NCBI GenBank assembly: GCA_019454045.1
Contig: SKCR01021365.1
Span: 1-64,000 of the forward strand
DNA length: 64,000 nucleotides
Direction of reading: 5' to 3'
DNA from: Zanthoxylum bungeanum
Taxonomy: Eukaryota > Streptophyta > Magnoliopsida > Sapindales > Rutaceae
The translations under genes were made by a program, and so were the position numbers. How positions within the stretch are numbered: position 1 is the first letter of the stretch; every line of letters begins with the position of its first letter. Shown here one piece after another: positions 1 through 64,000 of the stretch. The notes beneath the pieces were generated by a model. The model saw nothing but the letters and a program-made list of their open reading frames with translations. It ran no database searches and was not told where the DNA came from.

Positions 1-1613
1 GGTTTTCACCATGAAAAACCCAACCCTTGCTTCCTTATTCACGCCCAAACTGGTTCAAAACCAGTGAGTTGTTGCCGTGAGAAGAAGAGAGGAAATGAGA
101 GAATTGTGTATTGAATTTCAATTAATTTTTGTTACCAAAAATCAATTTATATTTATGCCATAATATTCATTAAACTAATAATAAACTTATGACACAAATC
201 ATGCAAAGGCTTAGAGTGTCAAACACTCAATTTCCATGCATTACCATTGAGTGCATTGTACACAATCTCCATGCAATGCATTAGAGTGTCAAATAATGCA
301 TAATATGACATGTGTCATGTGGGCCCCACATGTTTCCAAATGAAAGTGGGCCCACGTGCACTCACGCGTTCGGGTTCGATATTTCCGAAATACCGAGCTT
401 ACGTCGCGACGTTAATTCAATCGAATTTAAATAAATAATTGCGTCTGGCGAAATTATTATTTACGTCGCTAACGAATTAATTCTGAATTAACTCGTTTGC
501 CCGAATTAAAATCTAATTTTAATTCCGCGTCGAAATCTAATTTCGTTTAATATATCAAATATATTAATTCATCGATTAATTCAAAATTAATCGTTCTCTC
601 TCTTTAGACGACATTTTATCCCGGATAAAATATCTCCGTTATAATCCTAGATTAATTTTCTCTCTCTTCTATTATAATCCCAGATTATTCAAGAGTGCGA
701 GTTGTGCGTCATCGGTGGATTATCGGGAAGCGACCCATGAGATCCCCGGATAATCTGGCAGTAAATACGGTCGTCGGAGTATCCGAATCACGTACGTACC
801 AAGTACTCCAGTATCGGATAATCACGTGCTAGGGCTGGGGCTGGATAAGTGTCTGCCCCGTCCGAAACACATATCGGATGTCTGGTAACTAGTCTCTATA
901 ATCGGATATTCATGACCTGGTCATAATATCACGATTGGATGCGCATCACTAAAAGAGCACTAATACCGTATCCTGGCGTGACATCATCTCCATTATGACT
1001 GGAGTGACACTTCCGTCTTGACATCACATCCAATACACTACGATTCCTGATAAACCCAGAAGAGGTGAACACAGAACCAGTTAAGATCCCCCACCACCAA
1101 AACCAAAGTTTACCGATTGTCGTAAGTATTAGCGATGTAAGTCTCAGGTTAAGACTATACACACCTACCTTGATTTCGGCCTCCCATAGACACCTAGTCA
1201 TAATACCAATGGGATTCCGAAGGGTCTATCCAGAGCGAAGCTGTTTCCCGTACCATCGGTGAAACACGACCTCCTATCGCACTTGCACAAGTATCCAATA
1301 CTTATATATATGAGAACTATGCCGTTGTGCCCTCACAACGCGCACAAGTGCAATACTAGCCTATTCTGCATTATCGATGTCCAGTCTCGATAATACTACG
1401 GCTAGGGATATTTAATGATTAATCCTTCGTGACTGATACTGTCTCATATCATCTCAATCCAGGAACTAATCATAGGGACCTCTCTTCATTTATATATCTA
1501 TGGTGATCTGATCACAAATGATGAGAGTGCAATTTCTTTGTCACATAGTTAATTTGCTACAACAACACAATGATCTGTGCAAATAGTGACGCTATGGGTC
1601 ATAATGTCCAACA
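1..1613 (-). mobile_element. LTR 'I', Ty1-copia family, left end outside window
   Basis: The right end reads ...GGGTCATAATGTCCAACA, which is the start (TGTTGGAC...) of a minus-strand LTR and matches the right end of LTR F at 58241. No polypurine tract follows, so this is a 5' LTR or a solo LTR. It is followed directly by GGGAATTAGG (from 1614), which is leader sequence of element H; the same leader is uninterrupted at about 54014 in element G. LTR I therefore inserted into H's leader, and the predicted duplication GGGAA cannot be checked because the other end is off the window. It contains the hairpin run at about 415-700 that is typical of this LTR family. Its open frames, such as the one at 929-1201, are not recognised genes. 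Confidence 0.8.
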
Positions 1614-2872
1614 GGGAATTAGGTGAGAAGAGAATACAAAGAGATAAAGAGATAAGGCTGTACACGCAGGTCCAATTTATAAATTCCAAATTTACAATAA
1701 TTTCTAAAATTACCATTTCCCTTCTAATATCCATCCGATATACACTATTCATTCATCACATACATATATTTTCAAACAAGACATGCTTTTTACAACCAAT
1801 CTAATCCAATTAATTAGTCTATTTTTAAGTGATCATCCAATGTTCAAACAACGGTTTGATTTTGCGCGAGTCCAACTCGATTGAGAATAAGTACATAAGG
1901 TACGAATTCGCGAATTATATCGAACTACTTATTAAATCTAATTTAATTCGTATTCAATACTAATTCAATTATTTAATTCCAAATTAAATGTTTACACTTT
2001 TAATGTGCTTAAAGACTTAGATTCTAAATCTAATCCTTTTGGGTCTCAAAGCCCAACTAACATCCAATGTTTAATTTAATTCAAGTCAAATGGGCTTTCA
2101 ATTGATTTATTAAGGCTTGGGCTTGGTCAATGTGGGTCAAACCCAATTACCAAGCCCAAATAAGGAATCACCCTTAAATGCCATAAAACCAATTTTAAGC
2201 CCATAAGGCCCAATTAAATTTTTAAAGCCCATTATATTATATTGGACTTAATGGAGTGATTTAGGCTCAAATTGGATCCAATCCTTTTGGCCCAAATCTA
2301 CTTGGTCCACCCAAGCCCATTATGCCCAAATACAATATTAAAAGCCCAATTCACCAATTACGCCCATTAATTAAATTTTAATATTCCAAACATTAAAGTC
2401 CAATTAATTAAAGTGTAAAACCAAGATTAATATATTAAACCAAATATTTCAAAAATACCCATTTAATTTATTAATCATCTATTTTTCAAAATAATGTCCA
2501 ACATTAATTTTAACAAAAATCAACTCCTTTACATGTCCATTAACATTCGGCCAAGGTGAGTTTTTTGTGTCGATTTGTTTTTCAATCCGATTGAATTACT
2601 AATCTACGTCCCGTATACGTTCTAAGTCATCCAATGATCTTAAACAAAAAAAATTCCAATCCACTCCAGGTAGCAACACATTCGGCCAAGGCATGAATTT
2701 GGGGGGAAAAAATCATCCAATGCATTTTTCATAAAATTGATTCCATATTATGTCATTTTACATACATATAAGCATACTCATTCATCAAATTTCACAAGAA
2801 CATGCTTCAATCAATTTTACCCAAATTTTAACCTAAAGTATTTCATGCTTAACCATGGCTCCATGATACCAT
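1614..2872 (-). mobile_element. Leader of copia element H, with primer binding site
   Basis: This non-coding stretch matches the leader of element G (about 54014-55274) along its whole length. The primer site is at 2859-2872: on the minus strand it reads ATGGTATCATGGAG directly after the LTR end, resembling the TGGTATC initiator-Met tRNA complement used by plant copia elements. Between 2041 and 2345 the sequence is dense in GCCCA/TGGGC motifs. The gag-pol part of H would lie left of LTR I, outside the window. Confidence 0.8.
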
Positions 2873-4858
2873 TGTTGGTTTCTATTATATGTCCCAAGGA
2901 AAGATTAAGCTTATGAAATACAACAATGAATATATATAATAAACTTGAAGCATGGCGGAATCATACTTACAAAGCTTTTGTGATGAAAAGATGAACAAAG
3001 GTTGAAGCTCCAAGATCCTTGAAGTTTCGGCCAAGAGGAGAAAAGAGTTGAAAGCTCTAAGCTTTGTGTATTCCAAGCTCCAAGGTGGTTTCCCTATCAC
3101 CTCCTATGATTCCTTGCTTGTGCTAGCAAAAATGGAGAATGAGAAAACAATTTTCTGCCTTGTTGGTGCAGCTCACGGCGTGAGCAAGAGAGGAAGAGAG
3201 GAGAGTGTTTCACTTTTGATTTTCTTTTCTTTGCATGCCAAAAAACGTGAATGACCAAGGAAGATGAAAAGTGAATTGATATCTAATACCAAAAGAATTT
3301 TTAATGCAAAAAATCCTTCCAAAACCGTGCATGGCTTTCCCTCCAAAATGAATTCATCATTTGCTATATTACCATACTTTGAGATTAGAGACAATGCATC
3401 ATCCCTTAAAGGTGACTAGATACATTCACTATCTATTCGTATTAAGTAATGAGATATCGCGATGTGATTTGCGGATATCACTCGATTCAAAATACGAATG
3501 TGTCCGCAAGCACTTACGGGCTCGATTTCGTTAATTCCAAATTAACAAATTTCCGTCGCGACGTGAATTAAATAATTACGCCTTGCAAAATTACTATTCA
3601 GTTCGCTAATGAATTAATTCTAAATTAATTCGTTTGCCCGAATTAAAATCCGATTTTAATTCCGCGTCGAAATCTAATTTCGTTTAATAATAATATATCG
3701 AATATATTATTTTATCGATTAATTCCAGATTAATCGATCTCTCTCTCTCTTTCCTAATAAGGCATTTTATCCAAGATAAAGTTTCTCCGTTATTAATCCA
3801 AGATTAATAAAGTTCGAATCAAACATCATAGGTGAATCTTCAGGAAGCGACCCAAGAGATCTCCGGATATGTTGGCAGTAAATACGGTCGTCGGATAATC
3901 CGAACACGTACGTACCTCGTACTACGTTTTTACCGATTCACAAGACAAGGTTGGCTTCTAGCAAAGCGCCATGCCTGCCCAATTCTCCAGAAATATTCTT
4001 ATAGGAATATAAGATCTATATCAAGCGTAGTATACCGTAGTATTGCGTACATCGATCCAGTATCGGACGATCACATGTTAGGCCTGGGGCTGGAAATGTG
4101 TCTGCCCCGTACGAAACATATATCGGACATCAAGCAACTAGTCTCTTTAAATCGGACAATCCTGACCTGGTCATATTGTCCCGACGGTTGCAACCTTTTA
4201 TAGAGTACTAGTTCTATGTCCTGCGTGATCATCACCTCCATATGTCTGAAGTGATACTTCCATCTCGACATCACATCCAGTACACTACGATTCTCGATAA
4301 ACCCAGAAGAGGTGTACGCAGAACCGGTTAAGGTCCCCAACCACCAAAACCAAAGTTTACCGATTGTCGCAAGTACTAGCCATGTAAGTCTCAGGTTAAG
4401 ACCATATACACCTACCCTGATGCGGCCTCCCATAGACACGCAGACATACTACCAATGGGATTCCGCGGGGTCTATCCAGAGCGAAGCTGTTTTCCGTACC
4501 ATCGGTAAAACACAACCTCCTATCGCACTTGCATAAGTATCCAAGACTTAAATATATGAGAACTATGCCGTTGTGCCCTCACAACGTGCACAAGCGCAAT
4601 ACTAGTCTATTCCGCATTATCGATGTCCGATCTCGATAATACTCCGACTAGGGATATTTAATGATTAAACCTTTATGGATTGATACTGTCTCATATCATC
4701 TCAATCCGGTATTAATCATATGGACTTTCGCCATTTATATATCAAAGTAAATAATATTACAAAACGGCAAAAGGCAATTTCATTATCACATAGTTAATTT
4801 TGTACAATAATACAATATCATTTACAAACAGTGACGCTATGGGACATAATGTCTAACA
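2873..4858 (-). mobile_element. 5' LTR of copia element H
   Basis: This 1986-bp LTR has ends TGTTGGTTTC... and ...ATGTCTAACA and lies next to a minus-strand primer site at 2859-2872, which makes it the 5' LTR of a minus-strand element. It is a close relative of the two LTRs of element G (47128-49098 and 55275-57238). On its right, CTCAACAGAGGG (from 4859) is the leader of element A; the same leader motif is uninterrupted at about 22653 in element C. H therefore inserted into A's leader. Open frames on both strands (3832-4203 +, 4071-4439 -) lie inside the LTR. Confidence 0.88.
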
Positions 4859-5063
4859 CTCAACAGAGGGTTAGAGGCTCACCGAAAAATAGTGGGAGGC
4901 TAGTATTGAATTTGCAATTTCGTTCAAATACTTAGCTTTACGCGCTTTCAAAATTATTTCATCAATTATTTTATTAGTTGTACTAATATATTATTATTTT
5001 TCTTGTAACAGTTAGACTGTACCCATACATCGTTAATCGAATAGTTAGACTATTGCGGTTAAG
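4859..5063 (+). mobile_element. Leader remnant of copia element A
   Basis: This is the proximal end of the element A leader, sharing the CAGAGGGTTAGAGGCTCACC block with element C (about 22656) and, in reverse, with element G (about 53260). The rest of the leader and A's 5' LTR are displaced to the left by insertion of H and are not in this window. Confidence 0.75.
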
Positions 5064-7444
5064 ATGACAGGAAATTTGAGCATTAGGGAAATTGTTATGG
5101 GCGACAACGTCTTTAATGGCACAAACTTTCAGGACTGGGATATGAATCTCAGAATTGTTTTGGGATCCGAGAAGTTACTCTACACTATAAAGCAACCTCT
5201 TGGGACTAAGCCCTGACCTGATCAGTTGCTTGAGCTAGAGCTTTGGAAGACTCATAGCGATGATAATGTGACTGCTCAATCGGTAATGCTTGCCGCTATG
5301 ACTCCGTAATTTCATCGTCAAAACAAGGGGTTGGATCCCTATGAGATGATGGCAAAGTTGCATGATCTTCACCGATCTAATCTTAGATCGCAAAGATACG
5401 AGTTGCAGAAGAAGCTCTTCCGTGCTCGCATGTCAGAGGGTACGTCTGTTGAGCATCATGTCTCATAGATGATTACTGACATTGAGCAGCTCAGAAATAT
5501 GGGCATAGTCTTTGACGCTTAGACTTCAGTGGATTTGATCCTACAGTCTCTCCCCGACACTTGGAGTGGGTTCATCATGAACTACAACATGTTGAACCAA
5601 GACCAGACTCTTGGAGAGTTGATGTCCACTCTGCGTGAGGCAGAAAAGGAGCTCCTTAAGGGCAAGAAGCGCGAGGTGCACTATGCTTCAACATCTCATA
5701 CTCCGAGGGCTTGGCCCAAGGCGACTAAAGGTGTTAAGAAGAAGAAGCATAAGAAGAAGGGCAAGGCCAAATCGTCAAAGGGTTCTGGGAAACCCAAGGA
5801 CAAATCCCAAGATGTATGCTTGCAGTGCGGGAAGCGGGGTCACTGGAAGCGTGACTATCGCGAGTACAAGGCAGACATGAAGGAAATCAAAGCGTGTAAG
5901 TCACCGGCTTCAGGTATGTTTGTTATAGAAATAAACATGTCTACTTCTAGTTTTAAAAATTGGATTTTTGATTCTGGTTGTGGTACTCACATAGGTACTG
6001 ATGTGCAGGATCTGTGGATTAGCAGGAGACTGGCCTCAGGAGAGATTGATCTCCGTGTTGGAAATGGGACTCGAGTTGTCGTTTTGGCTGTGGGCAGTTA
6101 TGTTTTGGACTTGAACTTATAAACTGTTATTTTGTACCTAGTTTGACTAGTAATATAATTTCTGTATCTATGTTAACCCAATGCGGGTATACTTTTGTAT
6201 TTAGAAACACTGGGTGTTTTATGTATAAAAATGATATAGAAATTTGCACAGTTGATGCAAATAATTGTCTTTATATTTTGAATATAAATCAATCTCAAAC
6301 ATATAATGTAACAAACAAAAGGCTTAAAGTAAGTAACAAAGATGAAACTTATATGTGGCATTGTCATCTGGGACACATAAACAAGACACGTATATCCACA
6401 CTTTCGAATAGTGGGTACTTGGATAGATTTGATCCAAATTCATATGACGTCTGCGAATCTTGTTTATTAGGCAAGATGCCTAAATCACCTTTTAGCGGTA
6501 AAGATGCACGTGCCACCAAACTATTAGCCCTTGTTCATAGTGACGTTTGTGGGCTCATGTCTAGCCAGGCTAGTGGTGGATATGAATACTTCGTAACTTT
6601 TATGGATGGTGCATCGCGTTATGGTTATGTGTATCTTATGAGACACAAGTCAGAAACTTTTGAGAAATTCAAAGAGTTTCGACACGAAGTAGAAAAACAG
6701 ACCGGAAAAAGTATTAAGACATTACGGTCGGATCGTGGTGGCGAATACTTGAGCAATGAGTTTCTTGATTACTTGAAAGAATATGGTATTCTTTCACAGT
6801 GGACTCCTCCAGGAACATCGTAATTAAACGATGTGTCCGAATAGAGAAACCGAACTTTGTTAGACATGGTAAGGTCTATCATGAGTCACACAGAGCTACC
6901 TATTTCCTTCTGGGGATATGCATTGAATAGTGAAATACTTATTTTGAATAAGGCTCCGTCAAAGTATGTTCAACAGACTCCGTATGAAATATGGACAGGA
7001 AAGAAACCGGGTTTCTCATTCCGGAAGATTTGGGGTTGCTGGGCATACATCAAACTTGAACCCAAATCAGATAAATGCCTATTTGTACGATATCCTAGGG
7101 AAACCAAAGGATATTACTTCTATCACCCATAGGAGAACAAAGTATTTGTTGCTCTACATTCAGTTTTCCTTGAGAAGGAATTCCTAAATGCAGTGATAAA
7201 TGGGATGAAAGTATAACTCGATGAAAATCGTAGTGATACTGTTCCTAGAACAGAATCCTTAACAGAACATGAATAGTCCATCAGGGATGAGACTGTACCA
7301 CAATCTTCGAATACAGAAGGACCGCGTAGGTCGGAGAGAGTCAGAAAACAACCTGAGAGGTATGGGTTTCTGATCTCACCTCATGTAGATATTAATCTTA
7401 TTGAGGAAGATGAACCGGCTATGTATGAGGAAGCGATACAAGGT
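5064..7444 (+). pseudogene. Element A gag-protease-integrase pseudogene, first half
   Basis: The gag start ATG at 5064 begins MTGNLSIREIVMGDNVF and is soon broken by a TGA at about 5215 and further stops (about 5307, 5466, 5520). An open stretch at 5529-6122 holds the end of gag with a CCHC knuckle whose last cysteine is tyrosine (CLQCGKRGHWKRDY), then the protease DSG at about 5970-5978. A second stretch at 6143-6823 holds the integrase HHCC zinc site ([12 protein letters not shown] ... CESC) and part of the D,D,E core, ending at a stop after PPGT. A third at 6857-7132 continues the integrase. Coding is cut at 7444 by insertion of complex B and resumes at 29090. This is a dead Ty1-copia polyprotein; lineage not assigned. 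Confidence 0.9.
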
Positions 7445-7686
7445 TGTTGGGGCAGTTGTGGAACCCCTAGGGTTGGATCGGTGCCCCGAGCAGTGGAAAT
7501 GAGTCTAACCCATGGATATCAAGTATGGGTGTAATTTTAAATCATTTGATGAAATACTATATTCCATTACAAGTGTATAGGAAAAAAACCGGGACTGAAA
7601 TGGAGTCTGGAAGCTCTCGAACGAAGGAAAACAAATTCAACGCGTGCGAACGGTGCCACGCGCATGCGCCACACGCGCTACAGTGC
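7445..7686 (-). mobile_element. Left LTR fragment of complex B
   Basis: This matches the first about 240 bases of the LTRs at 8891 and 16759 (TGTTGGGGCAGTTGTGGAAC...). It stops inside the GC-rich CTACAGTGC block and jumps directly into gag sequence. The join at about 7684-7686 falls on a shared TGC, consistent with a microhomology-mediated deletion. Confidence 0.87.
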
Positions 7687-8131
7687 CCTGTCGTTCAAGA
7701 AATCGAATTTGGTTAATCATGTTCAAAACACGAGTGCTGAGAGCTCATCCCTCCTTGAGTTCAACACGGAACAGTTCCTTAGACCTTCGATAAAGTTCCA
7801 TCTTTTGATTTACGTCGAACAACTCCTTGAGTGTTCGCATGATGCTCCAAGCATCCGGTACTTCAATGTACTATCTCAGCAAATCTGGAACCATCGATCC
7901 TAAGATGTAGGATTTCACCTTTAGGTTATCAGCCTTCCATCTATCAAAAGTTTCTCGCTTTTCTGGAGTGGAGTCAGGATTGATATCAACAGGCAGTGGA
8001 TTGATTGTGACATAAGTCAACTTTTCATACTCCAAGACAAGGCATATGTTCATTTCCCATTCGAAATAGTTCTCGGCTCCTTTTAGCTTATTGGAATCCA
8101 AAAGTTTCGTCAATGGATTAGCTGCAGCCAT
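7687..8131 (-). pseudogene. Truncated gag of the left unit of complex B
   Basis: This is the N-terminal part of a copia gag, starting at 8131 on the minus strand with MAAANPLTKLLDSNKLKG and matching the full copy that starts at 16013. About 87 codons are open before a break near 7871; the remaining sequence (7687-7870) matches gag around 15570-15760 in the full copy. The rest of gag, all of pol and most of the adjoining LTR are deleted at 7686. It cannot encode a working capsid protein. Confidence 0.85.
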
Positions 8132-8890
8132 CTGCAAGACAATATTTTTGAGTAATAGCAGAACAATTTTCATTTCAAAAGTGATAACACTAATTGATGA
8201 TGGAATTTTAAATCTATCAGTCCCCTCCCACAACTTTACGTAATTCCGTAATCTCCCTTAACGGAAAAATAGAAATATCAAAATTTCAAAGCGGGAAGTG
8301 GATCCCATGACATTTACTCCAGCCTCACACTAATGACGATATTGGCCTTTGTAAACTCATTAGGTAGACCTTCAAGGTCAATCACTTCATGTGACTCCTG
8401 GTTTGGTCCTGAACTGTTTCTTATCCTCACACTAATGACGATATTGGATTAAGATGAGTTCTAGGTGTATACTTGTCAATGTGCACTAATGAGCTTCGTA
8501 TGTACACCCTCACACTAATGACGATTTTGGATGACTACGTTAACTCATCACGCTACATCTAATGTTTTACGGGAGCGACCTAAGTTCCGAGCACTTATAC
8601 CCTCACACTAATGACGATATTGGATATAAGTAGTAAGAACTCATTCATCTCCGTATTGACAAGACAGACCATCCAATAATGTTCCAACATTATTAATACT
8701 ATTACTTAAAAGTAATCACCTAATCACGGGATATTTATGACAATCAAGTCATTAACTTAATTAGGTCAAAGTTTTAATTTAAAACATGCAATTCCTATCT
8801 AATATGTCTTATGCATAATTAAATTAAAATTGCTATGGCATAGATTCAAAATATGTGTTGTGTGATTAAGCCTTTGCTCTGATACCATTC
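8132..8890 (-). mobile_element. Leader of the left B unit with four spaced repeats and primer site
   Basis: This non-coding leader lies between gag and the middle LTR. The primer site at 8876-8890 reads, on the minus strand, GAATGGTATCAGAGC, an excellent match to the plant initiator-Met tRNA complement. Four copies of a 23-bp motif containing CACACTAATGACGATATTGG lie at 8323-8345, 8425-8447, 8508-8530 and 8601-8623. The same four repeats occur in the other B leader at 16205-16505. Confidence 0.82.
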
Positions 8891-11800
8891 TGTTGGGACA
8901 GTTGTGGAACCCCTAGGGTCGGATCGGTGCCCCGGGCAACGAAAATGGCTCTAACCCATGGATATCAAGTATGGGTGTAATTTTAAATTATTTGAAGAAA
9001 TACTATATTCCATTACAAGTGTATAGGAAAAAAACCGGGACTGAAACGGAGTCCGGAAGCTCCCGAACGAAGGAAAACAAATTCAGCTCGCGTGAATGGC
9101 GCCACATGCGTACGCCACACGTGCTACAGTGCGCGCGCACTGCGCGAGTGCACAGTGCCTGCTACAGTGCGCGCGCACAGTACGTGTGTATAGTGTGCGC
9201 TACAGTGCGCGCGGCACTGTAGTGCGCAACCCCTTCTTTTTTTTAATTTTTTTTAATTCACTTGTTAAGCTACAGCTCTCTGGATTCTAGAGAGTTTATT
9301 CAATTAGGGTCTTTGACCCTAATTGCTTCCGATCTTCCCTAAACACTTCAAAAACACCCAAAAATAATTTTTAATTTCAAATCCAATATAAACACAAGTT
9401 ATAGAATAAAAATCTAGTTTTTCAAAATATCAAATATTTTTCCAAAAACATTAATTTATTCTAAATACGCATTAGCGTAAATTTTCAATCCAATACACAA
9501 ACCATTTTAGAATCCCAATTAGAAAGGTCTCATGTACAATTCTAGTCCACCTAAAGGTGGTCAAATGAATCTAGAATTTTTGCCATAGCTCTAAGCTTTA
9601 ATCTAGAGTTCCAAACTCTAATTAATTGTTTTATGTCGTACATGAACATCTTTGACCTAATTACAAGCATGTTGTGTTTATACTTCTAAAGTATCCTAAC
9701 ACAATTGATTAGCCTTATTCAACATTAAGCTATGTGATCATGCATCTAATACACAACTAAACATAGCTTTAGAGAAGATCAAACATTACCTAGTAAGCTT
9801 GATGCAATATCCAATCTACTTCTCATTGTTGAAATTATTGAAGAACCTCCAAGGTGTGCAAGCTTGACTTCAAGATCCAATCTTGTTTCCAATGCTTCCA
9901 AGCTTCACTTCAAGATCCAATCTTGATTTCTCATAGATGAAATGTTTTAGAGACCTCACAAGCTTCTCTAAACACTTCTCTAACTTGGGCTAAACTCTCA
10001 AGAATTTTCTTATGCTTGTATTTGAACTTATAATTAAAACCTTCCTAAAGCTTGCTATTTATAGCAAAACTTAGGCAATTTTTAATTAATAAAAGTTGTA
10101 ATCAACTTTTAAGTGGGCTTAATCTAATTTTTCCAAATATGTATAATTAGGTGTGACTAATCTCCATTGTCTCCCACTTTAATTTAATATAATTAAATCA
10201 AGCCAAAGATTAGGAATTGGATTAGTTAAATGTTTGCCACCTTGATTTAATCTAATTAAATCAAGCCAAAACCATCTATTATTACATATTTACAATTACC
10301 ATAATATCCTCAAATGGTAGAGATAATTATGATTTTACAATTAAGCCATTGTGTAATTATTGAATTAATCTAATTAATCCAATTAGATAATCAATGTTAT
10401 CCAATAACACTTGATTATCTTAATTGATAATTATAATATCAAATATTATATTTTATCAAAAATAATCGGCTACCCAAGTGTTCAACGAGTACACTTCATA
10501 TTGGGACTCTCTAAGTTCAGACACGTTCGTCATATAAGCCTAGCTAATATATACACAATTTGGCCACCTCCGAATTCGTGAAGAACACGAACAACCTTTC
10601 TGAACTATACAAGTCGAGGTCATCACATATGTTTAACAATCCCTCTGTCGTAGGCTATTTGAGTTGTGCTTAGGAAACATAGCATATACTGTCAAGTTTC
10701 CAAGACGCACATCTCTTGTCGACATGTCCATGATTATTCATAACTGATGCGATCCACCCTAGGTGATCGACTTTGGCCAAAGATTTAAGAATCATGACTT
10801 TACTCACATGGATACCTAAACCCCTTATGGTACAAATACGGTCCAACGGATCCTATATTGCTTCGCACTTGATTACTGTGTGCATCGGTCCACACCTAAT
10901 GAACATCTAGAGGTTAGACCATGAAAGGTTTCTGACATACATGGCATCTAAGTGTGGAGGATCTCACACAAAATCAATGATATCCTATAGTCAAAGGATT
11001 ACATATGCTACTCGACTCGAGGAGATTCCTATTGACGGTGGTGTATACTTCCAACTATTAGGAATCACTTGTGAGTATGGGTGTGCGCGGGTTGGATTGG
11101 GCGGGTAAAGGTCAATATTTCTATCCAATCCGCCACTAGCGGGTTGGGAAAATTTCTATCCGCCACCAACCCACCAAAGTCTAAATCCGGCGGATTGGTT
11201 ACAAATTTTGGCGGTTTCAACTCAGCGGGTTAGGGGGGTTGGCATTAACAAATATTTTTTTTAATTATCATAAACTACAATTTTTTATTGATAATCTCAA
11301 AATATAACTAATGAACACAAAAAAACTAAAGGTAGATTTCATTGAATAATCTCAATTCCAACACAAACATAGAGTCAATGAAAAAGAGATATATTTAAGG
11401 AATTTTTTGAAGGCCGATTTTGTTTAGGGAATTGATCATTGATTAGCTGTAAAAATTTATTAGGTGAATTGATTAACTTTAAATACTTAACAATTTCAAC
11501 TAATATATATTTTTTATGTATGTAAAATTATTAATTAAGCGGGCGGGTCGGGTTACAGCGGGTTGGAAATTTTTCAATCCGTAACGCAATCCAATCCGCA
11601 ATTTTGGGGATCTAACCCACCCAAGCCAAACCACCTAACTTAATGACCCGCACATGGCGGGCGGGTTGGTTGCGGATTGGACGGGTCAGCGGGTTAAGTG
11701 GATATTTTGCACACCCCTACCTGTGAGTCATTCAGTATTCACTCCAACGAATACCCACGTGTCTATACGAGTTTCCAAAACTCTTGGTACATCGCGTTAA

Positions 11801-12086
11801 ACCATTGGAACTCCAATTCCAATATACGACATGTGCTAGTCTTTTAGGTTATAGGAATTCGACCATATTCCAAAACCAACGACTAGAAATATTTACTTTA
11901 AGAATAGTTTACACATAGTATCAAAACTGTTCTAAGGTCGATGTCATTCTTAGCATAACGATACATCAATTTAATACGCGAAATGACAATACCATTAATA
12001 GGGTATGAAATGAAAAATATAGTTATTTTATTAATAAATAATAAAATGTACAATTCAGATTGGCACTCCAAGCACCAACTCCATCA
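8891..12086 (-). mobile_element. Middle LTR of complex B, containing a hAT-like insertion
   Basis: The ends are TGTTGGGACAG (8891) and ...ACTCCATCA (12086). The left side abuts a primer site and the right side abuts a polypurine tract (minus strand GCAAGTGGGAGTT, 12087-12099). It therefore serves as 5' LTR of the left unit and 3' LTR of the right unit. Without the 644-bp insertion at 11076-11719 and its target duplication it is about 2.5 kb. A GC-rich palindromic block with repeated CTACAGTGCGCGCGCAC lies at about 9113-9230. Confidence 0.88.
11076..11719. mobile_element. Non-autonomous hAT-like DNA transposon
   Basis: This 644-bp element has 11-bp terminal inverted repeats with one mismatch: TATGGGTGTGC at the left, and TAGGGGTGTGC as the complement of the right end. 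The flanks are 8-bp duplications, CTTGTGAG (11068-11075) and CCTGTGAG (11720-11727), one mismatch. The empty site is visible in the other B LTR at about 28714 (TCTGTGAGTCATTC). Subterminal GCGGGT/AATCCGC motifs occur in both orientations. There is no transposase frame. Length, duplication size and ends fit the hAT superfamily. Confidence 0.82.
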
Positions 12087-12099
12087 AACTCCCACTTGC
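12087..12099 (-). other. Polypurine tract of complex B
   Basis: The minus strand reads GCAAGTGGGAGTT immediately before the 3' LTR start TGATGGAG at 12086. This is the expected plus-strand priming site of the full B unit. Confidence 0.8.
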
Positions 12100-13811
12100 T
12101 TAGTGCCAATCTGGATGGTATCGTAGTCTCATCTCCTCCACAATTTTATCGAATAACTTATGAGGTAAGGCCTTTGTAAGCGGGTCTTCTATGTTGTATT
12201 GTCCTTGAACCTTTAAGACCATTATGTCTTTTCGTTCAATTATCTCTCTAATTACGCGATATTTCCTTTCCACGTGTTTAGACTTGGAATACGCCCTCGG
12301 CTCCTTAGCCTGCACGATGGCTCAATTATTATCACAATATAATGGGATCGAATCCGTAATACTAGACACAACGCCAAGTTCTGTGATAAAATTTATAGTC
12401 CAAGCAGCTTCTTTAGCAGCATCTGAAGCCGCTATAAATTCCGTCTCGGTGGTGGAATCAGCTGTTAAGCCTTGCTTTGAACAACGCCAACTTACAGCAC
12501 CACCGTTAAGGGTAAATATATATCCTGATGTAGCTTTTCTATCATCTGGATCTCCCTGGAAGTCGGAGTCTGTATAACCCTTAACTTGTAGCTCATTTTC
12601 TCCATATATCAGAAACTTATCCTTGGTGCCTTTCAGATATTTTAGGACATGTTTCACGGCTGTCCAATGATCATTACCTGGATCAGATTGATATCGGCTG
12701 GTCACATTGACGCCGAAACTGATGTCAGGTCTAGTACATAACATATCATACATTATACTTCCAATACAAGAAGCATATGGCAAGTTAGACATCCTAACTC
12801 TCTCTTCCTCAGTTTGAGGTGCCATTTTCTTCGAAAGATGTATGCTGTATCGGAAAGGTACATTTGATGCCTTGCAGTTGGTAAAATTGTACCTTTCTAA
12901 CATCTTGTCTATGTACGTCGATTGTGACAACCCTATAAGCTTTCTGACTCTATCTCGATAGATCCTTATACCTAGTGGATAGGAAGCGTCACCCATATCT
13001 TTCATGGAGAAGTTCTTGCAAAGGTAGGCTTCACACTTTGCATCATCCCTATATCATTTTCTATGATAAATATGTCATCTACATATAAGACTAGGAAAAC
13101 TATCATGTTCCCACTAACTTTCTTATAAACACATGGTTCTTCATCATTTTTTATGAATCCAGATAATCTAATTATCTCATCAAAATGACGATTCCAGCTT
13201 CGAGATGCCTGTTTAAGTCCATAAATTGACTTTTGGAGCTTAAAAACCAAGTTTGAAGTCTGGCTGGATATGAAACCCTCTGGTTGGTCCATATAGATAT
13301 CTTCTTCAAGGAATCCATTTAGGAAAGTGGTTTTCACATCCATCTGCCATATCTCATAGTCGTGATATGTAGCAATGGCTAAAAGAATCCTAATGGATTT
13401 TAGCATGGCTACTGGTGAAAAAGTTTCCTCATAGTCAATCCCAGGACGTTGAGTGTAACCTTTCGCTACCAGTCGGGCCTTGAAGGTTTCAAAATTTCCA
13501 TCGGGCCCTCGATTCCTTTTGTAAACCCATTTACAACCAATAGGTTTAACTCATTTAGGAATTTCAACTAAGTCCCAGACTTTATTGGCATGCATCGAAT
13601 CCATTTCGGATTTCATGGCTTCCTGCCATTTTCCCGAATCGATATCCAATATCGCTTCCTTATACGTAGTCGGATCTGTTTCCTCCAAGAGGAGAACATC
13701 AAGGCTCACATCAGATGTTAAAAATAGTCTCTCAAGAGGCCTTAATATTCTATTCGACTTACATAGAACCTGTGTTGTAGATCCTTCACCTAGTTGGATC
13801 TCTGGTTCCAT
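12100..13811 (-). pseudogene. Complex B reverse transcriptase and RNase H, broken
   Basis: This copia pol segment runs right to left. The frame at 13551-13811 holds the linker into RT; 13002-13406 holds RT, with the DVKTTFLNG block and an intact catalytic YVDD; 12322-13005 holds the rest of RT and RNase H (TDSDFQGD, ATSGYIF, DSTTETEF); 12100-12315 holds the RNase H tail (ADPLTKAL in related copies, DPLTKALPHKLFD here). The pieces are separated by single stops or frameshifts, for example near 12318, 13003 and 13550. The motifs are well kept, so decay is moderate. It lies just inside the polypurine tract, as expected for the end of pol. Confidence 0.9.
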
Positions 13812-13859
13812 CTTAGGTTCCTTAATGTTGGGATCAAACTCATGAAGTTTAATCCCTCT

Positions 13860-15024
13860 TCAATTCCCACTTTCTCTCAAAAATTGCTTTTCAAGAAAAG
13901 TTACAAAGCGAACAACAAATACATTTCGTTGTTCGGAATCATAGAATTGATATCCCATGGAATTATCAGGATATCCAACGAACCTATATTTATACCCTAT
14001 GGGTGCTAGTTTATCTCGCTGCGTAATTCTAACGTATGTAGGACAACCCCAAATCTTTAAATGCTTAAGACTTGGATTTCTATCGAACCATATCTGATAG
14101 GGGGTCGTAGAAACAGCTTTCGATAGAACCCTATTAAGTATGTAGGCAGCAGTTTGTAAAGCGTAACCCCAAAGATAATAAGGAAGATCTATATAGCTCA
14201 TCATTGATCGCACCATATCCAATAAAGTACGATTTCTATGCTCAGACACTCCATTGTGTTGAGGTGTTTCTGGTGGGCTATATTGGGTGAGAATTCCATT
14301 CTCCCTTAAATAATTTTTGAATTCTTCACTCATGTATTCACCACCTCGATCTGATCTAAGGCATTTGATAAATTTACTAGTTTGTTTTTCTACTTCGTTT
14401 CGGAATATTTTGAACTTGTCAAATGTTTTCGACTTATGTTTCATCAGATAGACATATCCATATCTAGACTTGTCATCTGTGAAACTCAAAAAGTATGTCG
14501 AACCATCATTGCGGTATGATTTAATGGACCACAACGTCACTGTGTATTAGCTCCAGTAAATCTCCAGCACAATGTCCAACACCTTGAAATTGGGCCTTTG
14601 TCATCTTTCCTTGGATACATGACTCACAAATCGGATAAGGATCTAAGGTAAGATTTTCAATCAAACCATCCTTTACCAATTTGGATAGACGTCTAACACC
14701 TATATGGCCCAATCTCATATGCCATAATTCAGTATTATTTAGTTCAGACTTCCTACTTGTATTTTTCTCTATATTAAAGACATCTCTACATGTTTCCAAA
14801 ACATAATGACCATTTGATAAAGAACATTCACATTTTAATAAATTTTCTTTATCATACAAACATAAAGTTTCATCCTTAATGTTTATTTTATATCCCTCTT
14901 TATCTAATATAGGCAGTGATATTATTTGTCTGATAAGTGAGGGAACATAATAACAGTCATGCAAATCTAATTTACATCCATTTGGAAGATCTAGAACAAC
15001 AGTTCTTATGGCCTTGACATCCAA
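13860..15024 (-). pseudogene. Complex B integrase region, broken
   Basis: Two frames overlap at 14521-14540. The upstream one (14521-15024) carries the end of the protease region and the integrase zinc site (LWHMRLGHIGVRRLSK ... CESCIQGK). The downstream one (13860-14540) carries the D,D,E core: [20 protein letters not shown] and SPPETPQHNGVSEHRNRTLLD. A frameshift near 14530 separates the first catalytic aspartate (HSDV) from the rest. The order relative to RT (integrase first) confirms Ty1-copia. Confidence 0.9.
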
Positions 15025-15072
15025 TGTCTCGCCATTGCCAACTCTAAGTTGGATCTCCCCTTTATCCAGTCT

Positions 15073-16013
15073 TCATTTAACCCTCATTTCCTGCAGAGAA
15101 TTGCAAATATTAGTGGGACTGCCAGTGTCTAACACCCATCCACTATTTGCATCTAAGGCTAATGAGATGTCAATAATTGGAAAAATAAAAAGCGTACCCG
15201 AGGGTCCTGTTTTAAGCTCTGGACAGTCCTTCTTCCATTGTCCAGACTTCTTACATTGCAGACATTGATCACAAGCTACTTTCGGTTTTACGCCTTTGCG
15301 CTTCTTGGAGTTTTTCTTTGATATCTTCTTCTTCGCCATCTTAATTTTCTTTGACTTCCCAGAAGTCTTTGAAGAGCCAGCTCCACCATGGAGATACAAT
15401 GTGGGGTTGCCTTTCTTCAAATCTTGCTCCGCCGTGCGTAGCATGTTATGAAGTTATTCGTATGTGGCTTGTATCGAATGCATATGGAAATTCAATACAA
15501 AACCAGCATAAGAACCAGACAAAGAAGACATAATCAAATTACGGCCTAGCCTTTCATCAAACATAATGCCTTGTCGTTCAAGATATCGAATTTGGTTAAT
15601 CATGTTCAAAACATGATTGCTGAAAGCTCCTCCCTCCTTGAGTTCAACACAAAACAGTTCCTTAGACCTTCGATAAATTTCCATCTCTTGATTTACGTCG
15701 AATAACTCCTTGAGTGTTCGCATGATGCTCCAAGCATCCGGTACTTAAATGTACTGTCTCAGCAAATCTGGAACCATCTATCTTAAGATGTAGGATTTCA
15801 CCTTTAGGTTACATCCTTTCATCTATCAAAAGTTTCTCGCTCTTCTGGAGTGGAGTCAGGATCGATATCAACAGACAGTGGATTGATTATGACATAAGTC
15901 AACTTTTCATACTCCAATACTAGGCTTATGTTGATTTCCCATTCGAAATAGTTCTCGACTCCTTTTAGCTTATTGTAATCCAAAAGTTTCATCAATGGAT
16001 TAGCGGCAGCCAT
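15073..16013 (-). pseudogene. Complex B gag and protease, broken
   Basis: The start at 16013 gives MAAANPLMKLLDYNKLKG. Three open stretches follow: 15819-16013 (gag N-terminus), 15454-15723 (gag core with SSLSGSYAGFVLNFHM) and 15073-15444 (basic KKK-rich segment, CCHC-type knuckle CLQCKKSGQWKKDC with Q in place of the usual H-proximal G/H pattern, then protease WVLDTGSPTNIC). The histidine of the knuckle is not evident, so RNA binding may be impaired. Stops and frameshifts near 15450 and 15800 break the polyprotein. The long leader at 16014-16758 precedes it. Confidence 0.88.
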
Positions 16014-16758
16014 CTACAAGACAATATTTTTGAGTAGTAGCATAACAATTTTCATTTCACAAGTGATAACACTAATTGATTATGGAATTTTAAATCTATC
16101 AGTGCCCTCCCACTACTTTACTTAATTCCGTAATCTCACTTAATTGAAAAATAGAAATATCAAACTTTCATAGTGGGAAGTGGATCCCATGACATTTACT
16201 CCAGCCTCACACTAATGACGATATTGGCCTTTGTAAACTCATTAGGTAGACCTTCAAGGTTAATCACTTCATATGACTCCTGGTTTGGTCCTGAACCGTT
16301 TATTATCCTCACACTAATGACGATATTGGATTATGACGTGTTCTAGGTGTATACTTGTCAATGTGCACTAATGAGCTTCGTATGTACACCCTTACACTAA
16401 TGACGTTATTGGATGACTACGTTAACTCATCACGCTACAACGAATGTTTTACCGGAGCGACCTAAGTTTTGAGCACTTATACCCTCACACTAATGACGAT
16501 ATTGGATATAAGTAGTAAGAACTCATTCATCTCCATATTGACAAGACGGACCATCCAATATTGTTCCAACATTATTATTACTATTACTTAAAAGTAATCA
16601 CCTAATCACGAGAGATTTATGACAATCATGTCATTAACTTAATTAGGTCAAACATGCAATACATATCTAATATGACTTATGCATAATTAAATTAAAATTG
16701 CTATGGCATAGATTCAAAATATGTGTTGTGTGATTAAGCCTTTTCTCTGATACCATTC
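16014..16758 (-). mobile_element. Leader of the full B unit with four spaced repeats and primer site
   Basis: This non-coding leader matches 8132-8890. The primer site is at 16745-16758 (minus strand GAATGGTATCAGAG). The 23-bp motif recurs at 16205-16227, 16307-16329, 16390-16412 (two changes) and 16483-16505. Confidence 0.82.
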
Positions 16759-18632
16759 TGTTGGGGCAGTTGTGGAACCCCTAGGGTCGGATCGGTGCCC
16801 ATGGCAGCGGAAATGGGTCTAAACCATGAATATCAAGTATGGGTGTAATTTTAAATCATTTGATGAAATACTATATTCCATTACAAGTGTATAAAAAAAA
16901 ACCGGGACTGAAACGGAGTCCGGAAGCTCCCGAACGAAGGAAAACAAATTCAGCGCGCGCGAAGGGCGCCACACGCGCTACAGTACGCGCTACAGTGCGT
17001 GCGCACTTTACGTGTGTATAATGCGCGCTACAGTGCGTGCGACACTGTAGTGCGCAGCCCCTTTTTTTTTTATTTTTTTTATTTCACTTGTTAAATAATT
17101 TTTAATTTCAAAACCAATATAAACACATGTTATAGAATAAAAATCTAGTTTTTAAAATATCAAATATTTTTCCAAAAACATTAATTTATTCTAAATACGC
17201 ATTAGCGTAAATTTTGAATACGATACACAAACCATTTTAGAATCCCAATTAGAAATGTCTCATTAACAATTCTAGTTCACCTAAAGGTGGTCAAGTGAAT
17301 CTAGAATGGTAGCCATAGATATAAGCTTTAATCTAGATTTCCAAACTCTAATTAATTGTTTCATGTCCAACATGAACATCTTTGACCTAATTACAATCAT
17401 GTTGTGTTTATACTTCTAAAGTATCCTAACACAATTGATTAGCCTTATTCAACATTAAGCTCTATGATCATGCATCTAATACACAAATAAACATAGCCTT
17501 GGAGAGGATCAAACATTACCTAGTAAGCTTGATGCAAGATCCAATCTACTTCTCCTTATTGAAATTATTAAAGAACCTCCAAGGTGTGCAAGCTTGACTT
17601 CAAGATCCAATCTTGTTTCCAATGCTTCCAAGCTTCACTTCAAGATCCAATCTTGATTTCTCATAGATGAAATGTTGTAGAGACCTCACAAGCTTCTCTA
17701 AACACTTCTTTAACTTGGGCTAATCTCTCAAGAATTTGCTTATGCTTGTATTTGAACTTATAATTAAAACCTTCCTAAAGCTTGCTATTTATAGCAAAAC
17801 TTAGGCAATTTTTAATTAATAAAAGTTGTAATCAACTTTTAAGTGGGCTTAACCTAATTTGTCCAAATATATATAATTAGGTTTGACTAATCTCCATTGT
17901 CTCCCACTTTAATTTAATACAATTAAATCAAGCCAAAGATTAGGAAATGAATTAGTTAAATGTTTGCCACCTTGATTTAATCCAATTAAATCAAGCCAAA
18001 ACCACCTAATATTACATACTTACAATTACCATAATATCCTCAAATAGTAGAGATAAATATGATTTTACAATTAAGCCCTTGTGTAATTATTGAATTAATC
18101 CAATTAGGTGAAAGTAAATAATCAATGTTATCCAATAACACTTGATTATCTTAGTTGATAATTATAATATCGAATATTATATTTTATCAAAAATAATCTG
18201 CTACCCAAGTGCTCAATGAGTACACTTCATATTGGGACACTATAAGTTTAGACACGTTCGTCATATAAGCCTAGCTAATATGTACGCAATTCGGCCGCCT
18301 CCGAATTCACGAAGAACACGAACGACCTTTCTAAACTATACAAGTCGAGGTCATCACATATGTTTAACAATCCCTCTGTCGTAGGTTATATGAGTTGTGC
18401 TTAGTAAACATAGAATATACCGTCAAGTTTCCAAGATGCACATCTCATGTCGACATGTCCACGATTCTTCATAACTGATGCGATCCACCCTAGGTGATCG
18501 ACTTTGGCCAAAGATTTAAGAATCATGACTTTACTAACATGGATATCTAAACCCCTTATGGTACACATACGGGCCGACAGATCCTATCTTGCTTCACACT
18601 TGATTACTGTGTGCATCGCTCCACACCCAACG
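16759..18632 (-). mobile_element. Right (5') LTR of complex B, first part
   Basis: The LTR starts TGTTGGGGCAG next to the primer site and matches the middle LTR, except for a deletion of about 100 bases after CACTTGTTAA (about 17095; middle-LTR bases about 9270-9365 are missing). It is interrupted at 18632 by element C and resumes at 28548. Confidence 0.88.
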
Positions 18633-20644
18633 TGTTGGACAGTTATGACACATAGCATCACTATTTGTACAGATCATGGTGTTGTTGTACAAATTAACTA
18701 TGTGACAAATGAAATTGCACTTTTATCAATTGTAATTAGATTACCAAGATGTATAAATGATAGAAGGTCCATATGATTAGTTCCAGATTGAGATGATATG
18801 AGACAGTATCAATCCATAAAGGTTTAATCATTAAATTTCCCTAGTCGCAGTATTATAGAGATTGTACATCGATAATGCGGAATAGACTTGTATTACACTT
18901 GTGCGCGTTTTGGGAGAATAATGTCATAGTTCTCATATTTGGGTATAGGATACTCATGCAAGTGTAATAGGAGGTTGTGTTTAACGATGGTATGGGAACA
19001 GCTTCGCTCTAGATAGACCCCTCGGAATTCCATTGGTAGTATGATTGTGTCTATGGAAGTCCGAATCAGGGTAGGTGTATTTGGTCTTAACCTGAGACTT
19101 GCACCGCTAATAATTGCGACAATCAATATACTTTGGTTTGGTCATCCAGGGCTTTAACAGGTTCTGTGTATGCCTCTTCTGGGTATATTGAGAATTGTAG
19201 TGTATTGGGTGTGATGTCGAGATGGAAGTATCACTCTAGTCATAGTGGAGATGATGATCACGTAGGATACGAAACTTGTTCTCTTATATTCTGCAGCTAT
19301 CGGGATATTATGACTAGGTCATGTTTATCCGATTATAGAGACTAGTTACCAGAGGTCCGATATGTGCTTCGTACGGGGCAAACACGATTCCAGCCCCAGG
19401 CCTTGCACGTGACATCTGATACTGGATCGAAATACGCAATACTACGTATACTATGCCTGATATAGATCAAATATTCCAGTAAGAATATTTCTGGAGAATT
19501 GTGTAGGCACGGTGCTTTGCAAGAAGCCAACCATGTCTTGTAAATCGGTAAAAACGTAGTACTAGGTACGTACGTGTTCGGATAGTCCGACGACCGGATT
19601 TACTGCCAACATATCCGGGGATCTCATGGGTCGCTTCCCGAAGATTCACCGATGATGTATGACTCGTACTTTATTAATCTGGGATTAATTAAAATGAGAG
19701 AGAGAAAATTAATATGGGGTTAATTGCGGAGATATTTTATCTGGGATAAAATATTATTTAAAAGAGAAAGAACGATTAATTTGGAATTAATCGATAAAAT
19801 AATATATTCCATATATTATACAAAATTGGATTTCGACGCAGAATTAAAATTAGATTTTAATTTGGGCGAACGAGTTAATTTAGAATTAATTCGTTAGCGA
19901 CGTGAATAGTAATTTTGATAGGCATAATTATTTAATTACATTGCAACGGAAAATTCGTTAATTCAGAATTAGCTAACCCGAGCCCGAGAGTGTTTGCGGG
20001 CGCACTCACATTTCGAATTCAAGTGCTGCCCACAAGTCACATCAAGTGTCAAATCACTAGTCAATCAAGTGATGGAAGTCACATCACTTTGAGTGAAGTG
20101 ATGCTTGTTATCATTGATGTGAATAATGATGGAAATTGATGGAAGAGTGTTTGACTCTCAAGTGTGATTGAAAGACATATACCATTATTTTATTAATTGG
20201 TATTTGAGTTTTATTTGTGGTATTGGATACAAAAACACACAACACTTTTTCCCTCCACTTACTCTCTTCTCTCTCTCAGCTTAGGCCATTTTTTCTTCTT
20301 CATTTTCACTGCAAATTTCGTGAGATGTAGGAGAAGCATAGGATGTTTTACGGCAAAATTTCCAAGGTCCAAGCACACATTCGGGGTCTTGCGAAGGTGA
20401 TAAGGAAACCAACTTGTGAGCATGGAATCATCATTTGGAGCTTGAAGCATCAATGGAGGACCATGACCGAATTTTAGAGGAGCACAAAAAGCTCACTGCT
20501 GAGAGCTTCTAGGAGGAGCAATAAGTTTTGTGTTTGTCGCATCGCAAAGTCGTTCAATGTAAGTATGATTCTGCCGTACTTCTTGATGTATTCACATGTG
20601 TTTCTTGCTTGATTTGATCCTTGGGACTAACTAGAAACCCAACA
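18633..20644 (+). mobile_element. 5' LTR of element C
   Basis: It starts TGTTGGACAGTTATGAC and ends ...GAAACCCAACA. It holds the hairpin run at about 19655-19980. A pyrimidine-rich stretch at about 20240-20280 follows an AT-rich segment and may mark the transcription start region, but this is only inference. Confidence 0.9.
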
Positions 20645-22985
20645 ATGGTATCTTCAGCCATTTTGACCATGAAACTTGATTAGGGTAAAATTTGGGAAAA
20701 ATCAATTTGAGCATGATTTGATAAAATTAATTGATTGAGTATGCTTGAATGATGTTGTATTGAAGTTTTATATGATCAATTTCATGAAATATTGATTGGA
20801 TCAATTTTTCCCCAATTAGTTGGCTTGGCCGAAACTAGTAGCTTGCCCGTCAGGGTATTTTTTGATTTTGATCATTGGATGAGTTGAAATCAATTGGGTA
20901 ATGTTGATTTAAAATTCAATTGGATTGAAAACGAAATCGGACATAAAAACTCCAAGAATGCCGAGACTTTGAAGCATGAAAATGATTGATTTTTTTATTC
21001 AAATGTGTTGGACATATGTTGATGATAATGAGCATAATTAATTGAGTGAATTAGTATTTTGGAAATGTTAATTTGGCTAATTAATTATGGCATACACTTT
21101 GGTTAATTTAATTATGAAATTTGGAATTTTGAAATTAATTATTTGGGCTTATTTTGGAATTGGGCCTTAAAAGTTGTAATTGGGCTTAATGGGCTTGGTT
21201 GTACCAAGTTAGGTTTAGGCTAAATTGGTTGGATCCAATTGAGCCCAAAACCATATCCATAAAGTCCAATTATGACTAAATGGGCCTTTAATTTGAATTG
21301 GGCCTAATGGGCCTAAATTGGTTTCTTGGCAAATAAGGGTGATTCCTTAAATGGGCTTTGGTATTTGGGTTTGACCCATATTGACCAAAAGTCCAAGCCT
21401 TAAGAAATTAATTAAAAGCCCATTGGACTTTAATTAAATTAACATTGGATGTTAATCGGGCTTTGAGACCCGTAAAGATTAGATTTAGAATCTAAGTCGC
21501 TAAAGGTTCATTAATAAAGTGTAATATTTAATTTGGAATTAAATATATAATTAGTATTAAATACAAATTAAGTTGGATTTAATGTTGTAATTTAATATAA
21601 TTCGTGAATTCGTAATTTGAGTACTTATTCGTAAAACGAGTTTGACTCGCGCAAAATCAAATCGTTGTTTGAACATTGGATGGTCATTAATTATCAAATT
21701 AATTAATTGGATTAGATTGATTGATAACATGCTTGTGTGAATACATGGATGCGATGTATGAATAATGTATATGAGATGGAAATTAGATGGATGAGGGCAA
21801 TTTTGGAAATTGTTGTGATAAATTTAGAATTTATTAATTGGACCTGCGTGTCCAGCCTATTACCTCTTGACTCTGTGTATTTCTCTTCTCACCTATTCCC
21901 CTCAATGTAAATGAGGTTTCTTTATAAGTGTTATGTAATTGGGTAGAAGTAATACTTGTGCTAGCGGGAGAGAGGAAATGGAGAGATTTGTTATAGGAAC
22001 AATGTGTTATGTATCCATTCGCATATCGTTATTATATTTACTTACGCGCCTTATTATGTGTTTAGAATGTATGTTTAAGGTTGTATGATGATGAGACCTT
22101 AACAAAGATAATTAATTGGTTGCTAATTATACGCAAAAAAACCCTCAAAACATATTAAGCATTTTTCCTTCCATTGAGTGGTTCTTACTCAAGATCCAAG
22201 ACTGGCATTGGTTTGTTGGCCAAAGTCAAGACCTTTGTCCGTCGAGGATGTGTTTGAATCATGAAGGCTTTGTTCCATATCGGTGTCTTGTCCATGTTGT
22301 GATTTGTTGGCCAAAGTCAAGATCACTTCTTGTCCATCGACATTGATTACGAAGCTTTCTAAGGTCAATGGGTTCCGCTTAACTGGGATCACAAAGTTTG
22401 TTGTGCCAAAGCCAAGGCTTAGTTGATTCAGAGGAAAAAGGTTAGGCAATATATTGGATATATTGGCATACATGGGATATATGTTTCGGACTTGGATGTC
22501 CACCTACTGGATCTAGGAATTGGATGGGATCCATTGATCTTAGAGATCTACCTAGTTAATTATCATACAATTTGTTGGCCAAAGTCAAGATAGTGTGTTA
22601 TTTAACGGGATCCTAGCCCACTAGGAAACAAGGTTTCCCGAGTACTCCACAGAGGGTTAGAGGCTCACCGAAAAATAGTGGGAGGCCAGTATTAAATTTG
22701 CAATATTCGTTTAGTTACTTGCCATACGCGCTCATTTCAAATTTTTCGTCATATAAATTAATATATTAGTTTGACTAATATTTAATGTTGTTTTAAATAA
22801 AACTGTTGGACTGTATTAAAACTATTTCATTTATAGGTGATTTTATAATTGGATTATAATAATCAATATAATTGTATTTAACCAATTAAATTATAGTTGA
22901 TTATATAGTTAGACTATAATACTCATTATAATCAATAGTACCTAAAATCGTTGATTAAATAGTTGGACAATTAGAATCAAGATAA
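20645..22985 (+). mobile_element. Leader of element C (about 2.3 kb, non-coding)
   Basis: It begins with the primer site, then a stretch rich in TGGGC/GCCCA (about 21130-21480). Three exact copies of TTTGTTGGCCAAAGTCAAGA follow (22212-22231, 22303-22322, 22571-22590), with a degenerate fourth at about 22397-22417. The leader ends with the family-wide block CAGAGGGTTAGAGGCTCACC (about 22656). No coding sequence was recognised. Confidence 0.8.
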
Positions 22986-25900
22986 TTGAAAGATTAGTGT
23001 TTGAAACATAATCCTGGGTGAAATTGTATTTAAACGACTTTAATTTTTCAAATTGGGAATAATGAATCAGGATATTCCTGAAAACTAAGAAGTTGCTTTA
23101 TTTGATAAAATAACATCTTAGTCCTAAGCTTGGAGTTAAGCAAATAGTAGAACATGATATTTGGAATATTCATGTGATGATAACTTTAGTGCTTAATCCA
23201 ATAAGCTTGCCAAATAGACTCCTTAATTTCTTAGTCAGAACAAAGGATTAGATCCTTATAGTATGATAATGAAATTGAAGGATCTTCATAGATCTATCCT
23301 TAGATCTTAGAAGTACAAATTGCAATAGACAACTCTTGGAGAGTTAATAGCTAGACTCAAGGAGACAAAGCCTGAATTTACGATAAGGCAAGAAGCGCAA
23401 GGCGCATCTCACTTCGACATTCCGGAAGGCCAAGGCTTGGCCAAAGGCATCTGGGTGTGGAAAAAGGGGCAAAGGCAAAGTCATTATAATCTTCTGGGAA
23501 GACAAAGGACATATCCCAAGATGTCTACCTAAACTGTGGCAAACGGGGTCATTGGAATTTTGACTGCCGTATGGACAAGGAAGACATGAAGGAATTGAAG
23601 ACAGTGCAAGGCTCCGACTTCAAATATGTTAGTCATAAATATGTTCGCTACTAGTATTAAAATTGGATTTTAGATACTGGATGTGGAATATAAATATTTA
23701 CGGGTGTGTAGAATCTGCTGATAAGCAGGATATTGACTTCAGTTGAGATTTACCTGCGAATCGGAAATGGGACGAGAGTCGATGTTTTAACTGTAGATAC
23801 CTACGTTTAGGAACTACCCATTGGGTGTGTACTTAAATTAGGAAACTGTTACAATGTAACTAGTTTGAATAGGAACGTTATCTCTATATCAGGGTTTAAC
23901 CCGTTGCGGGTATACCTTTATATTCTAGAACACTAAAGTGTTTTATTTTATAAAGATGATATTGAGATAAACACATTAGATGTGAATAACAGTATTTATA
24001 TTTTGAATATAAATGAATCTCAAACGTTTAACATGACAAGCAAATAGCTCAAACTGATTTAATCAGATGAGACTTATTTGTGGCATTGTTGTCTGGGACA
24101 CAATTAAACAAGACTCGTATATCTACACTTTCAAAGAGTGGATACTAGGACAGATTTGATTCCATTCAAATAAAGTCTACGAATCTAGTTTATTGAGCAA
24201 AGTACCTTAAAAACATTTACTTGGTAAAAGTGCAAATGCCACCGATCTGTTAGCCCTCGTTCATAGTGACGTAAGTGGGCCCATATATAGCTAGGCTAGA
24301 GGTGGATATGAATGTTTCATGACCTTTACAGATGTGGCATCGCGTTATGGTTATATGTGTTTCTTGTGAAACACAAATCAGAAACTTTCAAAGAGTTTCG
24401 ACACGAAGTACACAGACAGATCGGCTAAAGTATTAAAACCATCACGGTTAGACCATGATGAAAATACTTAAGCAATAAGTTTCTCAAATATTTGAAAGAG
24501 TATAGTATTCTTTCAATGAGGACTCCTCCCGGAACATATCAGTCTGACGGTGTGTCTGAACGGAGAAACCGAATTTTGTTGGACATGATTAGGTTAATCA
24601 TGAGTCGCTCTGAGCTACCATTTCCTTCATAGGATACGCATAAACAGTGCAAAACTTATTTTGAATAAGGTTCCATAAAAATCTGTTAGACATATTTCAT
24701 ATTAGATATGAACAGGAAAGAAACTGGGTTTTCTCTTTCCTGAAGATTTGGGTATGCTGGGCATATGTTTGGATGATACCAAACTAGAACCCAAATTGGA
24801 TAAGTGCCTAAATTGTAGGTTATCCTAGGGAAACCAAAGTATAGTACTTTTACTACTCACAATAGAACAATGTAATTGTTGCTCTCCATGCGGTTTTACT
24901 AAGAGGAATACCTATATGCAGTGGTAAGTGGGAGGAAAGTAAAACGCGATGAAAATTGGAGTAATACTGTTCCAGGCACCAATTCCTTAATGGAACACAA
25001 ATAGTTCATCAAGGATGAAACTATACCATAATCTTCGAATACACAAGAAACGTGTAAGTTAGAGAGAGTCAGAAAACAACCTGGGAGGTATGGGTTTCTG
25101 ATCTCACCTCATAAAGATGTCTATCTTATTGAGGAACACGATCTGACTACGTATAAGGAAGTGATACAAGGTATCAACTCCCTATTATGGCAAAGTGCCA
25201 TGATGTCGGAAATGGATTCCATGTATATCAACTAAGTTTAGATACTAGTTGAGGTACCGCAAGGCATTGTGCCTATTGGTACTATATAAGTCTTCAAGGA
25301 AGACATACATGGAAGGCAACATACCAACGTACTAAGCTAGGCTTGTAGCGAAAATGTATCGTTATCAACATTATGTCGATTACGAAAAAACCTTTTAATT
25401 GTTACCATGGTTAAAACCATTTGGATAATGATTGCTGATGCTACATGTTTCATTTATGAAATGTGGCAGCTGAATGCCAAAACCGATTTCCTTAATGGAA
25501 ACCTTTTGGAGGATGTTTATAACATCCTGACGGTTTTGTCGTACCAAAACGAGCAAACAAGGTTTGCAAGTTAATTCGATCCATGGATGGATTGATGCAA
25601 GCGTAGCGTTCTTAGAACTATCGTTTTGATGTAATCATAATGGTATATGATTTAATTCAAAAACGAAAATGATTCTTGTGTAGATAAGGAGTTAGTGGGA
25701 GCGCACTGACAGTGAAAGTCCTAAGTAATAATGACATATCATTTCTTGGAAATGATATTCCCATAATAATAGTCGGTGAAAACTTGGCTTTCATGAAAAT
25801 TCTCCGTAGAATTCTTGGGAGAAACAACCTTTATTCTAGGAATAATGATCTACTGGATAGATTTAAAGTTTTTATCACTCTCCGAGAACTCGTACATTGA

Positions 25901-26519
25901 AATAAATATACATGACCTGATGTCTCATACGCTTTGAGCATATGGAGTCACAATCAGGCCAATCCATGTGATAGTCACTTGATTGATGTTAAGAACATCA
26001 TTTAGTATCTTAGATGAACTAAGGATGCTGTTTTATACTGTGGAGATGGAGAACTTGAAGTGACTGGGTTCACTGCTGCAAGTTTCCAAACCGATAAAAT
26101 GACTATAAGTCGTAACAATGGTACTATACAATTTGAATAACGGAACAGTGAGCTGAAAATCTTCCATGCAAGATACTGTTACCGAATAAACAACAAAATC
26201 GGGTTATTGCTGCTGCTGAGGCAGTAATAGAAGCCATTTGGGTCGATAATAATCTAATTACATTAGATATAGTTTTGTTAGCAGCTGAGCTAGGTTACAG
26301 CAAACGCTAAAGAATTAATGGTCTCATTAACGATCCAGATATATAATTCAAATAAACATCTGATTCATTCGGATCATACATCGTGGCGATGTGATGATCC
26401 GAATAAATCGCATCAGATAATAACCTTTCATATCTGCTGACAAAAGCATTTCCTCAGCAGAAATTGAGCGAATCGTACATAGTTCGGGTGTAGGACACTT
26501 GAGTGATTGGCTATAGGCC
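22986..26519 (+). pseudogene. Element C gag-pol fossil
   Basis: Domain order is still traceable by similarity to element G: gag knuckle (NCGKRGHWNFDC) at about 23533-23570, protease WILDTGCG at about 23662-23685, integrase zinc site at about 24075 and core at 24250-24600, RT at about 25190-25700 and RNase H at about 26030-26300. Stops and indels occur throughout and the longest open frame is about 60 codons. Two lesions are shared with element F: TAG at 24045-24047 (AGG in G) and a 2-base insertion in ACACAATTAAACAAGA at about 24097-24112. The catalytic YVDD is not preserved. C could not have moved itself in this state. Confidence 0.88.
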
Positions 26520-26530
26520 AAGTGGGAGAT

Positions 26531-28547
26531 TTTTGGACAGTTATGACCCATAGCATCACTATTTGTACATATCATGGTGTTGTTGTACAAATTAACTATG
26601 TGACAAAGGAAATTACCCTTTTATCATTTGTAATTAGATTACCAAGATGTATAAATGATAGAAGGTCCATATGATTAGTTCCGGATTGAGATGATATGAG
26701 ACAGTATCAATCCATAAAGGTTTAATCATTAAATATCCTTAGTCATAGTATTATCGAGATTGGACATCGATAATGCGGAATAGACTAGTATTACACTTGT
26801 GCGCGTTGTGTGAGGATAATGACAAAGTTCTCATATATTTGGGTATAGGATACTCATGCAAGTGTAATAGAAGGTTGTGTTTATCGATGGTACGGAAACA
26901 GCTTCGCTCTGGATAGACCCCTCGGAATTCCATTGGTAGTATGACTATGTGTCTATGGAAGTCCGAATCAGGGTAGGTGTATTTGGTCTTAACCTGAGAC
27001 TTGCACCGCTAATACTTGCGACAATCAATATACTTTGGTTTTGGTCGTCCAGGGCTTTAACAGGTTCTGTGTACGCCTCTTCTGGGTATATTGAGAATCG
27101 TAGTGTATTGGGTATGATGTCGAGAATGAAGTATCACTCTAGTCATAGTGGAAATGATGATCACGTAGGATACAAAACTTGTTCTCTTATATGCTGTAGC
27201 TATCGGGATATTATGACTAGGTCATGTTTATCCGATTATAGAGACTAGTTACCAGAGATCCGATATGTGCTTCGTACGGGGCAGACACGATTCCATCCCC
27301 AGGCCTTGCACGTGACATCCGATACTGGATCGAAATACGCAATACTACGTATACTATGCCTGATATAGATCACATATTCTAGTAAGAATATTTCTGGAGA
27401 ATGGGTAGGCACGGTGCTTTGCTAGAAGCCAACCATGTCTTGTAAATCGGTAAAAACGTAGTACTTGGTACGTACGTGTTCGGATAGTCCGACGACCGGA
27501 TTTACTGCCAACATATCCGGGATCTCATGGGTCGCTTCCTGAAGATTCACCGATGACGTATGACTCGCACTTTATTAATCTGGGATTAATTAAAATGAGG
27601 GAGAGAAAATTAATCTGGGATTAATTGCGGAGATATCTTATCTGAGATAAAATATTATTTAAAAGAGAGAGAACGATTAATTTGGAATTAATCGATAAAA
27701 TAATATATTCGATATATTATACGAAATTTGATTTCAACGCGGAATTAAATTAGATTTTAATTCGGGCAAAAGAGTTAATTTAGAATTAATTTGTTAGCGA
27801 CGTGGATAGTAATTTTGCTAGGCATAATTATTTAATTACGTCGCAACGGAAAATTCGTTAATTCAGAATTAGCGAACCCGAGCCCGGGAGTGTTTGCGGG
27901 CATATTCGCATTTCGAATTCAAGTGTGGCCCACAAGTCACATCAAGCGTCAAATTACTAGTCAATCAAGTGATGGAAGTCACATCACTTTGAGTGAAGTG
28001 ATGCTTGTCATCATTGATGTGAATAGTGATGGAAATTGATGGAAGAGTGTTAGACACTCAAGTGTGATTGAAAGACATATACCATTATTTTATTAATTGG
28101 TATTTGACTTTTATTTTTGGTATTAGATACAAAAACACACAACACTTTTTCCCTCCACTTACTCTCTTCTCTCTCTCTCTCGGCTTAGGCCATTTTTTCT
28201 TCTTCATTTTCACTGCCAATGCCGTGAGATGTAGGAGAATCATATGAAGTTTTGCGGTAAAATTTCCAAGGTGCTAGCACACATTCGGGGTCTTGCGAAG
28301 GTGATGGGGAAACCAACTTGTGAGCATGGAATCATCATTTGGAGCTTGGAGCATCAATGGAGGACCATGACCGAATTTTAGAGGAGCACAAAAAGCTAAA
28401 TGCCGAGAGCTTCTAGGAGGAGCAATAAGTTTTGTGTTCATCTCATCGAAAAATCGTTCAATGTAAGTATGATTCCGCCGTACTTCTTGATGTATCACAT
28501 GTGTTTCTTGCTTGATTTGATCCTTGGGACTAACTAGAAAACCAACA
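26531..28547 (+). mobile_element. 3' LTR of element C
   Basis: It follows the polypurine tract and begins TTTTGGACAG, where the first G of TG is changed to T. It ends ...GAAAACCAACA. The small open frame at 26949-27248 (99 codons) is in sense and has counterparts in other LTRs of the family. Confidence 0.9.
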
Positions 28548-29084
28548 CAAGAACATCTAGAGGTCAGACCATGAAAGGTTTTTGACATACATGGCATCTA
28601 AGTATGGAGGATCTCACACAAAATCAATGATATCCTCTAGTCAAAGGATTACATATGCTACTCGACTCGAGGAGATTCCTATTGACGGTGGTGTGTACTT
28701 CCAACTATTAGGAATCATCTGTGAGTCATTCAGTATTAACTCCAACGAATACCCACATGTCTACACGAGTTTCCCAAACTCATGGTACATCACGTTAAAC
28801 CATTGGAACTCCAATTCCAATATAAGACATGTGCTAGTCTTCTAGGTTATAGGAATTCGACTTTATTCCAAAACCAACGACTAGGAATATTTACTTTAAG
28901 AATAGTTTACACCTAGTGTCAAAACTATTCTAAGGTCGATGTCATTCTTAGCATAACGATACATCAATTTAATACGCGTAATGACAATACCGTTAATATG
29001 GTATGAAATGAAAAATGTAGTTATTTTATTAATAAATAATAAAATGTACAATTCGGATTGGCACTCCAAGCACCAACTCCATCA
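28548..29084 (-). mobile_element. Right (5') LTR of complex B, second part
   Basis: This continues the LTR interrupted at 18632 and matches 10898-12086 of the middle LTR without the hAT-like insertion. It ends ...CACCAACTCCATCA, followed by the duplication AAGGT. Confidence 0.88.
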
Positions 29085-30640
29085 AAGGTATTGACTCCGG
29101 TTTATGGCAAGATGCCATGAATTCCGAAATGGATTCCATGTATACCAACCAAGTTTGGACACTGGTTGATGCACCAGAAGGCGTAAAGCCTATTGGTTGC
29201 AAATGGGTCTTCAAGAGGAAGACTGACAGGGATGGCAACGTACAAACATACAAAGCTAGGCTTGTAGCGAAAGGGTATCGTCAACGAAATGGTGTCGATT
29301 ACGACGAAAGTTTTTCACCCGTGGCCATGATTAAATCCATTCGGATAATGCTTGCTATTGCTGTATTTTTTGATTAGGAGATATGGCAGATGGACGTCAA
29401 AACCGCTTTCCTTAAAAGAAACCTTTTGGAGGATGGTTATTTGCAATAGCCTGACGGTTTTGTTGTACCAAGACTTGGAAACAAGGTTTGTTTGTAAGTA
29501 ATCGATCCATTTATGGATTGAAGCAAGCATCGCGTTCTTGGAACCAACGTTTGGATGAGATCATAAAATAATATGATTTCGTTCAAAACGATGGTGATCC
29601 TTGTGTATATAAGAAGGTTAGTGGGAGCACACTGACATTCAATGTCCTTTACGTTGATGATGTATTGCTTATTGGCAATGACATTCCCATGTTAACATCG
29701 GTGAAAGCTTGGCTTTCATTAAAATTCTCCATGAAGGATCTGGGAGAAGCAGCCTTTATTCTAGGAATAAAGATCTACCGTGATAGATCTACAAAGCTGC
29801 ATGGACTCTCCCAGAGCACGTACATTGACAAAGTGTTGAAGCGATTCAACATGGATCAGTCCAAGAGGGGACTGTTGCCAGTGTCACATGGCGTCACTCT
29901 ATCTAAGGACATGTGTCCTAAAACTCAAGATGAGAGAGACAACATGAGTCGGATACTGTTCGCCTCGGTAGTCGGATCGATCATCTATGCTATGATATGT
30001 ACACGACCTGATGTCTCGTATGCTTTGTGCATGTGTGGTCGCAATCAGGACGATCCAGGTGATTGTCACTGGATGGCGGTTAAGGATATCCTAAAGTGTC
30101 TTAGACGAACTAATGATGCTTTCTTAATCTATGAAGATGGAGAACTTTAGGTAACTGCGTATACCGATGTATGTTTCCAAACTGATAAAGATGACCGTAA
30201 GTCACAATCTGGGTACATATTTTGTTTGAATAATTGAGCAGTAAGCTGGAAATCTTCCAAGCAAGAGACTGTTGCCGATTCAACAACAGAAGTGGAGTAT
30301 ATTGCTGTAGCTGAAGCAGCAAAAGAGACAATTTGGATCCGAAAATTCCTAATTGGATTAGGAGTAGTTCCGTTAGCAGCTTAGCCTGTTCCATTGTATT
30401 ATGACAATAACGGGGCTATAGCGTAGGCTAAGGAACCGCGGTCTCATCAACGATCCAAGCATGTTCTTCGACATTTCCATCTGATTCATGAGATCATACA
30501 TCATGGTGATGTGAAGATCGAGAAGGTCGCATCAGAGGACAACATTACAGATCCGTTGACGAAAGCAATTCCTTAGCAAAAGTTTGACCGACATGTACAC
30601 AGTTCAGGTATTAGATGATTGAGTGACTGGCTATAGGCCT
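29085..30640 (+). pseudogene. Element A reverse transcriptase and RNase H, second half
   Basis: It continues A's pol after the 21.6-kb complex B. The frame at 29117-29377 carries RT start motifs ([45 protein letters not shown]) and ends at a TAG after VFFD. A degraded stretch follows, with the catalytic YVDD readable at 29650-29661. The frame at 29665-30150 holds the rest of RT (MKDLGEAAFILGIKIYRDRS, CTRPDVSYAL). RNase H follows to about 30590 with several stops (about 30148, 30235, 30382, 30424). It is dead but less decayed than C, D or F. Confidence 0.9.
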
Positions 30641-30650
30641 AGTGGGAGAT
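30641..30650 (+). other. Polypurine tract of element A
   Basis: AGTGGGAGAT lies directly before the LTR start TGTTAGACAA at 30651. Confidence 0.8.
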
Positions 30651-32486
30651 TGTTAGACAATTATGACCCATAGCGTCACTATTTGAAAAAGACATTGTGG
30701 ATTTTGTACAAATTAATTATGTAGCAATGGAAATTGCATTTTATCATTTTGTAATTTGATTACTTGAATATATAAATGATAAAAGTCCATATGATTAGTT
30801 CCGGATTATAAGATATGAGACATAATCAATCCATAAAGGTTTAATCATTGAATATCCCTAGTCATAGTATTATCAAGACTGAACATCGATAATGCAGAAT
30901 AGACTAGTATTGCACTTGTGCGTGTTATGGAAGTGTAACGGCATAGTTCTCATATATTTAAGTATTGGATACTTATGCATGTTTGATATGAGGATTTATT
31001 TACCGATGGTACGGAAACAGCTTCGCTTTGGATAGACCCCACAGAATCCCATTGGTAGTATGTCTATGTGTCTATGGGAATCCACATCAGGGTAGGTGTA
31101 TTTGATCTTAACCTGAGACTTACATCGCTAGTACTTGCGACAATCAATACGCTTTGGTTTTGGTCATCCAGGACTTTAACAGGTTATGTGTACGCCTCTT
31201 CTGGGTTTATTGAGAATCGTAGTGTATTGGATGTGATGTCAAGATGGAAGTATCATTTCAGTCATATGGAGATGATGATCATCACGGGGATGCAGAACTA
31301 GTGCTCTAAATTGGTTGCAACCATCGGGATAATATGACTTGGTCATGATTATCCGATTAAAGAGACTAGTTGCTTGTAATCCGATATATGCTTCGTATGG
31401 GGCATACACTATTCCAGCCTCAGGCGTTGCATGTGACATCCGATACTGGATCACAATATGCAATACTACGTATACTACGCCTGATATAGATTATATATTC
31501 CATTAAGAATATTTCTGGAGAATTTGGTAGGCACGGTGTTTTGCTAGAAGCCAAACTTGTCTCGTAAATCGGTAAAAATGTAGTACGAGGTACGTACGTG
31601 TTCGGATAGTCCGATGACTGTATTTACTGCCAACATATCCAGGGATCTCATGGGTCGCTTCCCGATGATTCACCGATGTCAAACGATTCGAACTTGATTA
31701 ATCTGGGATTAATTACGGAGAGATTTTATCTGGGATAAAAAATACAATTTGAAGAGAGATAATGATTAATTTGGAATTAATCGATAAAATAATATGTTCG
31801 ATATATTAAACGAAATTAGATTTCGATGCGGAATTAAAATAGATTTTAATTAGGGCTAACGAATTAATTTAGAATAAATTCGCTAGCGATGTGAATAGTA
31901 ATTTTACTTGGCATTATTATTTGATTTAATTACATCGCAACGAAAAATTTGTTAATTCGGAATTAACGAACCCGAGCCCGGAATGTGTTTACGAGGCCAC
32001 TTCGATTTTGAATCTAGTGCAGCCGCAAGTCACATCGCTCGTCACATCACATGTCACTTTAGTGATGGATGTCAAGTTACCTTTTGGTGAATGACAACCA
32101 ATCACTATTCATGATGTTGGTTGTTGAGGGAATTAATGCCTTTTTCCCTCCAAATTGGCTTTTGACTTTTGGAAAGTAATATACCAAAATTTGGATGAGA
32201 TTTTTTGCATTATGTTTTTAGAAAACAAAATACCAAAAAACTTAAAAACTATTTCTCTCCCATTTGTTCCATTGCCGTGAGCCTCCTTGAAGAACAAGAA
32301 GGATTGTTTTTCTTTTTCTTCACTTGCTAGCACATTCAAGGATCATTCAAGGTGTTAGGGAAACCTATGTTTGAGCTTGGAATCAACAAAAAGCTTGGAG
32401 CTTGGATTCAACTCTTCAACAAAAGGAGCACCTTGGCCAAATATTTGGAGGAATTTTTATGTTTATCGTCTTCAACAATATTTAAT
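30651..32486 (+). mobile_element. 3' LTR of element A, cut by element D
   Basis: It starts TGTTAGACAATTATGACCC and follows the same course as LTR C. It is interrupted after GTCTTCAACAATATTTAAT, where the family continues ...CAATGTAAGTATGATTC. The 5 bases TTAAT (32482-32486) are the likely target duplication; the other copy lies beyond the window. Confidence 0.85.
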
Positions 32487-34558
32487 TGTTGGTTTCTAAT
32501 TAGGTCCCAAGAATGAAATCAAGCACAAAAATTGCATGTGAATACTCAAAGGAGAATGGCGGAATCATACTCACATTGATAGGATCTTGCGACGCGATGA
32601 ACACAAGCCTCATCTTCCTCCAAGATGGCTCGGCAGTGAAGCTTTTGGGCAGTGGACTGCTCGGTATTTGCTGCTTTGGCTCCTCCAAGAATCGGCCATG
32701 GATGTCCTACATTGAAGCTCCAAGCTTTGTGATTCCAAGCTCAAGAAATTGGTTCCCTATCACCTTAGGAAGACTCATTGTGTGTTAGCACTTGATTTTG
32801 CAACAAAATCACTCTCTTGCTTCTCTTCTTGTATTCGGCAGAACCAGAAATGGAACAAGAAATAAGAAGATGGCTCAAAGCCGTGAGAGAAGATGAGGGA
32901 AATAGATGGGTTTCCTAGAAACCGTGAGTGGTAGAGAGAGAGAAGAAAAAAAAATGTTTTTATATATTTGATTTTCCAAAAATCAAATACCAAAAACCCT
33001 TTTTCCATTTACCAAAGTCAAAAAGCAAAAAACCAATAATGCTTTTCAACTACCACATCAATCACTTAATCAATCAATCAAATTGTCACATCACTCAAAG
33101 TGACATGTGATTTGACACTTGATGTGACTAGCGATTTGACGATTGATGTGACTTCTGTGCCGCATTCGAATTCGAAATGCGAATGCGCTCGCAAACCACT
33201 CGGGCTCGGGTTCGCTAATTCCGAATTAACGAATTTTCTGTTGCGACGTAATTAATGATTATGCCTACGAAATCACTATTCACGTCGCTAATGAATTAAT
33301 TCTAAATTAACTCGTTCGCCCGAATTAAAATCTAATTTCATTTCCGCGTCGAAATCCAATTTCGTATAATATATCAAATATATTATTTTATCGATTAATT
33401 CCAAATTAATCGTTCTCTATCATTAATTAATATTTTATCCCAGATAAAATATCTCCGTAATTAATCCCAGATTAATTTTCTCGCTCATCAAATTAATCCC
33501 AGATTAATTAAAGTGCGAGTCATACATCATCGGTGAATCTTCGGGAAGCGACCCATGAGATCCCCAGATATGTTGGCAGTAAATACGGTCGTCGGACTAT
33601 CCGACCACGTAAGTACGAAGTATTACGTTTATACCGATTTACAAGACAAGGTTGGCTTCTAGCAAAGCTTCATGCCTACCCAATTCTCCGGAAATATCCT
33701 TACAGGTATAAAGGATCTATATCAGGCGTAGTATACGTAGTATTGCGTATTTCGATCCAGTATCGGATGTCACGTGCTAGGCCTGTGGCTGGAATTGTGT
33801 CTGCCCCGTACGAAGCACATATCGGATCTCTGGTAACTAGTCTCTATAATCGATAAACATGACCTAGTCATAATATCCTGATAGCTCGAGTAGATAAGAG
33901 AACAAGTTTCGTATCCTACGTGACCATCATCTCCACTATGACTGGAGTGATACTTTCGTCTTGACATCACACCCAACGTACTACGATTCTCAATATACCC
34001 AGAATAGGTGTACAAAGAACCTGTTAAAGCCCTGGACGACCGCAACCAAAGCATATTGATTGTCGTAAGTATTAGCGGTGCAAGTCTCAGGTTAAGACCA
34101 AATACACCTACCCTGATTGCAGACTCCCATAGACACATAGTCATACTACCAATGGGATTCCGCGGGGTCTATCCAGAGCAAAGCTGTTTCCCGTACCATC
34201 GGTAAAACACAACCTCCTATCACACTTGCATGAGTATCATATACCCAAATATATGAGAACTATGTCGTTGTGCCCTCACAACGTGCACAAGTGTAATACT
34301 AGTCTTTTACGTATTATCGATGTCCAATTTTAAAAATACTCTTACTAGGAATATTTAATGATTTATCCTTCGTGGACTGATACTGTCTCATATCATTCTC
34401 AATCCAGGAACAAATCATAAGGACCTCCTTTCATTTATATATCTTGGTGATCTAATCACAAATGATGAGAGAGCAATCTCCTTTGTCACATAGTTAATTT
34501 GTATAACAACACCATGATCTGTACAAATAGTGACGCTATGAGTCATAATTGTCCAACA
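32487..34558 (-). mobile_element. 3' LTR of copia element D
   Basis: The ends are TGTTGGTTTCTAATTAGG and ...ATTGTCCAACA (2072 bp). It is followed by a minus-strand polypurine tract (34559-34571, AATCTCCCACTTG on +), so it is the 3' LTR of a minus-strand element. The hairpin run lies at about 33225-33520. Confidence 0.88.
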
Positions 34559-36559
34559 ATCTCCCACTTGTCCTATAGCCAGTCACTCGAGTGTCTGACA
34601 CCTGAACCATGTACGGTTGGCTCAAACTGCTGAGAAAAGGTTTTGGTCAGCGGATTTACATGATTATCATCTGATGCGATTTATTCGATCATCACATCGC
34701 CACGATGTATGTTCTGAACGAATCCGATGAATATCGAAGTATGTATCAGGATCGTTGATGAGACCATTAATTCTTTAGCTTGTGCTGAAGCCTACCTCAG
34801 TTGCTAATAGAACTGTATCTAATCTAATTAAATTTGTTATTGACCCCAATGGCTTCTATTGCTGCCTCAGCTGCAGCAATAACCCACATTTGTTGTTTAT
34901 TCGGTAACAGTATCATGCTTGGAAGATTCCAACTCACTGTTCCGTTATTCAATCTTTATAGTACCGTTGTCACGACTTATAGTCGTTTTCATGAAAGCCA
35001 AGCTTTCACCGATTATATTATGGGAATATCATTTCCAAGAAATGATATATCATCATTACTCAGGACATTCACTGTCATTACGCTCCCACTAACCTTCTTA
35101 TATACACAAGAATTATTTGTTCGTTTTGAATTAAATCATACACCATTATGATTACATCAAAACGATAATTCCTAGAACTTAATGCTTGCTTCAATCCATT
35201 TATTTATCGAATAACCTGCAAACTAGTTCGTTTGTTATGGTTTGACAAAACCGTCAGGATGTGTAAACATCCTCCGAAAGGTTTTCGTTAAGGAAATCAG
35301 TTTTCTCGTTCAGCTGCCATATTTCATAAATGAAACATGCAGCATCATCAAGCATTGTCGAAATGGATTTACCGTGGCAACAGGTAAAAGGTTTCTTCGT
35401 TATAAACACAATGTTGATAACTCTACCTTTTTGCTACAAGCCTAGCTTAGTATGATGGTATGTTTCCATCCATGTATGTCTTCCTTGAAGACTTATTTAG
35501 TACCAATAGGCACAATGCCTTACGGTACATCAACTAGTGTCTAAACATAGTTGGTATACATGGAATCCACTTCGGACTTTATGGCACTTTGCCATAATAG
35601 GGAGTCGATACCTTGTATCACTTACTCATATGTAGTCAGTTGGTGTTCCTCAAAAGATTGACATCTTTACGAGGTTAGATCAGAAACTCATACCCCAGGT
35701 TATTTTCTGACTCTCACCGACCTACGCGGTTCTTGTGTATTCGAAGATTATTGATGTAGTTTCATCCTTGATGAACTATTTGTGTTCCAATAAGGATTCG
35801 ACGCCTGGAATAGTAATACTCCGATTTTCATCGAGTTTTACTATCCTCCCACTTACCACTGCATATAGGTATTCCTCTTAGGAAAACCGCATGGCGAGCA
35901 ACAATTACATTGTTCTCTCGTGCGTTGTATAAGTACTATACTTTGGTATCCTAGGATAACCTATAATTGGCACTTATCCGATTTGGGTTTTAGTTTGGTA
36001 TACAACCAAACATATGCCTAGCATACCCAAATATTCAGGAATGAGAAAAACCTAGTTTCTTTCCTGTTCATATCTAATATGAAATCTGTCAAACAGATTT
36101 TTAAGGAACCTTATTCAAAATAAGTTCTGCACTGTTTTGCGTATCCGTTGAAGGAAATGGTAGCTCAGAGCGACTCATGATTAACCTTATCATGTCCAAC
36201 AAAATTCGGTTTATCCTATCGGACACGCCGTCAAATTGACGTGTTCCGGGAGGAGTCCTCATTGAAATAATACTATACTCTTTCAAATATATTAGAAACT
36301 TATTGCTTAAGTATTTTCATCATGGTCAAACCGTGATGGTTTAATAATTTAGCCGATCTGTTTGTCTATTTCGTGTCGAAACTTTAAAACTTTAAAAGAA
36401 ACACGTAACCATAACGCGATGCCACATCCGTAAAGGTCATGAAACATTCATATGCATCTCTAGCCTAGATAGACATGGGCCCACTTACGTCACTATGACC
36501 AAGGGCTAATAGATCGGTGGCATTTGCAGTTTTGCCAAGTAAATACTGTTTTAGGCATG
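34559..36559 (-). pseudogene. Element D pol fossil, cut by element E
   Basis: This is the degenerate RNase H (about 34600-35000), RT (about 35030-35640) and integrase (about 35850-36550) of a copia element, read on the minus strand. It follows the fossil pol of C and F closely. For example, the block ATGAGGACTCCTCCCGG is shared with C, where intact G has CAGTGGACTCCTCC. The sequence stops at 36559, inside integrase, where Athila-like element E is inserted. The rest of D lies past the right edge. No frame here could give a functional enzyme. Confidence 0.87.
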
Positions 36560-38741
36560 TGATGAGTGGTATTTATATCACTATTTCCCACTCATTTAAC
36601 CTAATATTTTGTATAGTTTCTTGAGTTTTGTGAACGTTTTGATATGTTTTGTGTTATTTTGTAGATAAATAAAGTTTGGAAAGCATTGGAGGCAATTTGG
36701 GGCAAAAACGGACAAAAATGCGTCAACAGAGATATTTTGGTCTTAAGCGCGTCGCGACGCCAAGATTTCAGCGTCGCGACGTCTAAAATGCACCAAACAG
36801 TGCTAACGTGCGCCGGGTCCACAAATCAGAATCTGAGAAAAGTTTGACTTTGCTAAAATGTGCCGTGCCACGTGTCACCATCTTAGCCGATCTGCTAACA
36901 TGCGCCGTGCCACGTGTCAGCATCCTACGGTGCCGACAGTCATCATCGCCATGTGTCGCCACGTCGTCGCCACATCACCACCATGTCATCAGCCACGTCA
37001 GCAAGTCAACAAGTCAAATTGCCACGTGTCGTGCCACATCATCATCAGCCAATCAGGAAGTGACACGTGTCACAATTCTATGGTGCCGACAGTCTCTTTC
37101 CCATGTGTCCCCACGTAATCGCCACGTAACCGCCACATCAGCGCCACGTCAGCATCAATTATTGGATATCCTATCCTTATCTGACACGTGGCGGATAAGA
37201 ATATCAGCGACCAATCAGAAGCCGCCACGTGTCACAATAATTGAAGCCCAACTACCGCACCACGTGTCACCTTATCAGCTTATCCAGAATCTTCAAACCA
37301 GCGAACCAGAGCGTGCCACGTCGACAAATCGGGCGTCGCGACGCTGGATCCTACCGAGGCCTATAAATTGAGCTCGAGATTTCAGAATTCAGTGCACCAC
37401 TCTCTCTCTTATAATCTTTCTAAAGAGAGAGTTTCTCTCTCTACTTTCTTTTAATTTTTAGTTTTTAGTTTTTAGTTTTGTAATTAATTTTAATTACGTT
37501 TTGTTAATATAGTAATTTAATTTTTATTTTTACTTTTTACAGTTTTTATTATTTACCATGAGGAGGTAACTCCCCAGCTAGGGTGAAAGGTAATTCTTTT
37601 ACTGTTACTATTTAGATTAATCTCCCTTAATAATAATATATTCACTATTTAAAATATTGACTTAAAAAGGATACCGCCAGATTGGTCAGTTGGTAATTCA
37701 TTTTAATCTGATTTAAAAACCTGACTATAAAGGATACCGCCAGATTGGTAGGTTGGTAATTTAATTTTGGATCCGCCTCTATGGCTGGTTGGACTTAATT
37801 TGACTTAATCAGGTTACCGCCTATATGGCTGGTTGGAAAAAGAATCACAAGTTTATATATTATTTTATGGGAGATATCTAAATTAGTAGTAGTAAAAGTA
37901 ATTCCATTTACCTTAGCATTTTATTTTATTGTAATTTACTTTTCAGTATTTACTTTACCGCATTTTTACTTTATGTCTTTTATTTTCAAGCTTTTACTAG
38001 CCCTAGTTATGTGTTGTAACTAAATTAGTTATCTGGGGTTGTGATGAAATCTAATATCACCGTTTTATAAGGGTTAGATTATAGCTTGGGAAATATAAAG
38101 ATTTATTTATTGTGTCTTAAACTTAATGCTTTTTCATTAACTGGCCATTAATAAAATTGATCTGGTAAATCTAAAATGAACTAGACATAGGGATTTTAGG
38201 TTTCAGCCTTAGACTTAATAGCCCACGATCTTCCTTGAGGATAGATAACCCTTTAATAGATTTCCTTACAGGTTAGGAATATACCTGTCGGGCGGGGGTA
38301 GCCATAATTGGAACTTAAACTTAATGAATCCAGATAATTTGGTTGACATAGACATATGATTCGATTGGGTTAAACTGGGTATTTGTGTCTGACCATCGAC
38401 AGAGGCTTACACATAATTTAGTGTTCCAGGTTAATAAATCAATATATTACCCAACTTTAAGATAACCACTTCATCTTTAAAATGATATAGGAAGAAATCA
38501 CAACCCTAGATAGTTTTTAATATTGAATTTCCTTAAAACATATTTTCGACAATTTTATTTACTTGCTTTTAAATTTAGAATCGTCACCTTTTCAAATCAA
38601 TCAATCAACTTGTTAGATATTAGTAATCATTTGACCTCATAAAATTAATAGTTTAGATATTAAGTCCTCGTGGGATCGATATTTTTATACTACTTGAACG
38701 ATATGTGCGCTTGCGTTATACGTGTGTGTTTACGCCGGTCA
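36560..38741 (+). mobile_element. 5' LTR of element E
   Basis: It starts TGATGAGTGG and ends ...CGCCGGTCA (2182 bp). It contains a block of repeated CCACGTGTC and related G-box-like motifs (36850-37330), palindromes of CGTCGCGACG (about 36753-36783 and 37336), a TATA box, and short repeats of TACCGCCAGATTGG (about 37673 and 37734). The 187-codon frame at 36808-37371 lies in the repetitive part and is not credible as a gene. Confidence 0.9.
37362..37368 (+). promoter_or_regulatory. Candidate TATA box of element E LTR
   Basis: TATAAAT is followed about 30 bases later by a CT-rich stretch (CACTCTCTCTCTTATAATC), the usual arrangement of a plant core promoter and start site. Upstream lies the CACGTG-rich block, so transcription could respond to bZIP or bHLH factors; that part is inference. 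Confidence 0.6.
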
Positions 38742-38747
38742 AGTTTT

Positions 38748-38765
38748 TGGCGCCGTTGCCGGGGA
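38748..38765 (+). other. Primer binding site of element E
   Basis: TGGCGCCGTTGCCGGGGA lies six bases after the LTR end. This sequence is characteristic of Athila-type Ty3 elements. Confidence 0.88.
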
Positions 38766-38872
38766 CTTATTTATCTTTTACTATTAGTTTAGGGGTTAGA
38801 TACGTTACTTGTATCTAATTTCTTTTTACTTATTGTTTTTGTTTTCTTGTGTTTCAGGTTCTCAGAAACTTC

Positions 38873-38998
38873 ATGAGATGAACCAGAAGCTTTGAACTCC
38901 GACCGCTTGACCCAGAAATTGAAAGAACCATCAGACAGTTGAGAAGGGAAAGGCGAGAAGGCCAAGAAGCTTTAGTCAACATGGAACCTGAACCTTTG
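38873..38998 (+). pseudogene. Element E gag, 5' part
   Basis: The ATG at 38873 is followed by arginine and then a TGA at codon 3 (a CGA-to-TGA change would explain it). The frame then reads TRSFELRPLDPEIERTIRQL and on to MEPEPL, like the start of Athila gag proteins. It is interrupted after CTTTG (38994-38998) by element F. The frame resumes without shift at 58247 once the duplicated CTTTG is discounted. Confidence 0.82.
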
Positions 38999-40152
38999 GG
39001 TTGAGTTTTCTAAGTGTCCCAAGATCAAAATACAAGCATGAATCACAAGTGAATACAACGACGAAGTTGCGGAATACTTACATCGAGCGGTTGAGAGACG
39101 ATTTGGGCAACAAAATTCGCACTTCACTGCCCACTGCCACTACTCACGCAGTAACAGCCAACTGCCCTCCATTTGCTGTTTTGGTCACCAAAATCAAGCT
39201 CCAAGCTTTCCGAAATGGTTCCCGACTCATGGGGGGACTTCCCTATCACCTTCGCATTGATCCCGGAGTGTGCTAGCACTCTTGTTTTGCCACAAAACCA
39301 CTTGCTTCCCTCCATTTTTTCTTCAAAACTCACGGTCAAACCAGTAAAGTAAAAAAGAAAATGGCGTGAGAGAGATGAGCAATATTTGGCTCCAAAATGA
39401 TAATAACGTGAGAGAGAGAGAGTTAGTTGAAAAGTAAAGTGTATTAGGTTTATTTTATTTCCAAAATAATAAACCAAATACCACTTTTTCATTTGGAAAA
39501 AGTCAAGCACTTAATGCTTCAACAACTTCCATCAATCACCATCAATCACATCAATCAATCTTGTCAAGTCACATCACGCAAAGTGACAAGTGATTTGACG
39601 CTTGATGCGACTAGCGATTTGACGCTTGATTTGACTTGCGTGCCGCACTCGAATTCGAAACGCGAATGCGCTCGCAAACAATCCCGGGCTCGGGTTCGCT
39701 AATTCTAAATTAACGAATTTTCCGTCGCGTCGTAATTAAATGATTACGCCAAGCGAAATCACTATTCACGTCGCTAACGAATTAATTCTAAATTAATTCG
39801 CTCGCCCGAATTAAAATCTAATTTTAATTCCGCGTCGAAATCCAATTTCGTTTAATATATCAAATATATTAATTAATCGATTAATTCCAAATTAATCATT
39901 CTCTCTCTCTTTAATGATATTTTATCCTAGATAAAATATCTTTGTAATTAATCCCAGATCAATTTTCTCTCTCACCATATTAATCCCAGATTAATAAAAA
40001 GTGCGAGTCATACGTCATCGGTGAATCTTTTATATATCTATGGTGATCTAATCACTAATGATGAGAGTGCAATTTCCTTGTCACATAGTTAATTTGTACA
40101 ACAACACCATGATCTGTAAAAATAGTGACGCTATGGGTCATATTATCCAACA
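38999..40152 (-). mobile_element. 3' LTR of element F, internally deleted
   Basis: It matches the 5' LTR at both ends but lacks about 0.9 kb in the middle. The join at about 40028 (CGGTGAATCTT to TTATATATC) has short T-rich homology. The hairpin run (39770-40000) is complete and especially regular here. It is followed by the polypurine tract complement ATCTCCCACTTGG from 40154. Confidence 0.88.
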
Positions 40153-43100
40153 ATCTCCCACTTGGCACATAGCCAGTCACTCAAGTGTCCCACACCCAAC
40201 TATGTACGGTTCGCTCAAATTGCTGAGGAAAGGGTTTCGTCAGCGGATTTGTTTGATTATCGTTTGACGCGATTTATACGATCATCACATCGCCACGATG
40301 TATGATCCGAACGAATCAGATGATATAGAAGTATATATCTGGATCGTCGATGAGACCTTTAATTCCTTAGCCTGTGCTGACGCCTAGCTCAGCCGCTAAC
40401 AGAACTATATCTAATCTAATTAGATTTATTATCGATCCAAATGGCTTCTATTGCTGCCTCAGCTGCAGCAATAATCCGCATTTGTTGTTTATTCGGCAAC
40501 AGTTATCTTGCTCGGAATATTTCCAGCTCAGTGTTCCGTTATTCAAACTTTATAGTACCACAGTATTTAACTGTCTGGAAACTTGCAGCAGTGATCCCAG
40601 TCACTTCAAGTTCTCCTTCTCCATAGTTTATTTGTACAACAACTTTAGTTCTCTGAGATACTAATAGATGTTCTTAATCTTTAATCCAATGACTATCACG
40701 TGGATTGACCTGATCGTGACTCCATATGCTCGAAGCGTATGAGACACCCTATCAAGTACATTTTAAATGTACAATTTCCCAGAGAGTGTTAACAACTCCA
40801 AATCTATCCCAGTAGATCTTTATTCCTTGAATAAAGGTTGTTACTCCCCAGAATTCTACGGAGAATTTCTATTGAAAGCCAAGCTTTCAACAATAGCTTT
40901 ATGGGAATTTCACTGTCAGTGCGCTCTCCCACTAACCTCCTCATATACACAAGAATTATTTCGTTTTGAGTCAAATCATAAACCATTATGATTATTTCAA
41001 AACGATAGTTCCAAGAACCTTATGCTTGCATTAATCCAAACATGGATCGAATAACCCGCAAACCTTGTTTGTCGGTTATACAAAATCGTCCGAATGTTGT
41101 AAACATCCTCCAAAAGGTTTCCTTTTCAGGAAATCGATTTTGATCTATAACTGACACATTCATAAATGAAATATACAGTTATCATCAAGCATCTTCAAAA
41201 TGGATTTACCATGGCAACAGGTGAAAGGTTGAACCGTTATTAACATAATGTTGATAACGATACCTTTTCGTCAAAAGCCCAGCTTTGTACGTTGGTATGT
41301 TGCCTTCCATGTATGTCTTCTTGAAGATATTTAATGTACCATAGGCATACTGCCTTGTGGTACAACAACTAGTATCCAAAACTAGTTGTTATACATGGAA
41401 TCCATTTCGGACTCATGGCACTTTGCCATAACAGGGAGTCGATACCTCGTATCACTTCCTCATAACGTAGTCGGATGGTACACCTCTATAAGAGTGACAT
41501 CTTATGGGTGAGATCAGAAACCCATACCCTAGGTTGTTTTCTGACTCTATCTGATCTACTAGTTTCTTGTGTATTTGAAGATTAATGGTATAGATACATC
41601 ATAGATGAACTATTTGTGTTCCATTAAGGACTTCGTGCCTTGAACAGTATTACTCCGATTTTCATCGAGTATCACTATCCTCCCACTGACCACTGCATAT
41701 CGGTATTCCTCTCAGGAAAACCGCATGGTGAGCAACAATCACATTGTTCTCATGTGAGATTTACAAGTACTATATTTAAGGTTTCCCTTAGGATAACCTA
41801 TATTGGCACTTATCCAATTTGGGTCTTTTAGTTTGGTATCATCCAAACGTTATGCCTGGCATACCCAAATTATCAGGAATGAGAAACCCCGTTTCTTTTC
41901 CGTTCATATCCTATATGATATCTGTCAAACAGATTTATATAAAACCTTATTCTAAATGAGTTTTGCACTGTTAATACATATCCTATTGAAGGAAACAGTA
42001 GCTCAGAGCGACTCGTGATAAACCTTATCATGTCCAACAAAATTCGGTTTTAGTTTGGACACACCGTCTAACTGACGTGTCTCGGGAGGAGTCCTCATAT
42101 GAAAGAATACCGTACTCTTTCATTTACGTATGAAACTTACTGCTTAAGTATTTTCCATTACGGTCTTATCGTGGCGGAATAATACTATAGCCGATCTGTT
42201 TATTTACTTCGTGTCGAAACTTCAATAGTTTCCGATCTGTGTTCTTCAAAAGAATCACATAACCACAACGTGATGTCACATCCGTCAAGGTCACGAAATA
42301 TTCATGTTCACATCTAGCCTAGCTAGATATGGGCCCACTTACTTCACCATGAATAGGGCTAACATATCGGTGGCCTTTTTACTATTACTAAGTAAATAGT
42401 ATTTTAGGTAGTTTACCTAATAAACTAGATTCGTAGACCTTATTTGAATAGTCAAATCAGTCCTAGTATCCACTCTTTAAAAGTGTGGATATACGAGTCT
42501 TGTTTAATTGTGTCCCAGACAACAATGCCACAAATAAGTCTCTATTGATCAAATCAATTTGAGCTATTTATTTGTCATTTTATATGTTTGAGATTTTATT
42601 TATATTCAAAATATAAATTCTGTTATTTACATCTAATGTATTTATCTCAGTATCATCTTTATATAATGAAACACTTTGTGTTCTAGAATATAAAGGTTTT
42701 ATCCGCATCGGATTAAACACTGATATAGAGATAATGTCTCTAGTCAAACTAGTTACATGATAACATTTCCTAATTTAAGTACATACCCAAAGGGTAGTTC
42801 CTAAACTTAGGTATCTACGGTCGAAACAGCGACTTTCGTCCCGTTTCCGATTCGCAGAGTAATCTCAGCTTGAAGTCAGTATCCTGCTCATAGTGGATTC
42901 TGAACATCAATACATATATTTTATGTACCACACTAAGTATTTAAAATTCAATTTCAATACTAGTAGTGAACATAACTTTGACAAATATTTTTTAAAGTTA
43001 GAGCCTCGCCCTTTCTTTAATTCCTTCGTGTCTTCCATATCCAAATGGTAGTCACTTTGGGATATGTCAATTATCTTTTCAATATTTCACAAACCTTTTG

Positions 43101-43380
43101 GCCAGCCTTGGGTTTTAGAATATCGAAATGATGTGCACCTTGTGCAACTTGCCCAATTACAAACTTTGACTTTAAAATAGATTTATTGTCAAGTATATTA
43201 AATTAAGCACTAAAGTAATCATCACATAAATCTTCCAAAGATTTATGCTCTACTTATTTGCTTAATTTTGGGCTTAGGTATAATAAGTTATTTTATCAAA
43301 TAAGTAACATATTATTAATTCTCAATGAAAATTAAATCATTTAAATATTCAACTTTTCATTTTTATCTTGATTACAATAG
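40153..43380 (-). pseudogene. Element F gag-pol fossil
   Basis: Read on the minus strand, from right to left: gag remnant (about 43010-43380), protease region (about 42780-42920), integrase (about 41800-42560), RT (about 40750-41450) and RNase H (about 40160-40660). No open frame exceeds about 100 codons. It shares with C the TAG at 42566-42564 and the 2-base insertion near 42500-42515, both absent from G. This points to a common dead ancestor rather than independent decay. Confidence 0.86.
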
Positions 43381-46072
43381 TCCAACTATTTAATCAACGA
43401 TTATTGGTACTATATATATTATAATGATTATAATAGTCCAACTATATAATCAAATATAATCCAAATTAATTAACCTCAATTACATTGATTACTATAATCC
43501 AATTATAAAATCAACTATAAACTGAAATTAATTAATCCAATATATTGATTAATATAATCCAATTATATATAATCAAGTATAATACAGTCCAACTGTTTAT
43601 TAAAACAACAATTTAAATATTAGTCCAACTAACGTTTAATATTACGACGAAATAATTTGAATGATCGCGTATAGCGAGTAATTGAACGAATATTGCAAAT
43701 TCAATTTTTGCCTCCCACTATTTTTCGTCGAGCCTCTAACCCTCTGTCGAGTACTCGGGAAACCGTGTTTCCTAGTGGGCTAGGATCCCGTTAAAGTATC
43801 ACACAATCTTGACTTTGGCCAACAAATTGTATGATAATTAACTAGGTAGATCTCGAAGATCAATTGGATCTCATCCAACTCCTAGATCCAGTAGGTGGAC
43901 ATCCAAGTCCCAAACATATATCTAATATATGCCTATATATTCGAATATATACCCTAACCTTTTTCCTCTGAATCAACTAGGCCTTGGCTTTGGCACAACA
44001 AACCTAATGATCCCAGTCAAGCGCGGACCCATTGACATGGAAGCTTCGTAATCAATGTCGATGGACAAGAAGTGGTCTTGACTTTGGCCAACAAACCACA
44101 ACTTGGACATGACACCGATATGGAACAAAGCCTCGTGATTCAAGCACATCTTCGACGGACAAGGGCTTGACTTTGGCCAACAACCCCTGCCAATCTCGGA
44201 TCTTGAGCAAGAATCACTCAATGGAAGGAAAAACGCATGATATTTGTTGAGGGTTTTTCGTGTGCAAATTGGCTACCAATTTAATTATCTTTGTTAAGGT
44301 CTCATCATCATACACCCTTAAACATACATTCTAAATACATAATAAAGCGAGTATGAAAATAAATAATAATGATATGCGGATGGATACTTTACATTGATCC
44401 TAGATCAAATCTCTCCCTTTCTCACTCAAGCTAGCACTTGTATTACTTCTACCCGTTACACTACACTTCTAAAGAAACCTCATTTACATGGAGGGGAATA
44501 GGTGAGAAGAGAATACAAAGAGAATGAAGGTGATAAGGCTGGACACGCAGGTCCAATTTAATAAATCGAATTTATTACAACAATTTCTAAAATTGCCCAC
44601 CCATCTAATATCCATCCGATATACATTATTCATGCATCACAACCATGTATTCACTCACATAAGCATACTATCAATCAATCTAATCAAATTAATTAATCTG
44701 ATAATTAAGTGATCATCCAATGTTCAAACAACGATTTGATTTTGTTCGAGTCAAACTCGTTTTTGCGAATAAGTACTCAAAGTACGAATTCTCGAATCAA
44801 ATTAAACTACATAATTAAATCCAATTTAATATGCATTTAATACTAATCCAATTAATTTAATTCCAAATTAAATCTTACACTTTATTTACGAACCTTTGCG
44901 ACTTAAATTCCAAATTTAATCGTTACGGGTCTCAAAGCCCAATTAATATCCAATATTAATTTAATTAAAGTCTAATGGGCTTTTAATTAATTTCTTAAGG
45001 CGTGGACTTTTGGTCAACTCGGGTCATACCGAATAACCAAAATCCAATCCGGGAGTTAACCCATAAGCCCAGAAATCAATCTTGGCCCATTAGGCCCAAT
45101 TAAACTTTAAAGGTCCAATAGTCGCATTTGGGCTTTATGGATGCGGTTTTGGGCCCAATTGGATCCAATCCATTTGGCCTAAACCCAACTTTGTACAACA
45201 AAGCCCAATAAGCCCAATAACAATAATTTAAGCTCAATTTCCAAAATTAGCCCAATTAATTAAATTACACAAATCCAATTTCGCAATTTAATTACCTAAA
45301 GTGTATATCATGATTAATCACCCAAATTAACATTTCTGAAACATCAATTCATACAATTAATCATGCTCATTTTCATCATTACATGTCCAACACATTTTGA
45401 TTAAAATCAAACCCATTACATGCTCTTTAAGTCTCGGCCAAAAGGGAATTTATATGTCCGATTCGGTTTCAATCCAATTAAACACACAATCGACATTAAA
45501 TCAACACTTCTAATCGTTTCAAGTCATCCAATGATCAACGAAACAAAATTCCAAGACATTTAGGGCATACACCTATTCGGCCAACATATCCAAATTGGGG
45601 AAATTTGTTCCAAAAATAATTTCATCAAATTGATCCAATCAATTATCAATTAAAACATATTTAAGCATACTTAATCATCCAATTTCATAATTGCATGCTC
45701 AAATCAATTTTACCCAATTTCATGCTCATTTTCATTCTTGGCAATTTGGGGATTTTACGTCCGATTCGAATTCAATCCAATTGATTCTACAATCGACATC
45801 AAATCATCATCCCGAATGATTTCCAACACATCCAATTGTCAAAAATCAAAAATCCCAAGACAATTAAATCAATTCAATTTTCGGCCAAGGTGATTATTTG
45901 GGGAAAAAATGATCCAATCACATTTTCTTGAAATTGATCCAATCCAACTTCAATTCAAACACATTTAAGCATATTCAATCAAACAATTTAATTAATTCAT
46001 GCCCAAAATCAATTTGCCCAAATTTTAACCCTAACTTTTTTTCATGCTTTTAACCCAAGCTCTTGATGCCAT
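43381..46072 (-). mobile_element. Leader of element F (about 2.7 kb, non-coding)
   Basis: It contains three copies of the complement of the leader motif (TCTTGACTTTGGCCAACAAA and near forms) at 43807-43826, 44076-44095 and 44165-44184. A GCCCA-rich stretch lies at about 44930-45260. Two similar blocks with ACATGCTC and TTCGGCC near 45380-45720 and 45720-46020 suggest a local duplication. The primer site lies at 46059-46072. Confidence 0.8.
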
Positions 46073-47127
46073 TGTTGAGTTTTCTAAGTGTCCCAAGATC
46101 AAAATACAAGCATGAATCACAAGTGAATACAAGGACGAAGTTGCGGAATACTTACATCGAGCGGTTGAGAGACGATTTGGGCAACAAAATTCGCACTTCA
46201 CTGCCCACTGCCACTGCTCACGCAGTAACAGCCCACTGCCCTCCATTTGCTGTTTTTGGTCACCAAATTCAAGCTCCAAGCTTTCCGAAATGGTTCCCGA
46301 CTCATGGGGGGACTTCCCTATCACCTTCGCATTGATCCCGGAGTGTGCTAGCGCTCTTGTTTTGCCACAAAACCACTTGCTTCCCTCCATTTTTGCTTCA
46401 AAACTCACGGTCAAACAAGTAAAGTAAAGAAGAAAATGGCGTGAGAGAGATGAGCAATATTTGGCTCCAAAATGATAATAACGTGAGAGAGAGAGAGTTA
46501 GTTGAAAAGTAAGTGTATTAGGTTTATTTTATTTCCAAAATAATAAACCAAATACCACTTTTTCATTTGGAAAAAGTCAAGCACTTAATGCTTCAACAAC
46601 TTCCATCAATCACCATCAATCACATCAATCAATCTTGTCAAGTCACATCACTCAAAGTGACAAGTGATTTGACGCTTGATGCGACTAGTGATTTGACGCT
46701 TGATTTGACTTGCGTGCCGCACTCGAATTCGAAACGCGAATGCGCTCGCAAACAATCCTGGGCTCGGGTTCGCTAATTCCAAATTAACGAATTTTCTGTC
46801 GCGTCGTAATTAAATGATTACGCCAAGCGAAATCACTATTCACGTCGCTAACGAATTAATTCTAAATTAATTCGCTCGCCCGAATTAAAATCTAATTTTA
46901 ATTCCGCGTCGAAATCCAATTTCGTTTAATATGTCAAATATATTAATTAATCGATTAATTCCAAATTAATCATCCTCTCTCTCTTTAATGATATTTTATC
47001 CTAGATAAAATATCTCCGTAATAATCCTAGATCAATTTTCTCTCTCATCATATTCATCCCAGATTAATAAAAAGTGCGAGTCATACGTCATCGGTGAATC
47101 TTTGGGAAGCGACCCATGAGATCCCCT
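46073..47127 (-). mobile_element. 5' LTR of element F, first part
   Basis: It starts TGTTGAGTTTTC next to the primer site and matches 38999-40027. It is interrupted at 47127 (GAGATCCCCT) by element G and continues at 57239 (CCCCGGATATG). Confidence 0.9.
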
Positions 47128-47503
47128 TGTTGGTTTCTATAATGTGTCCCAAACAAAGATTAAGCATATGAAATACTATAAATGAATATATATATATAAA
47201 AGACTTGAAGCATGGCGGAATCATACTTACAAAGCTATGTGATGAAGAAGATGATCAAATGGTGGAAGCTCCAAGTGTTGGAAGATTCGGCCAAGAGGAG
47301 GAAGAAGACTTGAAGCTCCAAGCTTTTGTATTCCAAGCTCTTTGATGGTTTCCCTATCACCTCCTTTGATCCCTTGCTTGTGCTAGCAAAAATGGAGAAT
47401 AGAAGATCAAATCTTCCTTTGCCCTTCCATGAAGTTCACGGCAATGTGAAGAAATTTGAGAGAGAAAGAGTTTTGTGTAATTGATTTTGTTTTACCAAAA
47501 ATC

Positions 47504-47511
47504 AATTTATA
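47504..47511 (-). promoter_or_regulatory. Candidate TATA box of element G 3' LTR
   Basis: The minus strand reads TATAAATT about 40 bases before a CTCTTTCTCTCTC stretch (47456-47470), a plausible start region. If correct, the hairpin run and the small LTR reading frame lie in U3. A second TATA-like sequence, ATATATAAAT at 48974-48983, near the LTR start, is an alternative. Confidence 0.35.
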
Positions 47512-49098
47512 TTTATGCCATAATTTATTAAATTAATAATAAATCTATGACACAAAACATGCAATGGCTTAGAGTGTCAAACACTCAAACTCCATGCAAA
47601 ACCTTTGAGTGTAATGCACACTATCACCATGCAATGCCTTTGAGTGTAATGCACACTATCACCATGCAATGCCTTATCAATTAAATAATGCATATAATGA
47701 CAAGTGTCATGTGGGCCCCACACGTTTCCAAATGAAAGTGGGCCCACGTGCACTCACGCGTTCGGGTTCGATATTTCCGAAATACCGAGCTTACGTCGCG
47801 ACGTTAATTAAACCGAATTTAAATAAATAATTGCGCCTGGCGAAATTATTATTTACGTCTCTAACGAATTAATTCTAAATTAACTCGTATGCCCGAATTA
47901 AAATCTAATTTTAATTTCGCGTCGAAATCGAATTTCGATTATTATATCGAATATAATAATTTTATTGATTAATTCCAAATTAATCGTTCTCTCTCTAATT
48001 AGGCACTTTATCCAAGATAAAGTTTCTCCGCAATTAATCCAAGATTAATTAAGTCCGAATCAAATATCATAGGTGAATCTTCAGGAAGCGACCCAAGAGA
48101 TCTCCGGATATTTTGGCAGTAAATACGGTCGTCGGATAATCCGAACACGTACGTACCTCGTACTACGTCTTTACCGATTCACAAGACAAGGTTGGCTTCT
48201 AGCAAAGCGCCATGCCTACCCAATTCTCCAGAAATATTCTTATAGGAACATAAGATCTATATCAAGCGTAGTATACCGTAGTATTGCGTACATCGATCCA
48301 GTATCGGATGATCACATGTTAGGCCTGGGGCTGGAGATGTGTCTGCCCCGTACGAAACATATATCGGACATCAAGCAACCAGTCTCTTTAAATCGGACAA
48401 TCCTGACCTGGTCATATTGTCCCGACGGTTGCAACCTTTTATAGAGTACTAGTTCTGTGCCCTGCGTGATCATCACCTCCATATGTCTGAAGCGATACTT
48501 CCATCTCGACATCACATCCAGTACACTACGATTCTCGATAAACCCAGAAGAGGTGTACACAGAACCGGTTAAGGTCCCCAACCACCAAAACCAAAGTTTA
48601 CGGATTGTCGCAAGTACTAGCGATGTAAGTCTCAGGTTAAGACCATATACACCTACCCTGATGCGGCCTCCCATAGACACGCAGACATACTACCAATGGG
48701 ATTCCGCGGGGTCTATCCAGAGCGAAGCTGTTTTCCGTACCATCGGTAAAACACAACCTCCTATCGCACTTGCATAAGTATCCAATACTTAAATATATGA
48801 GAACTATGCCGTTGTGCCCTCACAACGTGCACAAGCGCAATACTAGTCTATTCCGCATTATCGATGTCCGATCTCGATAATACTCCGACTAGGGATATTT
48901 AATGATTAAACCTTTATGGATTGATACTGTCTCATATCATCTCAATCCGGTACTAATCATATGGACTTTCGCCATTTATATATCAAAGTAAATAACATTA
49001 CAAAACGGCAAAAGGCAATTTCATTATCACATAGTTAATTTTGTACAATAATACAATATCATTTACAAACAGTGACGCTCTGGGACATAATGTCTAAC

Positions 49099-49111
49099 AA
49101 TCTCCCACTTG
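49099..49111 (-). other. Polypurine tract of element G
   Basis: The minus strand reads CCAAGTGGGAGAT(T) directly before the LTR start TGTTAGAC at 49098. Confidence 0.8.
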
Positions 49112-49113
49112 GC

Positions 49114-49356
49114 CTATAGCCAGTCACTCAAGCATCTAATACCCGAACTATGTATGTGTCGTTCAAAAACTTGCTGAATGACAGCCTTCGTCAGCGGGTC
49201 TGCAATGTTATCATCTGATGTGACCTTCTCGACTTTTACATCGCCACCATGTATAATCTCCCGAATCAGATGGTAACGTCGAAGAACATGCTTGGACCGT
49301 TGATGAGACCTTGGTTCCTTAGCCTGCGCTATAGCCCCGTTATTGTCACAATACAA
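49114..49356 (-). CDS. Element G RNase H C-terminal part (fragment)
   Basis: This 80-codon frame holds the end of copia RNase H: LYCDNNGA-like start (MYCDNNGAIAQAKEP), SKHVLRRYHLIREI and NIADPLTKAV, ending close to the polypurine tract. It belongs with the frame at 49408-50085; the two are separated by about 50 bases through a frameshift. It is not a separate gene: it is the end of the pol polyprotein, which in the cell would be cleaved inside the virus-like particle. The residue content is normal for the family. Confidence 0.85.
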   Translation of the reverse strand: MYCDNNGAIAQAKEPRSHQRSKHVLRRYHLIREIIHGGDVKVEKVTSDDNIADPLTKAVIQQVFERHIHSSGIRCLSDWL

Positions 49357-49407
49357 TGGAACGGGCTCAGCTGCTAACGGAACTACTCCTAATCCGATTA
49401 GGAACTT

Positions 49408-50085
49408 TCAGATCCAAACTGCCTCCTTTGCTGCTTCAGATGCAGCGATGTACTCCGCTTCTGTTGTTGAATCGGCGACAGTATCTTGCTTGGAAGATTT
49501 CCAGCTCACTGCTCCGTTATTCAAACAAAAAATGTACCCGGATTGTGACTTGTAGTCATCCTTGTCGGTTTGGAAACTTGCATCGGTATACCCAGATACC
49601 GCAAGTTCTCCGCCTCCATAAATTAAGAAAGCATCCTTAGTTCGTTTAAGATACTTAAGGATATTCTTAACTGCTATCCAGTGACCTTCACCTGGATCGG
49701 CCTGATAGCGACTGCACTTGCTCAAAGCATATGAGACATCAGGTCGTGTACATATCATGGCATACATGATCGATCCGACTGCCGAGGCGAATGGTATCCG
49801 ACTCATGTTGTTTCTCTCTTCCTGAGTCTTAGGACACATGTCCTTAGACAGAGAGGTACCACGTACCATTGGAACCAATCCCCTTTTGGATTGTTCCATG
49901 TTGAATCGCTTCAATACTTTATCAATGTATGTACTCTGGGAGAGTCCAAGCAGCTTTCTAGATCTATCCCGGTAGATCTTTATTCCAAGAATAAAGGCTG
50001 CTTCTCCCAGATCTTTCATGGAGAATTTTAATGAAAGCCAAGCTTTCACCGACGTTAGCATGGGAATGTCATTGCCTATCAGCAA
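49408..50085 (-). CDS. Element G reverse transcriptase C-terminal half and RNase H
   Basis: This 225-codon open frame begins just after the catalytic YVDD (MLIGNDIPML). It carries the RT thumb/connection (FSMKDLGEAAFILGIKIYRD, SQSTYIDKVL, CTRPDVSYALSKCSRYQADP) and RNase H (SGYTDASFQTD, SQSGYIF, ADSTTEAEYIAASEAAKEA). It copies the element RNA into DNA and removes the RNA strand. The start is not a true initiation site; a frameshift between this frame and 50079-50420, at a T-run near 50100, splits the YVDD from the upstream palm. Confidence 0.88.
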   Translation of the reverse strand: MLIGNDIPMLTSVKAWLSLKFSMKDLGEAAFILGIKIYRDRSRKLLGLSQSTYIDKVLKRFNMEQSKRGLVPMVRGTSLSKDMCPKTQEERNNMSRIPFASAVGSIMYAMICTRPDVSYALSKCSRYQADPGEGHWIAVKNILKYLKRTKDAFLIYGGGELAVSGYTDASFQTDKDDYKSQSGYIFCLNNGAVSWKSSKQDTVADSTTEAEYIAASEAAKEAVWI

Positions 50086-50632
50086 TACGTCGTCGACATA
50101 AAGGACAATAAAAGTAAGTTCTCTCCACTAACCTTCTTGAATACACAAGGGTCATCTGCGTTTTGCACGAAATCATATTCTTTTATGATCTCATCAAAAC
50201 GCTGATTCCATGACCGTGATGCTTGCTTCAATCCATAAATGGATCGATTTAACTTACAAACCTTGTTTGCAAGTCTTGGCACGATAAAACCGTCAGGCTG
50301 TTGCATATAAACATCCTCCAAAAGGTTTCCGTTAAGGAAAGCGGTCTTAACGTCCATCTGCCATATCTCGAAGTCGAAATATGCAGCTATTGCAAGCATT
50401 ATCCGAATGGATTTAATCATGGCAACGGGGGTGAGAAGGTTTCGTCATAATCAATACCGTATTGTTGACGATACCCATTCGCTACAAGCCTAGCTTTGTA
50501 CATTTGAACGTTGCCATCCATGTCGGTCTTCTTCTTGAAGATCCATCTGCATCCAATAGGCTTTACGCCTTCTGGTGCATCAACCAGTGTCCAAACTTGG
50601 TTGGCGTACATGGAATCCATCTCGGACTTCAT
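50079..50632 (-). pseudogene. Element G reverse transcriptase N-terminal half, frameshifted
   Basis: Two overlapping frames. 50417-50632 carries [31 protein letters not shown] and [20 protein letters not shown], then shifts after FSP. 50079-50420 carries [37 protein letters not shown] and [13 protein letters not shown], then shifts before the YVDD, which is readable in the next frame. The two lesions are single-base changes at a C-run (about 50425) and a T-run (about 50100). All fingers and palm motifs are otherwise intact, so decay is very recent or these are sequence errors. Confidence 0.88.
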
Positions 50633-51876
50633 GGCTTCTTGCCATAAAGCGGAATCGATATTTCGTATCGCTTCCTCATACGTAGCCGGCTCATTATCCT
50701 CAATAAGATAATATCTACATGAGGTGAGATCAGGAACCCATACCTCTCAGGTACTGTTCTGACTCTCTCCGACCTACGCGGTCCTTGTGTATGTGAAGTT
50801 TGTGGTACAGACTCATCCCGGACGGTCTGTTCTTGTTCCGTCGTTGATTCATTGCCAGGAACAGTATCACTTCGATCTTCATCGAGTTCTACTTTCCTCC
50901 CACTTACCACTGCATTTATAAAATCCTTCTCAAGGAAAAATGCATGTAGAGCAACAAATACTTTGTTCTCTTGCGGGTGATAGAAGTAATATCCTTTGGT
51001 TTCCCTAGGATATCCTACGAAAAGGCATTTATCAGATTTGGGTTCAAGTTTGGTACCTTCCAAACGTTTAACATATGCCCAGCATCCCCAAATCTTCAGG
51101 AAAGAGAAACCTGGTTTCCTTCCTGTCCATATTTCATACGGAGTCTGTTCAACAGACTTCGACGGTACCTTATTCAAAATAAGTATAGCCCTGTTTAATG
51201 TGTATCCCCAGAAGGATATTGGTAGCTCAGTGCGACTCATCATTGACCTTACCATGTCCAACAAGGTGCGGTTTCTCTGTTCGGACACACCGTTTAATTG
51301 CGGTGTTCCAGGAGGAGTCCACTGTGAAAGAATACCATATTCTTTCAAGTAATCTTGAAACTCATAACTTAAGTATTCCCCACCACGGTCTGACCGTAAT
51401 GTCTTAATACTCTTCCCTGTTTGTTTCTCCATTTCGTGTCGAAACTCTTTGAATTTCTCAAAAGTTTCCGACTTGTGTCTCATAAGATACACATAACCGT
51501 AACGAGATGCATCATCTGTAAAGGTTACGAAGTAGTGAAATCCACCTCTAGCCTGGCTAGACATGGGCCCGCATACGTCAGTATGAACGAGAGCCAACAG
51601 TTCTGTGGCACGTTCACCTTTACCGCTAAAAGGTGATTTAGGCATTTTGCCTAAAAGACAAGATTCGCAGACGTCATATGAATTGGGATCAAATTCGTCC
51701 AAGTACCCACTCTTTGAAAGTGTGGATATGCGAGTCTTGTTGATGTGTCCTAGACGACAATGCCACATGTAAGCTTCATCTTTTAGATTACTCCTTTTGA
51801 GCCTTTTGTTTGTCATTTTAGGAGATTCATTTATTTTCAAAATATAAAGACCGTTATTGCAACAGCTGCTGTGCAA
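50629..51876 (-). CDS. Element G integrase ORF (415 codons)
   Basis: This is the longest open frame in the window. Near the start is the GAG-pre-integrase zinc site ([14 protein letters not shown] ... [12 protein letters not shown], residues about 33-75). The D,D,E core follows: HTDVCGPM (about 92), [11 protein letters not shown] (about 160) and [18 protein letters not shown] (about 180-198, the catalytic E being in SEQ). The C-terminal part includes [20 protein letters not shown] and [14 protein letters not shown]. The enzyme joins element cDNA to host DNA in the nucleus. The last about 35 residues are out of frame relative to relatives, from a shift near 50715. It overlaps 51854-52627 by 23 bases through another shift. 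Confidence 0.9.
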
Positions 51877-52627
51877 ATTTCTGCATCACTTTATATAAAT
51901 AACACCCTGTGTTTCTAAATACAAAAGTGTAACCCTGCTGGGTTAACAATGATACAGATATAATATTCCTAGTTAAACTAGGTAAAAAATAACAGTTCAA
52001 AAGTTTAAGTACATGCCCTGAGGGCAGTTCTAAAACAAAAGTCCCTACGGCCAAAACAGCAACTGGTGTTCCGTTTCCGACCCGTAGATCCATCTCCCCC
52101 GATGCCAGCACCCTGCTATCATGCAGATCCTGCACATCAGTACAAATATGAGCACCACAACCAGAATCAAAAATCCAATTTTTAAAACTAGAAGTATTCA
52201 TATTTATCTCAATGACAAACATACCAGAGGCGATGGCCTTGCCAGCCTTGATATCCTCCCTCTGCCCATTGCTCATTCGGCAGTCACGTTTCCAGTGACC
52301 CCTCTTGCCGCAGTTGAGGCAGATGTCGCGAGATTTGTCCTTTGGCTTCCTAGAAGCCACTGTCAACTTGCCTTTGCCCTTCTTCTTGAAATTCTTCTTC
52401 CTCGCACCTCCAATTGCCTTAGGCCCAGCCCTTGGCGCATGAGAGGTCGATGCATAATGCGCCTCGCGCTTGCTCCCCTTTAGGAGTTCCTTTTCAGACT
52501 CCTTCAGCACGGACAACAACTCTCCGAGAGTGTCGTCAGTATCCATCAACTTATAGTTGATGATGATTTGTTTCCAAGTATCGGGCAGCGATTGCAATAT
52601 CATATCAATCGTCAGCTCTGCCTCCAA
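51854..52627 (-). CDS. Element G gag C-terminal part and protease ORF (257 codons)
   Basis: This frame begins inside gag (MEAELTIDMILQSLPDTWKQ; the M is probably internal). It continues through ELLSVLKESEKELLKG, a lysine-rich linker and a complete CCHC knuckle (CLNCGKRGHWKRDC, about residues 97-110), which binds the element RNA. The aspartic protease follows with FDSGCGAHI (catalytic DSG, about residue 150) and ends with LLNCYFLPSLTRNIISVSLL. The reading frame is lost near 51870 where integrase starts in another frame. All key residues are present, in contrast to element A, where the last knuckle cysteine is tyrosine. Confidence 0.9.
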   Translation of the reverse strand: MEAELTIDMILQSLPDTWKQIIINYKLMDTDDTLGELLSVLKESEKELLKGSKREAHYASTSHAPRAGPKAIGGARKKNFKKKGKGKLTVASRKPKDKSRDICLNCGKRGHWKRDCRMSNGQREDIKAGKAIASGMFVIEINMNTSSFKNWIFDSGCGAHICTDVQDLHDSRVLASGEMDLRVGNGTPVAVLAVGTFVLELPSGHVLKLLNCYFLPSLTRNIISVSLLTQQGYTFVFRNTGCYLYKVMQKFAQQLLQ

Positions 52628-53065
52628 GACAATGCCATATTGGCTAACTCATCTATGTCAGCGATCATTTGAGTCCCGTGGGCCTCAACTGATGCGCCGT
52701 CTGTCATCCGGGAGCGGAAGAGTTTCCTTACTAGCTCGTACCTCTTCATCCGCTTGTAGTGCGGTGAAGATCACGCAATCTTGCCATCATGTTATAGGGA
52801 TCCAAGTCCCTATTCTGGCGTCTGAAATGCTGGGTCATTGCAGCGAGCATAATTGACTGAGCTTGGTCACAATCATCACTATGAGTTTCCATAACTCTAG
52901 CTCCAGTGGCTCAGTGGGGTTTAGGCAGGAGAGGTCTCTGAATAGTATACAGCACCCTCTCAGCCCCAAGCACTATTTGAGGTTCATTTCCCAGTCGGCA
53001 AAGTTTGTCCCTTTGAAGACATTATCGCCCATGATTATGTCGCGGATATTACCTTTGCCAATCAT
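52628..53065 (-). pseudogene. Element G gag N-terminal part, frameshifted
   Basis: The likely gag start is the ATG at 53065 on the minus strand, giving MIGKGNIRDIIMGDNVFKGT and then FADWEMNL, followed by a stop. The remainder to 52628 is similar to gag of element A (5064-5528) but needs several single-base corrections to read through. The product would be the capsid precursor. Confidence 0.8.
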
Positions 53066-55274
53066 CTTGACGACTATAGTCCAACTATAAAGTCAACGAT
53101 GTTATGGGTACAGTCAAACTGTTACAAGTAAAATAACAATATATTAGTACAACTAATTTTTAAAAATATTGACGAAAATATTTTGAAAGATGCGTAAGGC
53201 TAAATATCTGAACGAAATTGCAAATTCAATAATAGCCTCCCACTATTTTCTTCAAGTCTCTAACCCTCTGTAGAGAACTCGGGAAATCGAATTTCCTAGT
53301 GGGCTAGGATCCCGTTAAATAACACACAACCTTGACTTTGGCCAATAAAAAAAATGTATGCTATTTAACTTAGGTAGATCTCCATGATCAATTGGATCTC
53401 ATCCAATTCCTAGATCCGGTTAGGTGGACATCCAAGTCCGAAACATATGTAAATGTCAATATATCCAATACATTTTCCTAACCCTATCCTCTGAATCATC
53501 TAGGCCTTGGCTTTGGCCAAAAACAAACCTAATGATTCCAGTTAAGCGGGACCCATTGACGAGGAAAGTTTCGTAATCAATGTCATTGGAAAAAAGTGAC
53601 TTGACTTTGGCCATAAAAATCACGATTTGGACAAGACACCGATATGTAACAGAACTCTCATGATTCAAGTACATCCTTGATTGACAAAGGTCTTGACTTT
53701 GGTCAAAAACAAACCAATGCCAACTTCGGATCTTGAACAAGAATCATTCAATGGAAGGATATTGCTTAATATAATTGAGGGATTTTCGCGTAATTGGCAA
53801 CCATTTATTTATCTTTGTTAGGTCTCATAATCATTACACCCTTAAGCATGCTTCTAAAACATCATAAGCGCGTAAAGTAAATTAATAGTGATATGCGGAT
53901 GGATATATAAACAACTTGTTCCTAGAACAAATCACTCCCTTTCCTCTCCCCGCTAGCACTATTCTACTTCTACCCAATTACATAATACAATAAGAGAAAC
54001 CTCATTTACATTGAGGGGAATTAGGTGAGAAGAGAATACAAAGAGATAAAGAGATAAGGCTGGACACGCAGGTCCAATTTATAAATTCCAAATTACAATA
54101 ATTTCTAAAATTACCCTTTCCCTTCTAATATCCATCCGATATACACTATTCATTCCTCACATACATATATATTCAAACAAGACATGCTTCTACAACCAAT
54201 CTAATCCAATTAATTAGTCTTTGTTTAAGTGATCATCCAATGTTCAAACAACGGTTTGATTTTGCGCGAGTCCAACTCGATTGAGAATAAGTACATAAGG
54301 TACGAATTCGCGAATTATATCGAACTACTTATTAAATCTGATTTATGATTTAATTCGTATTCAATACTAATCATTTATTTAATTCCAAATTAAATGTTTA
54401 CACTTTTAATGTGCTTTAAAGACTTAGATTCTAAATCTAATTCTATTGGGTCTCAAAGCCCAACTAACATCCAATGTTTAATTTAATTCAAGTCAAATGG
54501 GCTTTCAATTGATTTATTAAGGCTTGGGCTTTGGTCAATGGGGTCAAACCCAATACCAAGCCCAAATAAGGAATCACCCTTAAAAGCCATAAAACCAATT
54601 TTAAGCCCATAAGGCCCAATTAAATTATTAAAGCCCATTATATTATATTTGGACTTAATGGAGTGATTTAGGCCCAAATTGGATCCAATCCTTTTGGCCC
54701 AAATCTACTTGGTCCAACCAAGCCCATTATGCCCAAATACAATATTAAAAGCCCAATTCACCAATTAAGCCATTAATAAATTTTAATATTCCAAACATTA
54801 AAGTCCAATTAATTAAAGTGTAATACCAAGATTAATACATTAAACCAAATATTTCAAAAATACCCATTTAATTTATTAATCATGTATTTTGCAAAATAAA
54901 TGTCCAAAAATTAATTTATCAAAAAATCAACTCCATTTCATGTCCTTGTAGATTCGGCCAAGGTAAGTTTTTTGTGTCGATTTTTTTTCAATCCGATTGA
55001 ATTACTAATCTACGTCCCGTATACGTTCTAAGTCATCCAATGATCTTAAACACAAAAATTCCAATACATCAAATGTAACATCACATTCGGCCAAGGCATA
55101 AATTTGGGGGAAAAACATCCAATGCATTTTTCATAAAATTGATTTCATATTATGTCATTTAACATACATATAAGCATACTCATTCATCAAATTTCACAAG
55201 AACATGCTTCAATCAATTTTACCCAAATTTTAACCTAAAGTATTTCATGCTTAAACCTAGCTCAATGATACCAT
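53066..55274 (-). mobile_element. Leader of element G (about 2.2 kb, non-coding)
   Basis: It matches leaders of C, F and H. It has the CTCTAACCCTCTGTAGAG block near 53260, and copies of the leader motif in reverse (CTTGACTTTGGCCA-type) near 53331, 53599 and 53694. A GCCCA-rich stretch lies at about 54450-54780, and the primer site at 55261-55274. Confidence 0.8.
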
Positions 55275-57238
55275 TGTTGGTTTCTATATGTGTCCCAAAC
55301 AAAGATTAAGCATATGAAAACTATAAATGAATATATATATAAAAGACTTGAAGCATGGCGGAATCATACTTACAAAGCTATGTGATGAAGAAGATGATCA
55401 AATGGGTGGAAGCTCCAAGTGTTGGAAAGATTCGGCCAAGAGGAGGAAGAAGACTTGAAGCTCCAAGCTTTTGTATTCCAAGCTCTTTGATGGTTTCCCT
55501 ATCACCTCCTTTGATCCTTGCTTGTGCTAGCAAAAATGGAGAATAGAAGATCAAATCTTCCTTTTGCCTTTCCATGGAGTTCACGGCAATGTGAAGAAAT
55601 TTGAGAGAGAAAGAGTTTTGTGTAATTGATTTGTTTTACCAAAAATCAATTTATATTTATGCCATAATTTATTAAATTAATAATAAAAATCTATGACACA
55701 AAACATGCAATGGCTTAGAGTGTCAAACACTCAAACTCCATGCAAAACCTTTGAGTGTAATGCACACTATCACCATGCAATGCCCTTGAGTGTAATGCAC
55801 ACTATCACCATGCAATGCCTTATCAATTAAATAATGCATATAATGACAAGTGTCATGTGGGCCCCACACGTTTCCAAATGAAGTGGGCCCACGTGCACTC
55901 ACGCATTCGGGTTCGATATTTCCGAAATACCGAGCTTACGTCGCGACGTTAATTAAACCGAATTTAAATAAATAATTGCGCCAGGCGAAATTATTATTTA
56001 CGTCACTAACGAATTAATTCTAAATTAACTCGTATGCCCGAATTAAAATCTAATTTTAATTTCGCGTCGAAATCGAATTTCGATTATTATATCGAATACA
56101 ATAATTATCGATTAATTCCAAATTAATCGTTCTCTCTCTAAATTAGGCACTTTATCCAAGATAAAGTTTCTCCGCAATTAATCCAATATTAATTAAGTCC
56201 GAATCAAATATCATAGGTGAATCTTCAGGAAGCGACCCAAGAGATCTCCGGATATTTTGGCAGTAAATACGGTCGTCGGATAATCCGAACACGTACGTAC
56301 CTCGTACTACGTCTTTACCGATTCACAAGACAAGGTTGGCATCTAGCAAAGCGCCATGCCTACCCAATTCTCCAGAAATATCTTATAGGAACATAAGATC
56401 TATATCAAGCGTAGTATACCGTAGTATTGCGTACATCGATCCAGTATCGGATGATCACATGTTAGGCCTGGGGCTGAAGATGTGTCTCCCCGTACGAAAC
56501 ATATATCGGACATCAAGCAACCAGTCTCTTTAAATCGGAAAATCCTGACCTGGTCATATTGTCCCGACGGTTGCAACCTTTATAGAGTACTAGTTCTGTG
56601 CCCTGCGTGATCATCACCTCCATATGTCTGAAGCGATACTTCCATCTCGACATCACATCCAGTACACTACGATTCTCGATAAACCCAGAAGAGGTGTACA
56701 CAGAACCGGCTAAGGTCCCCAACCACCAAAACAAAGTTTACCGATTGTCGCAAGTAACTACGATGTAAGTCTCAGGTTAAGACCATATACACCTACCCTG
56801 ATGCGGCCTCCCATAGACACGCAGACATACTACCAATGGGATTCCGCGGGGTCTATCCAGAGCGAAGCTGTTTTCCGTACCATCGGTAAAAACAACCTCC
56901 TATCGCACTTGCATAAGTATCCAATACTTAAATATATGAGAACTATGCCGTTGTGCCCTCACAACGTGCACAAGTGCAATACTAGTCTATTCCGCATTAT
57001 CGATGTCCGATCTCGATAATACTCCGACTAGGGATATTAATGATTAAACCTTTATGGATTGATACTGTCTCATATCATCTCAATCCGGTACTAATCATAT
57101 GGACTTTCGCCATTTATATATCAAAGTAAATAAACATTACAAAACGGCAAAAGGCAATTTCATTATCACATAGTTAATTTTGTACAATAATACAATATCA
57201 TTTACAAACAGTGACGCTATGGGACATAATGTCTAACA
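55275..57238 (-). mobile_element. 5' LTR of element G
   Basis: The ends are TGTTGGTTTCTATATG and ...ATGTCTAACA. Compared with the 3' LTR at 47128, most differences are missing single bases in short homopolymers, for example near 55287, 56383, 56489 and 56730. Confidence 0.9.
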
Positions 57239-58241
57239 CCCCGGATATGTTGGCAGTAAATACGGTCGTCGGAGTATCCAAATCTCGTACGTACCAAGTA
57301 CTACGTCTACCGATTTACGAGACAAGGTCGGCTCCTAGCAAAGCACGATGTCTACCAAATTCTCCGGTCATATTCATCTAAGAATATTAAGATCTGTATC
57401 AAGCGTAGTATACCATTGTATTGTGTATATCGGCCCAGTATCGGATAGTCACGTGCCAGGGCTGGGGCTGGATAAGTGTCTGCCCCGTCCGAAACACATA
57501 TCGGATGTCTGGTAACATAGTCGCTATAATCGGATATTCATGACATGGTCACAATATCCCGATTGGATGCGCATCACTCAAGAGCACTAGTATCGTATCC
57601 TGCGTGACATCATCTACACTATGACTGAAGTGATACTTCCGTCTCGACATCACACCCAATACACTACGACTCTCTGATAAACCCAGAAGTGGTGTACACA
57701 GAACCGGTTAAAGCCCTGTAACACCAAGACCAAAGTCTATCGATTATCGTAAGTATTAGCAATGTAAGTCTCAGGTTAAGATTATACACACCTACCTTGA
57801 TTTCGGCCTCCCATAGACACATAGTCATAATACCAATGGGATTCTGAGGGGTCTATCCAGAGCGAAGCTGTTTCCCGTACCATCGGTGAAACACGACCTC
57901 CTATCGCACTTGCATAAGTATCCTATACTTATATATATGAGAACTATGCCGTTGTGCCCTCACAACGCGCACAAGTGCAATACTAGCCTATTCCGCATTA
58001 TCGATGTCCAGTCTCGATAATACTCCGGCTAGGGATATTTAATGATTAATCCTTCGGGGACTGATACTGTCTTATATCATTCTCAGTCCAGGAACTAATC
58101 ACAGGGACCTCTCATCATTTATATATCTATGGTGATCTAATCACTAATGATGAGAGTGCAATTTCCTTGTCACATAGTTAATTTATACAACAACACCATG
58201 ATCTGTACAAATAGTGACGCTATGGGTCATATTATCCAACA
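57239..58241 (-). mobile_element. 5' LTR of element F, second part
   Basis: It continues from 47127 at CCCCGGATATGTTGGCAG and ends ...GGGTCATATTATCCAACA, followed by the CTTTG duplication and E's gag. Confidence 0.9.
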
Positions 58242-58246
58242 CTTTG

Positions 58247-59486
58247 AACGTTGCACCACCAATTCCCATTCGAGACAGAACCATTCCGGTGGTTGACAGA
58301 CTCATTTCCTGTATTGTACTTCCTCCCTTACCAGCAAATGTGTGTGACATCAAAACATGCATTCAGATGATTCAGCAGCAGTCAGTTCAGTTCGGGGGGA
58401 ATGCAACTGAAGATCCTAATTCCCACATCAGCAACTTCCTGGAAGTTTACGGCACTTTTAACTACAACAGAGCATCAGAAAGAAGCAATGAGACTGCGTG
58501 TTTTTCCATACTCCTTGAAGGACAGAGCTAAAGCTTGGCTACATTCACTACCAGCAGGTTCCATCACAACATGGAACACTTTAGCCACCAAATTTCTGGC
58601 AAAGTACTTTCACCAGCCAGAACCGGAAAATTGAGGAATGACATCACATCTTTTGTACAACAAGATTCAGAATCCCTCTGCGAAGCTTGGGAAAGGTATA
58701 AAGATTTACTTCGGAAATGTCCTCACCATGAGATTCAAAAATGGCTTCAAGTCCAAACATTCTATAATGGGCTTTCTGGAATAATGAGAACCACAATCGA
58801 TGCTGCTGCTGGAGGAGCCTTGATGGCAAAAGGAGAAGATCAAGCCTGGGACCTAATCGAAGAAATGGCCAACAACAATTCCTTGTGGCCAACAGAAAGG
58901 AGCATGATCCAAAGAATTGCAGGAATTTATGAAGTTGGAGCAAACACAGCAGTGAATACCAGGCTGGATCAGATATGCAAATGTCTAGAAAACTTAGCAC
59001 GCAAGTTGTAAACATCGCTGGATCCACAAGTTCACATATGGAGGAGCACCAGAACCAAACCAACATGAAGAGACGGTGAATTATGTCAACAATTTCAACA
59101 GACAAGGGAACAATCCATATTCCAACACCTACAACCCAGGGTGGAAAAATCATCCTAATTTATCATGGAGCAACAATTCAGGCCAACAGCAGAACTATCC
59201 ATCACCTGAATTCCAACAACAGAACAAAGGCCAGGAGCAGGCAAATGAATCAGGAATAACAGAAGTGTTGACCTACTTGAAAAAGATGGAAGCAAAACAC
59301 GACTCTCAAGCAGCAAGATATGATACTATATTTCAAAGCCATTTAGCCTCTATCAAAGCACTGGAGAATCAAATGGACAACTGGCAAATGCTCAGAGTTA
59401 CAGACCGCCAGGTACCCTTCCTAGCAACCCAGAGCCAAATCCAAGGAACATGGGGGGGAATGAGCAATGTCATGCCATCATGTTAA
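58247..59486 (+). pseudogene. Element E gag, 3' part (Athila type), frameshifted
   Basis: The frame resumes in register after element F (NVAPPIPIRDRTIPVVDRLI). Four open stretches follow. 58247-58531 ends at LLEGQS. 58401-58634 contains the retrotransposon gag core (RAKAWLHSLPAGSITTWNTL, KFLAKYF). 58535-59011 contains LCEAWERYKDLLRKCPHHEI, TFYNGLSGIMRTTIDAAAGG and DLIEEMANNN. 59076-59486 contains NPYSNTYNPGWKNHPNLSWS and a glutamine-rich tail. Shifts near 58500, 58625 and 59030 break it. The order and motifs are those of Athila gag, the structural shell protein. Confidence 0.9.
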
Positions 59487-59562
59487 AAAGCGGTACTGAA
59501 ATCAACAAAGATGTTGGAGCCAAAACAACTGTTGAGGAAGTCCAAAAGAAACAAAGCAACAG

Positions 59563-60186
59563 ATGGAGGAAAAAGAAGCAAAGGAAAAAGAACAGATCAC
59601 TCCACCTCCACATTTTCCTCAACATCTTCAGAAGACCAAATTGGACAAGAAGTTTTCTCGGTTCCTGGAGATCTTCAAAAAGCTGCATATCAACATTCCA
59701 TTTGTAGAAGCGTTGGAACAAATGCCCACCTATGCCAAATTCATGAAAGATATTCTTTCACGAAAACGGAGATTGGGAGATTACGAGACAGTAGCATTAA
59801 CAGAAGAATACAGTGCCATCATTCAGAGGAAACTTCCCCCGAAGTTGAAAGATCCTGGCAGTTTCACTGTTCCTTGCGTCATAGGAGAACATAACTTTGG
59901 TAAGGCTTTGTGTGATTTAGGTGCGAGAGTTTACTTGATGCCTTTCTCTATTTTCAGGAAATTTCAGATTGCAGAAACAATGCCAACTTCAGTCTCACTG
60001 CAACTTGCTGATAGAACGCTCGTATTTCCGAGAGGCGTAGTTGAGGATGTGCTGGTCAAGGTTGACAAATTCATTTTCCCAGCAGATTTTATTGTCCTTC
60101 ATATGGAGGAAGACGCAGACGTACCAATCATCATTGGGAGACCATTCTTGGCTACAGGTCGAACAATTATTGATGTACAAAAATGA
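59563..60186 (+). CDS. Element E gag-pol linker and aspartic protease (207 codons)
   Basis: The frame runs from a charged segment (MEEKEAKEKEQITPPPHFPQ) through FVEALEQMPTYAKFMKDILS, typical of Athila polyproteins before the protease. The protease follows, with ALCDLGARVYLMPFSIF (about residues 116-132). The catalytic aspartate is in DLGA, and the family usually has DLGAS where this copy has DLGAR. The flap and IIIGRPFLATGRTIIDV (about 188-204) are intact. The frame stops at a TGA (60184-60186) where relatives continue with a glycine codon. The next frame continues the same protein after this stop. The ATG used is probably internal to a longer gag-pol frame. Confidence 0.87.
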   Translation: MEEKEAKEKEQITPPPHFPQHLQKTKLDKKFSRFLEIFKKLHINIPFVEALEQMPTYAKFMKDILSRKRRLGDYETVALTEEYSAIIQRKLPPKLKDPGSFTVPCVIGEHNFGKALCDLGARVYLMPFSIFRKFQIAETMPTSVSLQLADRTLVFPRGVVEDVLVKVDKFIFPADFIVLHMEEDADVPIIIGRPFLATGRTIIDVQK

Positions 60187-60195
60187 GAATTAACC

Positions 60196-60789
60196 ATGAG
60201 GGTACAGGACCAAGAAGTAACACTCAATGTTTTCAAGGCCATGAATTTCCCAGATGATGAAAAGAAGGAGGAATGTTTCAGACTAGATGTGATACACAGT
60301 ACCATTCAAAACTCCAATGCAATGCAAAGTTCTACTGACAAACTTAAAACATGTCAATTGCCTGTGGAGCCTAAAGATAAAGCGTCTTTTGTACTGAAAG
60401 AGCCAATTCTTGCACTACAAGCAACAGAAGAGAAAAAGTTCCACCAACTCAACGAATTGGAGGAATTTCATAATCAGCCTTTTGAGGATGCCAAATTGTA
60501 CAAAGAAAAGGGCAAGAAGAGACATGATGAGAAGTTAGTGCGCATACAACTGGAACCAGGGCAGAAGGTACTGTTAAACAAATCAAGGGTGAAATTCTTC
60601 CCATGGAAGCCAAAATCACGGTGGTCAGGTCCATTTGTGATCACCAAAGTTTTACCAAATAGAGCCGTTGAGATACATGATCCTGACGCTAACAAAACTT
60701 TCAAGGTTAAAAACAAGCGTGTCAAGCACTACTGGGGAGAAACATTTGAGCGACAAAAAGAAAGTGTTACACTTTCAGATCCAACTTAA
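60196..60789 (+). CDS. Element E protease tail fused to integrase C-terminus (deletion product)
   Basis: The 197-codon frame first continues the protease region (MRVQDQEVTLNVFKAMNFPD, EECFRLDVI). Near residues 70-85 it passes directly into the C-terminal end of a Ty3 integrase: LNELEEFHNQPFEDAKLYKE, KKRHDEKL, PGQKVLLNKSRVKFFPWKPK, SRWSGPFVITKVLPNRAVEI and KTFKVKNKRVKHYWGE. RT, RNase H, the integrase zinc site and the D,D,E core are absent. The deletion is in frame and lies near 60410-60440. The product cannot reverse-transcribe or integrate. Downstream is GCGCTAGCAGGGAGGCAACCC (60829-60849), a stretch commonly found after pol in these elements. Confidence 0.87.
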   Translation: MRVQDQEVTLNVFKAMNFPDDEKKEECFRLDVIHSTIQNSNAMQSSTDKLKTCQLPVEPKDKASFVLKEPILALQATEEKKFHQLNELEEFHNQPFEDAKLYKEKGKKRHDEKLVRIQLEPGQKVLLNKSRVKFFPWKPKSRWSGPFVITKVLPNRAVEIHDPDANKTFKVKNKRVKHYWGETFERQKESVTLSDPT

Positions 60790-60925
60790 CGTTCGAGAAG
60801 CCAAGTCTGGCTGACGACTTTAAACTTAGCGCTAGCAGGGAGGCAACCCATGCAATTTATGTATATATTGTGATTTGGTGTGTTTTATTTTTGTGTTTAA
60901 TTTTTGCAGGATTAGTCATTTCAAA
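60790..60925 (+). other. Spacer after pol with a splice-acceptor-like sequence
   Basis: It contains the GCAGGGAGGCAACCC block and then a T-rich stretch ending TTTTTGCAG at 60901-60909, a good plant 3' splice site. In Athila elements the third ORF is thought to be expressed from a spliced RNA, so this may be the acceptor for the following segment. The donor was not identified. Confidence 0.5.
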
Positions 60926-61485
60926 ATGGAAGATGCTCTCGCAAATCTTCGCAAGCAATTTCCTTCTCTCCCTCAAAAATCTCTGATGAAAGTTTACAAA
61001 GCTCGCTTGGAACGGATGAGGTTACTGACAATTCACGGTGTCCTAATGATATTCGTTGGGTAATTGAAGCACGAGTCCGATTGGCAGGTGAGTCTTCTGA
61101 CTCTTTTATTTCACATCTGCCTGGTTTTGGAGAAGAAGCACCTATGCAAAGAAACGAAGAGCTAAACAAATGGGTGTTTGTTTTAAATGTGCACGATTTA
61201 ATTGCAACACTCGTTGTCGTTCTTTAGGAATGGTGTCTGATAATCGCGAAGACAAAATAAATTCATTAGGGATGGCTTGAGTAAGGAGTCTTTAGATGAA
61301 ATATCTTCAACTCTTGAGACGCATCCCAGTGGATATGTTCACATGCCATTCGCAACTTACATACACAATTCCAAAAAGAAAGACAACAATTAGGTCTCGG
61401 GAATCTGACTCAAAAAGACCCTGTTTGCCAATTTATAAGAAAATTGGATGGGAAGCTTGTCCCTGACGCATAGACGTCAATCAAG
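60926..61485 (+). pseudogene. Unrecognised degenerate coding segment upstream of the LOG ORF
   Basis: Starting at an ATG (60926) shortly after a splice-acceptor-like site, coding-like sequence runs through three frames. First MEDALANLRKQFPSLPQKSL to LERMR; then, after a shift near 61020, CPNDIRWVIEARVRLAGESS and FISHLPGFGEEAPMQR; then, after a shift near 61147, KRRAKQMGVCFKCARFNCNT with RCRSLGMVSDNRED. Beyond a TGA near 61278 more fragments follow (SLDEISSTLETHPSGYVHMP, KDPVCQFIRKLDGKLVPDA). The cysteine pattern C-x2-C-x4-C-x3-C suggests a metal-binding knuckle. I do not recognise the family. Its position suggests it is part of the same third-ORF transcript as LOG. At least four lesions make it a pseudogene, or sequence errors are present. 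Confidence 0.55.
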
Positions 61486-61731
61486 CTGTTACTTTTTCTG
61501 TAAATATTATATCTCTTTGTCTTTTCTTAATAATTATGATTTGTTTTGTTGTTTTCTTTTATTTTCTCCGACAGGATCAGACCTTTTTGACTATCACAAT
61601 ATTATTTCGCTACTAATCGTCCTCTGGAAGATACTTGTGCTATTTTTACTCACCCTTTTCAGGTACTATAAATTCAGCCATCATTGCACTTTTGAAGGCA
61701 TCCAGAGTTGAGAAAGAAAAGAAATACATAA
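61486..61731 (+). other. Possible intron and short coding remnant before the LOG ORF
   Basis: CTGTAAATAT (about 61498) could be a donor and TTTCTCCGACAG (about 61564-61575) an acceptor, with a T-rich stretch between. After it, GTINSAIIALLKASRVEKEK reads in one frame (about 61662-61721) and leads towards the LOG start in a different frame. The LOG protein may therefore have had a longer N-terminus. Confidence 0.4.
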
Positions 61732-61758
61732 AAATGGAAGCCACTTCAAGAAGACGAG

Positions 61759-62388
61759 TTGAAAAATATCTGTGTATTTTGCGGTACTAGTGTTGGAACT
61801 AAACCACAATATGTAGAAGCAGCACAGGAATTGGGTCGAGTCTTAGCAGCAAGGAATATGCACTTAATATATGGCGGAGGCAATCTCGGACTTATGGGGA
61901 TCGTTTCAAAGGCTGTACAGGAAGGAGGCAGTAACGTTTTGGGAATCATCCCAAAACCCTTGGCAGAGGCAAATCTTATTGGATCATCAAACGGAGAGGA
62001 ACTTATCGTGCCAGGTATGTCTGAACGATTGGTAGAAATGATTAGCTGTGCTGATGCTTTTATCGCTTTGCCAGGTGGCTTGGGTACATTGGAGGAAATT
62101 TTTATAGTTCTATCTTGGGCGAACCTGAACATACACCAGAAACCGCTTGGACTGCTCAACGTTGATGGATTTAATGATTTTCTTTGTGTGTTTCTTGATG
62201 ATGCTCGGAGAAATGGGTTCATATCAAAACCTTTAAAAGAACTCCTCTTTACTGCCAGAACTGCTCCAGATCTAATAGACCAACTCTTAGCCTATGAACC
62301 ACAAGTTGACCCTATCCTTTCAAAGATAAATTGGTCTGAGGACGAACGTGGTAAGAGGCGGCGGATTAATCTGGATCTTAACCTTTAA
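61759..62388 (+). CDS. LOG-family (cytokinin riboside 5'-monophosphate phosphoribohydrolase-like) ORF in an Athila-like element
   Basis: The 209-codon frame counted from a TTG is open from 61732; there is no in-frame ATG at the front. An ATG at 61734 is one base out of frame, so the true start is probably lost by a small indel near 61740. Motifs (numbering from the TTG): ICVFCGTS (4-11), YGGGNLGLMG (38-47, phosphate-binding loop), LGIIPKPL (61-68), the LOG arginine in MSERLVEM (R90), LPGGLGTLEE (104-113, with the catalytic glutamate) and KPLGLLNVDGF. Known LOG enzymes release active cytokinin base from its nucleotide in the cytosol. The MHxRK motif of known LOGs is MSERL here, so activity is uncertain. 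The C-terminus has GKRRR followed by LDLNL. Length is normal for LOG (about 210). It lies between pol remnants and the 3' LTR of the same element. Confidence 0.85.
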   Translation: MKNICVFCGTSVGTKPQYVEAAQELGRVLAARNMHLIYGGGNLGLMGIVSKAVQEGGSNVLGIIPKPLAEANLIGSSNGEELIVPGMSERLVEMISCADAFIALPGGLGTLEEIFIVLSWANLNIHQKPLGLLNVDGFNDFLCVFLDDARRNGFISKPLKELLFTARTAPDLIDQLLAYEPQVDPILSKINWSEDERGKRRRINLDLNL

Positions 62389-63728
62389 TTTCCTGTAGAT
62401 TTTCAGCTAACCAGGTACGACCTTCTTAACTCTCCTTTTACTGTTTAAGACATTGGGGACATGTCTCATTTAGGTTGGGGGAGGAAATTAGTTGATTAGT
62501 ACCTTGTTTTAGTTTGTATGTTGTTTTTATTTTTAGTCCAAAATTTTTCGAAAATACAAAAAAAAATTGAAAAATTTTCAAAAAAAATTACACAAATATT
62601 TTGAGTTTTTGTATTTTTAATTTGACTAAAAAAGTGAAATTGGTAAGAGATAGCTGAGTAAGGGTTCCATTCCTGAGACGTATCTCAAGCCTATTTCGAA
62701 ACAAGTTAATTTTTGTTTATTTCATTTTAAATTATTTAATTTGTGAATTCTCCTTAAAAACGGACTAAAAGAATCTTCATATGCTCAATTGACAGATATT
62801 ATCAACATATATAGTAACATACGGACATGAGCTAAAATTGAAAAGTTTGTAATATTCAGTGCTCTAGTTTAATTGGAGGAAGCATCTCAAAAAGCAATGG
62901 AGTAAAAAAAAAAAAAATTCTGATTTACAAAAATAAAGTATCTAAGATCCGGGTTCCGGGTTGTTATAAGTCTGTAAGGGTGTTTTAACATCTAGTGCCC
63001 TAAAACCAACTGGTTTGGGAGTCACTGGCCCAAAACTCGCTACATGGATCAAAGATGCTGCAAAAATATATATATCTGGAATCTGAGTAATTAAGTCCGT
63101 AGGGGTGTCTTAACACCTGGTGCCCTAAAGCCAACTGGTTTGGGAGCCACCGACCCAACACTCGCTACATAGATGGAAGATATTGTATATAAATAAAAAA
63201 TAGAGAAAAATCAAAGAAAAAATTAGAAAAATGAGAAAAATTATTCCATTGCTATAAAAAAGGTGTGAAATCTGATAGAACTTTAGGACAAAAATATTAC
63301 TCTCTTATCAACTGCACTTATGACTGTTGTGGGCAAAAATGAGTTGATTAATATTTTGTTAGCTGTGTATATGGAGAATGGTAAAAATAATCGGAGATTT
63401 TACTTATTCGGTAATTTAGAATAAAAAAACAACTAGTAACTTGGAGTAGAAGTTTCACCTGATTAGTCACTAACTTCTTTATTCTCTTTTCGCTTGTCTT
63501 TTTGCTTTTGTGTGCATTAGTTTTAACTAAGTTTTTACTTTTGTAAAATGTTTTTGGGTATCATTGCTGTAAACCCTCACGAGACTACAACTCGTCCCTT
63601 AGGGACACCTAGGGGTTTAAAGGCTTGTTGCATACGCTAAATGCAATCGTGCTCCCTACGAAAGTGGCTTAGTTAATTTATTTATGTTATTTTACTCTAT
63701 GTTTTGCTCGAGGACTAGCAAAATGTTA
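62389..63728 (+). mobile_element. 3' non-coding region of element E with spaced repeats
   Basis: No gene was recognised. It includes an internal polypurine-like block after GACATTGGGGACATGTCTCA (TTGGGGGAGGAAA, about 62475-62487). Two copies of a roughly 95-base repeat lie at about 62955-63050 and 63090-63185 (shared GTGCCCTAAA and CCAACTGGTTTGGGAG). A symmetrical CCCTTAGGGACACCTAGGGG stretch lies at about 63596-63615. Long non-coding 3' regions with such repeats are usual in Athila elements. Confidence 0.75.
62955..63185 (+). repeat. Two-copy spaced repeat in element E 3' region
   Basis: Copy one (about 62955-63050) and copy two (about 63090-63185) share CCAACTGGTTTGGGAG, GTGCCCTAAA and ACTCGCTACAT with scattered substitutions. 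The period is about 135 bases. Confidence 0.7.
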
Positions 63729-63740
63729 GGTTTGGGGGTG
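63729..63740 (+). other. Polypurine tract of element E
   Basis: GGTTTGGGGGTG lies immediately before the LTR start TGATGAGTGG. Confidence 0.82.
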
Positions 63741-64000
63741 TGATGAGTGGTATTTATATCACTATTTCCCACTCATTTAACCTAATATTTTGTATAGTTT
63801 CTTGAGTTTTGTGAACGTTTGATATGTTTTGTGTTATTTTGTAGATAAATAAAGTTGGAAAGCATTGGAGGCAATTTGGGGCAAAAACGGACAAAAATGC
63901 GTCAACGGGGATATTTTGGTCTTAAGCGCGTCGCGACGCCAAGATTCAGCGTCGCGACGTCTAAAATGCACCGAACAGTGATAACGTGCGCCGGGTCCAC
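63741..64000 (+). mobile_element. 3' LTR of element E, truncated by window edge
   Basis: It matches the first 263 bases of the LTR at 36560, with four substitutions and three 1-base deletions in short homopolymers. Confidence 0.92.

Follow-up and report, generated by a model that had tools for sequence, protein, structure and literature searches.

The window analysed here is a stretch of 64,000 nucleotides of Zanthoxylum bungeanum contig SKCR01021365.1 (positions 1 to 64,000 of the forward strand), and it holds an LTR retrotransposon with two accessory genes in its 3′ part. Using the LTRs of other copies as probes to set the limits, we placed the 5′ LTR at 36560–38743 (+); it has the ends TGATGAG...CCGGTCA, is 92.5% identical to the LTR of copy L038 and also matches the element's own 3′ LTR, the two differing by a K2P distance of 0.0227. 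The 3′ LTR begins at 63741 (+), fills the window to position 64000 and runs on to 65915 of the same contig (locus L031). Of the extent given in a preliminary description of this DNA, the 3′ LTR stood, and the element turned out to be larger than had been noted, with the 5′ LTR and the primer site also inside the window. A primer-site string (at ~38749), which we take to be of the tRNA-Asp type, and the start of the interior occupy 38744–38998 (+), of which 38745–38998 is 99.6% identical to the interior of copy L042. This match stops here and picks up again at 58242, which marks 38999–58241 as nested foreign insertions. Copia-type gag-pol frames lie inside the element's interior at 49408–52648 (−), and further Copia-like frames are found at 6050–6823 (+), 12322–13053 (−) and 13860–14546 (−), the type being judged by eye throughout. 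Paired LTRs, the primer site and a polypurine tract, AGGTTTGGGGGTG (63728–63740, +), directly adjoining the 3′ LTR, together with target duplications in other copies, identify the element as an LTR retrotransposon; no target duplication was found around the window copy itself.

The coding part resumes with gag (58242–59486, +), which is split over several frames and matched Retrotrans_gag (PF03732) with an E value of 1.5e-10, the gag of the open copies L048 and L038 reaching about 1e-24 against the same model. It is followed by a protease region (59536–60186, +), with a counterpart frame in L048 that matched aspartyl protease models at E values of 0.009 and 0.025, below their cut-offs, and by a remnant resembling the C-terminal end of integrase (60187–60789, +). 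The remnant was called by eye from a motif of this domain; the same fused layout is seen in L048:7467–9023, and a Pfam search of the remnant gave no match. Reverse transcriptase (RT), RNase H and the integrase core are absent from the window element. On the basis of its primer site and layout, the element is presumably of the Athila type. According to the available text of PMC6317226, Athila lineage membership is judged by placement in RT, RNase H and integrase trees; these defining domains (RT, RNase H and integrase core) were not found among the fetched copies.

Downstream, an acceptor-like TTTTTGCAG (60901–60909, +) precedes a gene resembling those for carlavirus cysteine-rich proteins (60926–61473, +), which has frameshifts in the window copy (L001) and is open in other copies. 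The motifs TTTTCAG (61656) and TATAAAT (61667), a possible acceptor and a possible TATA box (61656–61673, +), then lead to a LOG-family frame with the tail INLDLNL (61732–62388, +). The protease frame, the integrase-end-like remnant and LOG share one sense, the first two lying upstream of LOG. The position claimed for the LOG frame, between the pol remnant and the polypurine tract and 3′ LTR in the same orientation, was borne out, as were its reading frame and motifs. The idea of LOG as a lone third ORF did not survive, with the virus-like gene sitting between pol and LOG in the family to which the window copy belongs (family A, below); because of this gene, the interval 60926–62388 covers two genes.

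The LOG frame spans 218 codons from stop to stop, of which 61759–62388 is the last 209, and carries YGGGNLGLMG and LPGGLGTLEE. LOG-family membership follows from scores above cut-off against PF03641 (E = 6.3e-33; 114.2 bits, cut-off 27) and TIGR00730 (158.5 bits, cut-off 96.35), with PGGxGTxxE and the catalytic Arg and Glu present. The curated cytokinin-activating model NF058542 scored 106.9 bits, below its cut-off of 300, in a comparison without ordinary plant LOGs as yardstick. The closest solved structure is Arabidopsis LOG3 (2a33; E = 2.6e-59), and for the open copy L002 the AlphaFold2 prediction (mean pLDDT 85.8, pTM 0.82) superimposed on AtLOG3 with a TM-score of 0.95 over the target. 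The window copy itself is broken near its start, because its ATG (61734) is not in phase with what follows.

The family of the virus-like gene matches Pfam Carla_C4 and Viral_NABP, both describing carlavirus cysteine-rich proteins: the open copy L046:9119–9718 (gene at 9173–9718) scored 29.3 bits against PF01623 (cut-off 20.9) and 29.1 bits against PF05515 (cut-off 23), and each of the two models matched 74 of 90 aligned relatives at E ≤ 0.001, leaving 16 that they did not match. Searches recovered 256 relatives at E ≤ 0.01, with Populus, Xanthoceras, Acer, Rhamnella and Orobanche as named sources among the matches listed; among the best 120 of the 256, 60 are exactly 182 amino acids long and 85 fall within 176–186. 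A basic stretch and the cysteines at 85, 88, 93 and 97 are nearly invariant. The structure model was poor (pLDDT 66.4), and its fold matches in BFVD were weak (E ≥ 0.27); of the top 12, 11 are flexivirus proteins, mostly named as silencing suppressors or nucleic-acid-binding proteins. The carlavirus likeness is therefore a matter of sequence profiles, with which the folds agree weakly. PHROGs returned nothing convincing for the virus-like protein, and IMG/VR viral contigs gave no confirmed relative of either gene. A LOG-like protein (P0100) and a virus-like one (P0142) are encoded on JGI contigs that are both 4,511 bases long and may be one and the same. In the accessible text of PMC7588395, carlavirus-type relatives are a nuclear activator and silencing suppressor, and PMC12172455 is a further source on viral relatives of the cysteine-rich protein.

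Copies and families of the element

A pattern of 30 bases spanning the LOG active site, with up to three mismatches allowed, occurred at 11,930 + 11,873 = 23,803 places in the 3.96 Gb genome, while the reversed-pattern control occurred at none. Searching the genome with the LOG protein gave at least 150 matches, each covering nearly the full query in one piece; those listed, a selection that favours the best, are 92–96% identical (the window itself aside), and 143 of the 150 are without a stop. The virus-like protein likewise gave at least 150 matches listed, at 91–96% identity (query aside).

We retrieved nine LOG copies, each with 17 kb of context. Direct repeats flank LOG on both sides in all nine; six have LTR pairs of ~2.1–2.2 kb, that of L046 being in two pieces. 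Judged by eye, 5-bp target duplications are exact in four of six copies compared (L038/39, L040/41, L042/43 and L046/47) and have one mismatch in L044/45, and none is clear at L048/49. Transposon ends around LOG itself were seen in none of the nine. LOG is resident in an LTR element and has multiplied with it to a very high number of copies, in line with what the preliminary description had proposed. In five copies the two LTRs are separated by K2P distances of 0.004–0.033, corresponding to 0.17–1.28 million years at a rate of 1.3e-8 per site per year.

The copies fall into two families. In family A (L034, L038, L040, L042, L046, L048 and the window copy) the virus-like gene is present, whether open or disrupted. 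Family B (L032, L036 and L044) has a different interior without it, in which acidic frames of no assigned kind stand directly upstream of LOG. Common to both are LOG, ~250 bases upstream of it and part of the LTR at ~80%. Thirty loci taken from the LOG protein search of the genome divided into 14 of family A, 14 of family B and 2 of neither. Tandem LOG pairs ~7.8 kb apart were seen at L034/L035 and at G000:C22805 (325486 and 333304), both LOG copies of the latter carrying a TAG stop.

RT was not recognised in the listed frames of the fetched copies or in eight frames from six copies that were scanned with profiles. Because of this, and because family A has room for gag, protease and an integrase end only, its element is probably non-autonomous, as read from sequence.

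At the 30 loci, TATAAAT lies 48–72 bases upstream of the LOG ATG in all 29 with a recognised start, TTTTCAG precedes LOG in 28 of these 29, and the string ATTTTTGCAGG is present at 7 of the 30. The two upstream motifs would be compatible with an internal promoter or with splicing. In Grande, an accessory gene has been reported to be driven by a promoter of its own (cited in PMC7264820).

Probable selection on the accessory genes

LOG variation was sampled in 40 copies, the first-listed exact matches to the motif, with the sampling motif masked. Twelve were intact, with an ATG and free of stops and frameshifts (95% range 17–47%), a share in which intact copies may be over-represented because of the way the sample was drawn; the defects were a stop in 13, a frameshift in 19 and a missing ATG in 3. 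Counts of nonsynonymous and synonymous variants (N:S) were 154:61 for variants carried by one copy, 38:26 for two, 31:33 for three to five and 24:36 for six or more, with no stop in the last class. Per opportunity, N/S fell across these classes from 0.82 through 0.47 and 0.30 to 0.22, and variants in one copy differed from those in three or more with a Fisher p of 9.4e-7; this and the following p values are guides only, because related copies share variants. Excluding C>T and G>A changes gave ratios of 0.67, 0.31, 0.11 and 0.47 (p = 0.005), a weaker signal in which the commonest class is not the lowest. By codon position (1/2/3), private LOG variants divided as 79/67/75 and common ones as 16/7/37.

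For the virus-like gene, 13 copies picked by LOG similarity gave N:S of 53:20, 24:17 and 8:18 from rare to common (one copy versus three or more, p = 3.1e-4), and the gene is intact in 8 of the 13. Purifying selection before insertion, followed by decay, would fit the variation in both genes. The comparison of N and S among element copies that the preliminary description had raised thus came out with near-neutral private and N-poor common variants, and therefore LOG appears to have been selected in the transposing lineage and to decay after insertion.

The same signal could be older than the present elements. Both genes may have been useful in an autonomous ancestor, with selection dating from that time and today's non-autonomous copies merely carrying them. 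We give this account an appreciable, minority chance. The lack of a recognised RT among the frames that the fetched copies contain, the mere 12 intact LOG frames among the 40 sampled and the sharing of LOG between two families with different interiors all speak for it. However, the LTR pairs are young (K2P 0.004–0.033), open LOG and virus-like frames occur in several young copies, and LOG variants found in three to five copies, which are likely recent, are also N-poor (31:33).

Pocket, tail and ancestry of the LOG protein

A prenyl pocket formed by Met96, His97, Lys100, Glu125 and Trp129 (C. glutamicum numbering) has been proposed, its roles being proposals based on superposition (available text of PMC4979012). 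We compared two sets of proteins, each from the best 120 relatives: 99 element-type LOGs of 200–260 amino acids and the 114 ordinary LOGs whose length was suitable. 'Element-type' was assigned from sequence and not from context in the case of unnamed metagenome proteins, above all those with a full pocket. The catalytic Arg and Glu are both retained in 90 of the 99 element-type proteins. His97, Lys100 and Glu125, in contrast, are jointly retained in 6 of these 99 versus all 114 ordinary LOGs. The window LOG has Ser, Leu and Ile at the three positions, and the 40 sampled genome copies have Ser (40/40), Leu (40/40) and either Ile (29) or Thr (11).

Because these three proposed prenyl-pocket residues are replaced, cytokinin activation by the element LOG is doubtful, and with it the cytokinin-activating role that the gene had been given at the outset. 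An enzyme that frees active cytokinin, and would thereby promote cell division and the transmission of the element, would agree with the LOG fold, the PGGxGTxxE motif and the retained catalytic residues; given Ser, Leu and Ile/Thr in place of His97, Lys100 and Glu125 in the sampled copies, and joint retention in only 6 of the 99 relatives (best 120 listed), we consider this account unlikely.

A second feature that sets these proteins apart is the C terminus. Within their last 12 residues, 92 of 120 element-type LOGs have LxLxL and none of 120 ordinary LOGs does (best 120 each); several of the 28 element-type proteins without it are truncated or have near variants. The tail falls in a low-confidence part of the L002 model. 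It may be an EAR-type motif and hence a putative co-repressor binder.

In a first tree, element-type LOGs formed one clade (support 96/89). After trimming of the tails, six full-pocket members (P0029, P0031, P0033, P0048, P0059 and P0093) stood between ordinary LOGs and the others, which again formed one clade (97/89); both trees were built without the ordinary LOG5, LOG7 and LOG10 types. Because the members nearest to ordinary LOGs have the full pocket, the lineage probably set out from ordinary LOG activity. Poplar LOG-like proteins share the clade with the window LOG; relatives of the same type in other plants, which the preliminary description had thought might exist, were thus found among the matches listed. 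Three annotated Xanthoceras proteins (P0008, P0014 and P0016) are 336–381 amino acids long and have two LOG-like parts each. A linker-like stretch joins the LOG parts in two of these and is 36–38% identical over 37–44 residues to the element's gag-protease linker, with E values of 0.005 and 0.08 among 360 proteins, faintly suggesting that LOG is element-borne in Xanthoceras as well.

A two-gene accessory region in a gypsy element

Our favoured account, which we regard as evenly poised between right and wrong, is that the window holds a decayed copy of a young, very abundant and probably non-autonomous gypsy element with two accessory genes of proposed function. Its anatomy, its copy number and a pattern of variation compatible with purifying selection on both genes are observations; the functions are proposals. 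Both lie in the gag sense in the 3′ part, the first of the carlavirus cysteine-rich, nucleic-acid-binding type and the second a putative nucleotide hydrolase of LOG fold. RT and integrase would be supplied by a putative helper element. By analogy with its viral relatives, the virus-like protein could shield element RNA from silencing or activate transcription. The LOG protein, with a base pocket that differs from that of cytokinin-activating LOGs, may hydrolyse a nucleoside 5′-monophosphate, which might favour dividing cells or dampen a nucleotide signal, and its LxLxL tail could recruit a co-repressor. How the two genes would work together is likewise something we infer. Against this account, proteins that other copies can use as well bring a non-autonomous element little benefit, and about half of the 30 LOG loci are without the virus-like gene (14 of family B and 2 of neither family).

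A host LOG gene or retrocopy lying by chance beside an LTR element would account for the proximity seen in the window and for nothing else, and can be dismissed given the identical arrangement in all nine copies with context, target duplications outside the LTRs where these are clear, and 23,803 motif places. A one-off capture of LOG was likewise ruled out, by the copy number and the relatives in other plants.

Returning to the gypsy element with two accessory genes, one could read the pair more boldly as a cassette for counter-defence and host manipulation, comparable to what viruses carry in their accessory regions. It would combine a silencing suppressor of carlavirus type, passed between retrotransposons and RNA viruses, with a LOG whose substrate has shifted from cytokinin precursors to a different nucleotide, perhaps one that signals immunity or stress, and whose tail links it to a co-repressor of transcription. 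Such a cassette would have persisted across dicot orders and been selected even in elements whose own polymerase was lost. We put this forward tentatively, as a proposal with the balance of probability clearly against it.

Each gene differs from its known counterparts. AtLOG3 and AtLOG8 (LONELY GUY) share with the element LOG the fold, PGGxGTxxE and the catalytic Arg and Glu, whereas the element LOG is a single uninterrupted frame, has an altered prenyl pocket and an LxLxL tail, and is borne on a mobile element. The carlavirus and flexivirus cysteine-rich proteins resemble the element protein in a profile match, above curated cut-offs, over the basic and cysteine-rich region; in the element protein this match spans part of the 182 amino acids, and the gene is encoded in retrotransposon and plant genome records, not in a flexivirus. 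Athila elements with env-like ORFs, Grande with its accessory gene and orchid elements with an AlkB-like domain also have an additional gene that follows gag-pol and precedes the 3′ LTR, the last a captured host enzyme shown to be active. Unlike these, the element described here has two accessory genes of different origin, one of them resembling an RNA virus protein.

No description of LOG in such elements was known to the preliminary description. However, the accessible text of PMC9289625, citing Steinbauerova 2011, already reports that gypsy elements in two Citrus species (C. sinensis and C. clementina) and in Populus trichocarpa contain a LOG (YgdH) domain, like the present case in having a LOG-type domain inside a gypsy LTR element and, in that text, without copy number, a selection test, a virus-like partner, a changed pocket or an LxLxL tail. 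The available portions of four papers on LTR elements (PMC11963269, PMC6317226, PMC11728184 and PMC7264820) and of a LOG survey (PMC11593424) do not mention LOG in elements. The open-licence literature, its hits being partly viewed, gave no further report of LOG in LTR elements and nothing joining a carlavirus-type protein with them. Thus, we found no report of the scale, selection, virus-like partner or changed pocket of LOG in LTR elements.

These findings carry a warning for annotation: a plant gene labelled 'LOG' or 'LOGL10' may be transposon-borne with an altered active site, and counting such genes as host genes would make hormone gene families look larger than they are. RNA and protein tests can address the question, given a motif that occurs at 23,803 places and intact frames in 12 of the 40 copies sampled. 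If the favoured account is true, jumping genes retain tools of the kind used by viruses and pathogens, namely silencing suppression and the manipulation of nucleotides or hormones, with possible consequences for our view of how certain LTR elements evade plant silencing and fill genomes.
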